From NCBI RefSeq assembly GCF_000002425.4, contig NC_037271.1, positions 12,346,786 through 12,410,785 of the forward strand: 64,000 bases of DNA, written 5' to 3'. Source of the stretch: Physcomitrium patens (Eukaryota; Streptophyta; Bryopsida; Funariales; Funariaceae). Made by a program: the position numbers and the translations under genes. The notes under the pieces were generated by a model. That model saw only the letters and a program-made list of their open reading frames with translations. It was not told where the DNA came from and did no database searches. Shown piece by piece: positions 1-64,000 of this stretch. Positions within the stretch are counted from its first letter, which is position 1, and the number at the start of each line of letters is the position of its first letter.

Positions 1-29
1 CTAGAAAAAAAAAAGGTAGTGTATGGAAG

Positions 30-741
30 AAGAACTATGCTTGTATTACGGTGAAGAAGGCCACATAGCTATAAACTATCCCAAGAAGCAAAATTGATGC
101 ATTGTCAGGACGAGAGGTGCATTTATTTAGGAAAACAAAGATGCCCAATCATAATAGGGACCGTGCGCCTGGACAATTCAATACCACAACAACAATCAAG
201 TTCCTCTCTTTCCACTTAGCCAGTCCATTGCTTTACCATTCTTTTATCTTTTGGCCCTCAGAAACTAAAAACCTTAGCGTTATTAGATTCAAGAGCATCT
301 GCTTGCTTTTTAGACAAAGAATTTACTAAGCATCACAAGATTCTTTTAGTATAAAAATCTAAACCCATTCACGTAGAAGTAATAGATGGATGACTTTTAT
401 TTTCTGGTAGTGTCACCTATGAATCAGAACTAATAGAGGTGACATTTAAAGACCATAGTAGTTATATTATTTTTAATATTATTAGAACTCCATCAAATCC
501 TATTATTCTTGATCTTTCTTGGTTAGAAATACATAATCCATCTATAAATTGGAGGTTACAAAGGATGACATTTCCTATAAAACATTTCGAAAGTAAGCCT
601 GTTAGAAGATCCCAAATAAAAAAACCCTTATTTATTGGAGTAAGAGTGTTTGTAACATCGTCTAAAGAAGGTACACTGTTTGTCATTTATGTGACTTCAA
701 CTAGCAGAGAGAAGATTTTAACAGCAAATATATTGGAGTAA
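30..741 (+). pseudogene. Element A Gag zinc-knuckle and aspartic protease remnant
   Basis: At about 36-96 a degenerate CCHC knuckle can be read (LCLYYGEEGHIAINY); its second and last cysteines are now tyrosine. It matches [14 protein letters not shown] in element B. At about 262-330 the protease active-site region reads ALLDSRASACFLD, where the retropepsin Asp-Ser-Gly has become Asp-Ser-Arg. The protease then continues through PVHVEVIDG and [18 protein letters not shown] to about 540. Stops break the frame, so no protein is expected. Confidence 0.75.
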
Positions 742-744
742 TAT

Positions 745-2110
745 AAGGATTTTGAAGACATGTTTCAAAAGAAGAATGCCGACATGCTACTGGAGCATCG
801 ACCATATGATTGTGCCATAGACTTGCAGGAAGGAGCACAACCATCTTTTGGCCTAATCTACAATTTGTCGGAGACGGAGTTAGCAGAGTTGCGGAAGTAT
901 ATTGATGATAATCTAGCCAAGAAATTTATTCGTCATTCGAAGTTGCGAGTTGAGGCACCAATCTTATTTGTGAGGAAGAAAGATGGCTCACTGCGGATGT
1001 TTGTGGATTACTGAGGTCTCAATAAGGTGACAAAGAAGAATCGTTATCCATTATCCTTCATATCAGATCTTCTAGACTGACTTGGCGTGCAAAGATTGAT
1101 TTAAGAGGAGCTTAAAACTTCATGCAAATCAAAGAAGAAGATGAATAGAAGACAACTTTCCGTACAAGGTATGGCCATTTTGAATATAATGTCATGCCTT
1201 TCGGTCTTACCAATGCTCCGATGATCTTTCAATACATGATGAATGACATCTTTCGGGAACACCTTGACGATTTTGTTGTCATTTATCTAGATGATATTTT
1301 GATATTTTCCAAGAATGTAGAAGACCATAAGAAACACATTCATCTGGTCCTTAAAAAACTTTGCAAGCGAGGAATTTATGTCAAGTTGGAGAAGTGCTTG
1401 TTTAACCAAATTCGGATGGAATTTTTGGGATTCATTACAACTACAGAAGGCTTGAAGATAGACCCTAAGAAGGTGGAAGCAATCGTATCATGGAAAGTTT
1501 CAAAGACGATTAGAGATGTACAATGATTTCTTGGCTTTGCTAATTTCTATCAAATTTTCATCAAGAATTATTCTCAAGTTGCTGCTTCGTTCACTCAGTT
1601 GACATGTAAAGATAAGTTCAAATAGAGACCTCTAGCGGAAAAAGCATTTCAAGATCTTAAGACGACATTTACTATGGCTCCAATCTTGGTACATCTAGAC
1701 TTTGTAAAGGCTTTCTATTTGGAGACCGATGCTTCAGATTTTGCTATAACAGTTGTACTTTCGCAGATAAGCATAGATGAGAAGCTTCATCCGATTGTGT
1801 TTCACTCTTGAAAGTTTTTTGTTGTTGAGATCAACTATGAGATCCACGATAAAGAACTTCTTGTGATAGTGGATTCTTTCTAAGAATGGCATCACTTTCT
1901 CAAAGGAGCTACGCATTCGATGACCATATACACGGATCACAAGAATTTGGAGTACTTCATGTCAGCTTAGATTTTGAATCGTCGTCAAGCTTGATAGAAT
2001 ATGTTGCTATCCAAGTTTGACTTTGTTATTATTTATTGGCCTGGGAAGCAACAAGGACTATCCGATGCATTATTAAAGAGATCATATCTAGTGCCAAAGA
2101 TTGGAGAAGT
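745..2110 (+). pseudogene. Element A reverse transcriptase and RNase H remnant
   Basis: The RT block starts with the typical Gypsy lead-in (HRPYDCAIDLQEGAQPSFG), followed by [18 protein letters not shown] near 955-1013. A damaged stretch follows. The catalytic box IYLDDILIFSKN at about 1285-1320 is still intact. The RNase H block at about 1725-2070 shows DASDFAITVVLSQ and DKELLVIVDSF with several stops. The family copies element RNA into DNA in a cytoplasmic particle. At least eight stops and small indels mean this copy cannot do so. Confidence 0.85.
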
Positions 2111-2276
2111 AACGTTTGATCAATAGTGTACAACATTATTGAAGTTGAAATAATTTAGGCTTTGCTCTGCTATAATTCCTATTGATGGTGACTTCTTCAA
2201 CCAAGTACATACTATGACTATTAGAGATTCTGTAGCCGTCGATATGACGTAACGTGTTAATAATGACAAGTTCAAG

Positions 2277-3367
2277 GTGGAAAGAGATCTTTTATACTTT
2301 GAGGAGCAGTTGTATATTCCAAAGGGACTAGCACAACTCCTAGTTTTTCAATCTCAATATGACTTTCCAACTGCGAGACATTTTGGATTCAATAAGACCT
2401 TAGAATTTATTTCTCGAGATTTTTGGTGGTCCCAAATGTGGAAGGATGTCAAAGATTTTATCCTCTCCTATGACATTTGTTCAAGATGCAAGAACCCTCG
2501 GCATCATCTTTATAGTCTTCTTCAGCCATTGCCTATTCTACGTTGGCTATAGTCTTCAGTTTCCATGGACTTCATCACGGACCTGCTGCCATCGAATTTA
2601 TTTGACAGCATCTTTGTTGTAGTAGATTGGCTTACAAAGATGGCACATTTTATCCCTTGCAAGAAAACATTATCAAGCAAAGAAATAGCAAGGCTCTTCT
2701 TTGATAGTGTGTATCAATATTATGGTTTACTAGATGATATCGTGTTGGATTGAGAAACCCATTTTGTATCAAAGTTTTGGAGATCTCTCTTTGAGATATT
2801 GAAGGTGGATATTAAGCTTTTTTTAGCTTTCTATCCTCAAAATGACAGCCAAACGGAATGGATGAATCAAACTTTGGAGCACTATTTATGATGTAGCATC
2901 AATTATCAGTAAGATGATTGGAATACATATCTATTGTTAGCCGAGTTTGCATATAACAATATCCTCATGCGTCGACTCAACAAACACCATTCTTTTCTAA
3001 CTATGGATATCATCTAAAGCTTGATTTCTTGAGTCCGTCAACCAATAATAACTCGGCAAGTAAAGGATTTGTGAAACAAGTATCAGAGCTTCAAACTACA
3101 TTGAAGCATCAATTGCAAATCGTCCAAGAAGCTTACAAGGCGTCCATAGATAAATTTTAGAATCAGGCATCTACTTTCAAAATTCGAAATAAAGTATGGC
3201 TGCTTCGACTGAATATCAAAACCAAGCGGCCATGTGATAAGTTGGACTACCGGAGATTGGGACCATTTGTCATCTAGAAACAAATCAATCTAGTGGTGTA
3301 TCATTTGGGATTACCGGCTCCTATGAAGGTACACCCAGTCTTTCATGTGTCTTTGTTGGAGTCTTAT
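2277..3367 (+). pseudogene. Element A integrase remnant
   Basis: The His-His-Cys-Cys zinc-binding segment is legible (HFGFNKTLEFISRDFWWSQ, then CSRCKNPRHH) at about 2370-2510. The catalytic core follows (MDFITDLLPSNLFDSIFVV, about 2565-2625) and a damaged NDSQTEWMNQ box at about 2841-2870. The C-terminal segment ends at HPVFHVSLLE near 3360, where the relationship to element B stops. Stops at several points, including 2551 and 2751, make it a pseudogene. Confidence 0.8.
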
Positions 3368-4160
3368 TGTAGAATAGTAGTTATTTTCAGAATGTAGATA
3401 CTTAGTGTATAGTGTAAACATGAATAGATAACTGCTGAAAAGGTGGTTCAGTAGGTAGAATGGATGAATAGTCAGGAAAAGTAGTTATCATTTGTAGTAT
3501 AGGAGTTGGTATCTCGACGTAGTATAAGGAGGATGGGAGAGGGGAAGAAAATGCCAGACTGTGATAGTGCTGAGCCGGGGGCCAGACTGTGAGAGTTGTG
3601 AGCCGAGGTAAGCTTGGTGCTACCTCTTTTCTTTTGTTTGTTATTTTCTTTGAATAAGAGGATTGAAAGTTTCTGAATATTGTGAAGTGAATTATGGAAT
3701 GGAAATGTGATTGTTATTATTTGAGAAAAAGAAAGATTGAATGCTGAAATTTGATTGTAGTTCAGCAGAGTGAATGAGTATGTGTTTGTGTGAAACACTG
3801 TAATGTGAATGGCAGTTCTGTGTGAAGAATTCCAGAGATTGGAGCAAGAATAATTGTGTGCTGAAAGCTGTGAAGGCGTAGTATTACAGTTGGAGATTAT
3901 GAGGGTGAATATATTGGTAGAAATAGCAGTTATTGGTATGACTGAATTGTTGTAAGGAAGAGACCGATAAAGTGAAGGACGAGATTATAGTTTCCTTGTG
4001 TGTTCACATATTGAAAATAGAGACGATACATTCAGGAAGTAATTGATTGTATGAACCTAACGTGAATGCTTAAGCAACTAGTCATTCCCCATGTTCGAAT
4101 CTCCCTATAAGGGTTTATGTTGGGAGGTTTCTTCTGGAATAAGTAAAACGACCAATCACA
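3368..4160 (+). repeat. Probable 5' LTR and leader of element C
   Basis: This stretch has no coding potential I can support. It begins TGTAGAAT exactly where element A similarity ends and finishes ATCACA three bases before a plausible primer-binding site at 4164. Both are expected of a Gypsy 5' LTR. I could not align it convincingly to a partner LTR right of 26890, where only short scattered matches appear, so the boundaries are inferred. Confidence 0.4.
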
Positions 4161-4163
4161 TTT

Positions 4164-4182
4164 TGGCACCGCTGTCAAGGAG
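4164..4182 (+). other. Candidate primer-binding site of element C
   Basis: TGGCACCGCTGTCAAGGAG resembles the TGGCGCCGTTGCCGGGGA-type primer-binding site common in plant Tat/Athila-like Gypsy elements, with a few transition-type differences. It lies about 250 bases before the Gag reading frame of element C. Confidence 0.5.
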
Positions 4183-4420
4183 TGATAATAGCTTTGAGTG
4201 TTAGGAATTAATTACCAAACGTGTGAGAAAATTGGCAGTGGAAGACGATTTCAGTAGTATTTGAAGAAAGAGTATGGTTATTAAGAATGAAAATTTAACA
4301 GCAAAGAGAATAAAGCAATCAAAAGAAAGAATAGAGAGATTGCAAGCAAGAAATTTGTTGCATAATGAGCGAGATTACAAATTGAAAAAGAAGCATCGAT
4401 AAAGTTAGATTAAGTCGTGA

Positions 4421-5430
4421 ATGCATGCCTGTCGGCATATTCAATCATACTCAGAAGACGATCGACCTCTAATATTTCAGAAGTACATACCGTTAAAGAA
4501 ATTGCTAAGAGCACTCGTGGGGAGCGTTGCTAATAGTCCAGCAAACCTCTCGAAGCCATTAACGAAAAACGAGGAAGGCACAGAGGAATTAAGTATCCCA
4601 CTGGGTATCTTCTCAATTGGAAATTTTTTCGATCCTAATAAGACTGGTTCTGAAGATCGGCATAAATCACTTGCCAATAAAGACCAATTCAGAGTATATC
4701 AAAACCTGTCGTTTTCACCTCATATTCAATCAATAAAATTATTTGGGAATAATAATAGTCAATCAAGAAGGCCTGGAAGTCCGAAAAAGACTTTTGCGGA
4801 AGATAATTTTTATTTTAATAAGAAATTGAGCAGAACATCGGCATCTTTAATGACGTCCGAAGGACCAGCAGTTTCGATTGCAATTCAAATGGGTCTAGTG
4901 GGCGATCGAACGACTAACGTCACACCATTACCTACTTTTTGGGGTTTGTCAGGTGCGGATCCAGATCAACATTTGTCTCAATTCTTGACGGCGTGTGTAG
5001 CCAATAATGGAAGAATAGAAGATATTTGGCTGAGATGGCTGCCAGCAACATTGAAAGACACAGCATTTGAGTGGTATAACTGCCAACCTATGGGACAATT
5101 TATCAATTGGGAGGCATTGAAAAATACATTTTTAGTCCATTTTTGACCAATTGGTTTTGAAGAATGTCTTAGAGAAAAATTAATGAACAGTAAAATGGTA
5201 CCACGGGAAGCGGTACAATCATATTATGGTCATGTTGTAGATATAATTCGAAAATGGCCAAATAACCAAATGCCGGAATCATTTGTGTTGTCCATATTGG
5301 TTAATGGACTACACCCACCAGAATTGAAAATGTTTGTAAAGGAGGCCCAATCAGCCACCATTGCATCATTTCTTGTGCGAGCAAAAGTATAGGAGGAATG
5401 TCACTATGACCAGAACTTAACAGTTGGAGC
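4421..5430 (+). pseudogene. Element C Gag (retrotransposon capsid) remnant
   Basis: The first 140 residues (4421-about 4850) are not recognisable. From about 4850 the sequence matches plant retrotransposon Gag: PTFWGLSGADPDQHLSQFL, then WLPATLKDTAFEWYN, then INWEALKNTFLVHF. After a stop at 5144 the same frame continues with EAVQSYYGHVVDIIRKWP and LVNGLHPPELKMFVKEAQ. Stops at 5144 and 5390 break the frame. The role would be formation of the virus-like particle. Confidence 0.8.
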
Positions 5431-5434
5431 CACG

Positions 5435-6410
5435 ATGATTCCATCTCAAGGAGGTTATCAAATGACAAATTGGAATGACGCATCGGGAAGTTATCTAGGA
5501 AGGAATGATTATGGTACAATTCCACAGGGAATAGTAGATGCCATTCCATTGCAAGCTATACCACCATCATCATCACACCCATATGCGCCTTATTCCGCGT
5601 ATCAGAAACCAATACCTACAAAGGAATTGCCAAATTCATTGGTATCAAGAGATCCTAATGAGTCATTGCTGTTAACATTGACAAAAAAAATGGATGAATT
5701 GGCTGTGAATCTGACCAAGGATAAAGAAAAAAGGCATAAACCAACCAATATGCGTCCCAATGTCTAGTGCAACAATTGTAAGGGGCAAGGTCATTTACTA
5801 ACAGAATGTCCTTCACTAACCCAAATGACTGTACAATGTACCTTTTGCGGGGGCAAGCATATTACCACCAACTGTTGGAATTTACGGAAGCAACAACAAC
5901 TCCGTAACTAGATAATGACTCAACTAACTTTGTGGGATGTCAATCAAGTACAGATGAATAATAGGTTTGGCTAGAATGGAAATCAAGAAAATAAGCAAAA
6001 CAAGAATTATTCTAATTTTCTCAACTCTGAATTTCACCAAGAAGGTATATCCAATACTCACAGATTAGCGATGAATCAACCAAGATACCATCAATATCCA
6101 CCCATGACAAAGCCAATGTCAGACTGTACAGTAATAATGGATCAACCACGATCCTTTACTCATCTGATATAGAATAGACCTAGCCATTATATACCAGTAG
6201 AGATATCCATTATCCTTGAAGGAGTCGACAAGAGACCACTTCGTTGCTATCGTTGCAAACAAATCAGACATTGTGCGAGTAAATGTCCTAATTCAAGGGC
6301 CAGTGATGACTATGCTCTAATATGTGGAAATTGTAAGCAGTTGGGTCACACTTATCAGTAGTGCAATGTGCCCTTTAATTATAATAACCGGGACCAACAA
6401 ATGTAAATAA
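5435..6410 (+). pseudogene. Element C Gag C-terminus with multiple CCHC zinc knuckles
   Basis: After a linker that includes ELPNSLVSRDPNESLLLTL, four knuckle-like motifs follow. CNNCKGQGHLLTEC (about 5768-5810) and CYRCKQIRHCASKC (about 6241-6285) are complete C-x2-C-x4-H-x4-C. CTFCGGKHITTNC has one residue too few. CGNCKQLGHTYQ has a stop before the last cysteine. Such motifs bind RNA during packaging. Several stops interrupt the stretch. Confidence 0.7.
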
Positions 6411-6468
6411 GCCAATCGACAGAGGACAAAGGCCCTGTTCAACGAGACTCACTAGTACATCGCGCAAG

Positions 6469-7409
6469 GTGGTGAACATAGTGCTTACTAGAGGCCAACA
6501 AAAAGACAAGAATCTAATTCAGGATATGGATGAACTAATCGCAGGAGAGCAAGTAGCACCATCCATGGGGCTAAACAAACCAATATCAGTATTGAGACAT
6601 ATTCCAATATTGAGACCTCAACAGACTGAGGAACCCAATTCAATCCCACGTGCCAATTTACTAGGACCATCAAGATCGATCCCAACTGACCAAGTACAAA
6701 TACAATACAGCCCAATAAAAGATCTTACGTATTAAAAGAACCTTTAGTGGTAGATAAGTTGGCAAAGTTACCAACGGCAATTTCAATCTCCAGGAAGGAA
6801 TTGTTGCCAAATAGAATAAAATCAAAACCAATGAAACGTAAAAGAGCATTGGAAATTACTCTCAATATGGAACCCTATGACATTCTGAGGAATTTGGATG
6901 TTATTCAGCCTTCAATTACAATGAAGCAACTTTTGGCTATAGCACCGGAATGTCGATCTACATTGAATTCAGCGTTAATATGACGAAGATCCTACACTAA
7001 AGAAATTCATGAAGTTAGCTTAAACCCACATCCGGGAGCATCAACAATCGATGTATCAATCGATGGCATTTGAATTCCAAGGGTACAAGTCGATGGTGGC
7101 TCCAGTGTGAATATAATGAATGCGGATACAATTGAGGACTTGGATCTAAAGCAATTACTACCTATGACATTGGTATAACGAATGGCAAATCATAGCCGAG
7201 TTAAATCAATGGGTATCTTATGGAGTGTTCAAACTATGATTACTCGTATTGCATATGAAATTAACTATATCGTCTTTCGATTACAACATTTGACTATATC
7301 GTATCCAATTTTATTAGGACGACCCTGGCTTTATCAAGCAAAGGCCAAGAACGATTAGAATCGGGATACTTTGACAATTGGCAAGTGCAGAGATAAAATG
7401 GTATTACAA
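6469..7409 (+). pseudogene. Element C linker and aspartic protease, first part, cut by element B
   Basis: Between 6469 and 6983 two open pieces hold low-complexity linker with no domain I recognise. The protease follows at about 7070-7340. VDGGSSVNIMNADTIEDL carries the Asp-Gly-Gly variant active site often seen in plant Gypsy elements, and YPILLGRPWLYQAKAK is the conserved downstream flap and ILGRPWL block. The frame then reads TLTIGKCRDKMVLQ up to 7409, where the LTR of element B begins. It resumes in frame at 13780. Confidence 0.8.
7405..7409. repeat. 5-bp target-site duplication, left flank of element B (TACAA)
   Basis: TACAA precedes the left LTR and is repeated at 13775-13779 right after the right LTR. 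Removing B and one TACAA restores the reading frame of element C (...MVLQ then MYPVHYHGE...), which confirms the insertion site independently. Confidence 0.93.
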
Positions 7410-7950
7410 TGTCACGGACATAATCATGTAAGCTAGTAATTATATATACAAATAGGTAGAAGTAAGTTAATTCTATAGTATTTAATATGAAAGCTTCTTA
7501 GAAGCTTCATAGACGTTGCTTTGACTTCATTGGTATCTTTAATTGACTTTTTGGATTAGAAACATGGTCAACAAGTTGGCCATGTGCCACACATGTTGTT
7601 AGCTTGAAGATCAAGCTAACTATGTGGCCCACACGTAGAAAAGCTTGCCTTGTAAGTCAAGGCATGTATCCTACAAAATCAACACATATTAGAGGTCCTA
7701 TAGAACGTCGCCACATAGCTCCTAATTAGATAGTATATATAGAGACAAGAGTGAAGGCTTCTTCACTCTTGTCAACTCCTTTCTTGCTTCTAGTCTAGTT
7801 TCAAGGGTCTCTAGTTTTCTTATCTTTTGGCAATAGCCATTCCAGTTTGTCTTCCAATATATATCCTTGTTTATATATATTTTGTTACCTCACTTTGAGT
7901 GAAGGCTCACTTGTCTGAATTATTTTTTCATTAAGTTCTTGTCCTTGACA
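7410..7950 (+). repeat. Left (5') LTR of element B
   Basis: It begins TGTCACGGACA and ends CCTTGACA, giving the inverted ends TGTCA/TGACA. It aligns along its full length with 13214-13774. A TATA-like box lies at 7734-7741. A short hairpin at 7601-7620 has its loop inverted relative to the other LTR. Confidence 0.93.
7734..7741 (+). promoter_or_regulatory. TATA box of element B left LTR
   Basis: TATATATA followed by GAGACAAGAG lies about two thirds into the LTR, the usual place for the LTR promoter. The same box is kept in the right LTR at 13558-13565. Confidence 0.5.
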
Positions 7951-7969
7951 GATTGACAAGAGTACACCT

Positions 7970-7985
7970 ATAATATCAGAGCTTT
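7970..7985 (+). other. Possible primer-binding site of element B
   Basis: ATAATATCAGAGCTTT resembles TGGTATCAGAGC, the site complementary to plant initiator tRNA-Met. It starts about 20 bases after the LTR end, farther than usual, and its first bases are poor, so the call is tentative. Confidence 0.35.
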
Positions 7986-8162
7986 GTCTAATCTTGATTA
8001 AGAGAAGATTACCTCTTTTTTTTGATAAGATATAAGCATATTAGAAGTTGCGAATTACCCTCTTCTAAACTGATATTGTCCTTAGTATTTTCTTTGTTCT
8101 CAAGTCCTCTCTTCTATTTGTCTTGAGAGATATTAGACATCTTCTTTCTTCTAAGTGTTATC

Positions 8163-9095
8163 ATGGTAGAACTTGTTGAAATGAAGAGTGCAATGGCACA
8201 AATGTAAGAGCAATTAAGGGAGTTAATGCTTGCGATGCATCTACTCAATTTACCACCACAAGGAGTAACAAGATTGGCAGGAAGTGAAGATATAGAAATG
8301 GTTGGAGCTGCTTCAACATCTGCACCAAACCATGTCCTTTCTCCTATGGTAGAACATCCTTCAAATGTTAGAAAATCAAGAATTATCCTACCCGAGAAGT
8401 TTGATGGCACCAGATCTAAGTTTTGAGGATTTATCAATGAAGTGCAACTTGTAATTGAACTTCAATCCCAAAGTTATCCAATTTCAGGATTGCAAGTTAG
8501 ATTCATTGGTACGCTTCTTTCAGATATCGCACTATCGTGGTTTTCATCTTTTCTTGAATGACGAGATCTAATATTGGATAATTTAGAGGCTTTTTTGGCG
8601 GAGTTTTGATCCATATATAGAGAACATGATGCAATTTGTGTTGCAACCAATAAGATCCGTATTTTATGACAAGGTAATCGATCAGTAACGTTATGTGCTT
8701 CACAATTTCGATAACTTGCAACTGATATCAAGTGGGATGATGCTGCACTTATTAGCCAATTTCTCTATGGATTACAATATGAGATAAAAAAATTAATGCT
8801 CAACTTACCTGATCCTCAAACATTGTGTCAAGCAATTGACTTTGCCGTGAAGTGTGACAATCGCCTTTTTGAATTTCGATCTGAGAACTGTACAAGTGGA
8901 CCTCAACGTTACTATAATTCAATGGCAACACATATACCTCTTCAACACATACATTTAGAAGTAGAGGATATGCAAATTGATGCAGTACGTTTCAAACCTC
9001 TTACTGAGCAAGAAAAGACTCGTCGTCGTCAAGAAGGATTATGTTTATATTGTGGAGAACCAAAGCACAGTGCTCAACATTGTCCAAAGAAATGA
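8163..9095 (+). pseudogene. Element B Gag
   Basis: The start ATG at 8163 opens the frame MVELVEMKSAMAQM. The capsid part includes ILPEKFDGTRSKF and GFINEVQLVIELQ (about 8375-8470), LLSDIALSWFSSFLE (about 8516-8560) and KWDDAALISQFLYGL (about 8732-8776). The frame ends with one complete CCHC knuckle, [14 protein letters not shown], at about 9043-9084. Several stops, for example at about 8205, 8424 and 8559, interrupt it. The last 55 bases overlap the start of pol, which is read in the -1 frame. Confidence 0.88.
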
Positions 9096-12000
9096 TACAA
9101 TCACAAAATGAGGAGTATGGCTATAAAAGAAGACAATATATCAAAAAACGAGTTTGTCTAGCTACAATAGGGATTGTGCGGCTTGAACCTTGCACAACAT
9201 CTAGTAAAGGTCCTATTCTCTCCTCAGAGCCCTCTCCTTGTTTTACATTAAATGTTATTTTAGGGCCTAAACATTACAAAGTCTCTGCCTTGTTAGATTC
9301 AGGAGCCTCATCGTGTTTTTTAGATGAAGAATTTACTAAAAGACATAGCATATCTTTAGTAAAGAAAACTAAACCTGTTCATATAGAAGTCATAGATGGT
9401 CGTCCTTTGTCTTCTGGAGATATTACTCATGAAACCCTTCCTATAGAAGTACAAATCAATAGTCATAATAGTTTTGTAGTATTTAATATCATTAGATCTC
9501 CCTCTAATCTAGTCATTTTAGATTTATCATGGTTAGAAAAATACAACCCTCAAATAGATTGGATTTCTCGAACTCTTATTTTCTCTAAAAGTATAACTAA
9601 CATTGTAGTTAATCAAGTAGAGAGTCATAAGTCCAGTTCAATTAAACTCGTATTTATAGATACAAAAGCTTTCTTGTATGCTGCTATGAAAGAATCACCA
9701 TATATTATTTATGCCACACTTGTTTCTACTGGTGAAAAGACTTCAAGTAGCATTCCAAGCCAATATCAAGAATTTCAAGATGTATTTGAAAAAAAGAATG
9801 CAGATACACTCCCAAAACATCGTCCCTATGATTACTCAATTGACCTTCAAAAAGGAGCACAAACGCCATTTGGACCAATCTATTGTTTATCACAAAATGA
9901 GTTGGCTGAACTTAAGGAATATATTGAAGAAAATCTAGCCAAGAATTTCATACGCCATTCTAAATCCCCGGCGGGAGCTCCAATTCTATTTGCGAAGAAA
10001 AAAGATGGATCATTGCGGATGTGTGTTGATTATCGAGGACTCAACAAGATTACCATCAAGAACAAGTATCCACTACCTTTAATATCTAGACTTCTTGATC
10101 AGCTCAATCAAGCTAAGATCTATACAAAAATAGATCTTCAAGGAGCATACAATCTAGTACGCATCAAAGAAGGAGATGAATGGAAGACTGCATTTCGAAC
10201 TAAGTATGGATATTTTGAATACAACATCATGCCTTTTGAACTTACAAATACACCAGCAGCTTTTCAACATCTAATGAATGATATTTTTTGAGAGTTTTTG
10301 GATGATTTTGTGGTCTGTTATTTAGTGGACATCTTGATCTATTCTAAGAATCCAAAAGAACATGAACGTCGTGTGTTACAAAAATTAAGAGATGCAGGAC
10401 TCTATACCAAAATAGAAAAGTCTGTATTCCACACTACTCAAGTCGATTTCTTAGGTTACATCATTTCAAATGATGGACTTATGATGGATCCTAAGAAAAT
10501 TCAAACTATTATAGACTGGAAGATTCCAAAAATGGTAAGAAATATCCAATACTTTTTGGAATTTGCCAACTACTATCGAATCTTCATCAAAGACTTCTCT
10601 CAAGTTGCAGCTCCACTTACACATTTGACTTGTAAAGACAAACTCCAATGGAATCAAGAAGCGGAAGTTGCTTTTGAATCATTAAAGACAACGTTTGTTT
10701 TTGTACCAATCTTGTATCATGTTGATTTTTTCAAAGTGTTCTTTATGGAAACAGTTGCATCAGACTTTGCTCTCGGTGCGGTTTTGTCACAAATGGGAAC
10801 AGATGACAAACTTCATCCAGTAGCCTTCCATTCAAGAAAATTCTCAGTAGCAGAAATGAATTATGAGATCCATGACAAAGAACTTCTTGTAATTATGGAT
10901 TCTTTTCAAGAATGGCATCATTATCTAGAAGACGCTTTCATTCTAATCACCATGTATACAAATCATAAGAACCTCGAATATTTCATGTCAACATGCGTAT
11001 TAAATCATCGTCAAGCTCGTTGGAGCATGTCTTTATCAAGATTTGAGTTCATCATCACTTATCGGCCAGGAAAACAACAAGGTTTATCCGATGCCTTGTT
11101 TAGACGTTCTTATCTTGCACCAAAAGAAGGAGATGCAGCTTTTGAGCAACAAAGAACAGTTTTCTTGAAGCCGAAATAATTTCATCTTTGAGCAATAAAA
11201 TCAACATTGACTGTTGATTTAACTTTCCTAAAGCAAGTCCAGTTAAGTATGTCTTCAGACCCTCTTGTTCATGATATCAAGAACAATTCTTCTAAATCTC
11301 ATGATCCATCTAAATTTGAATTCAAGAACAACCTACTCTATTTCGAAGGACGCCTATATGTTCCAGAAGGAGAAGCTCGTTTATGTGTTCTTCAAGCTCG
11401 TCACGACTTCCCAACAGCAGGACATTTCGGATATAATAAGACTTTAGAACTGATATCTAGGAATTTTTGGTGGCCTCAAATGTCAAAGGCAGTTAAAGAT
11501 TTTGTACAATCATGTGAAGTTTGCTCAAGATCGAAAACTCCTCATCATCGACTTTTTGGACTTCTTCAGCCATTACCCATTCCAGAACAACCATGGTCTT
11601 CTGTTTCTATAGACTTCATCATGGATCTTCCAATCTCAGGTTCTTATGATTCTATATTCGTGATAGTAGATCGTTTTACCAAGATGGCACATTTTGTACC
11701 ATGTACAAAATCTATCACAAGTGAAGAAACAGCTAAGCTCTTTCTTGACAATATCTATCGCTATCATGGATTACCCAAGGATATTATATTAGATAGGAAA
11801 ACTCAATTTGTATCAAGATTTTGGCGAACTCTTTTCAAGATTCTTAAAGTGGATTTAAAACTATCTTCGGCATTCCATCATCAAATTGATGGACAAACGG
11901 AGCTTGTTAATCAAATTTTGGAGCAATATTTAAGATGTACCATTAATTACCAACAAGATGATTGGACAACTCTTTTGCCATTGGTAGAGTTTGCTTACAA

Positions 12001-12655
12001 TAACACGATACATTCTTCTACAAAAGAAACACCTTTCTTTGCTAATTATGGTTATCATCCATAATTTGATATTTTTGACTTTTCAAAAGTTGATAATCCT
12101 ACTGCAAAAGATTTGGGAATTCATTTATCAGAGCTACATGCAATGATGAAGGCATTCTTAAAAGAGGCTCAAGAACAACAAAAGGTCAATGCGGATGTCT
12201 ATCGAAAGGAACAACCATCATTCGTCTTAGATGATAAGATATGGCTACTTCGTCACAATATCAAGACCACTCGTCCTTGTGACAAGTTGGACTATCGAAG
12301 GCTGGGACCATTTTCTATTTCTATACAAATCAATCTAGTTGCATATCGTTTACATCTATCGGAGTCAATGAAAATCCATTCAGTATTCCACGTGTCTCTT
12401 CTTAAACCATACAAGACAGTGGACATACCAAGAAGACGACAAGCTCCACCTCTTCCTATAGAAGTGGACAATAATAAAGACTTTGAAGTAGAAGCAGTAT
12501 TAGATTCAAGGTGGCGCCCAAATAAATTAGAATATCTTGTCCATTGGCATGGATATGATATTAGTGAATGCACATGGGAACCAATAAAGAATCTTATAAA
12601 TGCAGCAAAGGCGGTGGAGGCTTTTCATCGACGACATCCATCAAAATCAAGATGA
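9041..12655 (+). pseudogene. Element B Pol: protease, RT, RNase H, integrase, chromodomain
   Basis: One frame runs from 9041 to 12655 with only three internal stops (10289, 11177, 12062). Domains in order: protease with [13 protein letters not shown] (about 9285-9325); RT from about 9830, with the catalytic box changed to YLVDILIYSKN near 10318-10350, so the first Asp of YLDD is Val; RNase H about 10740-11100 (SRKFSVAEMNYEIHDKELL); integrase with HHCC zinc site (about 11400-11535) and catalytic D, D, E in SIDFIMDL, IILDRKTQF and DGQTELVNQ; and a chromodomain at about 12480-12640 with LEYLVHWHGYDISECTWEP. The chromodomain's aromatic residues look conserved. The three stops and the YLVD change make it non-functional. 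Confidence 0.93.
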
Positions 12656-12819
12656 AAACCTTCTTTATAAAAGAAACAACATTTAGTCAAAATAACATTC
12701 TACTTTCAATTCTTATTCGTAGCTTCTTTGTAGTAGTGACGCTCAGGAGATGGAGAACCAACAACCAGCGGATTCGACTCAAGAGCCTTCATTTGCTGAC
12801 CTGTCGGACAAGACATTAC

Positions 12820-13172
12820 GATTGTCACAACCTTCAAGATGATGCAATCAAGATGAAGATCTTCAAGAACGACATGTTCTTCCTCGAATAGATGGCGAGA
12901 TACAATGCGTTTGGTATCACGATTTGGGAAAAGACTCCGGATATTTGGTGATTGTGCTAGAGATAGGAACAATTCCTGATGGTATTTCAAATATTCTATT
13001 CGAAGGAAGTTATGAAGGCCTCAACAATGATCAAATAACTGGGTGGTCTTCCCGCCCTGGTATTGGACACTACCGATGGTTGAGAGGCCCTATCAATCAT
13101 CTTCGAAGAGAACAAAGATCAGAGTATGTAGCAAATAAAATTCGTCGCATCATAGATTTCTTCAACATATGA
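12820..13172 (+). other. Open stretch between chromodomain and polypurine tract of element B
   Basis: From just after a stop near 12825, an open frame of about 110 codons runs to 13172 (includes VLPRIDGEIQCVWYHDLG and HYRWLRGPINHLRREQR). It is separate from pol and lies where envelope-like third frames lie in some Gypsy elements. I see no membrane segment or signal peptide and recognise no family. The end of element H (40335-40456) appears related in its last part, so this may be a shared structural region. Confidence 0.35.
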
Positions 13173-13199
13173 TGAACGCTCCTCGTGGAATTCGTCCCT

Positions 13200-13213
13200 A
13201 GAAGGAGGGGTAA
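13200..13213 (+). other. Polypurine tract of element B
   Basis: AGAAGGAGGGGTAA lies directly before the right LTR and is where plus-strand DNA synthesis would be primed. The equivalent G-run is present before the LTR of element H. Confidence 0.75.
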
Positions 13214-13774
13214 TGTCATGGACATAATCATGTAAGCTAGTAATTATATAAAAAAATAGGTAGAAGTAAGTAAAAGTAGATAAAAGTAAGTTAATTCTAT
13301 AGTATTTAATATGAAAGCTTCCTAGAAGCTTCATAGACGTTGCTTTGACTTCATAAGTGTCTTTAATTGACTTTTTAGATTAGAAACGTGGTCAACAAGT
13401 TGGCTATGTGCCACACATGTTGTTAGTTTGATCTTCAAGCTAACTTTGTGGCCCACATATAAAAAAGCTTGCCTTGTAAGTCAAGGCATGTGTCGTACAA
13501 AGTCAACACATATTGGAGGTCCTATAGAACGTCGCCACATAGCCCCTAGTTAGATAGTATATATAGAGACAAGAGTAAAGGCTTCTTCACTCTTGTGAAC
13601 TCCTTTCTTGCTTCTAGTCTAGTTTCAAGGGTCTCTAGTTTTCTTGACTTTTGGCAATAGCCATTCCAGTTTCTCTTTCAATATATATCCTTGTTTATAT
13701 ATATTTTGTTACCTCTCTTTCAGTGAAGGCTCACTTGTCTAAATTATTTTTTCATTAAGTTCTTGTCTTTGAAA
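13214..13774 (+). repeat. Right (3') LTR of element B
   Basis: It begins TGTCATGGACA and ends CTTTGAAA, where the original TGACA terminus has one substitution. It is 20 bp longer than the left LTR because of a short internal duplication near 13268-13290. A TATA box is kept at 13558-13565. Confidence 0.93.
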
Positions 13775-13779
13775 TACAA
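13775..13779. repeat. 5-bp target-site duplication, right flank of element B (TACAA)
   Basis: This is the second copy of TACAA; see 7405-7409. Confidence 0.93.
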
Positions 13780-14033
13780 ATGTACCCAGTACACTATCAC
13801 GGAGAGTCTCAATTGCGAGCATCTGAATTAACGTCGGACGATGAGCTTAGCTTCGATGACGATGCAGTAGCACCAATTACAGAGGCGCATGTGGAGGGAG
13901 CACTACACCCTGGAGTGGTGTACCAATGTGGAGGTCCGGGGGAGTACTTTATATACCCGACAGACTCGGAAAACTCGGATTATGTTAGTATTGATTGGAT
14001 GACTAAGTATGATGTGTACCAATTTAGTGCCGT
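13780..14033 (+). pseudogene. Element C protease to RT linker, resumed after element B, cut by element D
   Basis: The frame continues directly from 7409: MYPVHYHGESQLRASELTS, then an acidic stretch. It is open until element D begins at 14034 and continues after D from about 24010 (GCC GTG GAT across the joint). The linker itself is unremarkable; its value is as proof of the nested insertion. Confidence 0.75.
14030..14033. repeat. 4-bp target-site duplication, left flank of element D (CCGT)
   Basis: CCGT precedes the first base of element D and recurs at 24006-24009 after its last base. Removing D and one CCGT restores the frame of element C. Confidence 0.9.
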
Positions 14034-16819
14034 TGTCGTGTTGTAACACGAGTATACCGTGAAAATATAAAGTAAGGGGACTTTTATTAATATTTAATTA
14101 CCTCGAATATTGGGAGTAACGACCAACTCTAGTGCAAATACTGAGAGGCTAGGTTCAGTCACCCCGTTACAGTCAGCCGGGGCATACTGAAATGCTCCAT
14201 TCGATTACAATAACGGGAGTCAGCAGAAAGGGAAAGGACCAATTGAACGACGGGTGAACCTGGTTCGAAGAGCCAATTGGATGCAATTTCAAGACATCCA
14301 ATCCGGTGTCGTGTGATAACACGAGTATACTGTGAAAATATAAAAAAAGAGGACTTTTATTAATGTTCAGTTACCTCGAATATTGGAAGCAACGACCAAT
14401 TCCAGTGCAAATACTGAGAGGTTAGGTTGAGTCACCCCGTTACAGTCAGCTGGGGCATACTGAAATGCACTGTTCGATTCTAATAACGGGAGTCAGCAGG
14501 AAGGGAAAGGACCAATTTAACGACGGGTGAGCCTGGTTCGAACAGCCAATTAGATCCAATTTCAAGACATCCAATCCAGGTCCTCTTACCCAATATGAGA
14601 CCTGAATTAGTCGGGCAGCCCAATGCGGTCCAATTGCGGCAACATCCAGGTCTTACTACGTGCCTCTTATCCAATATGAGACCTGAATTGGTCGGGCGAC
14701 TCAATGTTGTCTCGATTACGGGGCTCCGATTCCGTTTCAGGCTGTTCCGTCCTTTGTGCTATTCCGGGGACGTCCTTTCGGTAAAAGGATTTGTCAAAGG
14801 TAAAAATGAAGGAGAAAGCTCTGACGGCGAGAGCCAATTTTGGATCCAAGCTCTGACGGTGGAAGCCAATTCCGGATCCAAGACGGAAGATTGAAGAAAT
14901 TCAGAGGCTAGGGTTTGAATGAGGGGAGAATTAGGGTTAAAGGGGAAGAAGGTTAAGAAATAGGGGGGGTTTTTTCAGAGAGGTTTTTTGGATCGAAGAG
15001 CTAGCTTCAAGCTCTTTTCAAGGTCACTAGTTTGGTTTCATTAGGATTTGTGAGGGGAGAGCAATCGCTGCTCAAAGTCAGTGCTTATTTTGGTGTTTCG
15101 GATTTTATATAAAACATTGATGGTTTGCATTCTCAATCGGTTTGTGCAAGTTGTGTAGCATCTATGGATCAAAATTTGGTATTGTCTGGATAGTTGGGTG
15201 TGCTAAGTGTATACAAAAATTTGTGTTAATCTAACGATGCAATCAAGTGATATCAGGGTTTTAGTACAAAGGATTGTCGGAAGTTGGCAGTCTAGGGTTG
15301 GATAGGGTTTCTGTGATATCTGAAGATCTACTAATTGGATCGACGTAAGTTTTGGCTTGGTAATAGAAGATTTGGAGAACAAGCGGCTATTCAATTTTGA
15401 GCTGGAGTTAATGGTTGACAAAGGAGAAATCACTTCTGGAGTTTCTACATCAAATTTCAAGGTTGCGGCCGAGTGTCATTAGTGCGGTTTTTGGGCGTTT
15501 TCTTGCAATCTGTAAGTTGGATTGGACTGAAATTTGTTGAGCATATAGAAGGCTTATACTGGTATTTAAGTATAAAATTTCACACTAAGTGGACAGTTGG
15601 ATCAAAAGTTACAGCTTGTCAAAGCTCACTCGCTAGGATTAGGGCTTGTTAAGAAAAACAAAAACAACTTAATTATAAAAGAAATAAAGCAATTGGAATA
15701 TTGTATGGTTAAAATGACTATGAGGAGTGTTTTTAAATACTTGGAAATTGATATTTCAATTATATTCGTCATACATGGATAAAATCTATTAGGGTTTTTT
15801 TGTTATTTGTAAAAACAACTATACCTTCCACAGCTAGATACCCAGTGTATTCCCGAACAAGACAACACGTAATACAACACCGGGTCCTCTTACCCAATAT
15901 GAGACCTGACTTGGTCAGACAACCCAATGCGGATCAATTTCGAGAACATCCAGGTGACTACGGACTTCTTATCCAATATGACACCTGAATTGTGAGACCT
16001 GAATTCGTCGGGCAACTCAATGTGGTCCCGATTACGGGGTTTCGATTCTGTTTCAGGCTGTCCTGTTCTCTGTGCCGTTTCAGAGAACGTTGTTTTCGGT
16101 AAAAGGATCTCTTAAAGGTAAAAATGGAGGAGAAAGCTCTGACGGCGAGAGTCAATTTTGGATCCAAGCTCTGATGGCGGGAGCCAATTTCGGATCCAAG
16201 ACGGAAGATTGAAGAAATTCAGAATTAAGGTTAAGAAATGAGAAGAGAGAAGAGTTTTTGGGGGTTTTTTAGAAGGATCAGAGAGCTAGCTTCATGCTTT
16301 GGGAAGGAGAAAAAAGATAGAGAATTGGTTTTTTTTCTTCATAGGGTTTTGGGAAGACTGAGACAATCGTTGCTGAAGTCAGTGTTGTAATGGTGAATTG
16401 TGATTTTAAATGAAGTGAGTTTGATTACTCTTGACTATTTTGTGAAATCGAGTTACATTTGTGATGAAGAATTAAAAGGGTGTCTATAGGATTGAGTATG
16501 CAGATTGAATGAAATTTATTGGGTTAATCTAACGAGATAGTCAGTGGATACAAGATCGTGAGTATAAAGCGGTATCGAAGATTAGCAGTTTGGGTTGTTT
16601 AGGGTTCTCTATAACGTCTAGAGACCTACCGGCTGGGACAAAAAGGACTTCGACGAGCAGTCGAAGGACATCCGTATAGACTTACGGTGTATTCTTGCAG
16701 TTGTTTATATTTCAACAATCAAAAACCGATAGATTGCTTGAATATTAGCAAATCTCCATACTACCTTCTACAGCTAGACGCCCAGCGTGTTCTCGAGCAG
16801 AAAAGCACGTAATACGACA
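14034..16819 (+). repeat. 5' LTR of element D, interrupted by a solo LTR
   Basis: The outer LTR consists of 14034-14306 plus 15884-16819, together about 1.21 kb, matching the 3' LTR at 22796-24005. It starts TGTCGTGTTGTAACACGAG and ends ACGTAATACGACA. Open frames inside it are not genes. Confidence 0.9.
14307..15879 (+). repeat. Nested solo LTR of the D family
   Basis: A complete LTR (TGTCGTGTGATAACACG to CACGTAATACAACA, 1573 bp) sits inside the 5' LTR of element D. It is flanked by a 4-bp duplication CCGG at 14303-14306 and 15880-15883. The intact 3' LTR reads CAATCCGGGTCCTC at the same point, confirming the insertion site. A solo LTR is what remains after recombination between the two LTRs of a full element. 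It is longer than its relatives because of extra internal repeats near 14580-14720 and divergent sequence near 14930-15560. Confidence 0.88.
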
Positions 16820-16822
16820 AAA

Positions 16823-16842
16823 GTGGTGAATCTGAAGTGAAA
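16823..16842 (+). other. Decayed primer-binding site of element D
   Basis: TGGTGAATCTGAAGTGAA follows the LTR end after a few bases. In elements E and F the same place reads TGGTGAACCCGACGTGAA, complementary to the 3' end of plant tRNA-Trp. Element D differs by C-to-T or G-to-A type changes. Confidence 0.7.
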
Positions 16843-16889
16843 GCTTGAGGTGGAAGGTATTGGATTTCATTGGATTTTATTTTTATTTT

Positions 16890-19262
16890 ATGGAAAAAAA
16901 AAATAAAAATTTTGAAGGATTTTTGGGAGGAATTTCTGGTGGGGGTTCTTCTAAAGGACAAGGTATGCACATGGATCCGTCTATTGCTAGTATGTTTTAA
17001 GCCTTCTCATTATCAATACAGCAACAGCAAAGCAATCATCAAAAGAAAGCTTTGGTAACCAAAGCATTGCAAGCACTGGTCAATAAAATTGATCAATTTG
17101 ATGGAAGGCATATTTCAAGGTATTTAAGATGTTATGTTCGTGAAATGGAATTAAATCGGGTTTCTGAGAGAAAAATGGTTGAATTATTTTGACTTGCCAG
17201 GATACCGGAGATAAGAGACCACATTACATCGATTACGAATCGTTATGGGAATTCATGGGAGGTTTTTTCACATGCATTGAAAGACAAATATTTCTTGAAA
17301 GATGCTGATCGCATTACTAAGAAGCTGTTTCTGGAATGGATTGAACGGCCCAATAAGAATTTACAAGCAACAGAGCTACTAAAAAAATTTGAGAGGTAGT
17401 ACTCTCAATTATCAAAGGTAGAAAAATTGACATTGGAGCCGAACAAAGTTGATCTATTTCTTCAAGCTGCTGATGGAGAATTGCAAGGGAAATTAGAACT
17501 CCTTCTTGAAGACAAAGAAGAAGATGAAGGATTGACAACGAAGTGGAAGAACGTTGAAGATGCGGTGGGGTTGCTTACAAAAAAAGAAAGGAGGAAGGAT
17601 AGGAGCAATATTCCGAAAACAGTACAAGCACCCAAAGCTCCAGTACGTACAACACCACCAACAATGCCTACAGTTCAACCTTCGACATCCTTATCAAAGA
17701 AAGTAGATATGGGGATGGAAGAAATTATACAAGGAATGTAAGATCTTCAAATCAAATTGGCAAGACTTGAAGAGAATACTTCTATAAACAATTCGAAGAA
17801 TGTTTCAAAACAAGGATATGTACAAAGATGCATTTGGTGTGATGATGCTTCACACACTAGAAAAGATTGCAATGAATTTAATAATATGATACGGCAGGGA
17901 ATTATTTGCTGGAAAGATGGGAAGATAGTATTGAAAAATAGAGAGGATCTTCTTCAAATCAATTTTGGTAAGGGAAGAATGAGAGCATTGGTTCAAGTTT
18001 ACCTAAAAGAGCATGAAACAGTAGCACGAGAAAGTCCAAGTTATGGTGCTAGAGTAGATGATGAAATTGGTGGAAGTACGGAAACTAGTGAGTTTTAGGC
18101 TTCTGCTGTTTCTACAATGCAAGAAGGGAAATTACCTCGAGAAGCGTTATTGAAAACTGCAGCTACAATACGAGGTAGAACAGGTTGGGAGGATCCTGTT
18201 GAGTCTCTTTCAGTTCATGCATATATTGCTAAGAGCCAACATGAAGCTTTGATGGAAGAAAAGAGACGAGGAAATTTTGATGATACTAGAGAAGGAAATT
18301 CTTCTAAGAAGCAAACTCGAGGAGACAAGGCTCAGGAGGCAGCTTCACAAGAATTGCCTGTAAAGGATACCTCAGCATCATTGGGAGAAAAAACAAAGGA
18401 GACAAAAGATAAAGGCAAATCAATTGCTTATAAGCTACTTTCTGACATTGAAGCGGCAACAAATTTGAAAGGGGTGTTGGAAGAACGTATATTAAATGTT
18501 AAGGTGGAATTCACATTAAAAGAGGTCTTGGAAATTGTAAAGAAGGAGTTTCATGATGTTATCATTGACAGCATTAAGCGAAAGAGGCAATTAATGGGCG
18601 AAACTGGAATTAGTCATGCTATTGAAGCAAGAATATATAGAGATGAAGAAGAGGTTGGTACTGGTTACAAGCAACCAACAAATGAAAAGAATGGGTATAA
18701 TCAACGACTATGTTTCGAAGATTATAGTGATAAGAAAATGAAAACTTTGAGCCATTATACTCGAAAGCATTGGACAAGGGCAACTACTGAGGTATTGGTG
18801 AAAGTAGGAGATATAGAAGAACCAATAGTTGCTTTAGTCGACCATGGTTCTGAAATAAATCTCATGTCTAAAGATCTTTATAAGAAGCAAAAATGGCCAA
18901 TTGATATGGAACATGGATGGGCAATACGAGCAGCTAATAACACACGGGGCGAATTATATGGAGCTTGTCCAGATGTCAAAATTTGGATTGGGGATGTTGC
19001 GACGGAGCAACATTTCTTTGTTTAAGATACAACGTCTTATCCGTTGATTTTAGGACAACCTTATATTATGGCAACACGGATGGAAACAAAAATACTTGAC
19101 GATGGTTCTGCTTATGCAAGGGTACGGAGCGAAGATGGGAGGAAAGCTGTACAATTTCTAACAGTACCTCCTAACCATGAACGGAATCGAGATAGGTTGA
19201 GGGAGAAACCATTGCCAAAGATTGTTGAAGGATTTAAGGATTTTGGGGAGGTACCATTGTAA
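16890..19262 (+). pseudogene. Element D Gag-protease
   Basis: The ATG at 16890 opens MEKKNKNFEGFLGG, shared by E and F. The Gag part includes KIDQFDGRHISRYLRCYV and NKNLQATELLKKFER. A CCHC knuckle CIWCDDASHTRKDC lies at 17829-17870. The protease begins near 18790; its active site reads ALVDHGSEINLMS (Asp codon at 18840) and the later conserved block is YPLILGQPYI. Stops at about 17000, 17190, 17398, 17740, 18096 and 19023 interrupt it. The terminal TAA at 19260 is shared by all copies and is probably the authentic end of this frame. Confidence 0.9.
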
Positions 19263-19289
19263 AGCGAGATTATGGAGGTACAAAAGAAG

Positions 19290-22200
19290 AGGTACTCTCA
19301 CGTGATGAAGGTGCCTTTGATGCGAGTTTTATTGGTATTTTGGAGATTGAAAATATTATGTATAAGAAAGTTGATGATTTTAAAAGAAAAAAAAAATATT
19401 ATATAATATTGAAGGAGAATTACGCAAGTTAGATATATTGCAAGATGATGAGAGGATTTTAGGTGTTTATGAAGAAAATGGACTGGAAGATTCATTGGAA
19501 TTGATTACATCTATTGGGTTAGGGGATAATGATAAGATTGTTGAGATTCATTCAAGAGAGGTTTATACCATGCTTGAATCTTTTCAAGCACCAGAAGTCA
19601 CTATAGAGACGAGATATAAAACAGCAAATAAGAAGGTAAAGCCTGTTGCCAGACCATTACCAGAAGATTCTAAAGAACAAATCGGAGAAGCATCAAAAGA
19701 AGCGAGTTTAAAAGATCCAATGAGTATTGGACATCAGTTTACTAAAGAGACTTTTGAAGAATTGTAGATTGGTTCTGATGGTTCTTTATTGCCGGAGGAA
19801 ATTACTTGCTTCAAAAAGATGTTGGCTAAAGAAGGTAGATCGTTTGCTTTCAAATCTCATGAAATTGGGTGTGTGGATCCGAATATTATAACACCTATGG
19901 TTATCTTCACTATACCACATGTACCTTGGAATCTAAGACCGATTCGAATACCGAGGGCACATTTACCTAAATTGGTTGAACTATTAAAAGAAAAGATAAA
20001 GATAAAAATATTGAAACCCTCATTTGTACTGTATTCTAGTCGATTGTTTATGGTACCTAAGAAGAATGGGTCACTATGTTTTATTCAAGATATGCAACCA
20101 ATGACTGTAGTAACTGTCAAGAATGCAGGAATTGGACCTATTGTGGATGAATTTGCTGAGGCGTCTGCTCGAAGGGCGATCTATTCAACGGGTGACTTGT
20201 ATTCAGGTTATGATCAATTTCAACTTGCTGAGGGAAGTAGTGATATGACAACAATGAGGACACTACTTGGATTGATTAGAATGTGTACTCTTCCTCAAGG
20301 TGCGACCAACTCAGTTGCGCATATGATGAATGGGATGAATAAGGTATTGAGAGATTTCATTCCAGAAAAGACTATGCCTTTTCTGGATGATGTTCCTATA
20401 AAAGGGTGTAGAGAAGGAGACAAGGATGAAACTTTAGATACAAGGGGATGTCGCAAATATGTTGTTGATAATATATAAGATTGAAAAAAGATTTTAACTG
20501 GGCTTGGAGAAGTTCATCTTACATTATCGGGTATGAAGTCCGTATTTGGAGTATGAGAGGTTGTAATTGTTGGATATTTATGTGGATCTTATGGAAGAAA
20601 ACCAGATCCGACTAAAGTTGATGCAATTGGAAGGATGAAAGAGGATTGTGATTTTTTAACAGAGGTTCGCAGGTTTTTGGGTGCATGTGTATTTTATCGA
20701 ATCTGGATCCGTCATTTTGCTTACATAGCGGATCCATTATATGAACTGTTACGCAAGGGCTACCGATTTAAATGGGAAGAAAGGCATATTCAGGCAATGC
20801 AAAGATTGAAGAAATTATTGATGTCACCTCCAATATTGAGAAAGATTGATTATAAGTGCAATAGACCAGTGATTCTTACTTGGACGCTAGTCCAATTGCC
20901 ATTGGATGGACTGTGGGTCAAGATGATTCCAGTGGGAATAGATTTGCAATTCGATTTAGAGCTAAAGTTTTAAGTATTCGTCAGCATGCATATTGGCAAG
21001 TCAAAAGAGAACTTTGGGGAGTTGTTTCGGCTATGAAAGCTGAAAAGGACTATTTGATTGGAGCAGTAGTAGTAATTGAAACGGATTGCTTGCCAGTGCT
21101 CAGAATGATTACTAACTGTTCAATGCCACATATTGCAATGTTGAAATAGATTACTTATATTAAGTCACTAAATCCAGAATTTAAGCATATTACTGAGAAG
21201 GACAATTTAGTAGCAAACATGCTATCTCGAGCAAGATACGAGATGGAGGACGAAATAGCTGAAGACATTGATGACGTCGGATTGAAATTCTATTCAATAT
21301 CAAATCTCAATAAGGAAGACAAGCTATTTCTTGAAGAATCTTATGAAGGAGAATTATTGGATATTGGTCATTACTTGAATACCTTGACTAAGCAGGGGAA
21401 TTGGTCTACAGAAAAATTCAAATAAATAAGAAAAAAAGCATATGGATTTTTACTTCGAGATGGATTCTTATGGAAGAGACCGAAGAAAGGAATTGGGATG
21501 CCACAACGAGTGATAGGCAAAAAAGAAGAAAATCTAAAATTATTAAAGGAGTTTCTTGATAGTTTATGGGCAGGGCATAGAAGAATCTGGGCTACTTTTG
21601 CTAAACTCAAAGAACGATATTGGTGGAAAAATATGTATCGAGATGTGCTCTCATTTGTAGAGTCATGTGAAATCTGTCAATCGTATTCTAATATCGGACA
21701 TCGAGATGGTCTTCATCCTACGTATCCTCTGGTTATTCATTTTAAATGGATTGTTGATTTGGTTATTATGCTAGTTGGATTATGGCAGATGAAATATTTG
21801 GTTTTAGCTTGTGAAGATTTATCAAATCAAGTAGAAGGAAGAGCATTGAGGACAAAATCTACAGAGGGGATTTGTAGGTTTTTGCTTGAAGATGTCATTT
21901 GTCGCTACGGATGCATAGAAAAAATCACTGCAGATCGTGGAGAATTAAATGCACAAGAAGCTCGTAAGTTCTTTGAAAGATGTGGAGTTAAACTATCACT
22001 GACTACTGCTTATAATCCAGAAGGGAATACAAAAAGTAAACGTGGTCACCCACCGATTGTGAAAGCATTAGTTAAAGCTTGTAATGGGAAAGTTAAAGAG
22101 TAGCCACGACTTTTGTCATTTGCATTATGGGCTGATCGAACAACACATAATTTGGTGACAGGATATATGCTAGTAGAACTTATGACACGTCGAAAACCAA

Positions 22201-22733
22201 TTATGTCGATTGAAGAAAAGGTACTTACTTGGAGTATGCTACCATGGGAAGATAGATTGATAAGAGAAGAACTTTTGGCTATTAGGATTCGACAATTGGA
22301 ACAAAGATCGGAAGATGTGCAAATAGCATTGGAAAGGTTAAAAAGAGCAAGGATACAAAACAAGGCACGATTCGATAAGCAACATCGATTGAGACCTAAA
22401 GCAATCGAGGAAGGTGACTAGGTACTTGTTTATGACAATAGTCTGGATAGTCAACATAATACTTTGCGGAAATTTTCAAAACGTGGGTTTGGACTATATG
22501 TAGTAACAACTGTTCATGATAATGCGACTTACTCATTACAGGAGTTAGATGGTACAAAATTGAAAATACGAATTGCAGGGAAGCGAGTAAAAATATTTAA
22601 ACGAAGACATGTGGAGATGAATATGGAAGACCTTAATGAAGGTATAGAGATTCCGTAGCAAGAAGATGAAAGTGATTTGGATAATATAGGTGACGAAGAC
22701 GAACTGGACAAAGACGTAGAGGATATATTCTAA
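19290..22733 (+). pseudogene. Element D Pol: RT, RNase H, integrase
   Basis: A long N-terminal part precedes RT. RT spans about 19860-20620 with the catalytic box PFLDDVPIKG at about 20377-20406. RNase H is at about 20870-21220, and its first catalytic region is damaged by a small deletion near 20880. Integrase spans about 21500-22110, with a zinc site ending CEICQ, then VDLVIM, ITADRGEL and a KSKRG box where the third catalytic Glu has become Lys; element E keeps Glu there. The tail is acidic (DEDELDKDVEDIF) without a chromodomain. Frameshifts and stops make it inactive. Confidence 0.9.
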
Positions 22734-22781
22734 ATCAAATAGCAATTGGATAAATTGGTGCATACCGGAGGATGCACAAGT

Positions 22782-22795
22782 TCAGAGGGGGTGGG
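22782..22795 (+). other. Polypurine tract of element D
   Basis: CAGAGGGGGTGGG lies immediately before the 3' LTR. The same tract precedes the 3' LTR of element E at 34892-34904. Confidence 0.7.
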
Positions 22796-24005
22796 TGTCG
22801 TGTTGTAACACGAGTATACCGTGAAAATATAAAGTAAGGGGACTTTTATTAATATTCAGTTATCTCGAATATTGGGAGCAACGACCAACTCCAGTGCAAA
22901 TACTAAGAGGCCAGGTTCAGTCACCCCGTTACAGTGAGCCGAGGCATACTGAAATGCTACGTTTGATTCCAATAACAGGAGTCAGCAAAAAGGAAAAGGA
23001 CCAATTCAACGACGGGTGAGCCTAGTTCGAAGAGCCAATTTGATCCAATTTCAAGACATCCAATCCGGGTCCTCTTACCCAATATGAGATCTAACTTGGT
23101 CAAACAACCCAATGCGGACGAATTTTGGGAACATCCAGGTTACTATGGGCCTCTTATCCAATACGAGAATTGAATTGTGAGACCTGAATTGGTCGGGCGG
23201 CTCAATGTGGTCTCGATTACGGGGTTTTGATTCTATTTCAGGCTGTCTTGTTCTCTGTGCCATTTGAGAGAATGTTGTTTTCGATAAAAGGATCTCTTAA
23301 AGGTAAAAATGGAGGAGAAAACTCTTACAGCGAGAGCCAATTTCGGATTCAAGCTCTGACGGCAGGAACTAATTCCGGATCTAAGACGGAAGATTGAAGA
23401 AATTCAGAATTTAGGTTAAGAAATGAGAGGAGTAAAGAGTTTTTGGGGGTTTTTTAGAAGGATCAGAGAGCTAGCTTCATGCTTCGGGAAGGAGAAAAAA
23501 GATAGAGAATTGGATTTTTTTTTTTCATAGGGTTTTGGGAAGACTGAGGCAATCGTTGCTGAAGTCAGTGTTGTAATGGTGAATTGGAATTTTTAATGAA
23601 GTGGGTTTGATTACTCTTGAATATTTTGTGAAATGGAGTTACGTCTCTGATGAAGAATTAAAAGGGTGTCTATAGGATTGAGTATGCAGATTGAATGAAA
23701 TTTATTGGGTTAATCTAATGAGATAGTCAGTGGATACAAGATCGTGAGTATAAAGCGATATCGAAGATTAGCAGTTTGGGTTGTTCAGGGTTCTCTATAA
23801 CGTCTAGAGACCTACCAGCTGGGACAAAAAGGACTTCGACGAGCAGTCGAAGGGCATCCGTATAGACTTACGGTGTATTCTTGCAGTTGTTTATATTTCA
23901 AGAGTCAAAAATCGATAGACTGTTTGAATATTAGCGAATCTCCATACTACCTTCTACAGCTAGACGTCCGACGCGTTCTCGAGCAGGAAAGCACGTAATA
24001 CGACA
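22796..24005 (+). repeat. 3' LTR of element D
   Basis: This 1210-bp LTR begins TGTCGTGTTGTAACACGAG and ends CACGTAATACGACA. It is colinear with the two halves of the 5' LTR and about 100 bp shorter than the LTRs of element E. It contains diverged direct repeats of an AGCTCTGACGGCGAGAGCCA unit near 23318-23390. Confidence 0.93.
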
Positions 24006-24009
24006 CCGT
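24006..24009. repeat. 4-bp target-site duplication, right flank of element D (CCGT)
   Basis: This is the second copy of CCGT; see 14030-14033. Confidence 0.9.
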
Positions 24010-25765
24010 GGATATAAGATTCAGTACTTCATACATGTCAAATTTATCGACTGGCTTTAAACTAGCGCGGGGGTTGAAACAGAACATCGCTGTTGCACCT
24101 TTATGTCAAACTATCAACTTGGCAAGCACAGCAGAACATCGGACAATTAAGGTCTATGAAGGTATTAAGGGAGAAGAGTTGACTTGCTAGACCAAATTTT
24201 TCATGTATCATAAATCCGCTTTTGCTTGGACTTATGATGATTTAAAAGATATCTCTGCTGAAGTCTTTGAGCATCGTATCATTTTAGAGGAGAATGCTAA
24301 ACCGATATGGCAGAGGCAACATTGCCTTTATCCTTAATATTTCTTTATGGTAAAGGAAGAATTGGACAAGCTTCTTGCGGTTGGTTTTATTTATCCAGTA
24401 CCAAATAGTGAGTGGGTTTCTTCAATCATGATGGTGCCAAAAAAGAATGGAAAAATTTGAATTTGTCAGGATTTTTGGAAACTTAATGCGGCCACCAAGA
24501 AAGATTACTTCCCATTGCCCTTCATGGATAGTATATTGGATGCTGTAGCAAGTCATGAATGTTATTCGTTCCAAGATGGATTTTTTGGGTATAATCAGGT
24601 TCAAATTGCAACAGAAGACTAGCTCAAGACAACCTTTACTATGGATTGGGGCACATTCGCTTATCGCGTGATGCCTTTTGGGTTATATAACGCCTTAGCC
24701 ACGTTTCAGAGAGTGATGACTCAGGCCTTCCAAGACTATCTCTGGTTGTTTATGGAGATCTTTTTAGATGACTTTTGTATATTCAGTACAAAACAAGATC
24801 ATCTTAATTGTCTCGGCAAATAATTGGCTCAGTGCGCTAAGTTTGGGATATCGTTGAACTCGGATAAGTGTCAATTCGGTGTTCCATCAGGAAAATTATT
24901 GGGACATATCATCTCTAGCCGTGGTATCGCTACGGATTCGGACAAAGTGACACATATAATGAACTTGCCCAGACCAGAGACAATCTCTGGTGTTCAAGGG
25001 TTCGTCGGCCATGTCAGTTATTATCAACGATTTATTCGATCATTTGCAGTTATTTGTCAACCTTTAACAAACTTACTGAAGAAACCTCCATTAGATGGGA
25101 CTAGTCCCATGTGGACCATGGAGTGTACCGTGGCCTTTGAAGCATTGAAGTCAAAATTGTTCTCTGCACCAATATTGGTGGCCCCTCGTTGGACCGAGCC
25201 CTTTCATGTGTATGTTGATGCATCCAATGTGGCTATTGAATCGGTGCTAAGTCAGAAGGATGATCAGGGTCTAGATCATCCTATCTATTATGCTAGTCGG
25301 TAATTGGTGTCTGCCGAACATAATTACACTAATACTGAACGAGAAGCGTTGGATATGATATACTCGGTTCAGAAATTTCGACACTATTTGCTTGGGTATC
25401 CCTTTGTCTTTTCTGTGGATCATGATGCCCTCAAATACATGATTAATAAACCTCAATTGAGTAGACGCATTGCTCGATGGATGTTATTACTTCAAGAATT
25501 TAATTTTACTATCAATGTACGGCCAGAAAAGAAACATGCCAATGCGGATCACTTATCCCGTTTATCTAATATAATGGATAATGAGCCAATAAACGATGCT
25601 CTTGTGGATGCACAACTATTCGCTGTGGATGTCATTACCTCCGAATATGGTGAATTGATCCAATATCTAACGTTTCAGACTTTTTCTATTTCTTATAATG
25701 AAAAACTAAAGAAGCGTTTGATTTTAAAAAGTGCGGACTATACCATGATTGGAGATGCCTCGTAG
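24010..25765 (+). pseudogene. Element C RT and RNase H, resumed after element D
   Basis: The frame picks up from 14033 (VDIRFSTSYMSNLSTGFKL). RT follows: FAWTYDDLKDIS, MMVPKKNGKI, LNAATKKDYFPLPFMDSIL, GTFAYRVMPFGLYNALATF, and the catalytic box EIFLDDFCIFS at about 24755-24787. RNase H is at about 25190-25560, with FHVYVDASNVAIESVLSQK, TEREALDMIYSVQKFRHYL and HANADHLSRL. The FLDDF box and the ATKKD block are typical of non-chromoviral plant Gypsy (Tat/Athila-like) lineages. Stops at about 24188, 24459, 24620, 24822 and 25301 disable it. Confidence 0.9.
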
Positions 25766-26895
25766 AAACAAGGGCGGGATGGAATTTTATGCCGTTGCAT
25801 CTTTCAAAGTGAAGTTCGTACAATTTTGGAAGGATGTCATTTGGATAGTTGTGGTGGACATTTTGCGGGAGACAGTACTGCTCGTAAGGCTTTAATGGCC
25901 GGATATTGGTGGCTCACAATGTTTTCTGATGCACACCAATTTGTTTGTCATTGTGATCCCTATCGATGAATTGGTCGACCCACGGGTACTTCAGCGATGC
26001 CGTTAGTACCAATCTTGGCACAGGTACCATTTGAGAAATGGGGAATTGATTTTGTTGGACCCATTGCACCAGTATCGAGACATGGATAAAAGCGGTATAT
26101 TTTAGTCGCCACGGACTATGTAACCAAATGGGCAGAGGCTATTGCTACCCGCAATGATAATGCCAGTACGGTGGCCACATTTCTATACGAGAATATTATT
26201 ACTCGATTTGGATGTCCGAAGGAATTGATTAGCGATTGCGGCACCCATTTTATAAATGCTATCATAGCAGCCTTGACGAATACATACGAAATGAAACACA
26301 AGAAAACAACACTATATCATCTTCGGGCCAATGGGCAGACGAAAAAGACCAATGGTATTCTATGTAAGATTTTAACCAAAATAATTTCGGGCACGAGAAC
26401 GAATTGGGATACTAAATTATTTGTGACATTGTGGGCATATTGTACTGCATATAAAGTGACTACCAATTCCACACCATTCCAATTGGTGTACGGGCAAGAA
26501 GCAATATTATCCATTGAATTGGAAGTTCAGAGTTTGCGCATTGCATTGGATGAACATCTTGGAGATAAGAAAGTACTTCAATATTGGTTGGTAAAGTTGG
26601 ACAAATTGAATGAAATACGGGCTACAGCTCTCTTCAACATGGAAGCAATTCAAAAACGGCGGAAGAGTTACTATGATAGTAAACTGCGTCTGAAGAATTT
26701 TATGCCCAATGATTTGGTATTGTTGTTTGATAGCAGGTTTAATCATTTTCTGGGTAAATTTCAAGTTCGTTGGCATGGGCCATATCGTGTGATTGAAGGA
26801 TTTTTCAATGGGTCTGTTCAATTGGAGGATTTCATGGGTCAGTGATTCAATACCCGCATTAACAGGAATCGATTACGGTTATATCATACGTAAAA
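25766..26895 (+). pseudogene. Element C integrase
   Basis: The zinc site (CHLDSCGGHFAGDSTARKAL ... CHCDPY, where one Cys is lost at CDPYR) is followed by the core: GIDFVGPIAPVS, LISDCGTHFINAI and ANGQTKKTNGILCK. In that last box the third catalytic acid (Glu in NGQxExxN) is Lys. The C-terminal domain reads RWHGPYRVIEGFFNGSVQL and ends RNRLRLYH near 26890, with no chromodomain. Stops at about 25763, 25966, 26086 and 26843 confirm decay. Confidence 0.88.
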
Positions 26896-27591
26896 TCCGG
26901 AATGGGTTTTCAATTCTTGGAGGAGGTCACGTCGAATGTACTTAGGATAGACCTAATTAAGTGCGTTAGGGTGTATAGGTGGCTGAAAGGATAGTTAGTA
27001 ATTACTAATGTGTCAGATGGGACGAGGGTGAGAAACGGACAATAGGGATGACATGTTATTGTTATCACCACTAGGTAAAAGAATAGGAGTGGGGCACCCA
27101 TTTACGGTCATTCTCAGTTGTCGCATTCTGTTATTGTTTCTTTATGGTGTTACAATTTCGGATGTTTTGGAGTATTGGAGCGTAGTATTGATGGTTAGAG
27201 CTTGAAAGAGTGTACTTCATGGCGATGGAGAGTACAAAGAGAGCTACGGACAGAGAGGAAAGTGGCTGAAATGTGAAAGCTAAATGCAATTTAGGACCAC
27301 CATCTGTAGTAATTATTACCAATATGGAGCCTATAAAGCTGGAGATTTGCTGGACGCCAAGGAGAATACGAGATTTTTAAAACGCACAAATGTTTCAGTT
27401 TTTGCGCAAGTCAGATAGTTTGCCTTCAATTAATGTGGAAGAATACATCGTGAACTATGATCCACAGGATGGATCGAGCGTAGTACAAGGGCGCGTTATC
27501 GGTATTAATGAGAAGAGCCTCGAAGAAGTACTGTTTCTTCCAATTGGAGAAATTGCGGTGGGTGCTGAGGAGTCAAGTGACTTGCGACCGG
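26896..27591 (+). other. Tail of element C with an unrecognised coding-like fragment
   Basis: A purine-rich stretch (TTGGAGGAGG, near 26915) may be the polypurine tract, so much of this could be 3' LTR, though I could not match it to 3368-4160. From about 27390 to 27591 a frame reads VEEYIVNYDPQDGSSVVQG and EVLFLPIGEIAVGAE. It looks like protein-coding sequence, but I cannot name the family. A frameshift separates it from TRFLKRTNVSVFAQVR just upstream. It is cut at 27591 by element E. Confidence 0.45.
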
Positions 27592-28923
27592 TGTCGTGTT
27601 GTAACACGAGTATACAGTGAAAATAAAAAGAAAGGAAAATTTTATTAATATTCAGTTACCTCGAATATTGGGAGCATCGATCAACTCCAGTACAAATACT
27701 GAGTGGTCAGGTTCAATCACTCCGTTACAGTCAGCCGGGGCATACTGAAATGTCCCGTTCGATTCCAATAACGGAAGTCAGCAGGAAGAGAAGGACCAAT
27801 TCACACGACGGGTTCGAGGAGCCAATTGGATCCAATTTTGATAATCCAATCCGGGTCCTCTTATCCAATATGAGACCTGAATTGGCCGGTCAACCCCATG
27901 TGGTCTAATTACGAGAAATCCAGGTCTTACTACGGGTCTTAGCCAATCTGACGCAAGGACCAATTTGACCCAATTATGGGAACATCCAGGTTACTACGGG
28001 CATCTTTCCCAATATAGGACCTGAATTGGTCGAGCGACTCAATGAGGTCCCAATTACGGGGTTCGATTCTGTTTCAGGCTGTCCTGTTCTCTGTGCCGTT
28101 TCAGGGAACGTTGTTTTCGATAAATGGATTTCTTAAAGGTAAAAACGGAGGAGAAAGCTCTGATGGCGAGAGCCAATTTTGGATCCAATCTTGACGGCGA
28201 GAGCCAATTTCAGATCCAAGCTTGAGGTGGGAGCCAATTCCAGATCTAAGACGAAAGATTGAAGAAATTCAGAGGATAAGGTTAGGGGGGAATCAGGGGG
28301 GAGCTAGTTTTCAAGCTTTTGCAAGGTTACCAGTTCGATTTTTCATTGGAGGTTTTTGGGAGATCAAGGGAATTAGAGAGAGGAGCTTCATGCTTCGGGT
28401 CGGGGAAGGAAAGACATAGAATTTGGATTTTTCTTCTTCGTAGAGTTTTGGGAAGACTAAGGCAATCGCTGCTGAAGTCAGTGTTGTAATGGTGAATCGG
28501 GGTTTTTAAATGAAGTGGGTTTGAATACTCTTGACTGTTTTGTAAAATCGAGTTACGTCTGTAATTGAAGGATTAAAAGGGTGTCTATAGGATTGAGTAT
28601 GCGGAGTGAATGAAATTTATTGGGTTAATCTAACAGGACAGTCAGTGGATACAAGATCGTAAGTACAAAGGGGTATTAAAGATTAACAGTTTGGGTTGTT
28701 TAGGGTTCTCTGTAAAGTTTAGAGACCTATCGGCTGGGACAAAAAAAAGACTTCGACAATCAGTCAAAGAGCATCTGTATAGATTTACGATACATTGTTG
28801 CTGTCGTTTATATTCCAGCAGTCAAAAAACTGATAGACTGCTTGACTATCGGCGAATCTCCATACTACCTTCTACAGCCAGACGCCCGGCGCGTTCTCGA
28901 GCAGGAAAGCACGTAATATGACA
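27592..28923 (+). repeat. 5' LTR of element E
   Basis: It begins TGTCGTGTTGTAACACGAG and ends CGTAATATGACA, 1332 bp. Near 28157-28256 it has three copies of a roughly 33-bp unit containing GAGAGCCAATTT and GGATCCAA; the 3' LTR has one copy fewer. Confidence 0.93.
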
Positions 28924-28927
28924 TAAG

Positions 28928-28945
28928 TGGTGAACCCGACGTGAA
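28928..28945 (+). other. Primer-binding site of element E, tRNA-Trp type
   Basis: TGGTGAACCCGACGTGAA starts four bases after the LTR. Its complement TTCACGTCGGGTTCACCA is the 3' end of plant tRNA-Trp including CCA, as I recall that tRNA. All 18 bases pair. The same site is perfect in element F at 39018-39035. Confidence 0.8.
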
Positions 28946-28994
28946 AGCTTCAGGTGAAAGGTATTGGATTTTGATTGATTTTATCTTTATTTTT

Positions 28995-31366
28995 ATGAAA
29001 AACGAAAATAAAAATTTTGAAGGATTTTTGGGAGAAGTTTCTGGTGGGGAGTCTTCTAAAGGACAAGGTATGCACATGGATCCGTCTATTGCTAGTTTGT
29101 TTCAAGCCTTCTCATAGTCAATGCAGCAACAACAAAGCAATGATCGAAAGGAAGCTTTGGCAACCAAAGCATTGCAAGCAGTGGTCAATAAAATTGATCA
29201 ATTTGATGGGAGGAATATTTCAAGATATTTAAGATGTTATGTTCGTGAAATGGAATTAAATTGGGTTTCTGAGAGAAAAATGGTTGCACTATTTGAACTT
29301 GCCACAATACCGGAGATAAGGGACCACATTACATCGATTACGGATCGTTGTGGGAATTCATGGGAGGATTTTTCACATGCATTGAAAGACGAATATTTCT
29401 TGGAAGATGCTGATCGCGTTACTAAGAAGCTGTTTCTGGGATGGATTGAACGGCCCAATAAGAATTTGCAAGCAACAGAGCTACTAAGGGAATTTGAGAG
29501 GCAGTACTCTCAATTATCGAAGGTAGAAAAATTGACATTGGAGCCGAACAAAGTTGATCTATTCCTTCAAGCTGCTGATGGAGAATTGCAAGAGAAATTA
29601 GAACCCCTTCTTGAAGACAAAGAAGAAGATGAAGGATTGACAACGAAGTGGAAGAACGTTGAAGATGCGGTAGGGTTGCTTACAAAAAAAAAAAAGAGGA
29701 AGGATAGGAGCAATATTCCAAAAACAGTACAAGCACCCAAAGCTCCAGTACGTACAACACCACCGACAATGCCTACAGTTCAACCTTCGACATCCTTGTC
29801 AAAGAAAGCAGATATGGATATGGAAGAAATTATACGAGGAATGCGAGATCTTCAAATCAAATTGGCAAGACTTGAAGAGAATACTTGTATAAACAATTCA
29901 AAGAATGTTTCAAAACAAGGATATGTACAAAGATGCATTTGGTGTGATGATGCTTCACACACTAGAAAAGATTGCAATGAATTTAATAATATGATACGGC
30001 AGAGAATTATTTGCTGGAAAGATGGGAAGATAGCATTGAAAGATAGGGAGGATCTTCTTCAAACCAATTTTGGCAAGGGAGGAATGAGAGCATTGGTTCA
30101 AGATTACTTAAAAGAGCATGAAACAGTAGTACGAGAAAGTGCAAGTTATGGTGCTAGAGTAGATGATGAAATTGGTGGAAGTACGGAAACTAGTGAGTTT
30201 TGGGCTTCTGCCGTTTCTACAATGCAAGAAGGGGAATTACCTCGAGAAGCGTTATTGAGAACTGCAGCTACAATACGAGGAAGAACAGGTTGGAAGATCC
30301 TGTTGAGTCTCTTTCAGTTCATGCATATATTGCTAAGAGCCAACATGAAGCTTTGATGGAAGAAAAAAGACGAGGAAATTTTGATGATACTAGAGAAGGA
30401 AATTCTTTTAAGAGGCAAACTCGAGGAGACAAGGCTCGGGAGGCAGCTTCACAAGAATTGCTTGTAAAGGATACCTCAGCATCATTGGGAGAAAAAACAA
30501 AGGAGACAAAAGATAAGGGCAAATCAATTGCTTATAAGCTACTCTCTGACATTGAAGCGGCAACAAATTTGAAAGGGGTGTTGGAAGAACGTATATTAAA
30601 CGCTAAGGTGGAATTCACATTGAAAGAAGTCTTGGAAATTACAAAGAAAGAGTTTCATGATGTTAGCATTGACAGCATTAAGCGAAAGAGGCAATTAATG
30701 AGCGAAATTGGAATGAATCATGCTATTGATGCAAGAATATGTAGAGATGAAGAAGAGGTTGATATTGGTTACAAGCAACCAACAAATAAAAAGAATGGGT
30801 ATAATCAGCGAGTACATTTCAAAGATTCTAGTGACAAGGAAATGGAAACTTTGAGCCATCATACTTGAAAGCATTGGGCAAGGGCAACTACTGAGGTATT
30901 GGTGAAGGTAGGAGATATAGAAGAATCAATAGTTGCTTTGGTGGACCATGGTTCTGAAATAAATCTCATGTCTAAAGATCTTTATAAGAAGCAAAAATGG
31001 CCAATTGATATGGAACATGGATGGGCAATACGAGCAGCTAATAACACACGAGGCGAATTATATGGAGCTTGTCCAGATGTCAAAATTCGGATTGGAGATG
31101 TTGCGACAGAGCAACATTTCTTCGTTCAAGATACAACGTCTTATCCGTTGATTTTAGGACAACCTTATATCACGGCAACACGGATGGAAACAAAGGTACT
31201 TGACGATGGTTCTGCTTATGCAAGGGTACGGAGCGAATATGGGAGGAAAGTTGTACAATTTCTAACAGTACCTCCTAACCATGAACGGAATCGAGATAGG
31301 TTGACGGAGAAACCATTGCCAAAGATTGTTGAAGGATTTAAGGATTTTGAAGAGGTACCACTGTAA
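28995..31366 (+). pseudogene. Element E Gag-protease
   Basis: The ATG at 28995 opens MKNENKNFEGFLGEVSGG. A TAG at 29116 is followed by a 411-codon open stretch (29121-30356). It contains the Gag domain and the knuckle CIWCDDASHTRKDC at 29934-29975. A one-base deletion near 30290, relative to D and F, moves the frame. A TGA at 30866 replaces the CGA seen in D. The protease (30899-31366) keeps ALVDHGSEINLMS (Asp codon at 30944) and YPLILGQPYI. The frame ends at TAA 31364-31366, as in D and F. Confidence 0.9.
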
Positions 31367-34300
31367 AGCGAGATTATGGAGGTACAAAAGAGGAGGTACT
31401 CTCGCGAGATGAAGGTGCCTTTGCTGCGAGTTTTATTGGTATATTGGAAAATGGAAATATTATGTATAAGAAAGTTGATGATTTTAAAAGAAAAGAAAGA
31501 AAAAGATTATATCATATTGAAGGACAGTTATGCAAGATAGATACATTGCAAGATGATGAGAGGATTTTGGGTGTTTATGAAGAAAGTGGACTGGAAGATT
31601 CATTGGAATTGATTACATCTATTGGGTTAGGGGATAATGATAAGATTGTTGAGATTCATTCGAGAGAAGTTTATACCATGCTTGAATCTTTTCAAGCACC
31701 AGAAGTCACAGTAGAGACGAGATATAAAACGGCAGATAAGAAGGTAAAGCCTGTTGCCGGACCATTACCAGAGGATTCTAAAGAACAAATGGGAGAAGCA
31801 TCAAAAGAAGCAAGTTTAAGAGATCCAATGAGTATTGGACATCAGTTTACTGAAGAGACTTTTGAAGAATTGAAGATTGATTCTGATGGTTCTTTATTGC
31901 CGGAGGAAATTACTTGCTTCAAAAAGATGTTGGCTAAACAAGGTAGATCGTTTGCCTTCGAATCTCATGAAATTGGGTGTGTGGATCCAAATATTATAAC
32001 ACCTATGGTTATCTTTATTGTGCCGCATGTACCTTGGAATCTAAGACCGATTCCAGTACCGAAGGCACATTTACCTAAATTGGTGGAACTATTGAAAGAA
32101 AAGATAAAGATGAAAATATTAGAACCTTCATTTGCGCCGTATTCTAGTCAATGGTTTACGGTATCTAAGAAGAATGGATCACTACGGTTTATTTAAGATA
32201 TACAGCCGGTGAATGCTGTAACTGTCAGGAATACAGGAATTGGACCTATTGTGGATGAATTTGCTGAGGCGTCTGCTCGAAGGGCGATCTATTCAACGGG
32301 TGACTTGTATTCAGGTTATGATCAATTTCAACTTGCCGAAGGAAGTAGAGATATGACAACGATGAGGACACCGCTTAGATTGGTTAGAATGTGCACTCTT
32401 CCTCAAGGCGCGATCAACTCAGTTGTGCATATGATGAATGGGATGAATAAGGTATTGAGAGATTTTATTTCGGAAAAGACTATGCCTTTTCTGGATGATG
32501 TTCCTATAAAAGGGTGCGGAGAAGGAGACAAGGATGAAACTTTAGATACGAGGGGGTGTCGCAGATATGTTGTTGATCATATACAAGATTGTGAAAAGAT
32601 TTTAACTGAGCTTGGAGAAGTTCATCTTACATTATCGGGTATGAAGTCCGTATTTGGAGTGCGAGAGGTTGTAATTGTTGGACATTTATGCGGATCTTAC
32701 GGAAGAAAACCAGATCCGACTAAAGTTGATGCAATTGGAAGGATAAAAGAGGATTGTGGTTCTTTAACAGAGGTTCGCAGGTTTTTGGGTGCATGTGTAT
32801 TTTATCGAATCTGGATCCCTCATTTTGCTCACATAGCGGATCCATTATATGAACTGTTACGCAAGGGTTACCGATTTGAATGGAAAGAAAGGCATATTCA
32901 GGCAATGCAAAGATTGAAGAAATTATTGATGTCACCTCCAATATTGAGGAAGGTTGATTATAAGTGCAATAGACCAATGATTCTTACTGTAGACGCTAGT
33001 CCAATTACCGTTGGATGGGCGGTAGGTCAAGATGATTCGAATGGGAGTAGATTTGCAGTTCGATTTGGGGCTAAAGTTTTAAGTATTCATGAGCGTGCAT
33101 ATTCACAAGTCAAAAGAGAACTTTGGGGAGTTGTTTCGGCTATGAAAGCTGAAAAGGACTATTTGATTGGGGCAGTAGTAGTAATTGAAACAGATTGCTT
33201 GCCATTGCTTGGAATGATTATTAACTGTTCAACGCCAGATATTGCAATGTTGAGATGGATTGCTTATATTAAGTCACTAAATCCAGAATTTAAGCATATC
33301 ACTGGAAAGGACAATTTAGTAGCAGACATGCTATCTCGAGCAAGATACAAGAGGGAGGACGAAATGGTTGAAGACATAGATGATGTCGGATTGAAATTCT
33401 ATTCAATATCAAATCTCAACAAAGAAGACAAGCTATTTGTTGAAGAATCTTATGAAGGAGAATTATTAGATATTGGTCATTATTTGAATACCTTGTCTAA
33501 GCAGGAGAATTGGTCTACAGAAAAATTCAAACAAATAAGAAAAAAAGCATATGGATTTTTACTTCGAGATGGATTCTTATGGAAGAGATCGAAGAAAGGA
33601 ATTGGGATGCCACAACGAGTGATAGGCAAAAGGGAAGAAAAACTAAAATTATTAAAGGAGTTTCATCATAGTTTATGGGCAGGGCATAGAGGAATCTGGG
33701 CTACTTTTGCTAAACTCAAGGAACGATATTGATGGAAAAATATGTATCGAGATGTGCTCTCATTTGTAGAGTCATGTGAAATCTGTCAATCGTATTCTAA
33801 TATCCGACATCAAGATGGTCTTCATCCTACGTATCCTCTGGCTATTCATTTTAAATGGGTTGTTGATTTGGTTATTATGCCGGTTGGGTTATGGCAGATG
33901 AAATATTTGGTTTTAGCTCGTGAAGATTTACCAAATCAAGTAGAAGGAAGAGCATTGAAGACAAAATCTACAGAGGGGATTTGTAGGTTTTTGCTTGAAG
34001 ATGTCATTTGCCGTTACGGGTGCGTAGGAAAAATCACTGCAGATCGTGGAGAATTAAATGCACAAGAAGCTCGTAAGTTCTTTGAAAAATGTGGAGTTAA
34101 ACTATCACTGACTACTGCTTATAATCTGAAAGGGAATGCAAAAAGCGAACGCGGTCACTCGCCGATTGTGAAAGCATTGGTTAAAGCTTGTAATGGGAAA
34201 GTTAAAGAGTGGCCACGGCTTTTGTCATTTGCATTATGGGCTGATCGAACAACACATAATTTGGTGACAGGATATATGCCAGTAGAACTTATGACAGGTC

Positions 34301-34842
34301 AAAAACCAATTATGCCGATTGAAGAAAAGGTACTTACTTGGAGTATGCTACCATGGGAAGATGGATTGACAAGAGAAGAACTTCTGGCTATTAGGATTCG
34401 ACAATTGGAGCAAAGAACGGAAGATGTCCAGATAGCATTGGAAAGGTTAAAAAGAGCAAGGTTACAAAACAAGGCGCGATTCAATAAGCAACATCGATTG
34501 AGACCAAAAGCAATCGAGGAAGGTGACTGGGTACTTGTTTATGACAACAGACTGGATAATCAACATAGTACTTTGCGGAAATTTTCAAAACGTTGGTTTG
34601 GACCATATGTTGTAACAACTGTTCATGATAATGCGACTTACTCATTACGGGAGTTAGATGGTACAAAATTAAAAATACCAATTGCAGGGAAGCGAGTAAA
34701 AATATTTAAACGAAGACACGCGGAGATGAATATGGAAGACCTTAATGAAGGTACAGAGATTCCGCAGCAAGAAGATGAAAGTGATTTGGATAATGAAGGT
34801 GACGAAGACGAACTGGACAAAGACGTAGGGGATATATTATGA
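31367..34842 (+). pseudogene. Element E Pol: RT, RNase H, integrase
   Basis: Pol is read in the -1 frame relative to Gag-protease. It opens with RDYGGTKEEVLSRDEGAF immediately after the Gag-protease stop. RT is at about 31980-32760 with PFLDDVPIKG at 32482-32511. RNase H is at about 32985-33350 (ILTVDASPITVGWAVGQ, KRELWGVVSAMKAEKD, DNLVADMLSRARY). Integrase is at about 33655-34250, with a zinc site (FHHSLWAGH ... CEICQ), VDLVIM, TADRGEL and KSERG as the catalytic D, D, E regions. It ends in an acidic tail. Only TAA at 32194 and TGA at 33730 (from TGG) interrupt it, so the copy died recently. Confidence 0.92.
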
Positions 34843-34904
34843 ATCAAACAACAATTGGGTAAATTGGTGCATACCGGAGGATGCACAGGTTCAGAGGGGG
34901 TGGA

Positions 34905-36231
34905 TGTCGTGTTGTAACACGAGTATACAGTGAAAATAAAAAGAAAGGAGAATTTTATTAATATTCAGTTACCTCGAATATTGGGAGCATCGACCAACTC
35001 CAGTACAAATACTGAGTGGTCAGGTTCAGTCACTCCGTTATAGTTAGTCGGGGCATACTGAAATGCCCCGTTCGATTCCAATAACGGGAGTCAGCAGGAA
35101 GAGAAGGACCAATTCACACGACGGGTTCGAGGAGCCAATTGGATCCAATTTTGATAATCCAATCCGGGTCCTCTTATCCAATATGAGACCTGAATTGGCT
35201 GGTCAACCCAATGTGGTCTAATTACGGGAAATCCAGGTCTTACTACGGGTCTTAGCCAATCTGACGCGAGGACCAATTTGACCCAATTACGGGAACATCC
35301 AGGTTACTACGCGCATCTTTCCCAATATAGGACCTGAATTGGTCGGGCGACTCAATGTGGTCCCGATTACGGGGGTTCGATTCTGTTTCAGGCTGTCCTG
35401 TTCTTTGTGCCGTTTCAGGGAACGTTGTTTTCGGTAAATGGATTTCTTAAAGGTAAAAATGGAGGAGAAAGCTCTGACGACGAGAGCCAATTTTGGATCA
35501 AAGCTTGAGGTGGGAGCCAATTCCAGATCTAAGACGGAAGATTGAAGAAATTCAGAGGATAAGGTTAGGGGGGGGGTTTTTTTTTTGGGGAATCGGGGAG
35601 AGAGAGAGTTTTCAAGCTTTTGCAAGGTTACTAGTTCGATTTTTCATTGGAGGTTTTTGAAGATCAAGGAAATTAGAGAGAGGAGCTTCATGCTTTGGGT
35701 CGGGGAAGGAAAGACATAGAATTTGGATTTTTCTTCTTCGTAGAGTTTTGAGAAGACTAAGGCAATCGCTGCTGAAGTCAGTGTTGTAATGGTGAATCAG
35801 GATTTTTAAATGAAGTGGGTTTGAATACTCTTGACTGTTTTATAAAATCGAGTTACGTCTGTGATTGAAGGATTAAAAGGGTGTCTATAGGATTGAGTAT
35901 GCGGAGTGAATGAAATTTATTGGGTTAATCTAACAAGACAGTCAGTGGAAACAAGATCGTAAGTTCAAAGGGGTATTGAAGATTAACAGTTTGGGTTGTT
36001 TGGGGTTCTCTGTAACGTCTAGAGACCTACCGGCTGGGGCAAAAAAAAAAAAAAAAAGATTTCGACAAGCAGTCGAAGAGCATCCGTATAGATTTATGGT
36101 ACATTGTTGCAGTCGTTTATATTTCGGCAGTCAAAAACTGATAGACTGCTTGACTATCGGCGAATCTCCATACTACCTTCTACAGCCAGACGCACGGCGC
36201 ATTCTCGAGCAGGAAAGCACATAATACGACA
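34905..36231 (+). repeat. 3' LTR of element E
   Basis: It is 1327 bp, begins TGTCGTGTTGTAACACGAG and ends ATAATACGACA, and is preceded by a polypurine tract (AGAGGGGGTGGA). It differs from the 5' LTR by scattered substitutions, homopolymer length changes near 35565-35590 and 36040-36057, and loss of one 33-bp repeat unit. Confidence 0.93.
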
Positions 36232-36235
36232 CCGT

Positions 36236-36596
36236 TTTATATCTCGTCTCTATAGTGACTTCTGGTGCTTGAAAAGATTCAAGCATGGTATAAACCTCTC
36301 TTGAATGAATCTCAACAATCTTATCATTATCCCTAATCCAATAGATGTAATCAATTCCAATGAATCTTCCAGTCCATTTTCTTCATAAATACCTAAAATC
36401 CTCTCATCATCTTGCAATGTACCTATCTTGCGTAATTGTCCTTCAATATCATATAATCTTTTTCTTTCTTTTCTTTTAAAATCATCAACTTTCTTATACA
36501 TAATATTTCCATTCTCCAATATACCAATAAAACTCGCATCAAAGGCACCTTCATCTCGCGAGAGTACCTCCTCTTTTGTACCTCCATAATCTCGCT
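36236..36596 (-). pseudogene. Element F Pol N-terminus, truncated
   Basis: The minus strand reads ENGNIMYKKVDDFKRKERKR and DDERILGIYEENGLEDSLEL, the start of Pol before RT. A one-base deletion relative to D and E near 36325 shifts the end of the frame. The rest of Pol is missing. Confidence 0.85.
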
Positions 36597-38969
36597 TTAC
36601 AGTGGTACCTCTTCAAAATCCTTAAATCCTTCAACAATCTTTGGCAATGGTTTCTCCCTCAACCTATCTCGATTCCGTTCATGGTTAGGAGGTACTGTTA
36701 GAAATTGTACAACTTTCCTCCCATCTTCGCTCCGTACCCTTGCATAAGCAGAACCATCGTCAAGTACTTTTGTTTCCATCCGTGTTGCCGTAATATAAGG
36801 TTGTCCTAAAATCAACGGATAAGACGTTGTATCTTGAACAAAGCAATGTTGCTCCGTCGCAACATCCCCAATCCAAATTTTGACATCTGGACAAGCTCCA
36901 TATAATTCGCCTCGTGTGTTATTAGCTGCTCGTATTGCCCATCCATGTTCCATATCAATTGGCCATTTTTGCTTCTTATAAAGATCTTTAGACATGAGAT
37001 TTATTTCAGAACCATGGTCGACTAAAGTAACAATTGGTTCTTCTATATCTCCTACTTTCACCAATACCTCAATAGTTGCCCTTGTCCAATGTTTCCATGT
37101 ATAATGGCTCAAAGTTTCCATTTCCTTGTCACTAGAATCTTCGAAATGTACTCGTTGATTATACCCATTCTTTTCATTTGTTGGTTGCTTGTAACCAGTA
37201 CCAACCTCTTCTTCATCTCTACATATTCTTGCATCAATAGCATGACTCATTCCAGTTTCGCCCATTAATTCCCTCTTTCGATTAATGCTGTCAATGATAA
37301 CATCATGAAACTCCTTCTTTACAATTTCCAAGACCTCTTTTAATGTGAATTCCACCTTAACATTTAATATACGTTCTTCCAACACCCCTTTCAAATTTGT
37401 TGCCGCTTCAATGTCAGAAAGTAGCTTATAAGCAATTGATTTGCCCTTATCTTTTGTCTCCTTTGTTTTTTCTCCCAATGATGCTGAGGTATCCTTTACA
37501 AGCAATTCTTGTGAAGCTGCCTCCCGAGCCTTGTCTCCTCGAGTTTGCCTCTTAAAAGAATTTCCTTCTCTAGTATCATCAAAATTTCCTCGTCTTTTTT
37601 CTTCCATCAAAGCTTCATGTTGGCTCTTAGCAATATATGCATGAACTGAAAGAGACTCAACAGGATCCTCCCAACCTGTTCTACCTCGTATTGTAGCTGC
37701 AGTTTTCAATAACGCTTCTCGAGGTAATTTCCCTTCTTGCATTGTAGAAACAGCAGAAGCCCAAAACTCACTAGTTTCCGTACTTCCACCAATTTCATCA
37801 TCTACTCTAGCACCATAACTTGGACTTTCTCGTGCTACTGTTTCATGCTCTTTTAGGTAAACTTGAACCAATGCTCTCATTCTTCCCTTACCAAAATTGA
37901 TTTGAAGAAGATCCTCTCTATTTTTCAATGCTATCTTCCCATCTTTCCAGCAAATAATTCCCTGCCGTATCATATTATTAAATTCATTGCAATCTTTTCT
38001 AGTGTGTGAAGCATCATCACACCAAATGCATCTTTGTACATATCCTTGTTTTGAAACATTCTTCGAATTATTTATAGAAGTATTTTCTTCAAGTCTTGCC
38101 AATTTGATTTGAAGATCTTGCATTCCTTGTATAATTTCTTCCATACCCATATCTGCTTTCTTTGATAAGGATGTAGAAGGTTGAACTGTAGGCATTGTTC
38201 GGGGTGTTGTACGTACTGGAGCTTTGGGTGCTTATACTGTTTTCGGAATATTGCTCCTATCCTTCCTCCTTTCTTTTTCTGTAAGCAACCCCACCGCATC
38301 TTCAACGTTCTTCCACTTCGTTGTCAATCCTTCATCTTCTTCTTTGTCTTCAAGAAGGAGTTCTAATTTCTCTTGCAATTCTCCATCAGCAGCTTGAAGA
38401 AATAGATCAACTTTGTTCGGCTCCAATGTCAATTTTTCTACCTTCGATAATTGAGAGTACTGCCTCTCAAATTCCCTTAGTAGCTCTGTTGCTTGCAAAT
38501 TCTTATTGGGCCGTTCAATCCATTCCAGAAACAGCTTTTTAGTAATGCGATCAACATCTTCCAAGAAATATTCGTCTTTCAATGCATGTGAAAAAACCTC
38601 CCATGAATTCCCATAACGATCCGTAATCGATGTAATGTGGTCTCTTATCTCCGGTATCCTGGCAAGTCAAAATAATTCAACCATTTTCTTCTCAGAAACC
38701 CGATTTAATTCCATTTCACGAACATAACATCTTAAATACCTTGAAATATGCCTTCCATCAAATTGATCAATTTTATTGACCAGTGCTTACAATGCTTTGG
38801 TTACCAAAGCTTTCTTTTGATGATTGCTTTGCTGTTGCTGTATTGATAATGAGAAGGCTTAAAACATACTAGCAATAGACGGATCCATGTGCATACCTTG
38901 TCCTTTAGAAGAACCTCTACCAGAAACTCCTCCCAAAAATCCTTCAAAATTTTTATTTTCGTTTTCCAT
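36597..38969 (-). pseudogene. Element F Gag-protease, longest intact stretch in the family
   Basis: From the ATG at 38969 (MENENKNFEGFLGGVSG) the frame has a few stops in its first third. It is then open for 532 codons (38195-36597). That open part holds the CCHC knuckle CIWCDDASHTRKDC, a long charged linker, and the protease with TLVDHGSEINLMS and YPLILGQPYI. It ends at the TAA (complement of 36597-36599) shared with D and E. The family protease thus has Asp-His-Gly in all three copies. Confidence 0.9.
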
Positions 38970-39017
38970 AAAATAAAGATAAAATCCAATGAAATCCAAT
39001 ACCTTCCACCTCAAGCT

Positions 39018-39035
39018 TTCACGTCGGGTTCACCA
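39018..39035 (-). other. Primer-binding site of element F, tRNA-Trp type
   Basis: The plus strand reads TTCACGTCGGGTTCACCA, identical to the 3' end of plant tRNA-Trp with CCA, so the minus strand is the complementary primer site. It lies four bases from the LTR end. Confidence 0.8.
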
Positions 39036-39039
39036 CTTT

Positions 39040-40334
39040 TGTCGTATTATGTGCTTTCCTGCTCGAGAACGCACCGAGCGTCTGGCTGTAGAAGGTAGTA
39101 CGGAGATTCGCCAATATTCAAGCAGTTTATCGGTTATTGACTGCTGGAATACAAATAACTACAAGAATACACCGTAAATCTATACGGATGCCCTTCGACT
39201 ACTCACCAAAGTCCCTTTTATCCCAGCCGATAGGTCTCTAGACGTTACTGAGAATCCCGAACAACCCAACTTGCTAACCTCCGATACCGCTTTGTACTTA
39301 CAATCTTGTATCCACTAGCTGTCTTGTTAGATTAACCCAATAATTTTCATTCACTCCACATACTCAATCCTATAGACACCCTTTTTATTCTTCAATCACA
39401 GACGTAACTCGATTTCACAAAACAGTCGAGAGTAATCAAACCCACTTCATTAAAAATCCTGATTCACCATTACAAGACTGACTTCAGCAACGATTGCCTC
39501 AGTCTTCCCAAAACTCTATGAAGAAGAAAAATCCAATTCTCTGTCTTTCCTTCCCCGACCCCGAAGCATGAAGCTAGCTCTCTGATCCCTCAAAAAAAAC
39601 TCCCCCCCGATCTATTCTCTCCCCTAACCTTATCCTCTGAATTTCTTCAATCTTCCGTCTTAGATCCGGAATTGGCTCCCACCGTCAAGCTTGGATCCAA
39701 AATTGGCTCTCGCCATCAAGGCTTAGATCCAAAATTGGGTCTCGCCATCAGAGCTTTCTCCTCCGTTTTTACCTTTAAGAAATCTATTTATCAAAAACAA
39801 CGTTCCTTGAAACGGCACAGAGAACAGGACAGCCTGAAACAGAATCAAAACCCCGTAATCGGGACCACATTGAATCACTCGACCAATTTAGGTCTCATAT
39901 TGGATAAGCGTCCAGTAGTAAGACCCGGATTTTCCCGCAATTGGATCAAATTGGTCCTTCACGTAAGATTGGCTGAGGCCCGTAGTAAGACCTGGATTTT
40001 TCCGTAATTAGACTGCATTGGGTTGCCCGGCCAATTCAGGTCTCATATTGGATAAGAGGACCCGAATTGGATTCTTGAAATTGGATCCAATTGGCTCTTC
40101 GAACCAGGCTCATCCGTCGTGTGAATTGGTCCTTTCTCTTCCTGCTGACTCCCGTTATTAGAATCGAACAGAGCATTTCAGTATGCCCCGACTGACTATA
40201 ATGGGGTGACTGTACCTGGCCACTCAGTATTTGTACTGGAGTTGGTCGTTGCTCCCAATATTCGAGGTAACTGAACATTAATAAAAGTCCCCTTTCTTTA
40301 TATTTTCATGGTATACTCGTGTTACAATACGACA
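39040..40334 (-). repeat. 5' LTR of element F, inverted
   Basis: On the minus strand it begins TGTCGTATTGTAACACGAG at 40334 and ends TAATACGACA at 39040, 1295 bp. The outside flank is ATGT (40335-40338), which in F's orientation is ACAT. Confidence 0.9.
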
Positions 40335-40521
40335 ATGTGAATAAAAATTAGAGTATATTACAGATACTATGCGATAAATTTTTAACTTCTTATGTTGGTA
40401 TTGATTCGCAATAGGAGTGCTTCTCGGAGACCTCAAATCTAAAGGGGGGGGGGTGATGTCAAGGACATATACTAGAAAGTTGTAGAAGATTCTAGAAGGT
40501 TCTAGAGAAGCTTTGTAGTTT

Positions 40522-40641
40522 GTAGAAGCTACTTGAGAAGTTTTCAAGCTCGTGGAAGCTACTTGAGAAGCTTCCTAATTTGTAGAAGCTGCTTGAGAAG
40601 CGTCCTAGTTTGTGGAAGCTACTTGAGAAGCTTCCTAGCTT
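40522..40641 (+). repeat. Four 30-bp tandem repeats in the LTR of element H
   Basis: Four consecutive 30-bp units begin GTAGAAGCT or GTGGAAGCT and contain TTGAGAAGCTTCCTAG-like cores, followed by GTAG of a fifth. They lie directly upstream of the TATA box, where enhancer repeats sit in other LTRs. Confidence 0.85.
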
Positions 40642-40645
40642 GTAG

Positions 40646-40653
40646 TATATATA
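40646..40653 (+). promoter_or_regulatory. TATA box of element H LTR
   Basis: TATATATA followed by GGAACCAAG, immediately downstream of the 30-bp repeats. Confidence 0.45.
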
Positions 40654-40898
40654 GGAACCAAGACTAAGGGGATCCTCAGTCTCGACAACACACTTCTTGG
40701 AGCTCTAGCTCACCTCTCTAGTGTTGTTCTTATAATCATCTGATTAATCTAATTCTTGTCGATTCTTCTTGAGCTTCTTGTTTAGATTTCCAGCCAGTAT
40801 GCTAAATTTGTGACACTTAAAAGAGTTTTCTTCTCTAGTATCATCAAAATTTCTTCTTTTCTTTTCTTCCATGAAGATTTCATGTTGACTCTTAGTAG

Positions 40899-40902
<4 letters not shown>

Positions 40903-40943
<41 letters not shown>
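40903..40943. repeat. TA microsatellite
   Basis: About 20 TA units lie inside element G. It produces spurious open frames on both strands. Confidence 0.95.
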
Positions 40944-40944
<1 letters not shown>

Positions 40945-41435
40945 TTAAAAGAACCTCTATATAAACTTTTCAACTTGTTACACCATGTATTGGAGTTGCA
41001 ATTCTCAATAACTCTTCTTAATGCTTCTTTTCTTTTTGCATTATAGAAATGATAGAAGTCCAAAATCTAATTATTTCTATACTTTCATCAAAGTCATCAT
41101 CTATCTTAGTACCATAATTTGTACTTTTTTGTGTTGTTATTCCATGTCCTAAAAAATAGTCTTGAATCAATGCTCTTATATTTTTCTTATAAAAATTAGT
41201 TTGAAGGAAGTTCTTTATATCTTTTAATTCTATTTTTTTATCTTTCTAAAAAATAACTCCATGTCATTAATTTTATTGTAATCTTTCCTAGTATGAGAAG
41301 CATTGTTACACCAAATGTAACTATGTACATACCTTTGTTTAGAAATAGACTTCAAATTATTTGTAGAAGTCTTTTCTTCAAGTCTTGTCAATTTAATTTG
41401 AAGGTCCTACATTCTACATATAATCTCTTCAACTC

Positions 41436-41439
41436 CTAT
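41436..41439. repeat. Target-site duplication, left flank of the DNA transposon (CTAT)
   Basis: CTAT is repeated at 49774-49777. Because the end of the inverted repeat is ambiguous by a base or two, the duplication could be read as CTATA (5 bp) or slightly longer with a mismatch. Confidence 0.75.
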
Positions 41440-41464
41440 AACACAATATTCATTATTTTGAGAG
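41440..41464 (+). repeat. Left terminal inverted repeat of the DNA transposon
   Basis: It reads AACAC then AATATTCATTATTTTGAGAG. It is the reverse complement of 49749-49773 except for one base. No further pairing is seen inside. Confidence 0.88.
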
Positions 41465-42063
41465 GTTTGGTATTTCTCAAAATAAAACAATCAAATAGAA
41501 GTAACAAAAATTGGATTATATGTATAGTCAAATAAGGTCAATGAGGTAGCAATTCAGTACTTGTGATAAGTAATTTCCTTTAAAATGAGAGTTTTTATTG
41601 TTTTGCAAGGTGTCAAATACAGATGTGATTGAAAATAACAATGCTCTAACTTAATCAAATATTTTGATATAACTTTATACAAGTAATTTTTGTGTACATA
41701 TAAAACTATAGTTAAGGAATATCTACAATAGTTATCTATAAAACTAAATCAAACTAAAACCACTTATTATACACTACGAGTTCTACTACCTTTGTCACAA
41801 TACTATAAAATTTTAAAAACTATGTTACCAAAATATGAATATTCAAATCACAATGACAAATTTGTATATTTCATTCATACATTTTTAATATACGATGCAA
41901 GACTCTGCTTGATTATTTCAATTTGTGGAGCCGAAATTTTGATCATGCATTCATTTGTGTCCTTTCTGATTCATGGTGACCACGCTGTCATAAGAACATT
42001 CGTTTCTTACTAAACAAGAGGTTCATTCTCTTCGATCTTCCAATGCAAACCTCTCTCACTATC
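41465..42063. other. Gene-free left subterminal region of the DNA transposon
   Basis: It is AT-rich, with short open frames only. No palindrome copies of the 44951-46115 type occur here. It would contain the 3' untranslated region of the minus-strand gene. Confidence 0.6.
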
Positions 42064-44790
42064 TCAACCTATATAGAACTGTTGTACATCCACACTTCTT
42101 AAGGTTGGATGAAAATACTGAATGAGAATGCATTTTGGCTTCTCAGGATTACAATCTGGGTTCGACAAAGCCCTAGCTATCCACACTGGTTGTATTTCAG
42201 CTTCTGTAGGTCGAATTGCAAGAAAATATCCTTCTCGAACATCTCGACCTACCCTAAAAGATGGTTGTGGGCGACCTCTCAGAGGACCAACATATGGATC
42301 ATCTTCTCCAAATTCCTCATGATCCTCGCCATCATCTGATAATTGATCTGCAAGATTTTCTCTCACACGGGTAATTGGCCAAAAACCTTCTCTCAGAACA
42401 TTACAAGGAATGATTGGTTCATGCAATGCATCCTTCACGTTACGCCAATACACCACCAAATGCTCATACCGTCTTCGATATTCTCCAGTGACATCAACAT
42501 TGCACAAATCCTCCCAATATTTCACGAACCCTAATATTCCTTTCTCAATATCCTCCACACCTCTCATTGTACGTTGTGGAACAGGCGATGGCTCACCACG
42601 AGGCCACAAACTACATCCGTGTGCATCCTCTTTCCAAATTTTAATGCCTGCTCCTTCCTCTCCTAGCCACTCTACATCGGTACAAAACAATTTGTATTTC
42701 ATTTTTGGACACCCTGTTGCATTCAAGTAAAATTTGACTTGTTGTGGTTTTGTGTGACCTACAAGAACTTTACTTTTGTCTAAAATAGATCCAAGTATAA
42801 AATTTTTAAAATCCGGCACCTCCTCGATAAGATGAGGGATAGTGGGAATAGATTCCATGTCCATGAACGACTTCATAAGTGCAGGGATAGTAGGGAAGTT
42901 CTCTTTCTTCAGAAGCATGCTCCATCTTCCAAATAAGGCGTCAATATCGTCATGTGTATGTCCTACTATCATGAAATTTACATACACTTCGCGAAAGATC
43001 CGCTTTGCCACAAGTAGGGACCAAAAAGCAAAAACATATCTATTTTTGTTCTCCCCTGTGGCATTATCCATTTGCACATTCAAAATGGGTGGCAACGGTG
43101 TTGCTCTTACTAATCTCTCAGGTTGTGGATCTAGTGATGTTTTGCACATCTTCGCACCCTTGAGAATGCTACGAAATAGAGCTGTGGAGCCAGAGCCCAA
43201 AAATAATTCTCGGGAAGATGATTTTAGAGGTTCCTCCAAATCACGCAACAACTTTGTCATCGATCCAATAGTATAATTTGAATCATGGGGAAAGATATCC
43301 AATCCATAATGAGCATAACGCACGTCACCGTGTCCATGAGCAATCATGCCTGTTACAAATACATGTAGCTTCACCAAAGCATCCAATTCTTTGTTCTTAT
43401 GTGAAAATACCGGAGATGCAGTTTTGGCATGATCCATCTTGTCATGCATGATTGTCACGCACTCATCGGGATAAGTTTGCGAGTAGTATCGCTTAGCATA
43501 ATAGTACTCCCTATGAGCATGAGCAATACCAAGATGTTTCTCCAACTTCCTCGTCCACTTCATAGCCTGTTCAGATCCTCCAATGGCACCCTTCCTTAGC
43601 TCTTTGTACTTGTCGCAGGTAACACATCGTGCAAAATTATCTCCGGGTCTTTTGACATCGAATTCTGGAAACCTAGATGCTCTGATCTTGCTCAAGTTTG
43701 AAGAAGAGACCTCCCTCAATCCAAAAGCAGTATTAACTTCGTTGATTTTTGGAATTTGATCTTTCCATTGAAAGGTAGCTGGGAGAATCATCAAAACCAT
43801 CTTCTCTCCAGATTTTGTACTGCGAGTACGATGTGGCATGTGATCTGCCTCCTTCTCGAGGATACACTTCAACGTAGCTGTCGCTTGTTCAATGTGCTTC
43901 CTTGGCTTCGGTAATCCAGTGTTGCCATGGTCCCTCGCCTCCCGATTAGCTTTTACATATGCTTGGTAGCGGTAGAATGTTGCTTCTGATACCCCAGAAA
44001 TATGCATCCATGCACGCAAGCACACGGTGATCCCCTCCACTGTCACCATCTTCCGCCCGCTTGCATCTCTATGAACCGCCCTATGCACATCTAACTTCAT
44101 ATGGGCTCTGAACTGGAATGTAGATCCATTATACATTCGCTCGCGGAATGATTTAATCTTCTCTCTTGGAAAAGGCTGCACGCAGTTCCTCATACAGCAC
44201 ACTTTACTTGACACCAAGTTGATAGACTCTTCGCTGAGGAGTTTTTTATACTTTAGAGGTGACTCTTGAGAGGGATTTCGGATACCATTCATATATGGCC
44301 TTTTGGACTTTGAGAGCGCCGAGTTTGCCCGAGCTGCATGCAATTGATTGAAGTTATCCTTAGCCTCGTGGTCGTAGAGACTAGCACCATGGCAATGGAC
44401 TAGCTTTGTAGGCCACGCCACAAGTGCATACACAAGATCTTGGGGGATGTCATCTTGAGAATGAGTTTTGCAAATGTGGACTGCGACCTGAGTGTCACCA
44501 AGAGGACCATTAGCGCCGAGCACAAGATCAGAATTAACACTATGGCATGTACCCTCGCCTACCAATTTTCCATGTACATTATAGAGGGTCACACACTTCG
44601 TAATCCACAGACGCAGAGGAAGTCCTTCGCACTCGGGAACTGCAGGACTAATGGATTCAGCGTCCTCAAAATCATCCCCTGATGAATGAGCCATGTACAC
44701 TTTGTATTCCGAAGCGTTTACGAGTCCTCTAGACAAAAACAACCACTTCATCAAAACGATGAAAGAAACTTTACGCCAACATCCAGACAC
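42064..44790 (-). CDS. DUF7869-like DDD transposase-like protein, 908 codons, intact
   Basis: One frame without stops runs from ATG 44790, or from the internal ATG 44694 (MAHSSGDDF), which I favour because the first 32 residues look like leader. Visible parts: residues 60-135, a compact N-terminal fold (VTLYNVHGKLVGEG ... VAWPTKLV) reminiscent of DUF8039-like domains of plant transposon proteins; 252-281, a helix-turn-helix-like segment (CLRAWMHISGVSEATFYRY); 389-426, a C-x2-C (CVTC) with following histidines, possibly zinc-binding; then an RNase H-like core with TIMHDKMDH (D450/D453), VQMDNATGENKN (D575) and GHTHDDIDALF (D614-D617); and near 850-908 a small C-terminal domain (VWIARAL ... QYFHPTL). 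The spacing suits a D,D,D nuclease acting on the element's ends. The catalytic role is inferred; the integrity of the frame is observed. Confidence 0.85.
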   Translation of the reverse strand: MSGCWRKVSFIVLMKWLFLSRGLVNASEYKVYMAHSSGDDFEDAESISPAVPECEGLPLRLWITKCVTLYNVHGKLVGEGTCHSVNSDLVLGANGPLGDTQVAVHICKTHSQDDIPQDLVYALVAWPTKLVHCHGASLYDHEAKDNFNQLHAARANSALSKSKRPYMNGIRNPSQESPLKYKKLLSEESINLVSSKVCCMRNCVQPFPREKIKSFRERMYNGSTFQFRAHMKLDVHRAVHRDASGRKMVTVEGITVCLRAWMHISGVSEATFYRYQAYVKANREARDHGNTGLPKPRKHIEQATATLKCILEKEADHMPHRTRSTKSGEKMVLMILPATFQWKDQIPKINEVNTAFGLREVSSSNLSKIRASRFPEFDVKRPGDNFARCVTCDKYKELRKGAIGGSEQAMKWTRKLEKHLGIAHAHREYYYAKRYYSQTYPDECVTIMHDKMDHAKTASPVFSHKNKELDALVKLHVFVTGMIAHGHGDVRYAHYGLDIFPHDSNYTIGSMTKLLRDLEEPLKSSSRELFLGSGSTALFRSILKGAKMCKTSLDPQPERLVRATPLPPILNVQMDNATGENKNRYVFAFWSLLVAKRIFREVYVNFMIVGHTHDDIDALFGRWSMLLKKENFPTIPALMKSFMDMESIPTIPHLIEEVPDFKNFILGSILDKSKVLVGHTKPQQVKFYLNATGCPKMKYKLFCTDVEWLGEEGAGIKIWKEDAHGCSLWPRGEPSPVPQRTMRGVEDIEKGILGFVKYWEDLCNVDVTGEYRRRYEHLVVYWRNVKDALHEPIIPCNVLREGFWPITRVRENLADQLSDDGEDHEEFGEDDPYVGPLRGRPQPSFRVGRDVREGYFLAIRPTEAEIQPVWIARALSNPDCNPEKPKCILIQYFHPTLRSVDVQQFYIG

Positions 44791-44810
44791 AAGAGGCAGT
44801 ATTCATACTT

Positions 44811-44830
44811 ATCAGATCGAGTCGATCTGA
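44811..44830. promoter_or_regulatory. Isolated palindrome just upstream of the transposase start
   Basis: ATCAGATCGAGTCGATCTGA is a near-perfect palindrome of the array type, 20 bases upstream of ATG 44790. It differs from the array consensus symmetrically (GATC for GCTC), so the dyad symmetry itself seems to be kept. Confidence 0.6.
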
Positions 44831-44950
44831 TTAGCGGACATGTATGGATGAGAAAAAATTGTACAAAGCAAAATGATGAACCACATTTCAGTGAATGCCA
44901 ATTTCCGAATGGCAGCGCACATCTCAGCACTGATAAGAATACGTGACACG

Positions 44951-46115
44951 TACATCAGCTCGAGTCGAGCTGATAATGGATGTTAGAATTCACTCACAAG
45001 GACGTACCCGACGTCTAATTAAACCAGCTCAACTGAAGTTGATTATGGACATTGGTTCTCCAATACGAGGGCGTAATAGAGCACTCAGAAAATCAGCTCG
45101 ACTCGAGCTGATTCAGATTGTCAGTTATTTAAAGGAGGACAAACTGGACCTCACATAGAATCAGCTCGATTCGACTTGATTCTGGATACTGGTCTTCAAT
45201 AACGAGGACGAACTGGACCTGTCATTGAATCAGCTCGAATGAAGCTGATTCTAGCTGTTAGTTTTCTTTAACGAGGATGTTTTGGACCTCTCAGAGAATC
45301 AGCTCGACTCAATCTGATTCTAAACGTTTATTTTCAGTATCGACGACGTAATACACCTCTCAGACAATCAGCTCGACTCGAGCTGATTGTTGACATTAAT
45401 ACTTTTGAATGAGGACGTAATGGACGTCTCAGAGAATCAGCTCGACTCGAGCTGATTTTAGATTTTTGAAAACAATAAAAATGACGAACTGGACCATTCA
45501 TAGAATCATCTCAACTTAAGCTCATTCTATACAAAAAAATTTAATAACAAGGACGCATGGGACCTTTCAGAAAATATGGACCTCTTAAAGAATCAGCTAG
45601 GCTCGATCTGATTCTGAACGATTGTTTTTAGTACCGAGGACGTAAATTACCTCTCATAGAATCAGCTCGACTCGAGCTGATTGTTGACCTTAATACTATT
45701 AAATGAAGACGCACTCGACGTCTCAGAGAATCAGCTCGACTCGAGCTGATTCTAGACAACAGTTTTCAATAACAAGGACGTATTGGACCAATCAAAAATT
45801 CTGGACCTCTCATAGAATCAGCTCGATTCGATGTGATTCTGAATGTTTGTTTTCAATATCGACGATGTAATACACCTCTCAGAGAATCAGCTCGACTCGA
45901 GCTGATTGTTGACATTAATACCTTTGAATGAAGACTTACTGGACGTCTCAGAGAATCAGCTCGACTCGAGCTGATTTTAGGTGATTGTATTCAATAACAA
46001 TGACGCAGTGGACCTTTCATAAAATCAGCTCTACTCCAACTGATTCTTGACAATAGTTTTGAACAACGAGGACGTATTGGACCTTTCAGAAAATCAGCTC
46101 GAGTCGAGTTGATTT
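44951..46115. repeat. Array of about 17 spaced palindromes upstream of the transposase gene
   Basis: The core is an 11-bp arm AATCAGCTCGA, one centre base, and the arm TCGAGCTGATT. Copies start at roughly 44952, 45024, 45091, 45159, 45227, 45297, 45367, 45436, 45504, 45589, 45658, 45728, 45817, 45887, 45955, 46022 and 46090, a spacing of mostly 67-70 bp (range 67-89). Spacers share GAGGACGTAnTGGACCTCTCAGAG-like words. Cores are better conserved than spacers. Position and symmetry suggest a binding platform for a dimeric protein, perhaps the transposase, but this is inference. Confidence 0.92.
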
Positions 46116-47382
46116 CCATAGCACATATTATAAATTATCAGAGAGACACAGTTATAAAGCGAGTCATCTGCACTATTGCGGAATTGTATGGGTACGTGTT
46201 ACTGTAGCAGGATAAGATTGTATCGAATTCTGGATGAACAGTATTATATTGAAAAAAAATGCCCCTCCGCATCATTAGGTCATTGCAGGACCTCACTCGC
46301 CGAAAATGTAATAAACGAGAGCACAAAGAGAAGACTAATCCATACATTACTCTTGCTGGGGGATGACCGCAACAGCCCAAACGGCTGGACATGAAGACGT
46401 ACAAAACATAAGAAGAAAACCAACACAATGGGCAACATCGGAACCCGCTTCAATTCAGACATGGAAGCTCACCTAAAAATTGGAAATTGCAAGTACAGAG
46501 AATGAGAGCAAAATTAATTCTAGTGCTCGTGCATTATCAATCGTAAGTAGACAAACGAAGGGATGTTCGAAGGGCATACCACTTGGACACTGGAGGTCGA
46601 CTAAGCCGCCAAATCAAAGAACGTAGCTAGTGTGCGAGCAAAGAAGAATGCAAAACACAGGATTGACATCGGTAGAACTGACTCTGCGGGAATGCAGTCA
46701 ACGCAGCCCACCTACCCTGGGCACGACGTTATCCACCGTCGATCCTCTACAGCAGATCTGAACCGTCCATCGCAATAGACAGGGGCAACGCCAAGGATCC
46801 AGGCACGGTTCGATAGTTGGGTGTCGAGGGTATGTTGCTGTAGGGCAGGACTCCGTGGAGAATTGATGCTGACAAGACATCAATCGGGATGTGGGATGCG
46901 GATTTCTAAAACGTTCATATTTCAAGTTCAATTTTGTATGCTACTTCATATATCAATTATCTTGCTATGACATTTTATTCTTTGATAAGTGATAAAATGA
47001 TTATATGAAAGAAGGACAAGTGAATTACTTGTTCGTTTAATCCTTCATTGCAAATGTCTGCATACCTCTAAAAGTAAATTTGATTCAGATATTTTATGTG
47101 TCGATATGTAATCATCTTAAATGCATAGCATTGACTATATTTATACGATTATGTCATAAAAGAAAAACTAAAATAAAACATATTAAGTAATAGTCCTTGT
47201 ATTATGCATATCTTGTATAAATTATTGCGCATGTCAATAATATCAACATTCGTTAAATTGAGTCTTTTCATAGTCTTAATTTAATACTGATCTTATATCT
47301 GTAATTGATTTTTTGATTGATCTTATATTTTTAATTGAAATTTTTATTATAGATGGAAAAGTTATCCTCGACTTGAGATTAA
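46116..47382. other. Gene-free stretch inside the DNA transposon
   Basis: 46135-46930 has mixed base composition with short open frames on both strands, none recognisable. It includes a GC-richer block at 46690-46850 that could be promoter-like sequence. 46930-47382 is strongly AT-rich. I find no gene here. Confidence 0.5.
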
Positions 47383-47803
47383 TTTATAAAAAGAAAGGAT
47401 AATTTAAAATAATAAAGGATAATTTATAAACATGGTATGAATATATTATGGAATTTTGAAGTTTGTAGGTTAATGTGAGTAGTATAAGTAATCCGTTGTC
47501 GTGGGGTTAGTCACATTAGTCACATTAGTCACATTTGATTTGGGAACTTCAAAATTCCTTATTTTATTCATGTACTAAAAGTAAACTATTCATTAGACAT
47601 TCAAAATGAATGAATGTCTTGAATGTGATACTTGAGTAATTAATTAGTATTTTTTTATTCACATTGATTCAAGTTTTGAGAATGAAATGGAAGAAAAGGT
47701 AGTATTTGCAATGACATGAATGGTTTTTTGATTAAGAAATTGGAGTAGATGAAAAAGGTTGGAAAATTTAAAATAATCATGTAAATTAAAATTATCCTTT
47801 TTA
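47383..47803. repeat. Fold-back structure with three TTAGTCACA repeats in its loop
   Basis: GGAATTTTGAAGTT (about 47451-47464) pairs perfectly with AACTTCAAAATTCC (about 47545-47558), and weaker pairing extends outward on both sides. AAAGGATAAT-type words at about 47393-47430 are mirrored near 47790-47803. Between the arms lie three tandem copies of TTAGTCACA (about 47506-47535). It may be a small MITE inserted in the transposon or a structural part of it. Confidence 0.5.
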
Positions 47804-48232
47804 AAAAACTTTACATATACAACCAAATGCAATCCACTGATTGTATTAGTTCGACCTGCTAGTGTGAAGAATTGGTTTTATTTAAAGGCATGTTTTGTTT
47901 TCAATCATTTGGATTTTGTTGTGAAATGTCAGAAAACAGTCATTATACACTTTCTGTACACACATTATAGGAATGATTTGAAACTGAGATTTTATAGAAA
48001 AGAACGTCGTTTCTCTCCAACATTTCCCATCCTGTTTCCCAGCAGTTCCCGATGAGTTCCCGTGAAAACGACGTCAAAGCTCCCGACGAGTTTCCGCCAA
48101 AATCACGCAAGGGAACACGGCCGGGGCACGTGAACGCATGTGCTCAGGGTGGGGGTTAAACAACATTACCGCCTACAAATTTCTCCTCTTTCTCTTTTTT
48201 GTTGTGTACATCGCTCCTAGCGCATTTTCTCT

Positions 48233-49332
48233 GTGCTTTGTCACGTTGTCGTGACCCTCACTTCTCTCCTCTGCTTTGCTGTTCCTCACTTCTTGTTTGC
48301 TGTTCCTCACTTCTCTTTTGTTGTTCCAGCTATTTTATTGCACTGTCAATCCCAGGTGACGAGGGCAGGAGCTTTTGACGCCACAGAGAGTTGTTTTGAT
48401 TCCCCTGTGCGTGACGCTGCCTACGTTCCTGTAAGTGCCGACTTGTATTTGTCTACGGTGTCGAATTCTTGGGTCTCTTCCTCTTCGTTTTCAATCACAT
48501 TTGTGTTGGAGGGTCTTCTCCTAATTATAATTAGGACAGCCATGCACGTATTTATTGTAAGAGTACGTATCTCCACAGAGGACTGTGATTCAGATCGAGT
48601 CGAGCTGATTTGTCAATGTATTGGATCAATGGACATTTGTTTACTTGTCATGGATGTGGAAATAGGAGTTGGAGGTCATGTGCAATTCTCTGATGGATAG
48701 TGTTGTATAGTGTTTCATGCAACGTAGTCGTGATGTACCATGTATCTTATTGCAACTGTATTTCCAGTTCTTGATTTATGTGTTTACATCCATGTCAGTA
48801 CTTCACGATAGTACGAGAATGTTGTGGATGACAAGTACAAGTGTTTGTATGGATAGGTAATCGGATTTTTCGTTTCAAATTGTATTGATCTGAAATTTTT
48901 GATGGATTGAAACAGGTCCGTCGATTGCAATGCGAAGTATCTGCAGATTCCATCATGGACTACGACCAGAATGTTCTTCTCAGCACAGGAAACTTCCTTT
49001 GCTCTGCTCCTTCTGTCAATTCGACTATGGACTTCTCTAAGAAGCCTGTTGACGATGGGGTGGTGGATAGTCCTTTGGAGAAGAAAGTGCAGTTGTCTAA
49101 CCTGGACAGGCCCTCTACACTGCGTGCAACGGAAGTTGAGGCTCCGACCATGTCCCTATTAACTATTGTAAGATTGATGCAAAAAAAAGTATATGGAGAT
49201 GCTAATTATGACAAAGTGTTGCCGAAAGTACCGGATTATCTTCGAGATGACAACCATGAGATACTTCGTAATGCAGCAAAGTCTACATCAGCACAACAAG
49301 ACATAAAGCCCTTTCTACATTGCAATATTTGA
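48233..49332 (+). CDS. Second gene of the DNA transposon, two exons, function unknown
   Basis: The model is exon 1 48233-48430, a 485-bp intron with GTAAGT donor (48431) and AG acceptor (48914-48915), and exon 2 48916-49332. The two open frames join in phase 0 without adjustment, giving about 204 residues. Exon 1 encodes a hydrophobic N-terminus (FAVPHFLFAVPHFSFVVPAI) that could be a signal or membrane anchor, but it contains a DNA repeat and may instead be 5' untranslated sequence. Translation would then start at ATG 48954 (MDYDQNVLLSTG). The C-terminal part (SLLTIVRLMQKKVYGDANYD, VPDYLRDDNHEILRN) looks like ordinary soluble protein. I do not recognise the family. It is divergent from the transposase gene, with the palindrome array between them. 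Confidence 0.5.
48587..48610. promoter_or_regulatory. Isolated palindrome-like copy in the intron of the second gene
   Basis: CAGATCGAGTCGAGCTGATT (48591-48610) matches the array core with one arm changed. It is about 2.5 kb from the array and, under the two-exon model, falls inside the intron. Confidence 0.55.
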
Positions 49333-49748
49333 AAAGGAAATGTGAGCCATGACATTGTTGTAGAAATAACTACTCCAATTCATTGTGCAATGCTATTGTG
49401 CTCAAATCTTGTAGAGCACAGCAACTTGACTACTGATACAAATTTCAATAAATTTCAATGGGGTGTAATCGCTGAGTACAACTGCGATAAGCCATTACAA
49501 CTCTGAAGTGTACATTGCATGGCTGATAGTTGATTATTTCTGAGGTTGTAGATGAGGTTTTCTAAGTTTGCAAATTATTTAGTAAGTTCTACATTCACGA
49601 CATGTATATTTGGTGATTATTTGAAATAAAATTCTCTACATTTCAATTTGAATTCATTGTACTCCACCAATTTTCAATGTTCCAGAAGGACCTCTACTTC
49701 ATGCTTTTGGTTTTTAAACCTCCTCAACACTCTCAATTCACTAGAATT
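49333..49748. other. Gene-free right subterminal region of the DNA transposon
   Basis: It holds the likely 3' untranslated region of the second gene. Several TTTCAAT words recur (about 49441, 49451, 49648, 49671), which could be subterminal binding repeats, but they are short and AT-rich. Confidence 0.45.
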
Positions 49749-49773
49749 CTCTCAAAATAATGAATATTGGGTT
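49749..49773 (-). repeat. Right terminal inverted repeat of the DNA transposon
   Basis: This is the partner of 41440-41464; read on the minus strand it starts AACCC then AATATTCATTATTTTGAGAG. Confidence 0.88.
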
Positions 49774-49777
49774 CTAT
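49774..49777. repeat. Target-site duplication, right flank of the DNA transposon (CTAT)
   Basis: This is the second copy of CTAT; see 41436-41439. Confidence 0.75.
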
Positions 49778-50745
49778 ATCTGTTTTCTTTGATGTAGATA
49801 ATAGAGATTGAATAATAGGCATTGTCAATCATGTTGTATACACTTGAATTTTAGGAGCTTATACTATTTTTAGAATATTAATCCTATCTTCTTTTTTTTC
49901 TCTCAATTTAGAAGTAAATTCACAACATCTTCATTATTTCTCCACTTTGTTGTCAATTCTTCATCTTCTTCTTTAATTTGAAGAAGCAACTCTAATTTTT
50001 TTAATAATTCTCTATTAACAACTTGAAGAAATAATTCAACCTTGTTTGGTTCCAATGATAACTTTTCTATCTTTGATAATCAAGAATAATTTCTTTCAAA
50101 CTTCCTTAATAGCTATGTTACTTATTAATTCTTGTTAAGCTATTCAATTTATTTTGAAAATAATGTTTTAGTAACATGATCAATGTCTTCCAAAAAACAT
50201 TCATCTTTTAATGTATATAAAAATGTCTTCCATAAACTCCCATAATGCTTCATAATTGATGTAATATGTTTCTTTATCTTTAATACTATAGCAAGTCTAA
50301 ATAGCTCAATCATCTTCTTCTTAGAAATCCAATTTAATTCTATTTCCTACACATAATATCTAAAATACTTTAAAATATCTCTTCCATCAAATTGGCCAAC
50401 TTTGTTAATTATTGCTTACAATGCTTTGGTTGCCAAAGCTTCCTTGTAACCATTGCTTTACTATTCCTACATAGACAATGTAAAAGCTTGAAACATACTT
50501 GCAATGGTTGGATCCATGTATATATCTTGTCCTTTAATAGAAACTCAACTTGAAGCTCATTCTATAGTTCCTTCAAAACTCTTGCTATCATTCTCTATTA
50601 AATTAAAATAAAAATGAACAAACTTCAACACATCTTATCTCAAGCTTTCATGTTGGATTTACTACTTATGTTGTATTACGTGTATTCTTGCTTGAAAATG
50701 CACCAAATATCTAGTTGTAGAAGGTAAGTAGAAATGCAATAATGA
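49774..50745 (-). pseudogene. Element G, second half: Gag N-terminus, primer site and LTR edge
   Basis: The minus-strand sequence continues element F homology from about 38149 to 39095: Gag N-terminal region to about 50600, then a decayed tRNA-Trp primer site (TTCATGTTGGATTTACTA at about 50647), then the LTR edge TGTTGTATTACGTG at 50669. Similarity fades after about 50745. Nearly every CG of F is TG or CA here, so this is an old, heavily mutated copy. Confidence 0.85.
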
Positions 50746-52655
50746 AATTTTATTAAGTCTAATAAAGTCTTAAATAAAATTTAAATACTCTTTAATAACC
50801 TCAATCATATTATAATCAATTAAAAAGTTAATTATTAAAAAATTACAAAATAAACACAAAGAAGTTATAAATTAAATTCATAAAATAATATTAAAAAAAT
50901 CATAAAGAAATATAAAAATAAATCTTAAAATACTATAAATAGAAATTATTAAAGAAATAATAAAAATATAAATTATAAGTAAATCCTAAGTAAATAATTT
51001 AATTTCTTTGAAAATTAAATTATATGTAGGTATTTAAGTTTAAATTGATTTCACCAATTTTTGCTTTAATCAAACTAGTGGATATTGCCAAAATGAAAAA
51101 TTCCTCATTAATCCTAAATTTTAATTATCCAAGACCATAAACTACAAAAACTCTCATATTCTTCAATCTAATTGCTTGATTGATCTCAAATTTCTCACAT
51201 ACTTTTATAACAAGTACAATAATAAATTGCCAAATTTTTACTTGTAAATATCTTATAACACTCACAAAATCCTCAAATTTATAATTTTTTTTTATTTTTC
51301 AAAATCTAAATCCATTGAATACATTAGTAACTTTGAAAATCCCTCAAAACTTTAAAATATTAATCCAAATGACATAAAACTAACTCTCAAAAATCTCTTC
51401 ACAAGTCTGGCTCCTAATCCCATTCTCAAATGAACAAAAGAACCTCAAAGACAATGTAGGTGCTTGGTTTTGTGCCTTAGGGTCTGATTTCGACCCATGT
51501 TTACAACTAGACCTCTTTAGACATCAATTTTTGGTAATTTGAGGTAATTTTTATTTAAACCTATTATTAACTCTTTCTTAAAGATGCCTATATTATTTAC
51601 TTATCTTATTTACTTTGATTTGAGGCATTTATGTTTCTATAAAATAAATAGAAGTTACTTTTATAAAAGATAATATTAAGACTAAAATTATTACTACCTT
51701 CTTATTATTTATCTTTGTTTTTCTACTATATCTTTTTATTAGGCTTTTTTATAATAACATCCATATTTTTATTTTTTACCATATAGTTGTGTTACTATAT
51801 GATATCAAACTCCTTCTTATGCCTCTTTAATTAATTTTTTTTTAACTTTTTGATAATACAATATTCGAATTCCAATCTATCTAGAAAAAATTTTAAAATG
51901 ATATTAGCCAATTTTTACAGTCTTGGTATCTAAGTTACAACTTCAATTGCCAAAATAGATTTGCATGTTTCTAAGCTAAGATAACATTTGCTAAAAGATG
52001 TTCTCGCTACAAAACATTAATTAGATACACCTTTAATATAACCAAAAAGCTTCACTTTGAAAAAAAATAAATTATATATTATTTTTATACTTTATATTTA
52101 AAACCTTCTACATATTTTTTGAAATCATCACTCAACATGTAATATCTTGACATACTAACTTACATTTGATAATTTCTCTATCTCTTCAATAAGCAAATTT
52201 ATTTTTATTATTATAATATATTTTTAAAATTTTATTTTTATATACTACAAAAAGGTTTTGCAAGAAAATAAAATTATATAATTTCTACATTAATAGATTA
52301 ATTTTTCTATTTGTTACAAAAAGCCCCATGTCCATCTATCCTTACGTACATTGTTTCTTCATATGCCAATTTGTTTGCCCTTGGATAATAATAGTTAGAA
52401 ATGCATCAATAGATAAGAAAAATTAACACACTGGCTTGTTAATACATCTAAAGAGCCATGTAGTACTTTTGAACCAATGTAAGATACTTTACAGAGACAC
52501 TACAATACTAAATTAATACCAATATCAATAAAAAAAAAAATGTCTCTTTAATTCCTTGTGTGAAACAATCTATAGTCAAGATATGTAATTAAAATGACTT
52601 AAGACTTGGTGAAACTACTAGTATTCAATACACTATTACACAAATGGCCAATCAT

Positions 52656-52656
<1 letters not shown>

Positions 52657-52686
<30 letters not shown>
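52657..52686. repeat. Poly(A) run, 30 bases
   Basis: Thirty consecutive A, followed by CCCTAAAG. No target duplication or coding sequence upstream supports a retrogene or LINE tail. Confidence 0.95.
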
Positions 52687-52688
<2 letters not shown>

Positions 52689-53370
52689 CTAAAGTTTCTT
52701 TGATGGTTTTTGTATGTATTTAAGATTTTCCTAAGTACTACTTAATATTCTATTTTTTCTGTGGTGCCACTAATAGTTACCATAATAACTTTCAGTAATA
52801 TAACTTTGTAAAATTTGCTATTGTTTCATAAAAATATTAATACATAATAACTTTTAATGGCACAACTTTACTTGGAACATTTATTAATATCACCATGGCA
52901 CTAACATAGTCTAATCCTACTCTATTCATATCTTGTTTTTGTAATTTTTTTGAACTTTTCATATTTTGTCTTATTTACCCATCTAATGTAAATTAAACTA
53001 CTTATCATTCTTATTTGCAATTTCTATTTTATTACCTACAAGATCTACTACTATAGTTTTTTTAGCTTTATGATTCTATCAAATATTAATTGAAATAGCC
53101 TTTTTTATTCTTATTTATTTAGCATTTTCTTATTATGTAACTTTAATCCATTTTTATATTTAATTTTATATTAGTATCTTCTTGCTAAGCCTATTATTTT
53201 CTTTAAATTAATATAGGTTAACTTCCTTCTTTTTGTTTGGATGTATCTTATATCCAACCAATTGCAAGTGCTAAATATAACTAATTAATGGATAAAATAA
53301 AAATTTTAAGTGATAATATTTAATCATTATTTCGAATTAAAATTTATATTGAGAATCAACTAAAATAAAA

Positions 53371-53382
53371 ATAAATAAATAA

Positions 53383-53422
<40 letters not shown>
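53371..53422. repeat. AAAT/TA microsatellite
   Basis: An (AAAT)n stretch passes into about 18 TA units. Confidence 0.95.
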
Positions 53423-53427
<5 letters not shown>

Positions 53428-53577
53428 AGATAAATAAAATATTAAATATATATTATTTTAATATATAATTTTTTATAATTTTTTATAAAAATAAATAATA
53501 AACATAATTAAATTTTATCAAATAATATTTTTTTAACCTAAAAAAACTTATGTACTAAAGTTTATTGTAATTTAAAA

Positions 53578-53579
<2 letters not shown>

Positions 53580-53614
<35 letters not shown>
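53580..53614. repeat. TA microsatellite
   Basis: About 17 TA units. Confidence 0.95.
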
Positions 53615-53616
<2 letters not shown>

Positions 53617-53710
53617 TATTTTTTTTCTAACACATATTTATTATACTATAATTTTTATTCTTATTTTATAATACAATAAAATTTTAGAAATACTTAATAC
53701 TATAATACTA

Positions 53711-53752
53711 CATATATATACACACACATATGTGTGTGTGTATATGTGTGTA
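53711..53752. repeat. Palindromic CA/TG dinucleotide repeat
   Basis: CATATATATACACACACATA is followed by TGTGTGTGTGTATATGTGTG. The CA run and the TG run face each other, so the strand can fold back on itself. Confidence 0.9.
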
Positions 53753-54516
53753 TTAAAAATCTATAAATTATTATGTATTACCATTGCAAAAGTCATAACA
53801 TGCTTTTGATGAAAATTAATTATATTATTTTTATTAAATTGGTAATAAAAATTTATATTTTAATTGATATTTGTAATTTTTATTATATTTAGAATATATT
53901 TTAAACATTTTTTTAATATTATACGATGTTCTTTTAAATGTATATTAAACAATATATTCAAACAAATATATGTTTATAAAATCCATAATAATATAGCTCT
54001 ATTCATAAGTAGTTATCCAACAATAATTACTGATTGTAATATCAGTATCAAAGCATTTATGATGGTTAATTAAAGAAATAGTGGCAAGAAAGTTTTAGAC
54101 CCAATTAAAATTTCACATTCTTTATGCAAATGTGATGGAACATAAATTAGAAACATTACTTTATTTTTTTAGTTATAAAGTCTTGTAGCAATTTGAAAGT
54201 AAATACTTATTTCTAGTATATAATTGATTGATCTAATGATTTATTTTTTTTCATAAATCATTATATGTAATTGTAAGATTCTACCGACCAAATTGGATTA
54301 TAAACTCTATAATATCTATGGTCATCGTGTGGCTTATAACAAGGATGTTATTTAAAAATTTGTGTTCATTAAAATGTCCCTAACATTAAAAATTAACAAA
54401 ATAAAATATTAGTAATTTCAAAAGCATATTTCAATGTAATATAAATAGGTGTTTTTGACATGTGTTGTTTTATCTTTTTCTTCTGCTATAAAATAAAAAG
54501 TAACAAAGGAAAAAAT

Positions 54517-54534
54517 AATAATAATAATAATAAT
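54517..54534. repeat. AAT microsatellite
   Basis: About six AAT units. Confidence 0.9.
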
Positions 54535-55489
54535 CAAATTAGATGAATAACACTTTTCAAATGTGTTACTATATTTAGTTGAATAAAAAATATCCTGCTC
54601 AACTAAATAAGACAAATTTATTCATCTTCCATCTCTGAAGTTTCTTGATACAAACTGTAGATTGTACCAAGCTCAATGATTTGCAATTTCAGAACATCTA
54701 CCATACTTAAAATAATTTTAAGATTAACACAAAAGTTTATTTTATCAATTTTATTAAGAACTTACATGATTTATGGTTAAAATAATATTACAGTAACTAT
54801 CAAAAAATTTGATAAAAAGACAAATAAATAAATAAAACTTAACAAATTACGATATTAACTACAGTACGTACGGAAACTACGAGCACACAACTTTTTACAG
54901 AGAGGCTAAGCTACCCCGGAATGCACCTTTCAAAGGACTAATTTGAAAAAAACACAAACTTTTTAAGGTTTTAAAAGACTGAAGTGGGTTGAGGTTTTAA
55001 AAACCAACTATCATGTTACTTCTCCGTGCAACGTTTTCTTTCGGTACTTATTGTACCACTTGCATTTGGTACTTATATGCACTACCTTTATCTTAGCATG
55101 TTTTCAGACACCGATATTGGTAACATACATATTTAGAAAATGTGAAGAGTCGAAATGCCCAAAGAGAAAAAAAATTGTTTCTTTTTTACAACCAAATGGC
55201 ACCATTCATTCATTCTCATTCTCATGAAACTAACATAACATGCACGAAACTTGATGTCAATGACGACTACGTTACATTGCGGAGCTCGACCCCGATGGCC
55301 TCCCCCTGGACCGCTGAGATGACGCTTGACGTGCTTCATGCAATGAGTGCTCGGGAGTTGGGAGGAGGGGACCGAGAGGAAAATGCACCTCGTAGGCCAG
55401 CTCGCTCTTAGCCAATGATCTGCTCGTATACACCCTAATCCACTTCGTTCCGCGAGAGTATCAAGACTGTGAGCAATAAGGTGTGACGC

Positions 55490-56298
55490 ATGAGTTTGGA
55501 ACTTGGGAGTCAACATCCACATAATGCAAAGGTTCAGGATTTGGCTTGTGCAGGTACCCTTAAACGCCACCCTGGAATCGTTGACCCTGAGCTGGGACAA
55601 TGTGATTTTGTGAAACTACAGAAGAGTGGTTCACAAGCGCAGCATGCAATCAGGGGTTTGAGAATCATCAACAAGGCTACCATCACCGCTAATCAGAAGT
55701 GGTGGGAGCAAGTAGAGGCTTGGTTTCACAAACTCGCCAACTCCGATAACTTGTTGCATCAATCACATTTTGCAGAGTGTATTGGTGAGTGGTCGCTGTC
55801 TCTTTGTACAAAAGTACTGAGATTCTACAAAACCCTTGAAGTCGTCTATCATAGAAGAGAACTTTCTCACTGCGCATGCTCCATAGTTCGTTTTGTGATG
55901 CGCGAACCCCACAACTGACAGAATCAGATTCAATTTTGGGATGTTGTGTGCAGATTATTGCCGGCGGTATAGTGGCGGGTGTGCTTGTTCACGTTCTATG
56001 CCACGTAACTTGTGACTTCCCGAGGATCATCAATGCTGTGGATGATGATTACTACAAGTATTTGGGTGTTTACTTCCAAAAACGTCCCACGTAGTTGGAT
56101 TTCTTAAGAATGCCGGTTGGTTACACGGGCATTGCCATGGTGATTCTGATGACGATTGCTTACTTACTTGCCAATCACCGTTTCCGTCGCAATCTGGTCA
56201 AGCTGCCGTGGCCGTTCCATCGCCTGACCAGATTCAATGCGTTCTGGTACTCGCACCACTTGTTTATCATCGTCTACATCCTCCTCTTGGTGCACTAG
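55490..56298 (+). pseudogene. Respiratory burst oxidase (plant NADPH oxidase) pseudogene, two exon remnants
   Basis: Exon remnant 1 (about 55610-55785) reads GSQAQHAIRGLRIINKA and NLLHQSHFAECIG, the start of the plant RBOH NADPH_Ox domain, and ends at a GTGAGT donor. Exon remnant 2 starts after a GTGTGCAG acceptor at 55954 with IIAGGIVAGVLVHV, CDFPRIINAVDDDYYKYLG, MPVGYTGIAMVILMTIAYLL, LPWPFHRLTRFNAFWYSHH and IVYILLLVH. These are transmembrane helices of the ferric-reductase core including a haem-ligand histidine region (WYSHH). The EF-hands and first helices between the two parts, and all FAD- and NADPH-binding parts after 56298, are missing. A TAG at 56092 replaces an expected tyrosine codon. 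Family members make superoxide at the plasma membrane; this copy cannot. Confidence 0.85.
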
Positions 56299-59200
56299 AA
56301 AAACTTGAATGCGTGAAAGGTTAGTGCACAAGAAGGGCTTTATTTAAATAGCTTGCTTTATTTAAGGATTTAAACTTTAGGGTCTCAATTTGGAGAGTGG
56401 GAAATTTTCTTTTTCCACAAATCTCCCTTTGCATTTAACCCAACCATGTATGTATGTAGAGCAAGCACCGCTACTACATAAAGCGGTTGTCCACATGGAA
56501 AATTTATAATCGCAGTGAAGCAAATTTAGCAATAGCTGAGAGTGGTCTTTTCCCTCTTTTACTTTTTCTCACAGCATATGGAATAAATTATTGAACGTTC
56601 TTTCACTAACAGAATTCCAAAAATAGCGTGGATCGATTCTAAGTTATATGATTGTTTTGAACAGTACAATATGCTCTTTGTTTGAGCTTTGTAGATGATG
56701 GAAACTAAATTCCTCATAACGGTGTAGTACTCTGCAGAACAATAACCATTGAGGTCCATGAAAAAACCAATAAGTTATAAAATTGATAGTAATAACAATA
56801 TGAAACTGCCATAGACACTATTTAAAATCTAAGAAGATAAAGAACACCGCCAACTCTCATGGCATTACAAGTGGATTTGAGGCCTTCAGCTTTGGAGCGC
56901 ACCCACATCTCGCTCATCACAAGTATGGCGTTTTCAGGAGATCGTCTGTTTGTGTAGTCAAGAAGTATCTGGCGACTGCTCGTGTTACAATGCAATATCT
57001 GGACCCAGTTCGACCAACCGCTCCTCTGCTTCTCCGTGGATTGAGCATCGGACTGATCAGACTTGTGTGTCGATCTTTGTCGGAAGTCATGCATTACTTT
57101 TGACCAAGCCTACTAGGCGTAGGCTCTACAGCGCATCGAGATGATCCTGTGATATGGTCGGCACAATCTCGTAATGGTTCCGGTTGTCGAGAGAGATGAT
57201 GGGTTCAGTTTCATCGTCGGTAAGATAGCAGCGAATCCCACAGTCGATGAGCACGCACGCTGAATTGGAGATTGTGTGAGCGCCAGAGAAAACTTGTGCT
57301 CCTTCTTACAAAACGAGTGTTTTGCTTCTGGAAGTTGACAAGCAGGTGGTTTACGTCCATGCCAATCCCTACTAAAAGCATTCAGAATCACAGCTTCTTG
57401 GTGTCCTTTGCACAACGACAAGCTCAGTCGTGCCGTGTTTTTCACGATCTCAGGGATGATTATCCTGGAATATCCTCGCACGAGACCTTCATAGAATATA
57501 TTCACCCCACCGTTTCCTTGATGTCATGAATCACGAAAAGCCTCTCCGAAAGTTAGATATTGAAGCGATTTCAATTCCTCCACTCATGTGAAGCATGCGC
57601 GCATCACAATCACGCGTATTTAGAGATATCTGAACTTTCGAGCCAGTTGTGTACCTCACCTCGTGCCGACCTCCATCCTATTCAAGTAGCTGCATCTACA
57701 ATACACCACAAACCACTCAACAAATCTACACAAACGGAAGTACGTATGAAAATGAAGGCGGAGGATGTCAAAAGAGATGGATGAATCGCGCTTAAATAAA
57801 TCAAACCCTATTTTGTGGAATATCTAGTAGTGTGTTGTGTGCCGATATAAAAGGAAATCTATTGTTAGTGCAAGAAAAAATTATATATTTACTTGTTTGC
57901 ATTTGTGTTCGCTCACATTGTGGCAATATCGCGTTTCAGTTTTTTGTAAATTCTTTGTTCACAATCATGTATTGATTTCTTGTAATGAGAAGATACTTTT
58001 TTTACCCTTCTCAACTACGTGAACGTTACCAGCTCACATTCGTGTTCACTAAAAGAATTTATTGCGTGTGAATCTCATAAAACTACAGAGATTGTTTAGC
58101 TACTTTGATGCATAGGTCATGCGCAATATATTTTCACTTGTTTACTCTAGATAGTTGATATTGTTTCCGTAATTGCTTGAAAAGCTTATTTTACAATATC
58201 TGTGTAATAAGGTATCGGTTCAAAAGCTGCTTAGACTTTAAGTTGATGGTAATCGCTGTGCTATTTGCTATTCAATCATACCTCTTATGTTGAATTTCAC
58301 ATAAAGTCGTAAGCTAGGTGTTGAAATATTGCCGGGATCACAAATCCGGAAGAGGATATTGGGATTGTTTCAGCTAGAATACTACAACCTTCACCGGCCT
58401 ACACGAGGATAGTATTCGAGAGAAATGGCAAATCGTTTACGTAAATGAAAGGTTCGGTTTTCAATTCGCACAAAAAATGTGCTTTCCAATTCAGAACATA
58501 TGACTAATGTGTGGTTCTAGATCAGAGAGCGTTTACAAATGATCCAGCATGGAAACGCTGCTGTGCTTCCCATCTTTTTAACGGTGTCGAAGGTCAGTGA
58601 TCAGGTGTGGAGTTACAGGTGTTGTCAGTAGCACAGTGTCTAGAAGACTGCGAGATATGTAAAGCAACCATAGTAGCATGCCACATTCATAGCGCAACTG
58701 AATGGAGGCAACATTAATTCGGTGTCTACAAATTTTCTCACGAATTTCTTTTGAGAATGAGTATAGATCACGTATGCATACAGATGAAGATCACGTTATC
58801 ATCTACCAACAGCTACAATGAGATATACATGAAACAACTACGTACTGAAAGCAGGATATATTGCATTTCCCGCAAAAAATGTCGTATTCAGCTTGCCAGT
58901 CAGGGACGTGTACAAAACGGGAACCTAGAGCTCGAGTGGCATGGGGAATACCAGTTTAGACATACTGCAGAATGCGTGGCTGCTTCTGGGACATATGGAC
59001 AATCAAACTGTAACACCAGAGCACATCAGCACATCATCAATGTGTCGCAGCTATTCCTCTCCATCCATTCCTCCACTTCGGGCACAACTGTTGAAGCTTC
59101 TTGAAATGTAACCCATGTAGCTGCTGTTGACAAGCCGCTTGCGCTTCCATTTCGCTTGCAAACGGCTTCATTCCCACACGATTCGAGAAGAGCACAAGAA

Positions 59201-59608
59201 GGTCTCCTATGAAGTAGGTTACTAATCTCTCTAGTATCAGTTTTGGGAGGGATCTACACAGCTCCCCAAACATCCACTAGTACAGTTTAGCCTCAACATA
59301 CAAAACAGTCTAGGTACAGATTCAAGGATTATATTCGATTCAAAATTGAGTTAATTTGCAAATGTTCTACGTTTTTTTCTCACAGTTTCTGCTTTACTAC
59401 CATCCTAAAAAATGACGTGTAATATGTAATAAAGAGATATCGCAAAGGGATTTGTCCATGACAATTTCCGTACCAGATTCATACTTTTGTTCAGCCTTAT
59501 TGTATCTAAAGATACAGCCATAATAGGATAAAAAATAATATCAAGGCCAATATCCAGCCAGGTTGTGAAGAGGATACACAAACGCCAAAAAAATGGATGA
59601 CAAATCGC
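56299..59608. other. Region between the RBOH pseudogene and the subtilase gene
   Basis: No gene I can support. 56820-57790 has more balanced base composition and several open frames on both strands, which may be decayed exons. 57800-59600 is AT-richer and would contain the 3' untranslated region of the minus-strand subtilase near its right edge. Confidence 0.5.
57125..57305 (-). other. Coding-like minus-strand fragment, unrecognised
   Basis: A 60-codon open frame bounded by stops reads GAQVFSGAHTISNSACVLID then CGIRCYLTDDETEPIISLDN and ends DHLDAL. Its composition looks like real protein, but I cannot assign it. It may be one exon of a lost gene. Confidence 0.3.
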
Positions 59609-61954
59609 CTAACTCTGCATAGTGATAGCAATGGGACTTCGTACGAAATGCTTTCCGTCTGACCATTCCAAAGATCCAAATTTCGTCCCTGCTCGAACAA
59701 TGTTAAGGGGATTATTCGAAGTCACTGTGAGAGTGAAGCTCTTGATCTCGTTTATCTCACTGAAGGTCAATGTCCCCGGGTCAACGGTGATTGTGTAACC
59801 ATCGGGAGATGTAGTTTTGGCCGTGTAAGTGGATTTTGGAAACCCAACGTTGGTCACCTTCCTCGTGAAACTCTTTGAGTTGCCTTGCAGGAGCATGCGT
59901 GGCTTAAAAACGGCAGAGAACGAAGGATAGTTCATATCCTCAATCTCGACTCTGGGATTCGGACAGGTGACTGCATTAGCGGTGAATCTCACGATGATAT
60001 CCACCGAGTAGCCAATTGCGCACAAGAAATTCACGTAATCCTTGGTGGCCATATCATACACCAAGCCTGGATCCAATGCGTTAGCCGTGGCATGCCCAGA
60101 GCCAAAGTCAAAGGGAGTTGCACTGATGCCCGTGACTTGATCCGTTATTTTTCCACGCGTGTTGTCGATGAGAGAAGCCGAGGTCATGATGGCGGACTTG
60201 ATCGCTGAGGGGCTCCAATCCTGGTATTTGCTTTTCAGTAAAGCTCCCAATCCGCTGATGTGAGGGCATGACATGGAAGTTCCAGAGATGATATTGAATT
60301 TCACCCTTCTGGTGTCAGAAGCTAAGGGGCTTGGGCCTGCAGCACCAGTCCAAGCCGCGAGGATGTTTACCCCTGGGGCAGTGATATCAGGTTTCAAAAC
60401 GTTGGAATTTAGGGGATTTGGTCCTCGTGAAGAGAAGGATGCCATTGCAGGGGCAGGTGTGACGCCCAGTTTTGTTCCACTGAAGGAAAGCTTCGCAGTA
60501 GGAGCGGGGGTAGATGTGATGTAGGCCAGGGTGGTGCTTCCACCTGCCGCGCCAACCATTACAGCAGGCAAGAGGTGGCTGTCGGCAATGAGTCCTTCTC
60601 CATCCACACCAGAGTTCGCGAGAATCATACCTGCGCCTCCGGCTGAGCGCACCACATCCCCTTTCGCGACGCGGCCATTTATTCCTCGTTGGCAGAGAAC
60701 AATCTTGTCCTTCACCTTCTCCGGATCCAACGAGTTGTCTGTGCACTTGGCACCTTCTGTTTTATTTTTTAGGGCTGCATCACCTCCAAAAACCAATGAT
60801 TTCATAACCTCAGCCGCACTATTGTCACTGTACAGCGATGTTCCGCTGATGATCTTGCCGTCACCAAGCTCGACGTCAGCAGGGAATTCTCTGTCTACGG
60901 TGCTTGCTCCTACAGTCATTACCCAGGGGGCATTGTTCTGGACCGTACCCGGCCCCGGCCCAGAATTTCCAGCCGAGCAAGACACAAAGATACCACTCTT
61001 CGCAGCTCCGAAAGCTCCGATCGCAATCAAATCTACTTCGTACTTTTCAACCTCACCACCCACGGAGAGAGAGATTACGTCCACCCCATCGGCCACGGCT
61101 GCCTCGAAACCTGCCAAGATGTCAGAGGCGAAACACCCTTGGCTCCAACAAATCTTGTAGACTGCGACTCGTGCCTTCGGCGCTATACCTTGTGCAATTC
61201 CAGCAGCAAGTCCATTCAGGCTGGCTCCGTTCACAGGCGATCCGGCCGCTGTGGACGCCGTGTGAGTTCCATGTCCCTCAGTGTCCCTTGGGGATCTCAC
61301 TTCAGTAGAATTGTCAGCTATGGGTCCCGCGACCGCCTCATACCCGGCGGAGAAGTATCTGGCGCCAATAAGCTTCTTGTTACAAACCTCCCTGGTAAAG
61401 CTCTTACCGGTCTGGCACGTTCCTCTCCAGCGAGCTGGAATTGGCCCAAACCCCACGTCATTGAAGCTCTCACTCTCTGGCCACACGCCTGTGTCTAAAA
61501 CACCAACAATCGTGTCACTTCCGTAATTGCTTTCTGGCCATAGCCCGGAGGAGGTACTCAAGCCTATGAACCCAGGAGTACGGGTAGTCTGGGGGAAATA
61601 CTGTTGATCACGGTAAACCGCCATCACATCATCTCTCTGCATTAGGGCGTCGGCTTCCTGGGAAGTAAGAAGGGCCGTAAACCCACTGAGGGCATGCCCA
61701 CCGAAGACATACTTCAAGCGCTCTTGTGACATTTCGTATGAGATCACAGTCGAACCCTGTGACACTGCCTGAATCATGGAGGCGTACGTTGTCGAAGCAT
61801 CTTCGAGAGTGTTCATGGAACCACTTCGACTGCTCGAGCTCACCTGAACAATATATGTCGTTATTTCCACATTGAGACCTTCGACGGCTTCACCCATTCC
61901 AGCCATGAGGACCCATATCCCCAGCAGTGCCAACAACCTGGGTAACTTCCCCAT
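59609..61954 (-). CDS. Subtilisin-like serine protease (plant SBT1-type), intron-free, complete
   Basis: I chose ATG 61954, giving 781 residues, because a signal peptide follows at once (MGKLPRLLALLGIWVLMAGM). The open frame runs 61 codons further up to 62137. Domains by residue from 61954: signal peptide 1-25; inhibitor I9 propeptide about 30-115 (EITTYIVQV ... VMAVYRDQQYF); S8 catalytic domain about 135-600 with Asp154 (VLDTGVWPES), His228 (GHGTHTAS), oxyanion Asn330 (SAGNSGPG) and Ser560 (SGTSMSCPH); a PA insertion about 390-485; and a C-terminal fibronectin-III-like domain about 670-781 (MNYPSFSAVF ... SPIAITMQS). All catalytic residues and the length are typical. The product would be secreted and self-processed. 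Many plant SBTs lack introns. Substrate cannot be inferred. Confidence 0.95.
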   Translation of the reverse strand: MGKLPRLLALLGIWVLMAGMGEAVEGLNVEITTYIVQVSSSSRSGSMNTLEDASTTYASMIQAVSQGSTVISYEMSQERLKYVFGGHALSGFTALLTSQEADALMQRDDVMAVYRDQQYFPQTTRTPGFIGLSTSSGLWPESNYGSDTIVGVLDTGVWPESESFNDVGFGPIPARWRGTCQTGKSFTREVCNKKLIGARYFSAGYEAVAGPIADNSTEVRSPRDTEGHGTHTASTAAGSPVNGASLNGLAAGIAQGIAPKARVAVYKICWSQGCFASDILAGFEAAVADGVDVISLSVGGEVEKYEVDLIAIGAFGAAKSGIFVSCSAGNSGPGPGTVQNNAPWVMTVGASTVDREFPADVELGDGKIISGTSLYSDNSAAEVMKSLVFGGDAALKNKTEGAKCTDNSLDPEKVKDKIVLCQRGINGRVAKGDVVRSAGGAGMILANSGVDGEGLIADSHLLPAVMVGAAGGSTTLAYITSTPAPTAKLSFSGTKLGVTPAPAMASFSSRGPNPLNSNVLKPDITAPGVNILAAWTGAAGPSPLASDTRRVKFNIISGTSMSCPHISGLGALLKSKYQDWSPSAIKSAIMTSASLIDNTRGKITDQVTGISATPFDFGSGHATANALDPGLVYDMATKDYVNFLCAIGYSVDIIVRFTANAVTCPNPRVEIEDMNYPSFSAVFKPRMLLQGNSKSFTRKVTNVGFPKSTYTAKTTSPDGYTITVDPGTLTFSEINEIKSFTLTVTSNNPLNIVRAGTKFGSLEWSDGKHFVRSPIAITMQS

Positions 61955-62137
61955 TCTATTCGCGAACCTGGAACAAAATGGCACCCCGCATGAGTTCACA
62001 TTGGCCAATAATTGAAGTTTAAAAGTGAAACTCATGATAAGTGACTGCAGGAAGAAAAGTGATGCATGCATGTGCCTAGAGAACTCAACACAGCTAAAAT
62101 TCGACCATACGGCGTCCAACAGCAACTTTTCATGCAT
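61955..62137 (-). other. Upstream in-frame extension of the subtilase gene
   Basis: The subtilase frame stays open for 61 codons above ATG 61954 and has alternative starts at 62137, 62071 and 62035. Using them would bury the signal peptide inside the protein, so this is more likely 5' untranslated sequence. Confidence 0.6.
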
Positions 62138-64000
62138 TGTTATATCGATAAACTTGTAAGGGAATCTGGAGCCGCGTCCCCAGATCTACTATCTAGATGA
62201 AGCTTCTTGGGGGATAGCTCCTTGATCGTGGTGTTTGATGATAGGGTCATTCAATTTGAGGACTGGACCAAACTAAGTCTAAATATACGAGGCAGGGTAA
62301 ACTACAGCGAGTCTACAGCACCTCCAGGTCTGCCAGAACAACCCGATACGTGATCGGATCGGATGACACAAAATCAATTCCAGAATTTGCAATGCGGGCG
62401 AATCAACACACAGCAATACCTTGTACTATACAATTAACAAACTTACGATTTGGAAACAAATGGGAGCAAGCTTTTCGTCTACAGAGATCAAACCTAGCAG
62501 CTTACAAATCCCGGTTAGCAATCTACCCCTCAGTCTTCGAGACCACCGCTACCTCTTCCAATATCGGCTCACCAAAACCAATCAGTCACACATCCAAACC
62601 ACCAATTTCTTAACAAACACCATACAGAACATCTCAACTGACCTGAATGTCTCTCCAACTCGGATGAAGCTGGAGAAATTATCTACAGTGTGTTCCACAA
62701 CAGGGCCTCGAACTCCGGTCCCAGGCACCATGCAATCGTCCCGGAGTCCGGCATGTACATGTTTATACCATTCCAATCCTGCGAAACCTCATCTACAAAG
62801 TAGTCGGAACACGCAATGCAAAGTTACTAAAAATGGTGACATTAGAGGCAAAATGTGCATGGGAGCTCCATCACCGCAATTCAAATCGCAGGATTCGGCC
62901 AAATATGCGGCAAATTCAGGTGATGTTTCCTTTCGGCGTTTCGTACTGAAACACAATCGGAGTAACACCCAAAGATGGAAATGGAACCCGCATGTTCGAA
63001 GCGGCCCAATTGATTTCCGGAAGGAAAAGTCGCGGGAGGAATAAGCGCCGGAAAGTCGAGGAACACGCGAGGAACCGCATTTGCTGTATTTGTCGCGCTT
63101 GGATGATATGTGCCTGAATGGGGCCCACCTTTACAAAGCCTCGACAGTGGCATGAACCTTGTGAATGATCGTCAAATAATAGTGTTCATCGTGACCTGTA
63201 ACATTCCATTCCCCCTCAACAATACGACTCATTCATGGAGCTTTTCTTACCCTCAAATTGCAAACTTTCTCGAAGGAAGCACACTTTAATTTTTTTTAAA
63301 AAAAACAAAAACAAATCGGGTTCTGTGAGCTCACACAGTGTCGTTAAACAAAAAAGAATTAGACGAGGCCTAATAATGTGTGCAAAATCATTCACCAACA
63401 AGATACAGGGGCAAGAGGTGGGCAGTCTAGAGAGCGAAGCCTTGCGTGCATCCTTTTCGTTCGCTTGTTTGTTTGTGTGTTGTTTTTCTTTTTCCACTGG
63501 TAGCACAGCCTGCTTGTGCTTGTACAATGGAGTGACGATCTCGTGGAGCAGACTGCACATGATACATCAGCTGGGTTCCGTCTAGAAACTCGCACTCCTC
63601 CTCCCACGACCACCAACGCTTCTTTGGCGCCTGGCCTGCCATTGCAGCAGCACCTTGACTGCATTCTGGAGCCATGTCTACGAACTTGACGAAAGCTTAG
63701 CGTAGGGTCAGCTCCACCTCTCTTTTTGTCCATGTTCGTCATTGTTGCGACAAAGATCCGGCGTTATCTTAACTCCATTACACTTTTTAATTAATTTTGA
63801 CACACCTAAGGTTAATCCAGTGCATCGATTGTGGTAACAAGGTTTCATGTGCTTTACACCCCTTGGCGCACTTCAAAAGGGAGGATATTCTTAGTGAATT
63901 GTATTCAAATTTTAAAATCAAAATCTTTCTGGTAGGTCCTCAATCTTGCATTCTTCACTAGAATGAAAAAAACTTCCATAGAAACAGGATTCTGAACTCT
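62138..64000. other. Right-end region without a gene I can name
   Basis: 62138-62350 is probably promoter and leader of the subtilase gene. 62350-63200 has balanced composition and overlapping open frames on both strands with no recognisable protein. On the minus strand at 63427-63690 a frame reads VKFVDMAPECSQGAAAMAGQ then APKKRWWSWEEECEFLDGTQ, which could be a real exon of a neighbouring gene, but I do not recognise it. 63750-64000 is AT-rich. Confidence 0.4.

Follow-up and report, generated by a model that had tools for sequence, protein, structure and literature searches.

The element at positions 41440..49773 of the window (the whole 64,000-nucleotide stretch of Physcomitrium patens DNA analysed here) is, with a probability of roughly 0.8, a non-autonomous, internally deleted member of a giant (~15.6-kb) P. 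patens family of transposons with terminal inverted repeats (TIRs), a candidate DUF7869 transposase and palindromes spread over its non-coding DNA. This reading is carried by the ends, the target-site duplications, the spread of copies, an empty site, the gene order, and the palindromes together with their conservation. Pfam assigns DUF7869 no function; a role that can be tested now follows from its association with inverted ends and 4-bp duplications.

Ends, target-site duplication and insertion site

The copy in the window is 8,334 bp long. Its left TIR (41440..41464, forward strand) and right TIR (49749..49773, reverse strand) span 25 bp each and read AACACAATATTCATTATTTTGAGAG and AACCCAATATTCATTATTTTGAGAG, respectively; they are identical at 24 of 25 positions. 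The termini have the form AA...TT, i.e. AACAC/AACCC. Both ends are bordered by the duplication CTAT (41436..41439 and 49774..49777). The element splits a retroelement in its Gag region, with the left part at 40816..41439 and the right part at 49778..50726. When these flanks are rejoined without the element, they align gap-free across the junction to three further copies of this retroelement at 37551-39048, 18308-16811 and 30412-28915 of the window, with 70.7-71.5% identity. The first-pass annotation had described 25-bp inverted ends with one mismatch, a CTAT duplication and a cleanly split Gag remnant; all three descriptions hold.

The family in the P. patens genome

The family is a real DNA transposon: it has ends of its own and 4-bp duplications, and its many copies occupy different sites. 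Genome-wide, TIR matches mark at least 18 left ends and at least 16 right ends at dispersed positions, the window copy included; both counts are lower bounds. The further copies anticipated from the 25-bp ends were thus found, and the window copy is not alone in having such ends: the left TIR recurs in 17 other copies, with no mismatch in 11, one in four and two in two. For three left ends no right partner was located, and one right end lacks a left one. Both ends are present in 15 copies, nine of which measure 15.3-15.7 kb. A perfect 4-bp duplication flanks 13 of these 15, and its sequence varies (AAAG, TAAA, TAAG, ATAG, CTAA three times, TTTG, TTAT, TACT, ATTA, AAAT and CTAT). The exceptions are L009, which is flanked by CTAT/CCAT, and L023, which has no duplication. 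The full-length element comprises at least three gene units, namely gene 1 (DUF7869), gene 2 and a NIF/FCP1-like phosphatase gene (gene 3). One copy, C11, is 15,533 bp long and carries the duplication ATTA.

Internal deletion of the window copy

The window copy is a shortened, probably dead copy of this ~15.6-kb P. patens transposon. Its deletion breakpoint lies at 48505..48510, with a short overlap at the joint; the ~7.3 kb missing here comprise gene 2, almost the entire NIF gene, and palindrome arrays 2 and 3. In 16 of the 17 other left-end copies, shared sequence continues past the point at which the window copy jumps, and therefore these 16 lack the window junction. In the remaining one (L015), an insertion interrupts the sequence before that point. 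This comparison covers the 17 other left-end copies; the orphan right end and any copies beyond the lower-bound count lie outside it. The 8.3-kb copy had initially been taken for a complete element, which is rejected, since longer copies share sequence beyond its breakpoint and 9 of 15 two-ended copies fall in the longer size class. Likewise, its supposed divergent second gene consists only of sequence from upstream of gene 2, which the deletion has brought into contact with the final 1.27 kb of the element. A pyrimidine-rich stretch at 48221..48510 (forward strand) corresponds to sequence that precedes gene 2 in full-length copies, and may represent the 5′ leader of this gene, itself deleted here. 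A small open frame, F (stop-to-stop span 48889..49332, forward strand), is likewise uninterrupted in all four of the full-length copies that were read.

The window copy does possess both ends and its own duplication, and it has the second-longest open gene 1 frame among 18 copies, as might be expected of a normal shorter type that transposes as such. Given that this gene 1 is nonetheless truncated, and that the 16 copies mentioned above run on past the window breakpoint and lack its junction, such a type is very unlikely, and a broken long element is preferred.

The DUF7869 protein

Gene 1 of the window copy encodes a putative DDD transposase of the DUF7869 family (PF25273). It occupies 42064..44694 on the reverse strand, counted from the start of the intact relative to a premature TGA, and its frame continues without a stop as far as an ATG at 44751 further upstream. 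This gives 895 codons from the first ATG, or 912 from stop to stop. It had been described as an uninterrupted gene of 908 codons; compared with a 939-residue intact relative, it ends 63 codons early, by a TGG-to-TGA change (codon read by eye), with further stops behind. Its status as a whole gene is rejected on these grounds. A remnant of the last ~62 codons lies behind the premature stop (41880..42063, reverse strand; lower limit approximate). Gene 1 is unbroken in only one of 18 copies, C11, and the product of this copy is identical to P0001 (UniRef A9RIR0).

The protein encoded by gene 1 falls clearly within PF25273 (E 2.7e-44). Three aspartates are conserved among 74 aligned relatives, namely D421 (73/73), D543 (62/68) and D585 (64/64; P0001 numbering, with rows that have a gap at the position omitted). 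Judged from these sequence features, the DUF7869 protein is the best candidate for the transposase of the element. The initial proposal of a transposase thus stands in this qualified form, while that of an autonomous element does not apply to the window copy. In contrast to PF25273 proteins at large, which come without a function in Pfam, the protein is tied here to TIRs, duplications and the spread of copies. Sequence searches against solved structures gave no significant match that would back the RNase H-like catalytic fold predicted for the transposase of a cut-and-paste element, an NCBIfam search gave no match for any of three proteins, and a search of the literature library for DUF7869 returned no paper mentioning it. 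Scanning viral contigs yielded 18 pattern matches and no relatives; genome contigs yielded 47 pattern matches and one relative, a contig inside a cyanobacterial MAG. The peptide-tail pattern gave 20/40 in its loose and 13/40 in its strict form, the latter having been set after the tails were seen under the former.

Gene 2 and the phosphatase

In full-length copies, gene 2 is large, has at least three exons and lies on the strand opposite to gene 1. The P. patens gene model P0161 splices exon B to exon C; exon limits were assigned from open frames, this one gene model and splice signals. By sequence comparison, the gene 2 product may contain a degenerate DNA-methyltransferase-like domain. The spliced exons C and D of one relative match PF01555 with 16.8 bits (E 0.0068), below the cut-off of 26.7 bits for this DNA N6/N4 methyltransferase family. 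A weak PF01555 match occurs in one of 43 relatives (E 0.029), and a 74-residue piece with the supposed methyltransferase motif gave no match to this family. For exon C, the weak Pfam match seen most often is to Tugs, a domain of another kind (5 of 43 relatives, best E 3.6e-4; below the cut-off in the member shown).

Gene 3 encodes a clear member of the NIF/FCP1-SCP1-like phosphatases (PF03031, E 1.5e-16), which differs from its relatives in residing inside a transposon. A second contig, apparently from a moss as judged by its nearest relatives, keeps the order B-C-D-NIF and has palindromes in the same intervals and introns; protein identity to the P. patens element is ~40%, and 44% for the phosphatase. 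Because this contig retains a 44%-identical phosphatase in the same order, a recent capture of the gene is rejected. That this order persists in another lineage, apparently a moss, suggests that gene 2 and the phosphatase work for the transposon and did not end up in it by chance.

Palindromes

The palindrome array noted in the first-pass annotation is borne out: 18 sites like TCAGCTCGANTCGAGCTGA, mostly with a 69-bp period, lie upstream of gene 1 (array 1, 44809..46115), and a solitary site lies near the right end (48587..48611). A stricter scan found 11 sites in the window element and none in the remaining 55.7 kb of the window. The exact palindrome occurs at 238 sites genome-wide, and among the matches listed, 50 of 50 are inside element copies; the reversed pattern, used as a control, gave no sites genome-wide. 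Full copies contain 41-46 TCAGCTCGANTCGAGCTGA-like sites (four copies counted), and the palindrome varies little in sequence. Although exons make up 51% of C11, all 41 of its palindromes lie outside the assigned exons, in front of genes, in introns and between genes. The palindromes, confined to the element among the matches listed and retained in the corresponding introns of another, apparently moss, lineage, point to an unusual internal control system. Gene targeting is routine in P. patens, which makes such control testable there. The papers listed by a motif search of the literature are unrelated; a literature search on palindromes in transposons returned one paper, on piggyBat.

Three explanations for these sites have to be weighed. 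The arrays are tandem, with regular periods of 69, 44 and 31 bp, and unit number differs between copies, which is what a selfish, functionless minisatellite spreading through the non-coding DNA of the element would produce. This origin is nevertheless decidedly improbable, as the arrays share the palindrome and not the period, isolated single sites are present too, and the apparently moss contig described above, with its ~40% protein identity, has the palindromes conserved in the same introns. Furthermore, changes are symmetric and two-sided (TCAGATCGAGTCGATCTGA; TTAGCTCGA...TCGAGCTAA in L029). Alternatively, the palindromes may act as RNA hairpins, in splicing or in small-RNA production. Judged by eye, they could form stems of ~11 bp, and in two gene 2 introns they begin directly behind the 5′ splice site. 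Six or seven sites per copy mix two types of half-site (CT at pair 5), a combination that disrupts an RNA pair but would fit two accepted DNA half-sites, and the central base is free to vary. Neither point is decisive, and hairpins are regarded as unlikely. Protein-binding DNA sites remain the preferred explanation. Transposase sites are usually found at element ends; the location of the palindromes away from the ends counts against the preferred reading of the element.

Proposed mechanism

Catalysis, the stagger, the role of the palindromes and the methyltransferase function belong to a proposed mechanism. Most likely, the DUF7869 protein acts as a transposase of the DDD type and recognises the 25-bp ends by binding to them. 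It would cut out the element and join it to the target with a 4-bp stagger, giving rise to the 4-bp duplication. The window copy would have landed in old Gag sequence in this way, and the loss of ~7.3 kb, before or after insertion, is most simply seen as an interrupted-repair or end-joining deletion. A dimeric protein encoded by the element would bind to the palindrome and may thereby control or mark the element through expression, methylation state or the pairing of ends.

Classification

CACTA/En-Spm elements are large, contain several genes, and carry many short repeated protein-binding motifs, which are subterminal; they have CACTA ends and 3-bp duplications. The present element resembles them in its size, its several genes and its many short motifs. 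In contrast, its motifs are internal, and termini of AACAC/AACCC with a 4-bp duplication rule out this superfamily.

The element had been regarded as an unnamed type. This is doubtful, as Sola is suggested by the 4-bp duplication, by the three conserved aspartates and by the listing of a Physcomitrella Sola1. It is rather probable that the element is of a known kind, P. patens Sola (Sola1), of which a general description dates from 2009, and that DUF7869 is the Pfam name for its transposase. The superfamily is credited to Bao et al. 2009, as summarised in passages of PMC10741241 and PMC9033089. Compared by description, the features that could be set side by side fit: the passages concerned attribute to Sola a DDD transposase, 4-bp duplications, ends of 11-1124 bp, sizes of 2-9 kb with some above 15 kb, and presence in P. 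patens (PMC10741241), and ‘Physcomitrella Sola1’ appears in a table (PMC9033089). However, curated bivalve Sola1 elements average 5.4 kb according to the relevant passage (PMC10294476), and the passages in question name no NIF phosphatase, gene 2 or palindromes, all of which are present here. It is conceivable, if rather doubtful, that the giant DUF7869 transposons of mosses form a superfamily of their own that has yet to be described. Their conserved module would combine a transposase, a methyltransferase-like protein and a CTD-type phosphatase, governed by an element-wide palindrome code in leaders and introns; a dimer encoded by the element would bind this code and set expression or methylation state.

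Other superfamilies are ruled out by their ends or duplications, as given in passages of one review (PMC10741241). Ginger elements have TG...CA termini and TIRs of 40-270 bp, as against AA...TT and 25 bp here; Tc1/mariner elements duplicate TA and Mutator elements 7-12 bp, whereas the duplications of the present family are varied and 4 bp long.

Insertion and internal deletion of the window copy

The transposon at 41440–49773 interrupts an older Gag region, as its flanks show: when rejoined with one CTAT, they align without a gap across the junction to three other window copies of the same retroelement (70.7–71.5% identity). This bears out the first-pass annotation, which had described 25-bp ends, a CTAT duplication and a split Gag remnant that joins cleanly; the two ends are inverted copies that differ at one position, and each flank has CTAT. 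The same annotation had called this 8.3-kb element complete, a description that must be dropped. Compared with the copy on contig C1 (15,674 bp, duplication AAAT), the window copy consists of the first ~7,071 and the last ~1,270 bases, with ~7.3 kb absent between them and only a few shared bases at the joint. It is therefore internally deleted: sequence common to the copies runs on beyond its breakpoint in 16 of the 17 others, the 17th (L015) being broken earlier, and nine of 15 two-ended copies measure 15.3–15.7 kb.

The target is one of four or more related copies of a gypsy-like retroelement that lie in the window in either orientation (15993–18308; 27592–30412; 36597–39097; 38440–41439 with 49778–50726); the Gag region that was hit shares ~71% identity with those of three other copies. 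At 59609–62137 (reverse strand), a subtilisin-like protease frame of 842 open codons was read by eye; it is probably a host gene bordering this retroelement-rich stretch.

Copies in the genome

Further copies had been expected from a search with the element ends, and these were found. In the 470-Mb genome, where the window lies on contig C19, the first 81 bases have at least 18 matches and the last 101 bases at least 16, the window's own included in both cases. The 25-base terminus is present in all 17 other left-end copies, with no mismatch in 11, one in four and two in two. Both ends were located in 15 copies (window's included), and 13 of these have a perfect 4-bp duplication; the exceptions are L009 (CTAT/CCAT) and L023 (none). 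Two-ended copies of other sizes are those of the window (8.3 kb) and of contigs C24 (13.6 kb), C23 (14.6 kb), C8 (16.9 kb), C5 (24.0 kb) and C21 (30.5 kb). An insertion at element position 5370 interrupts the C21 copy, L015, whose two ends are 30.5 kb apart. Both this copy and L021 (C5, 24 kb) have kept perfect 4-bp duplications despite their great span, the excess presumably being due to insertions.

For the left ends L014, L022 and L024, no matching right end was located among the right-end matches; in L022, the family match ends near element position 8,900. Conversely, the right end at G000:C15:6330911-6331011 has no counterpart among the left-end matches and is read as a truncated or rearranged copy. 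Two left ends on C26, at 6483095 (+) and 6504472 (−), face each other 21 kb apart, a spacing too small for two full elements. They have few private substitutions (nine each), and are possibly a nested or inverted pair.

Gene 1 and decay of the family

Gene 1 belongs to the DUF7869 family (PF25273), and its protein has its closest relatives in P. patens. The reported uninterrupted 908-codon gene in the window holds as a long open frame (912 codons on the reverse strand, 895 from the first ATG), but not as a full-length one: it is 95% identical across 876 residues to the 939-residue P. patens protein P0001 and ends 63 residues too early. P0001 itself is encoded exactly by one genomic copy. Gene 1 is unbroken in only one of 18 copies, on contig C11; in each of the remaining 17, one or more stops or frame breaks interrupt it. 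Three Asp positions, within the motifs HDKMDH, QxDNxxxxNKNR and GHTHxDIDALFG, are strongly conserved among 74 aligned relatives, the pattern that a putative DDD transposase would show. Most probably, the gene 1 product cuts the element ends and inserts the element with a 4-bp stagger.

Over 3,399 positions of the gene-1 region, 29 substitutions (0.85%) are private to the window copy, within a range of 0.26 to 1.14% across 18 copies. C-to-T and G-to-A changes account for 312 of 456 substitutions. The family looks like the product of one past burst followed by decay, and this decay fits cytosine methylation.

Genes 2 and 3

On the strand opposite gene 1, full-length copies contain exons B, C and D. 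These are read as one gene (gene 2); 5′ and 3′ splice signals are present at B–C and C–D, and B is linked to C in the P. patens gene model P0161. At E 1e-3, exon C yielded 98 relatives, and no precomputed Pfam domain is recorded for any of them. It ends PGDxVxSxFxGxKxxCAAxV, running on into exon D, and this junction faintly resembles motif I and the following part of amino-methyltransferases. The Pfam family N6_N4_Mtase matched one of 43 exon C relatives (E 0.029) and one spliced relative below the cut-off (E 0.0068); the 74-residue piece with the supposed motif did not match it. Tugs was the commonest weak Pfam match (5/43, best E 3.6e-4). Among solved structures, the exon C profile hit RGS1 (E 0.03) and PRMT7 (E 1.4), and the 74-residue piece PH1915 (E 1.2), none of them significant.

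A NIF/FCP1-like phosphatase frame (PF03031, E 1.5e-16) lies 3′ of the gene 2 exons. One stop interrupts exon D of the C11 copy, in which the frames of gene 1, exons B and C and the phosphatase are all open. Possible targets of gene 2 and the phosphatase are the chromatin or transcription of the element itself.

Palindromes

Sites resembling TCAGCTCGANTCGAGCTGA occur 41–46 times per full element (four copies counted), in arrays with 69-, 44- and 31-bp periods and as single sites. All 41 palindromes of the C11 copy lie outside the exons as assigned here, and these exons cover 51% of the element. Exact sites number 238 genome-wide (reversed-pattern control: 0), and among the matches listed, 50 of 50 fall inside four family copies, two of these sites being in the long C5 copy. 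Palindromes stand immediately 3′ of the 5′ splice site in two gene 2 introns. There are 18 upstream of gene 1; these and those upstream of exon B may lie within leaders, promoters or introns. The palindromes are best read as putative DNA sites for a dimer, given their unconstrained centre, the symmetry of some changes and the combination of two half-site types in 6–7 mixed palindromes per copy.

Classification

By its described features, the family probably belongs to Sola, since the accessible text of two reviews (PMC10741241, PMC9033089) places a Sola1 element in Physcomitrella and lists Sola features that fit. Sola does not occur in the main text of a study on expressed P. patens elements (PMC7466625). 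The literature searched, which covered few subscription papers, yielded no mention of DUF7869 and no description of the palindromes or this gene set.

Related elements

Several contigs of a cyanobacterial MAG in a species-level genome set, uncultured Synechococcales AVDCRST_MAG81 (L029 and L051–L054; CADCWO010000071.1 and others), carry a moss-like transposon with intron-containing genes. These contigs are apparently eukaryotic contamination, and L029 apparently comes from a moss. Its DUF7869 frame is 52% identical (query residues 16–932 matched). Nine sites in L029 fit TTAGCTCGANTCGAGCTAA, a symmetrically changed form of the palindrome, at 13 or more of its 18 positions, and three of them at 17–18; shuffles gave 0.18.

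Exon C occurs on three contigs of this MAG. On C243, one of the three, covered here by two overlapping loci (7,230 bp in total), the gene order is that of the P. patens element: B, C, D, then the phosphatase (44% identical, E 4.8e-66); by eye, a frame 3′ of the phosphatase looks like F, the small open frame near the element's right end. Compared with the 18-position P. patens form, eight palindromes in C243 agree at 17–18 positions and one more fits less well. Two lie in the B–C intron, three in the C–D intron, two between D and the phosphatase and the remainder 3′ of the phosphatase, where one falls within a stop-free frame with unclear exon limits. A second contig, L051, has one palindrome in its B–C intron and one in its C–D intron, and the more distant piece L053 lacks any.

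Among exon C relatives, the read-through tail encodes the palindrome in 13 of 40 (shuffled tails: mean 0.07); of 593 windows taken from the protein bodies, two do so. Seven exact contig-size matches between 65 DUF7869 and 61 exon C entries fit the expectation if both genes travel together.
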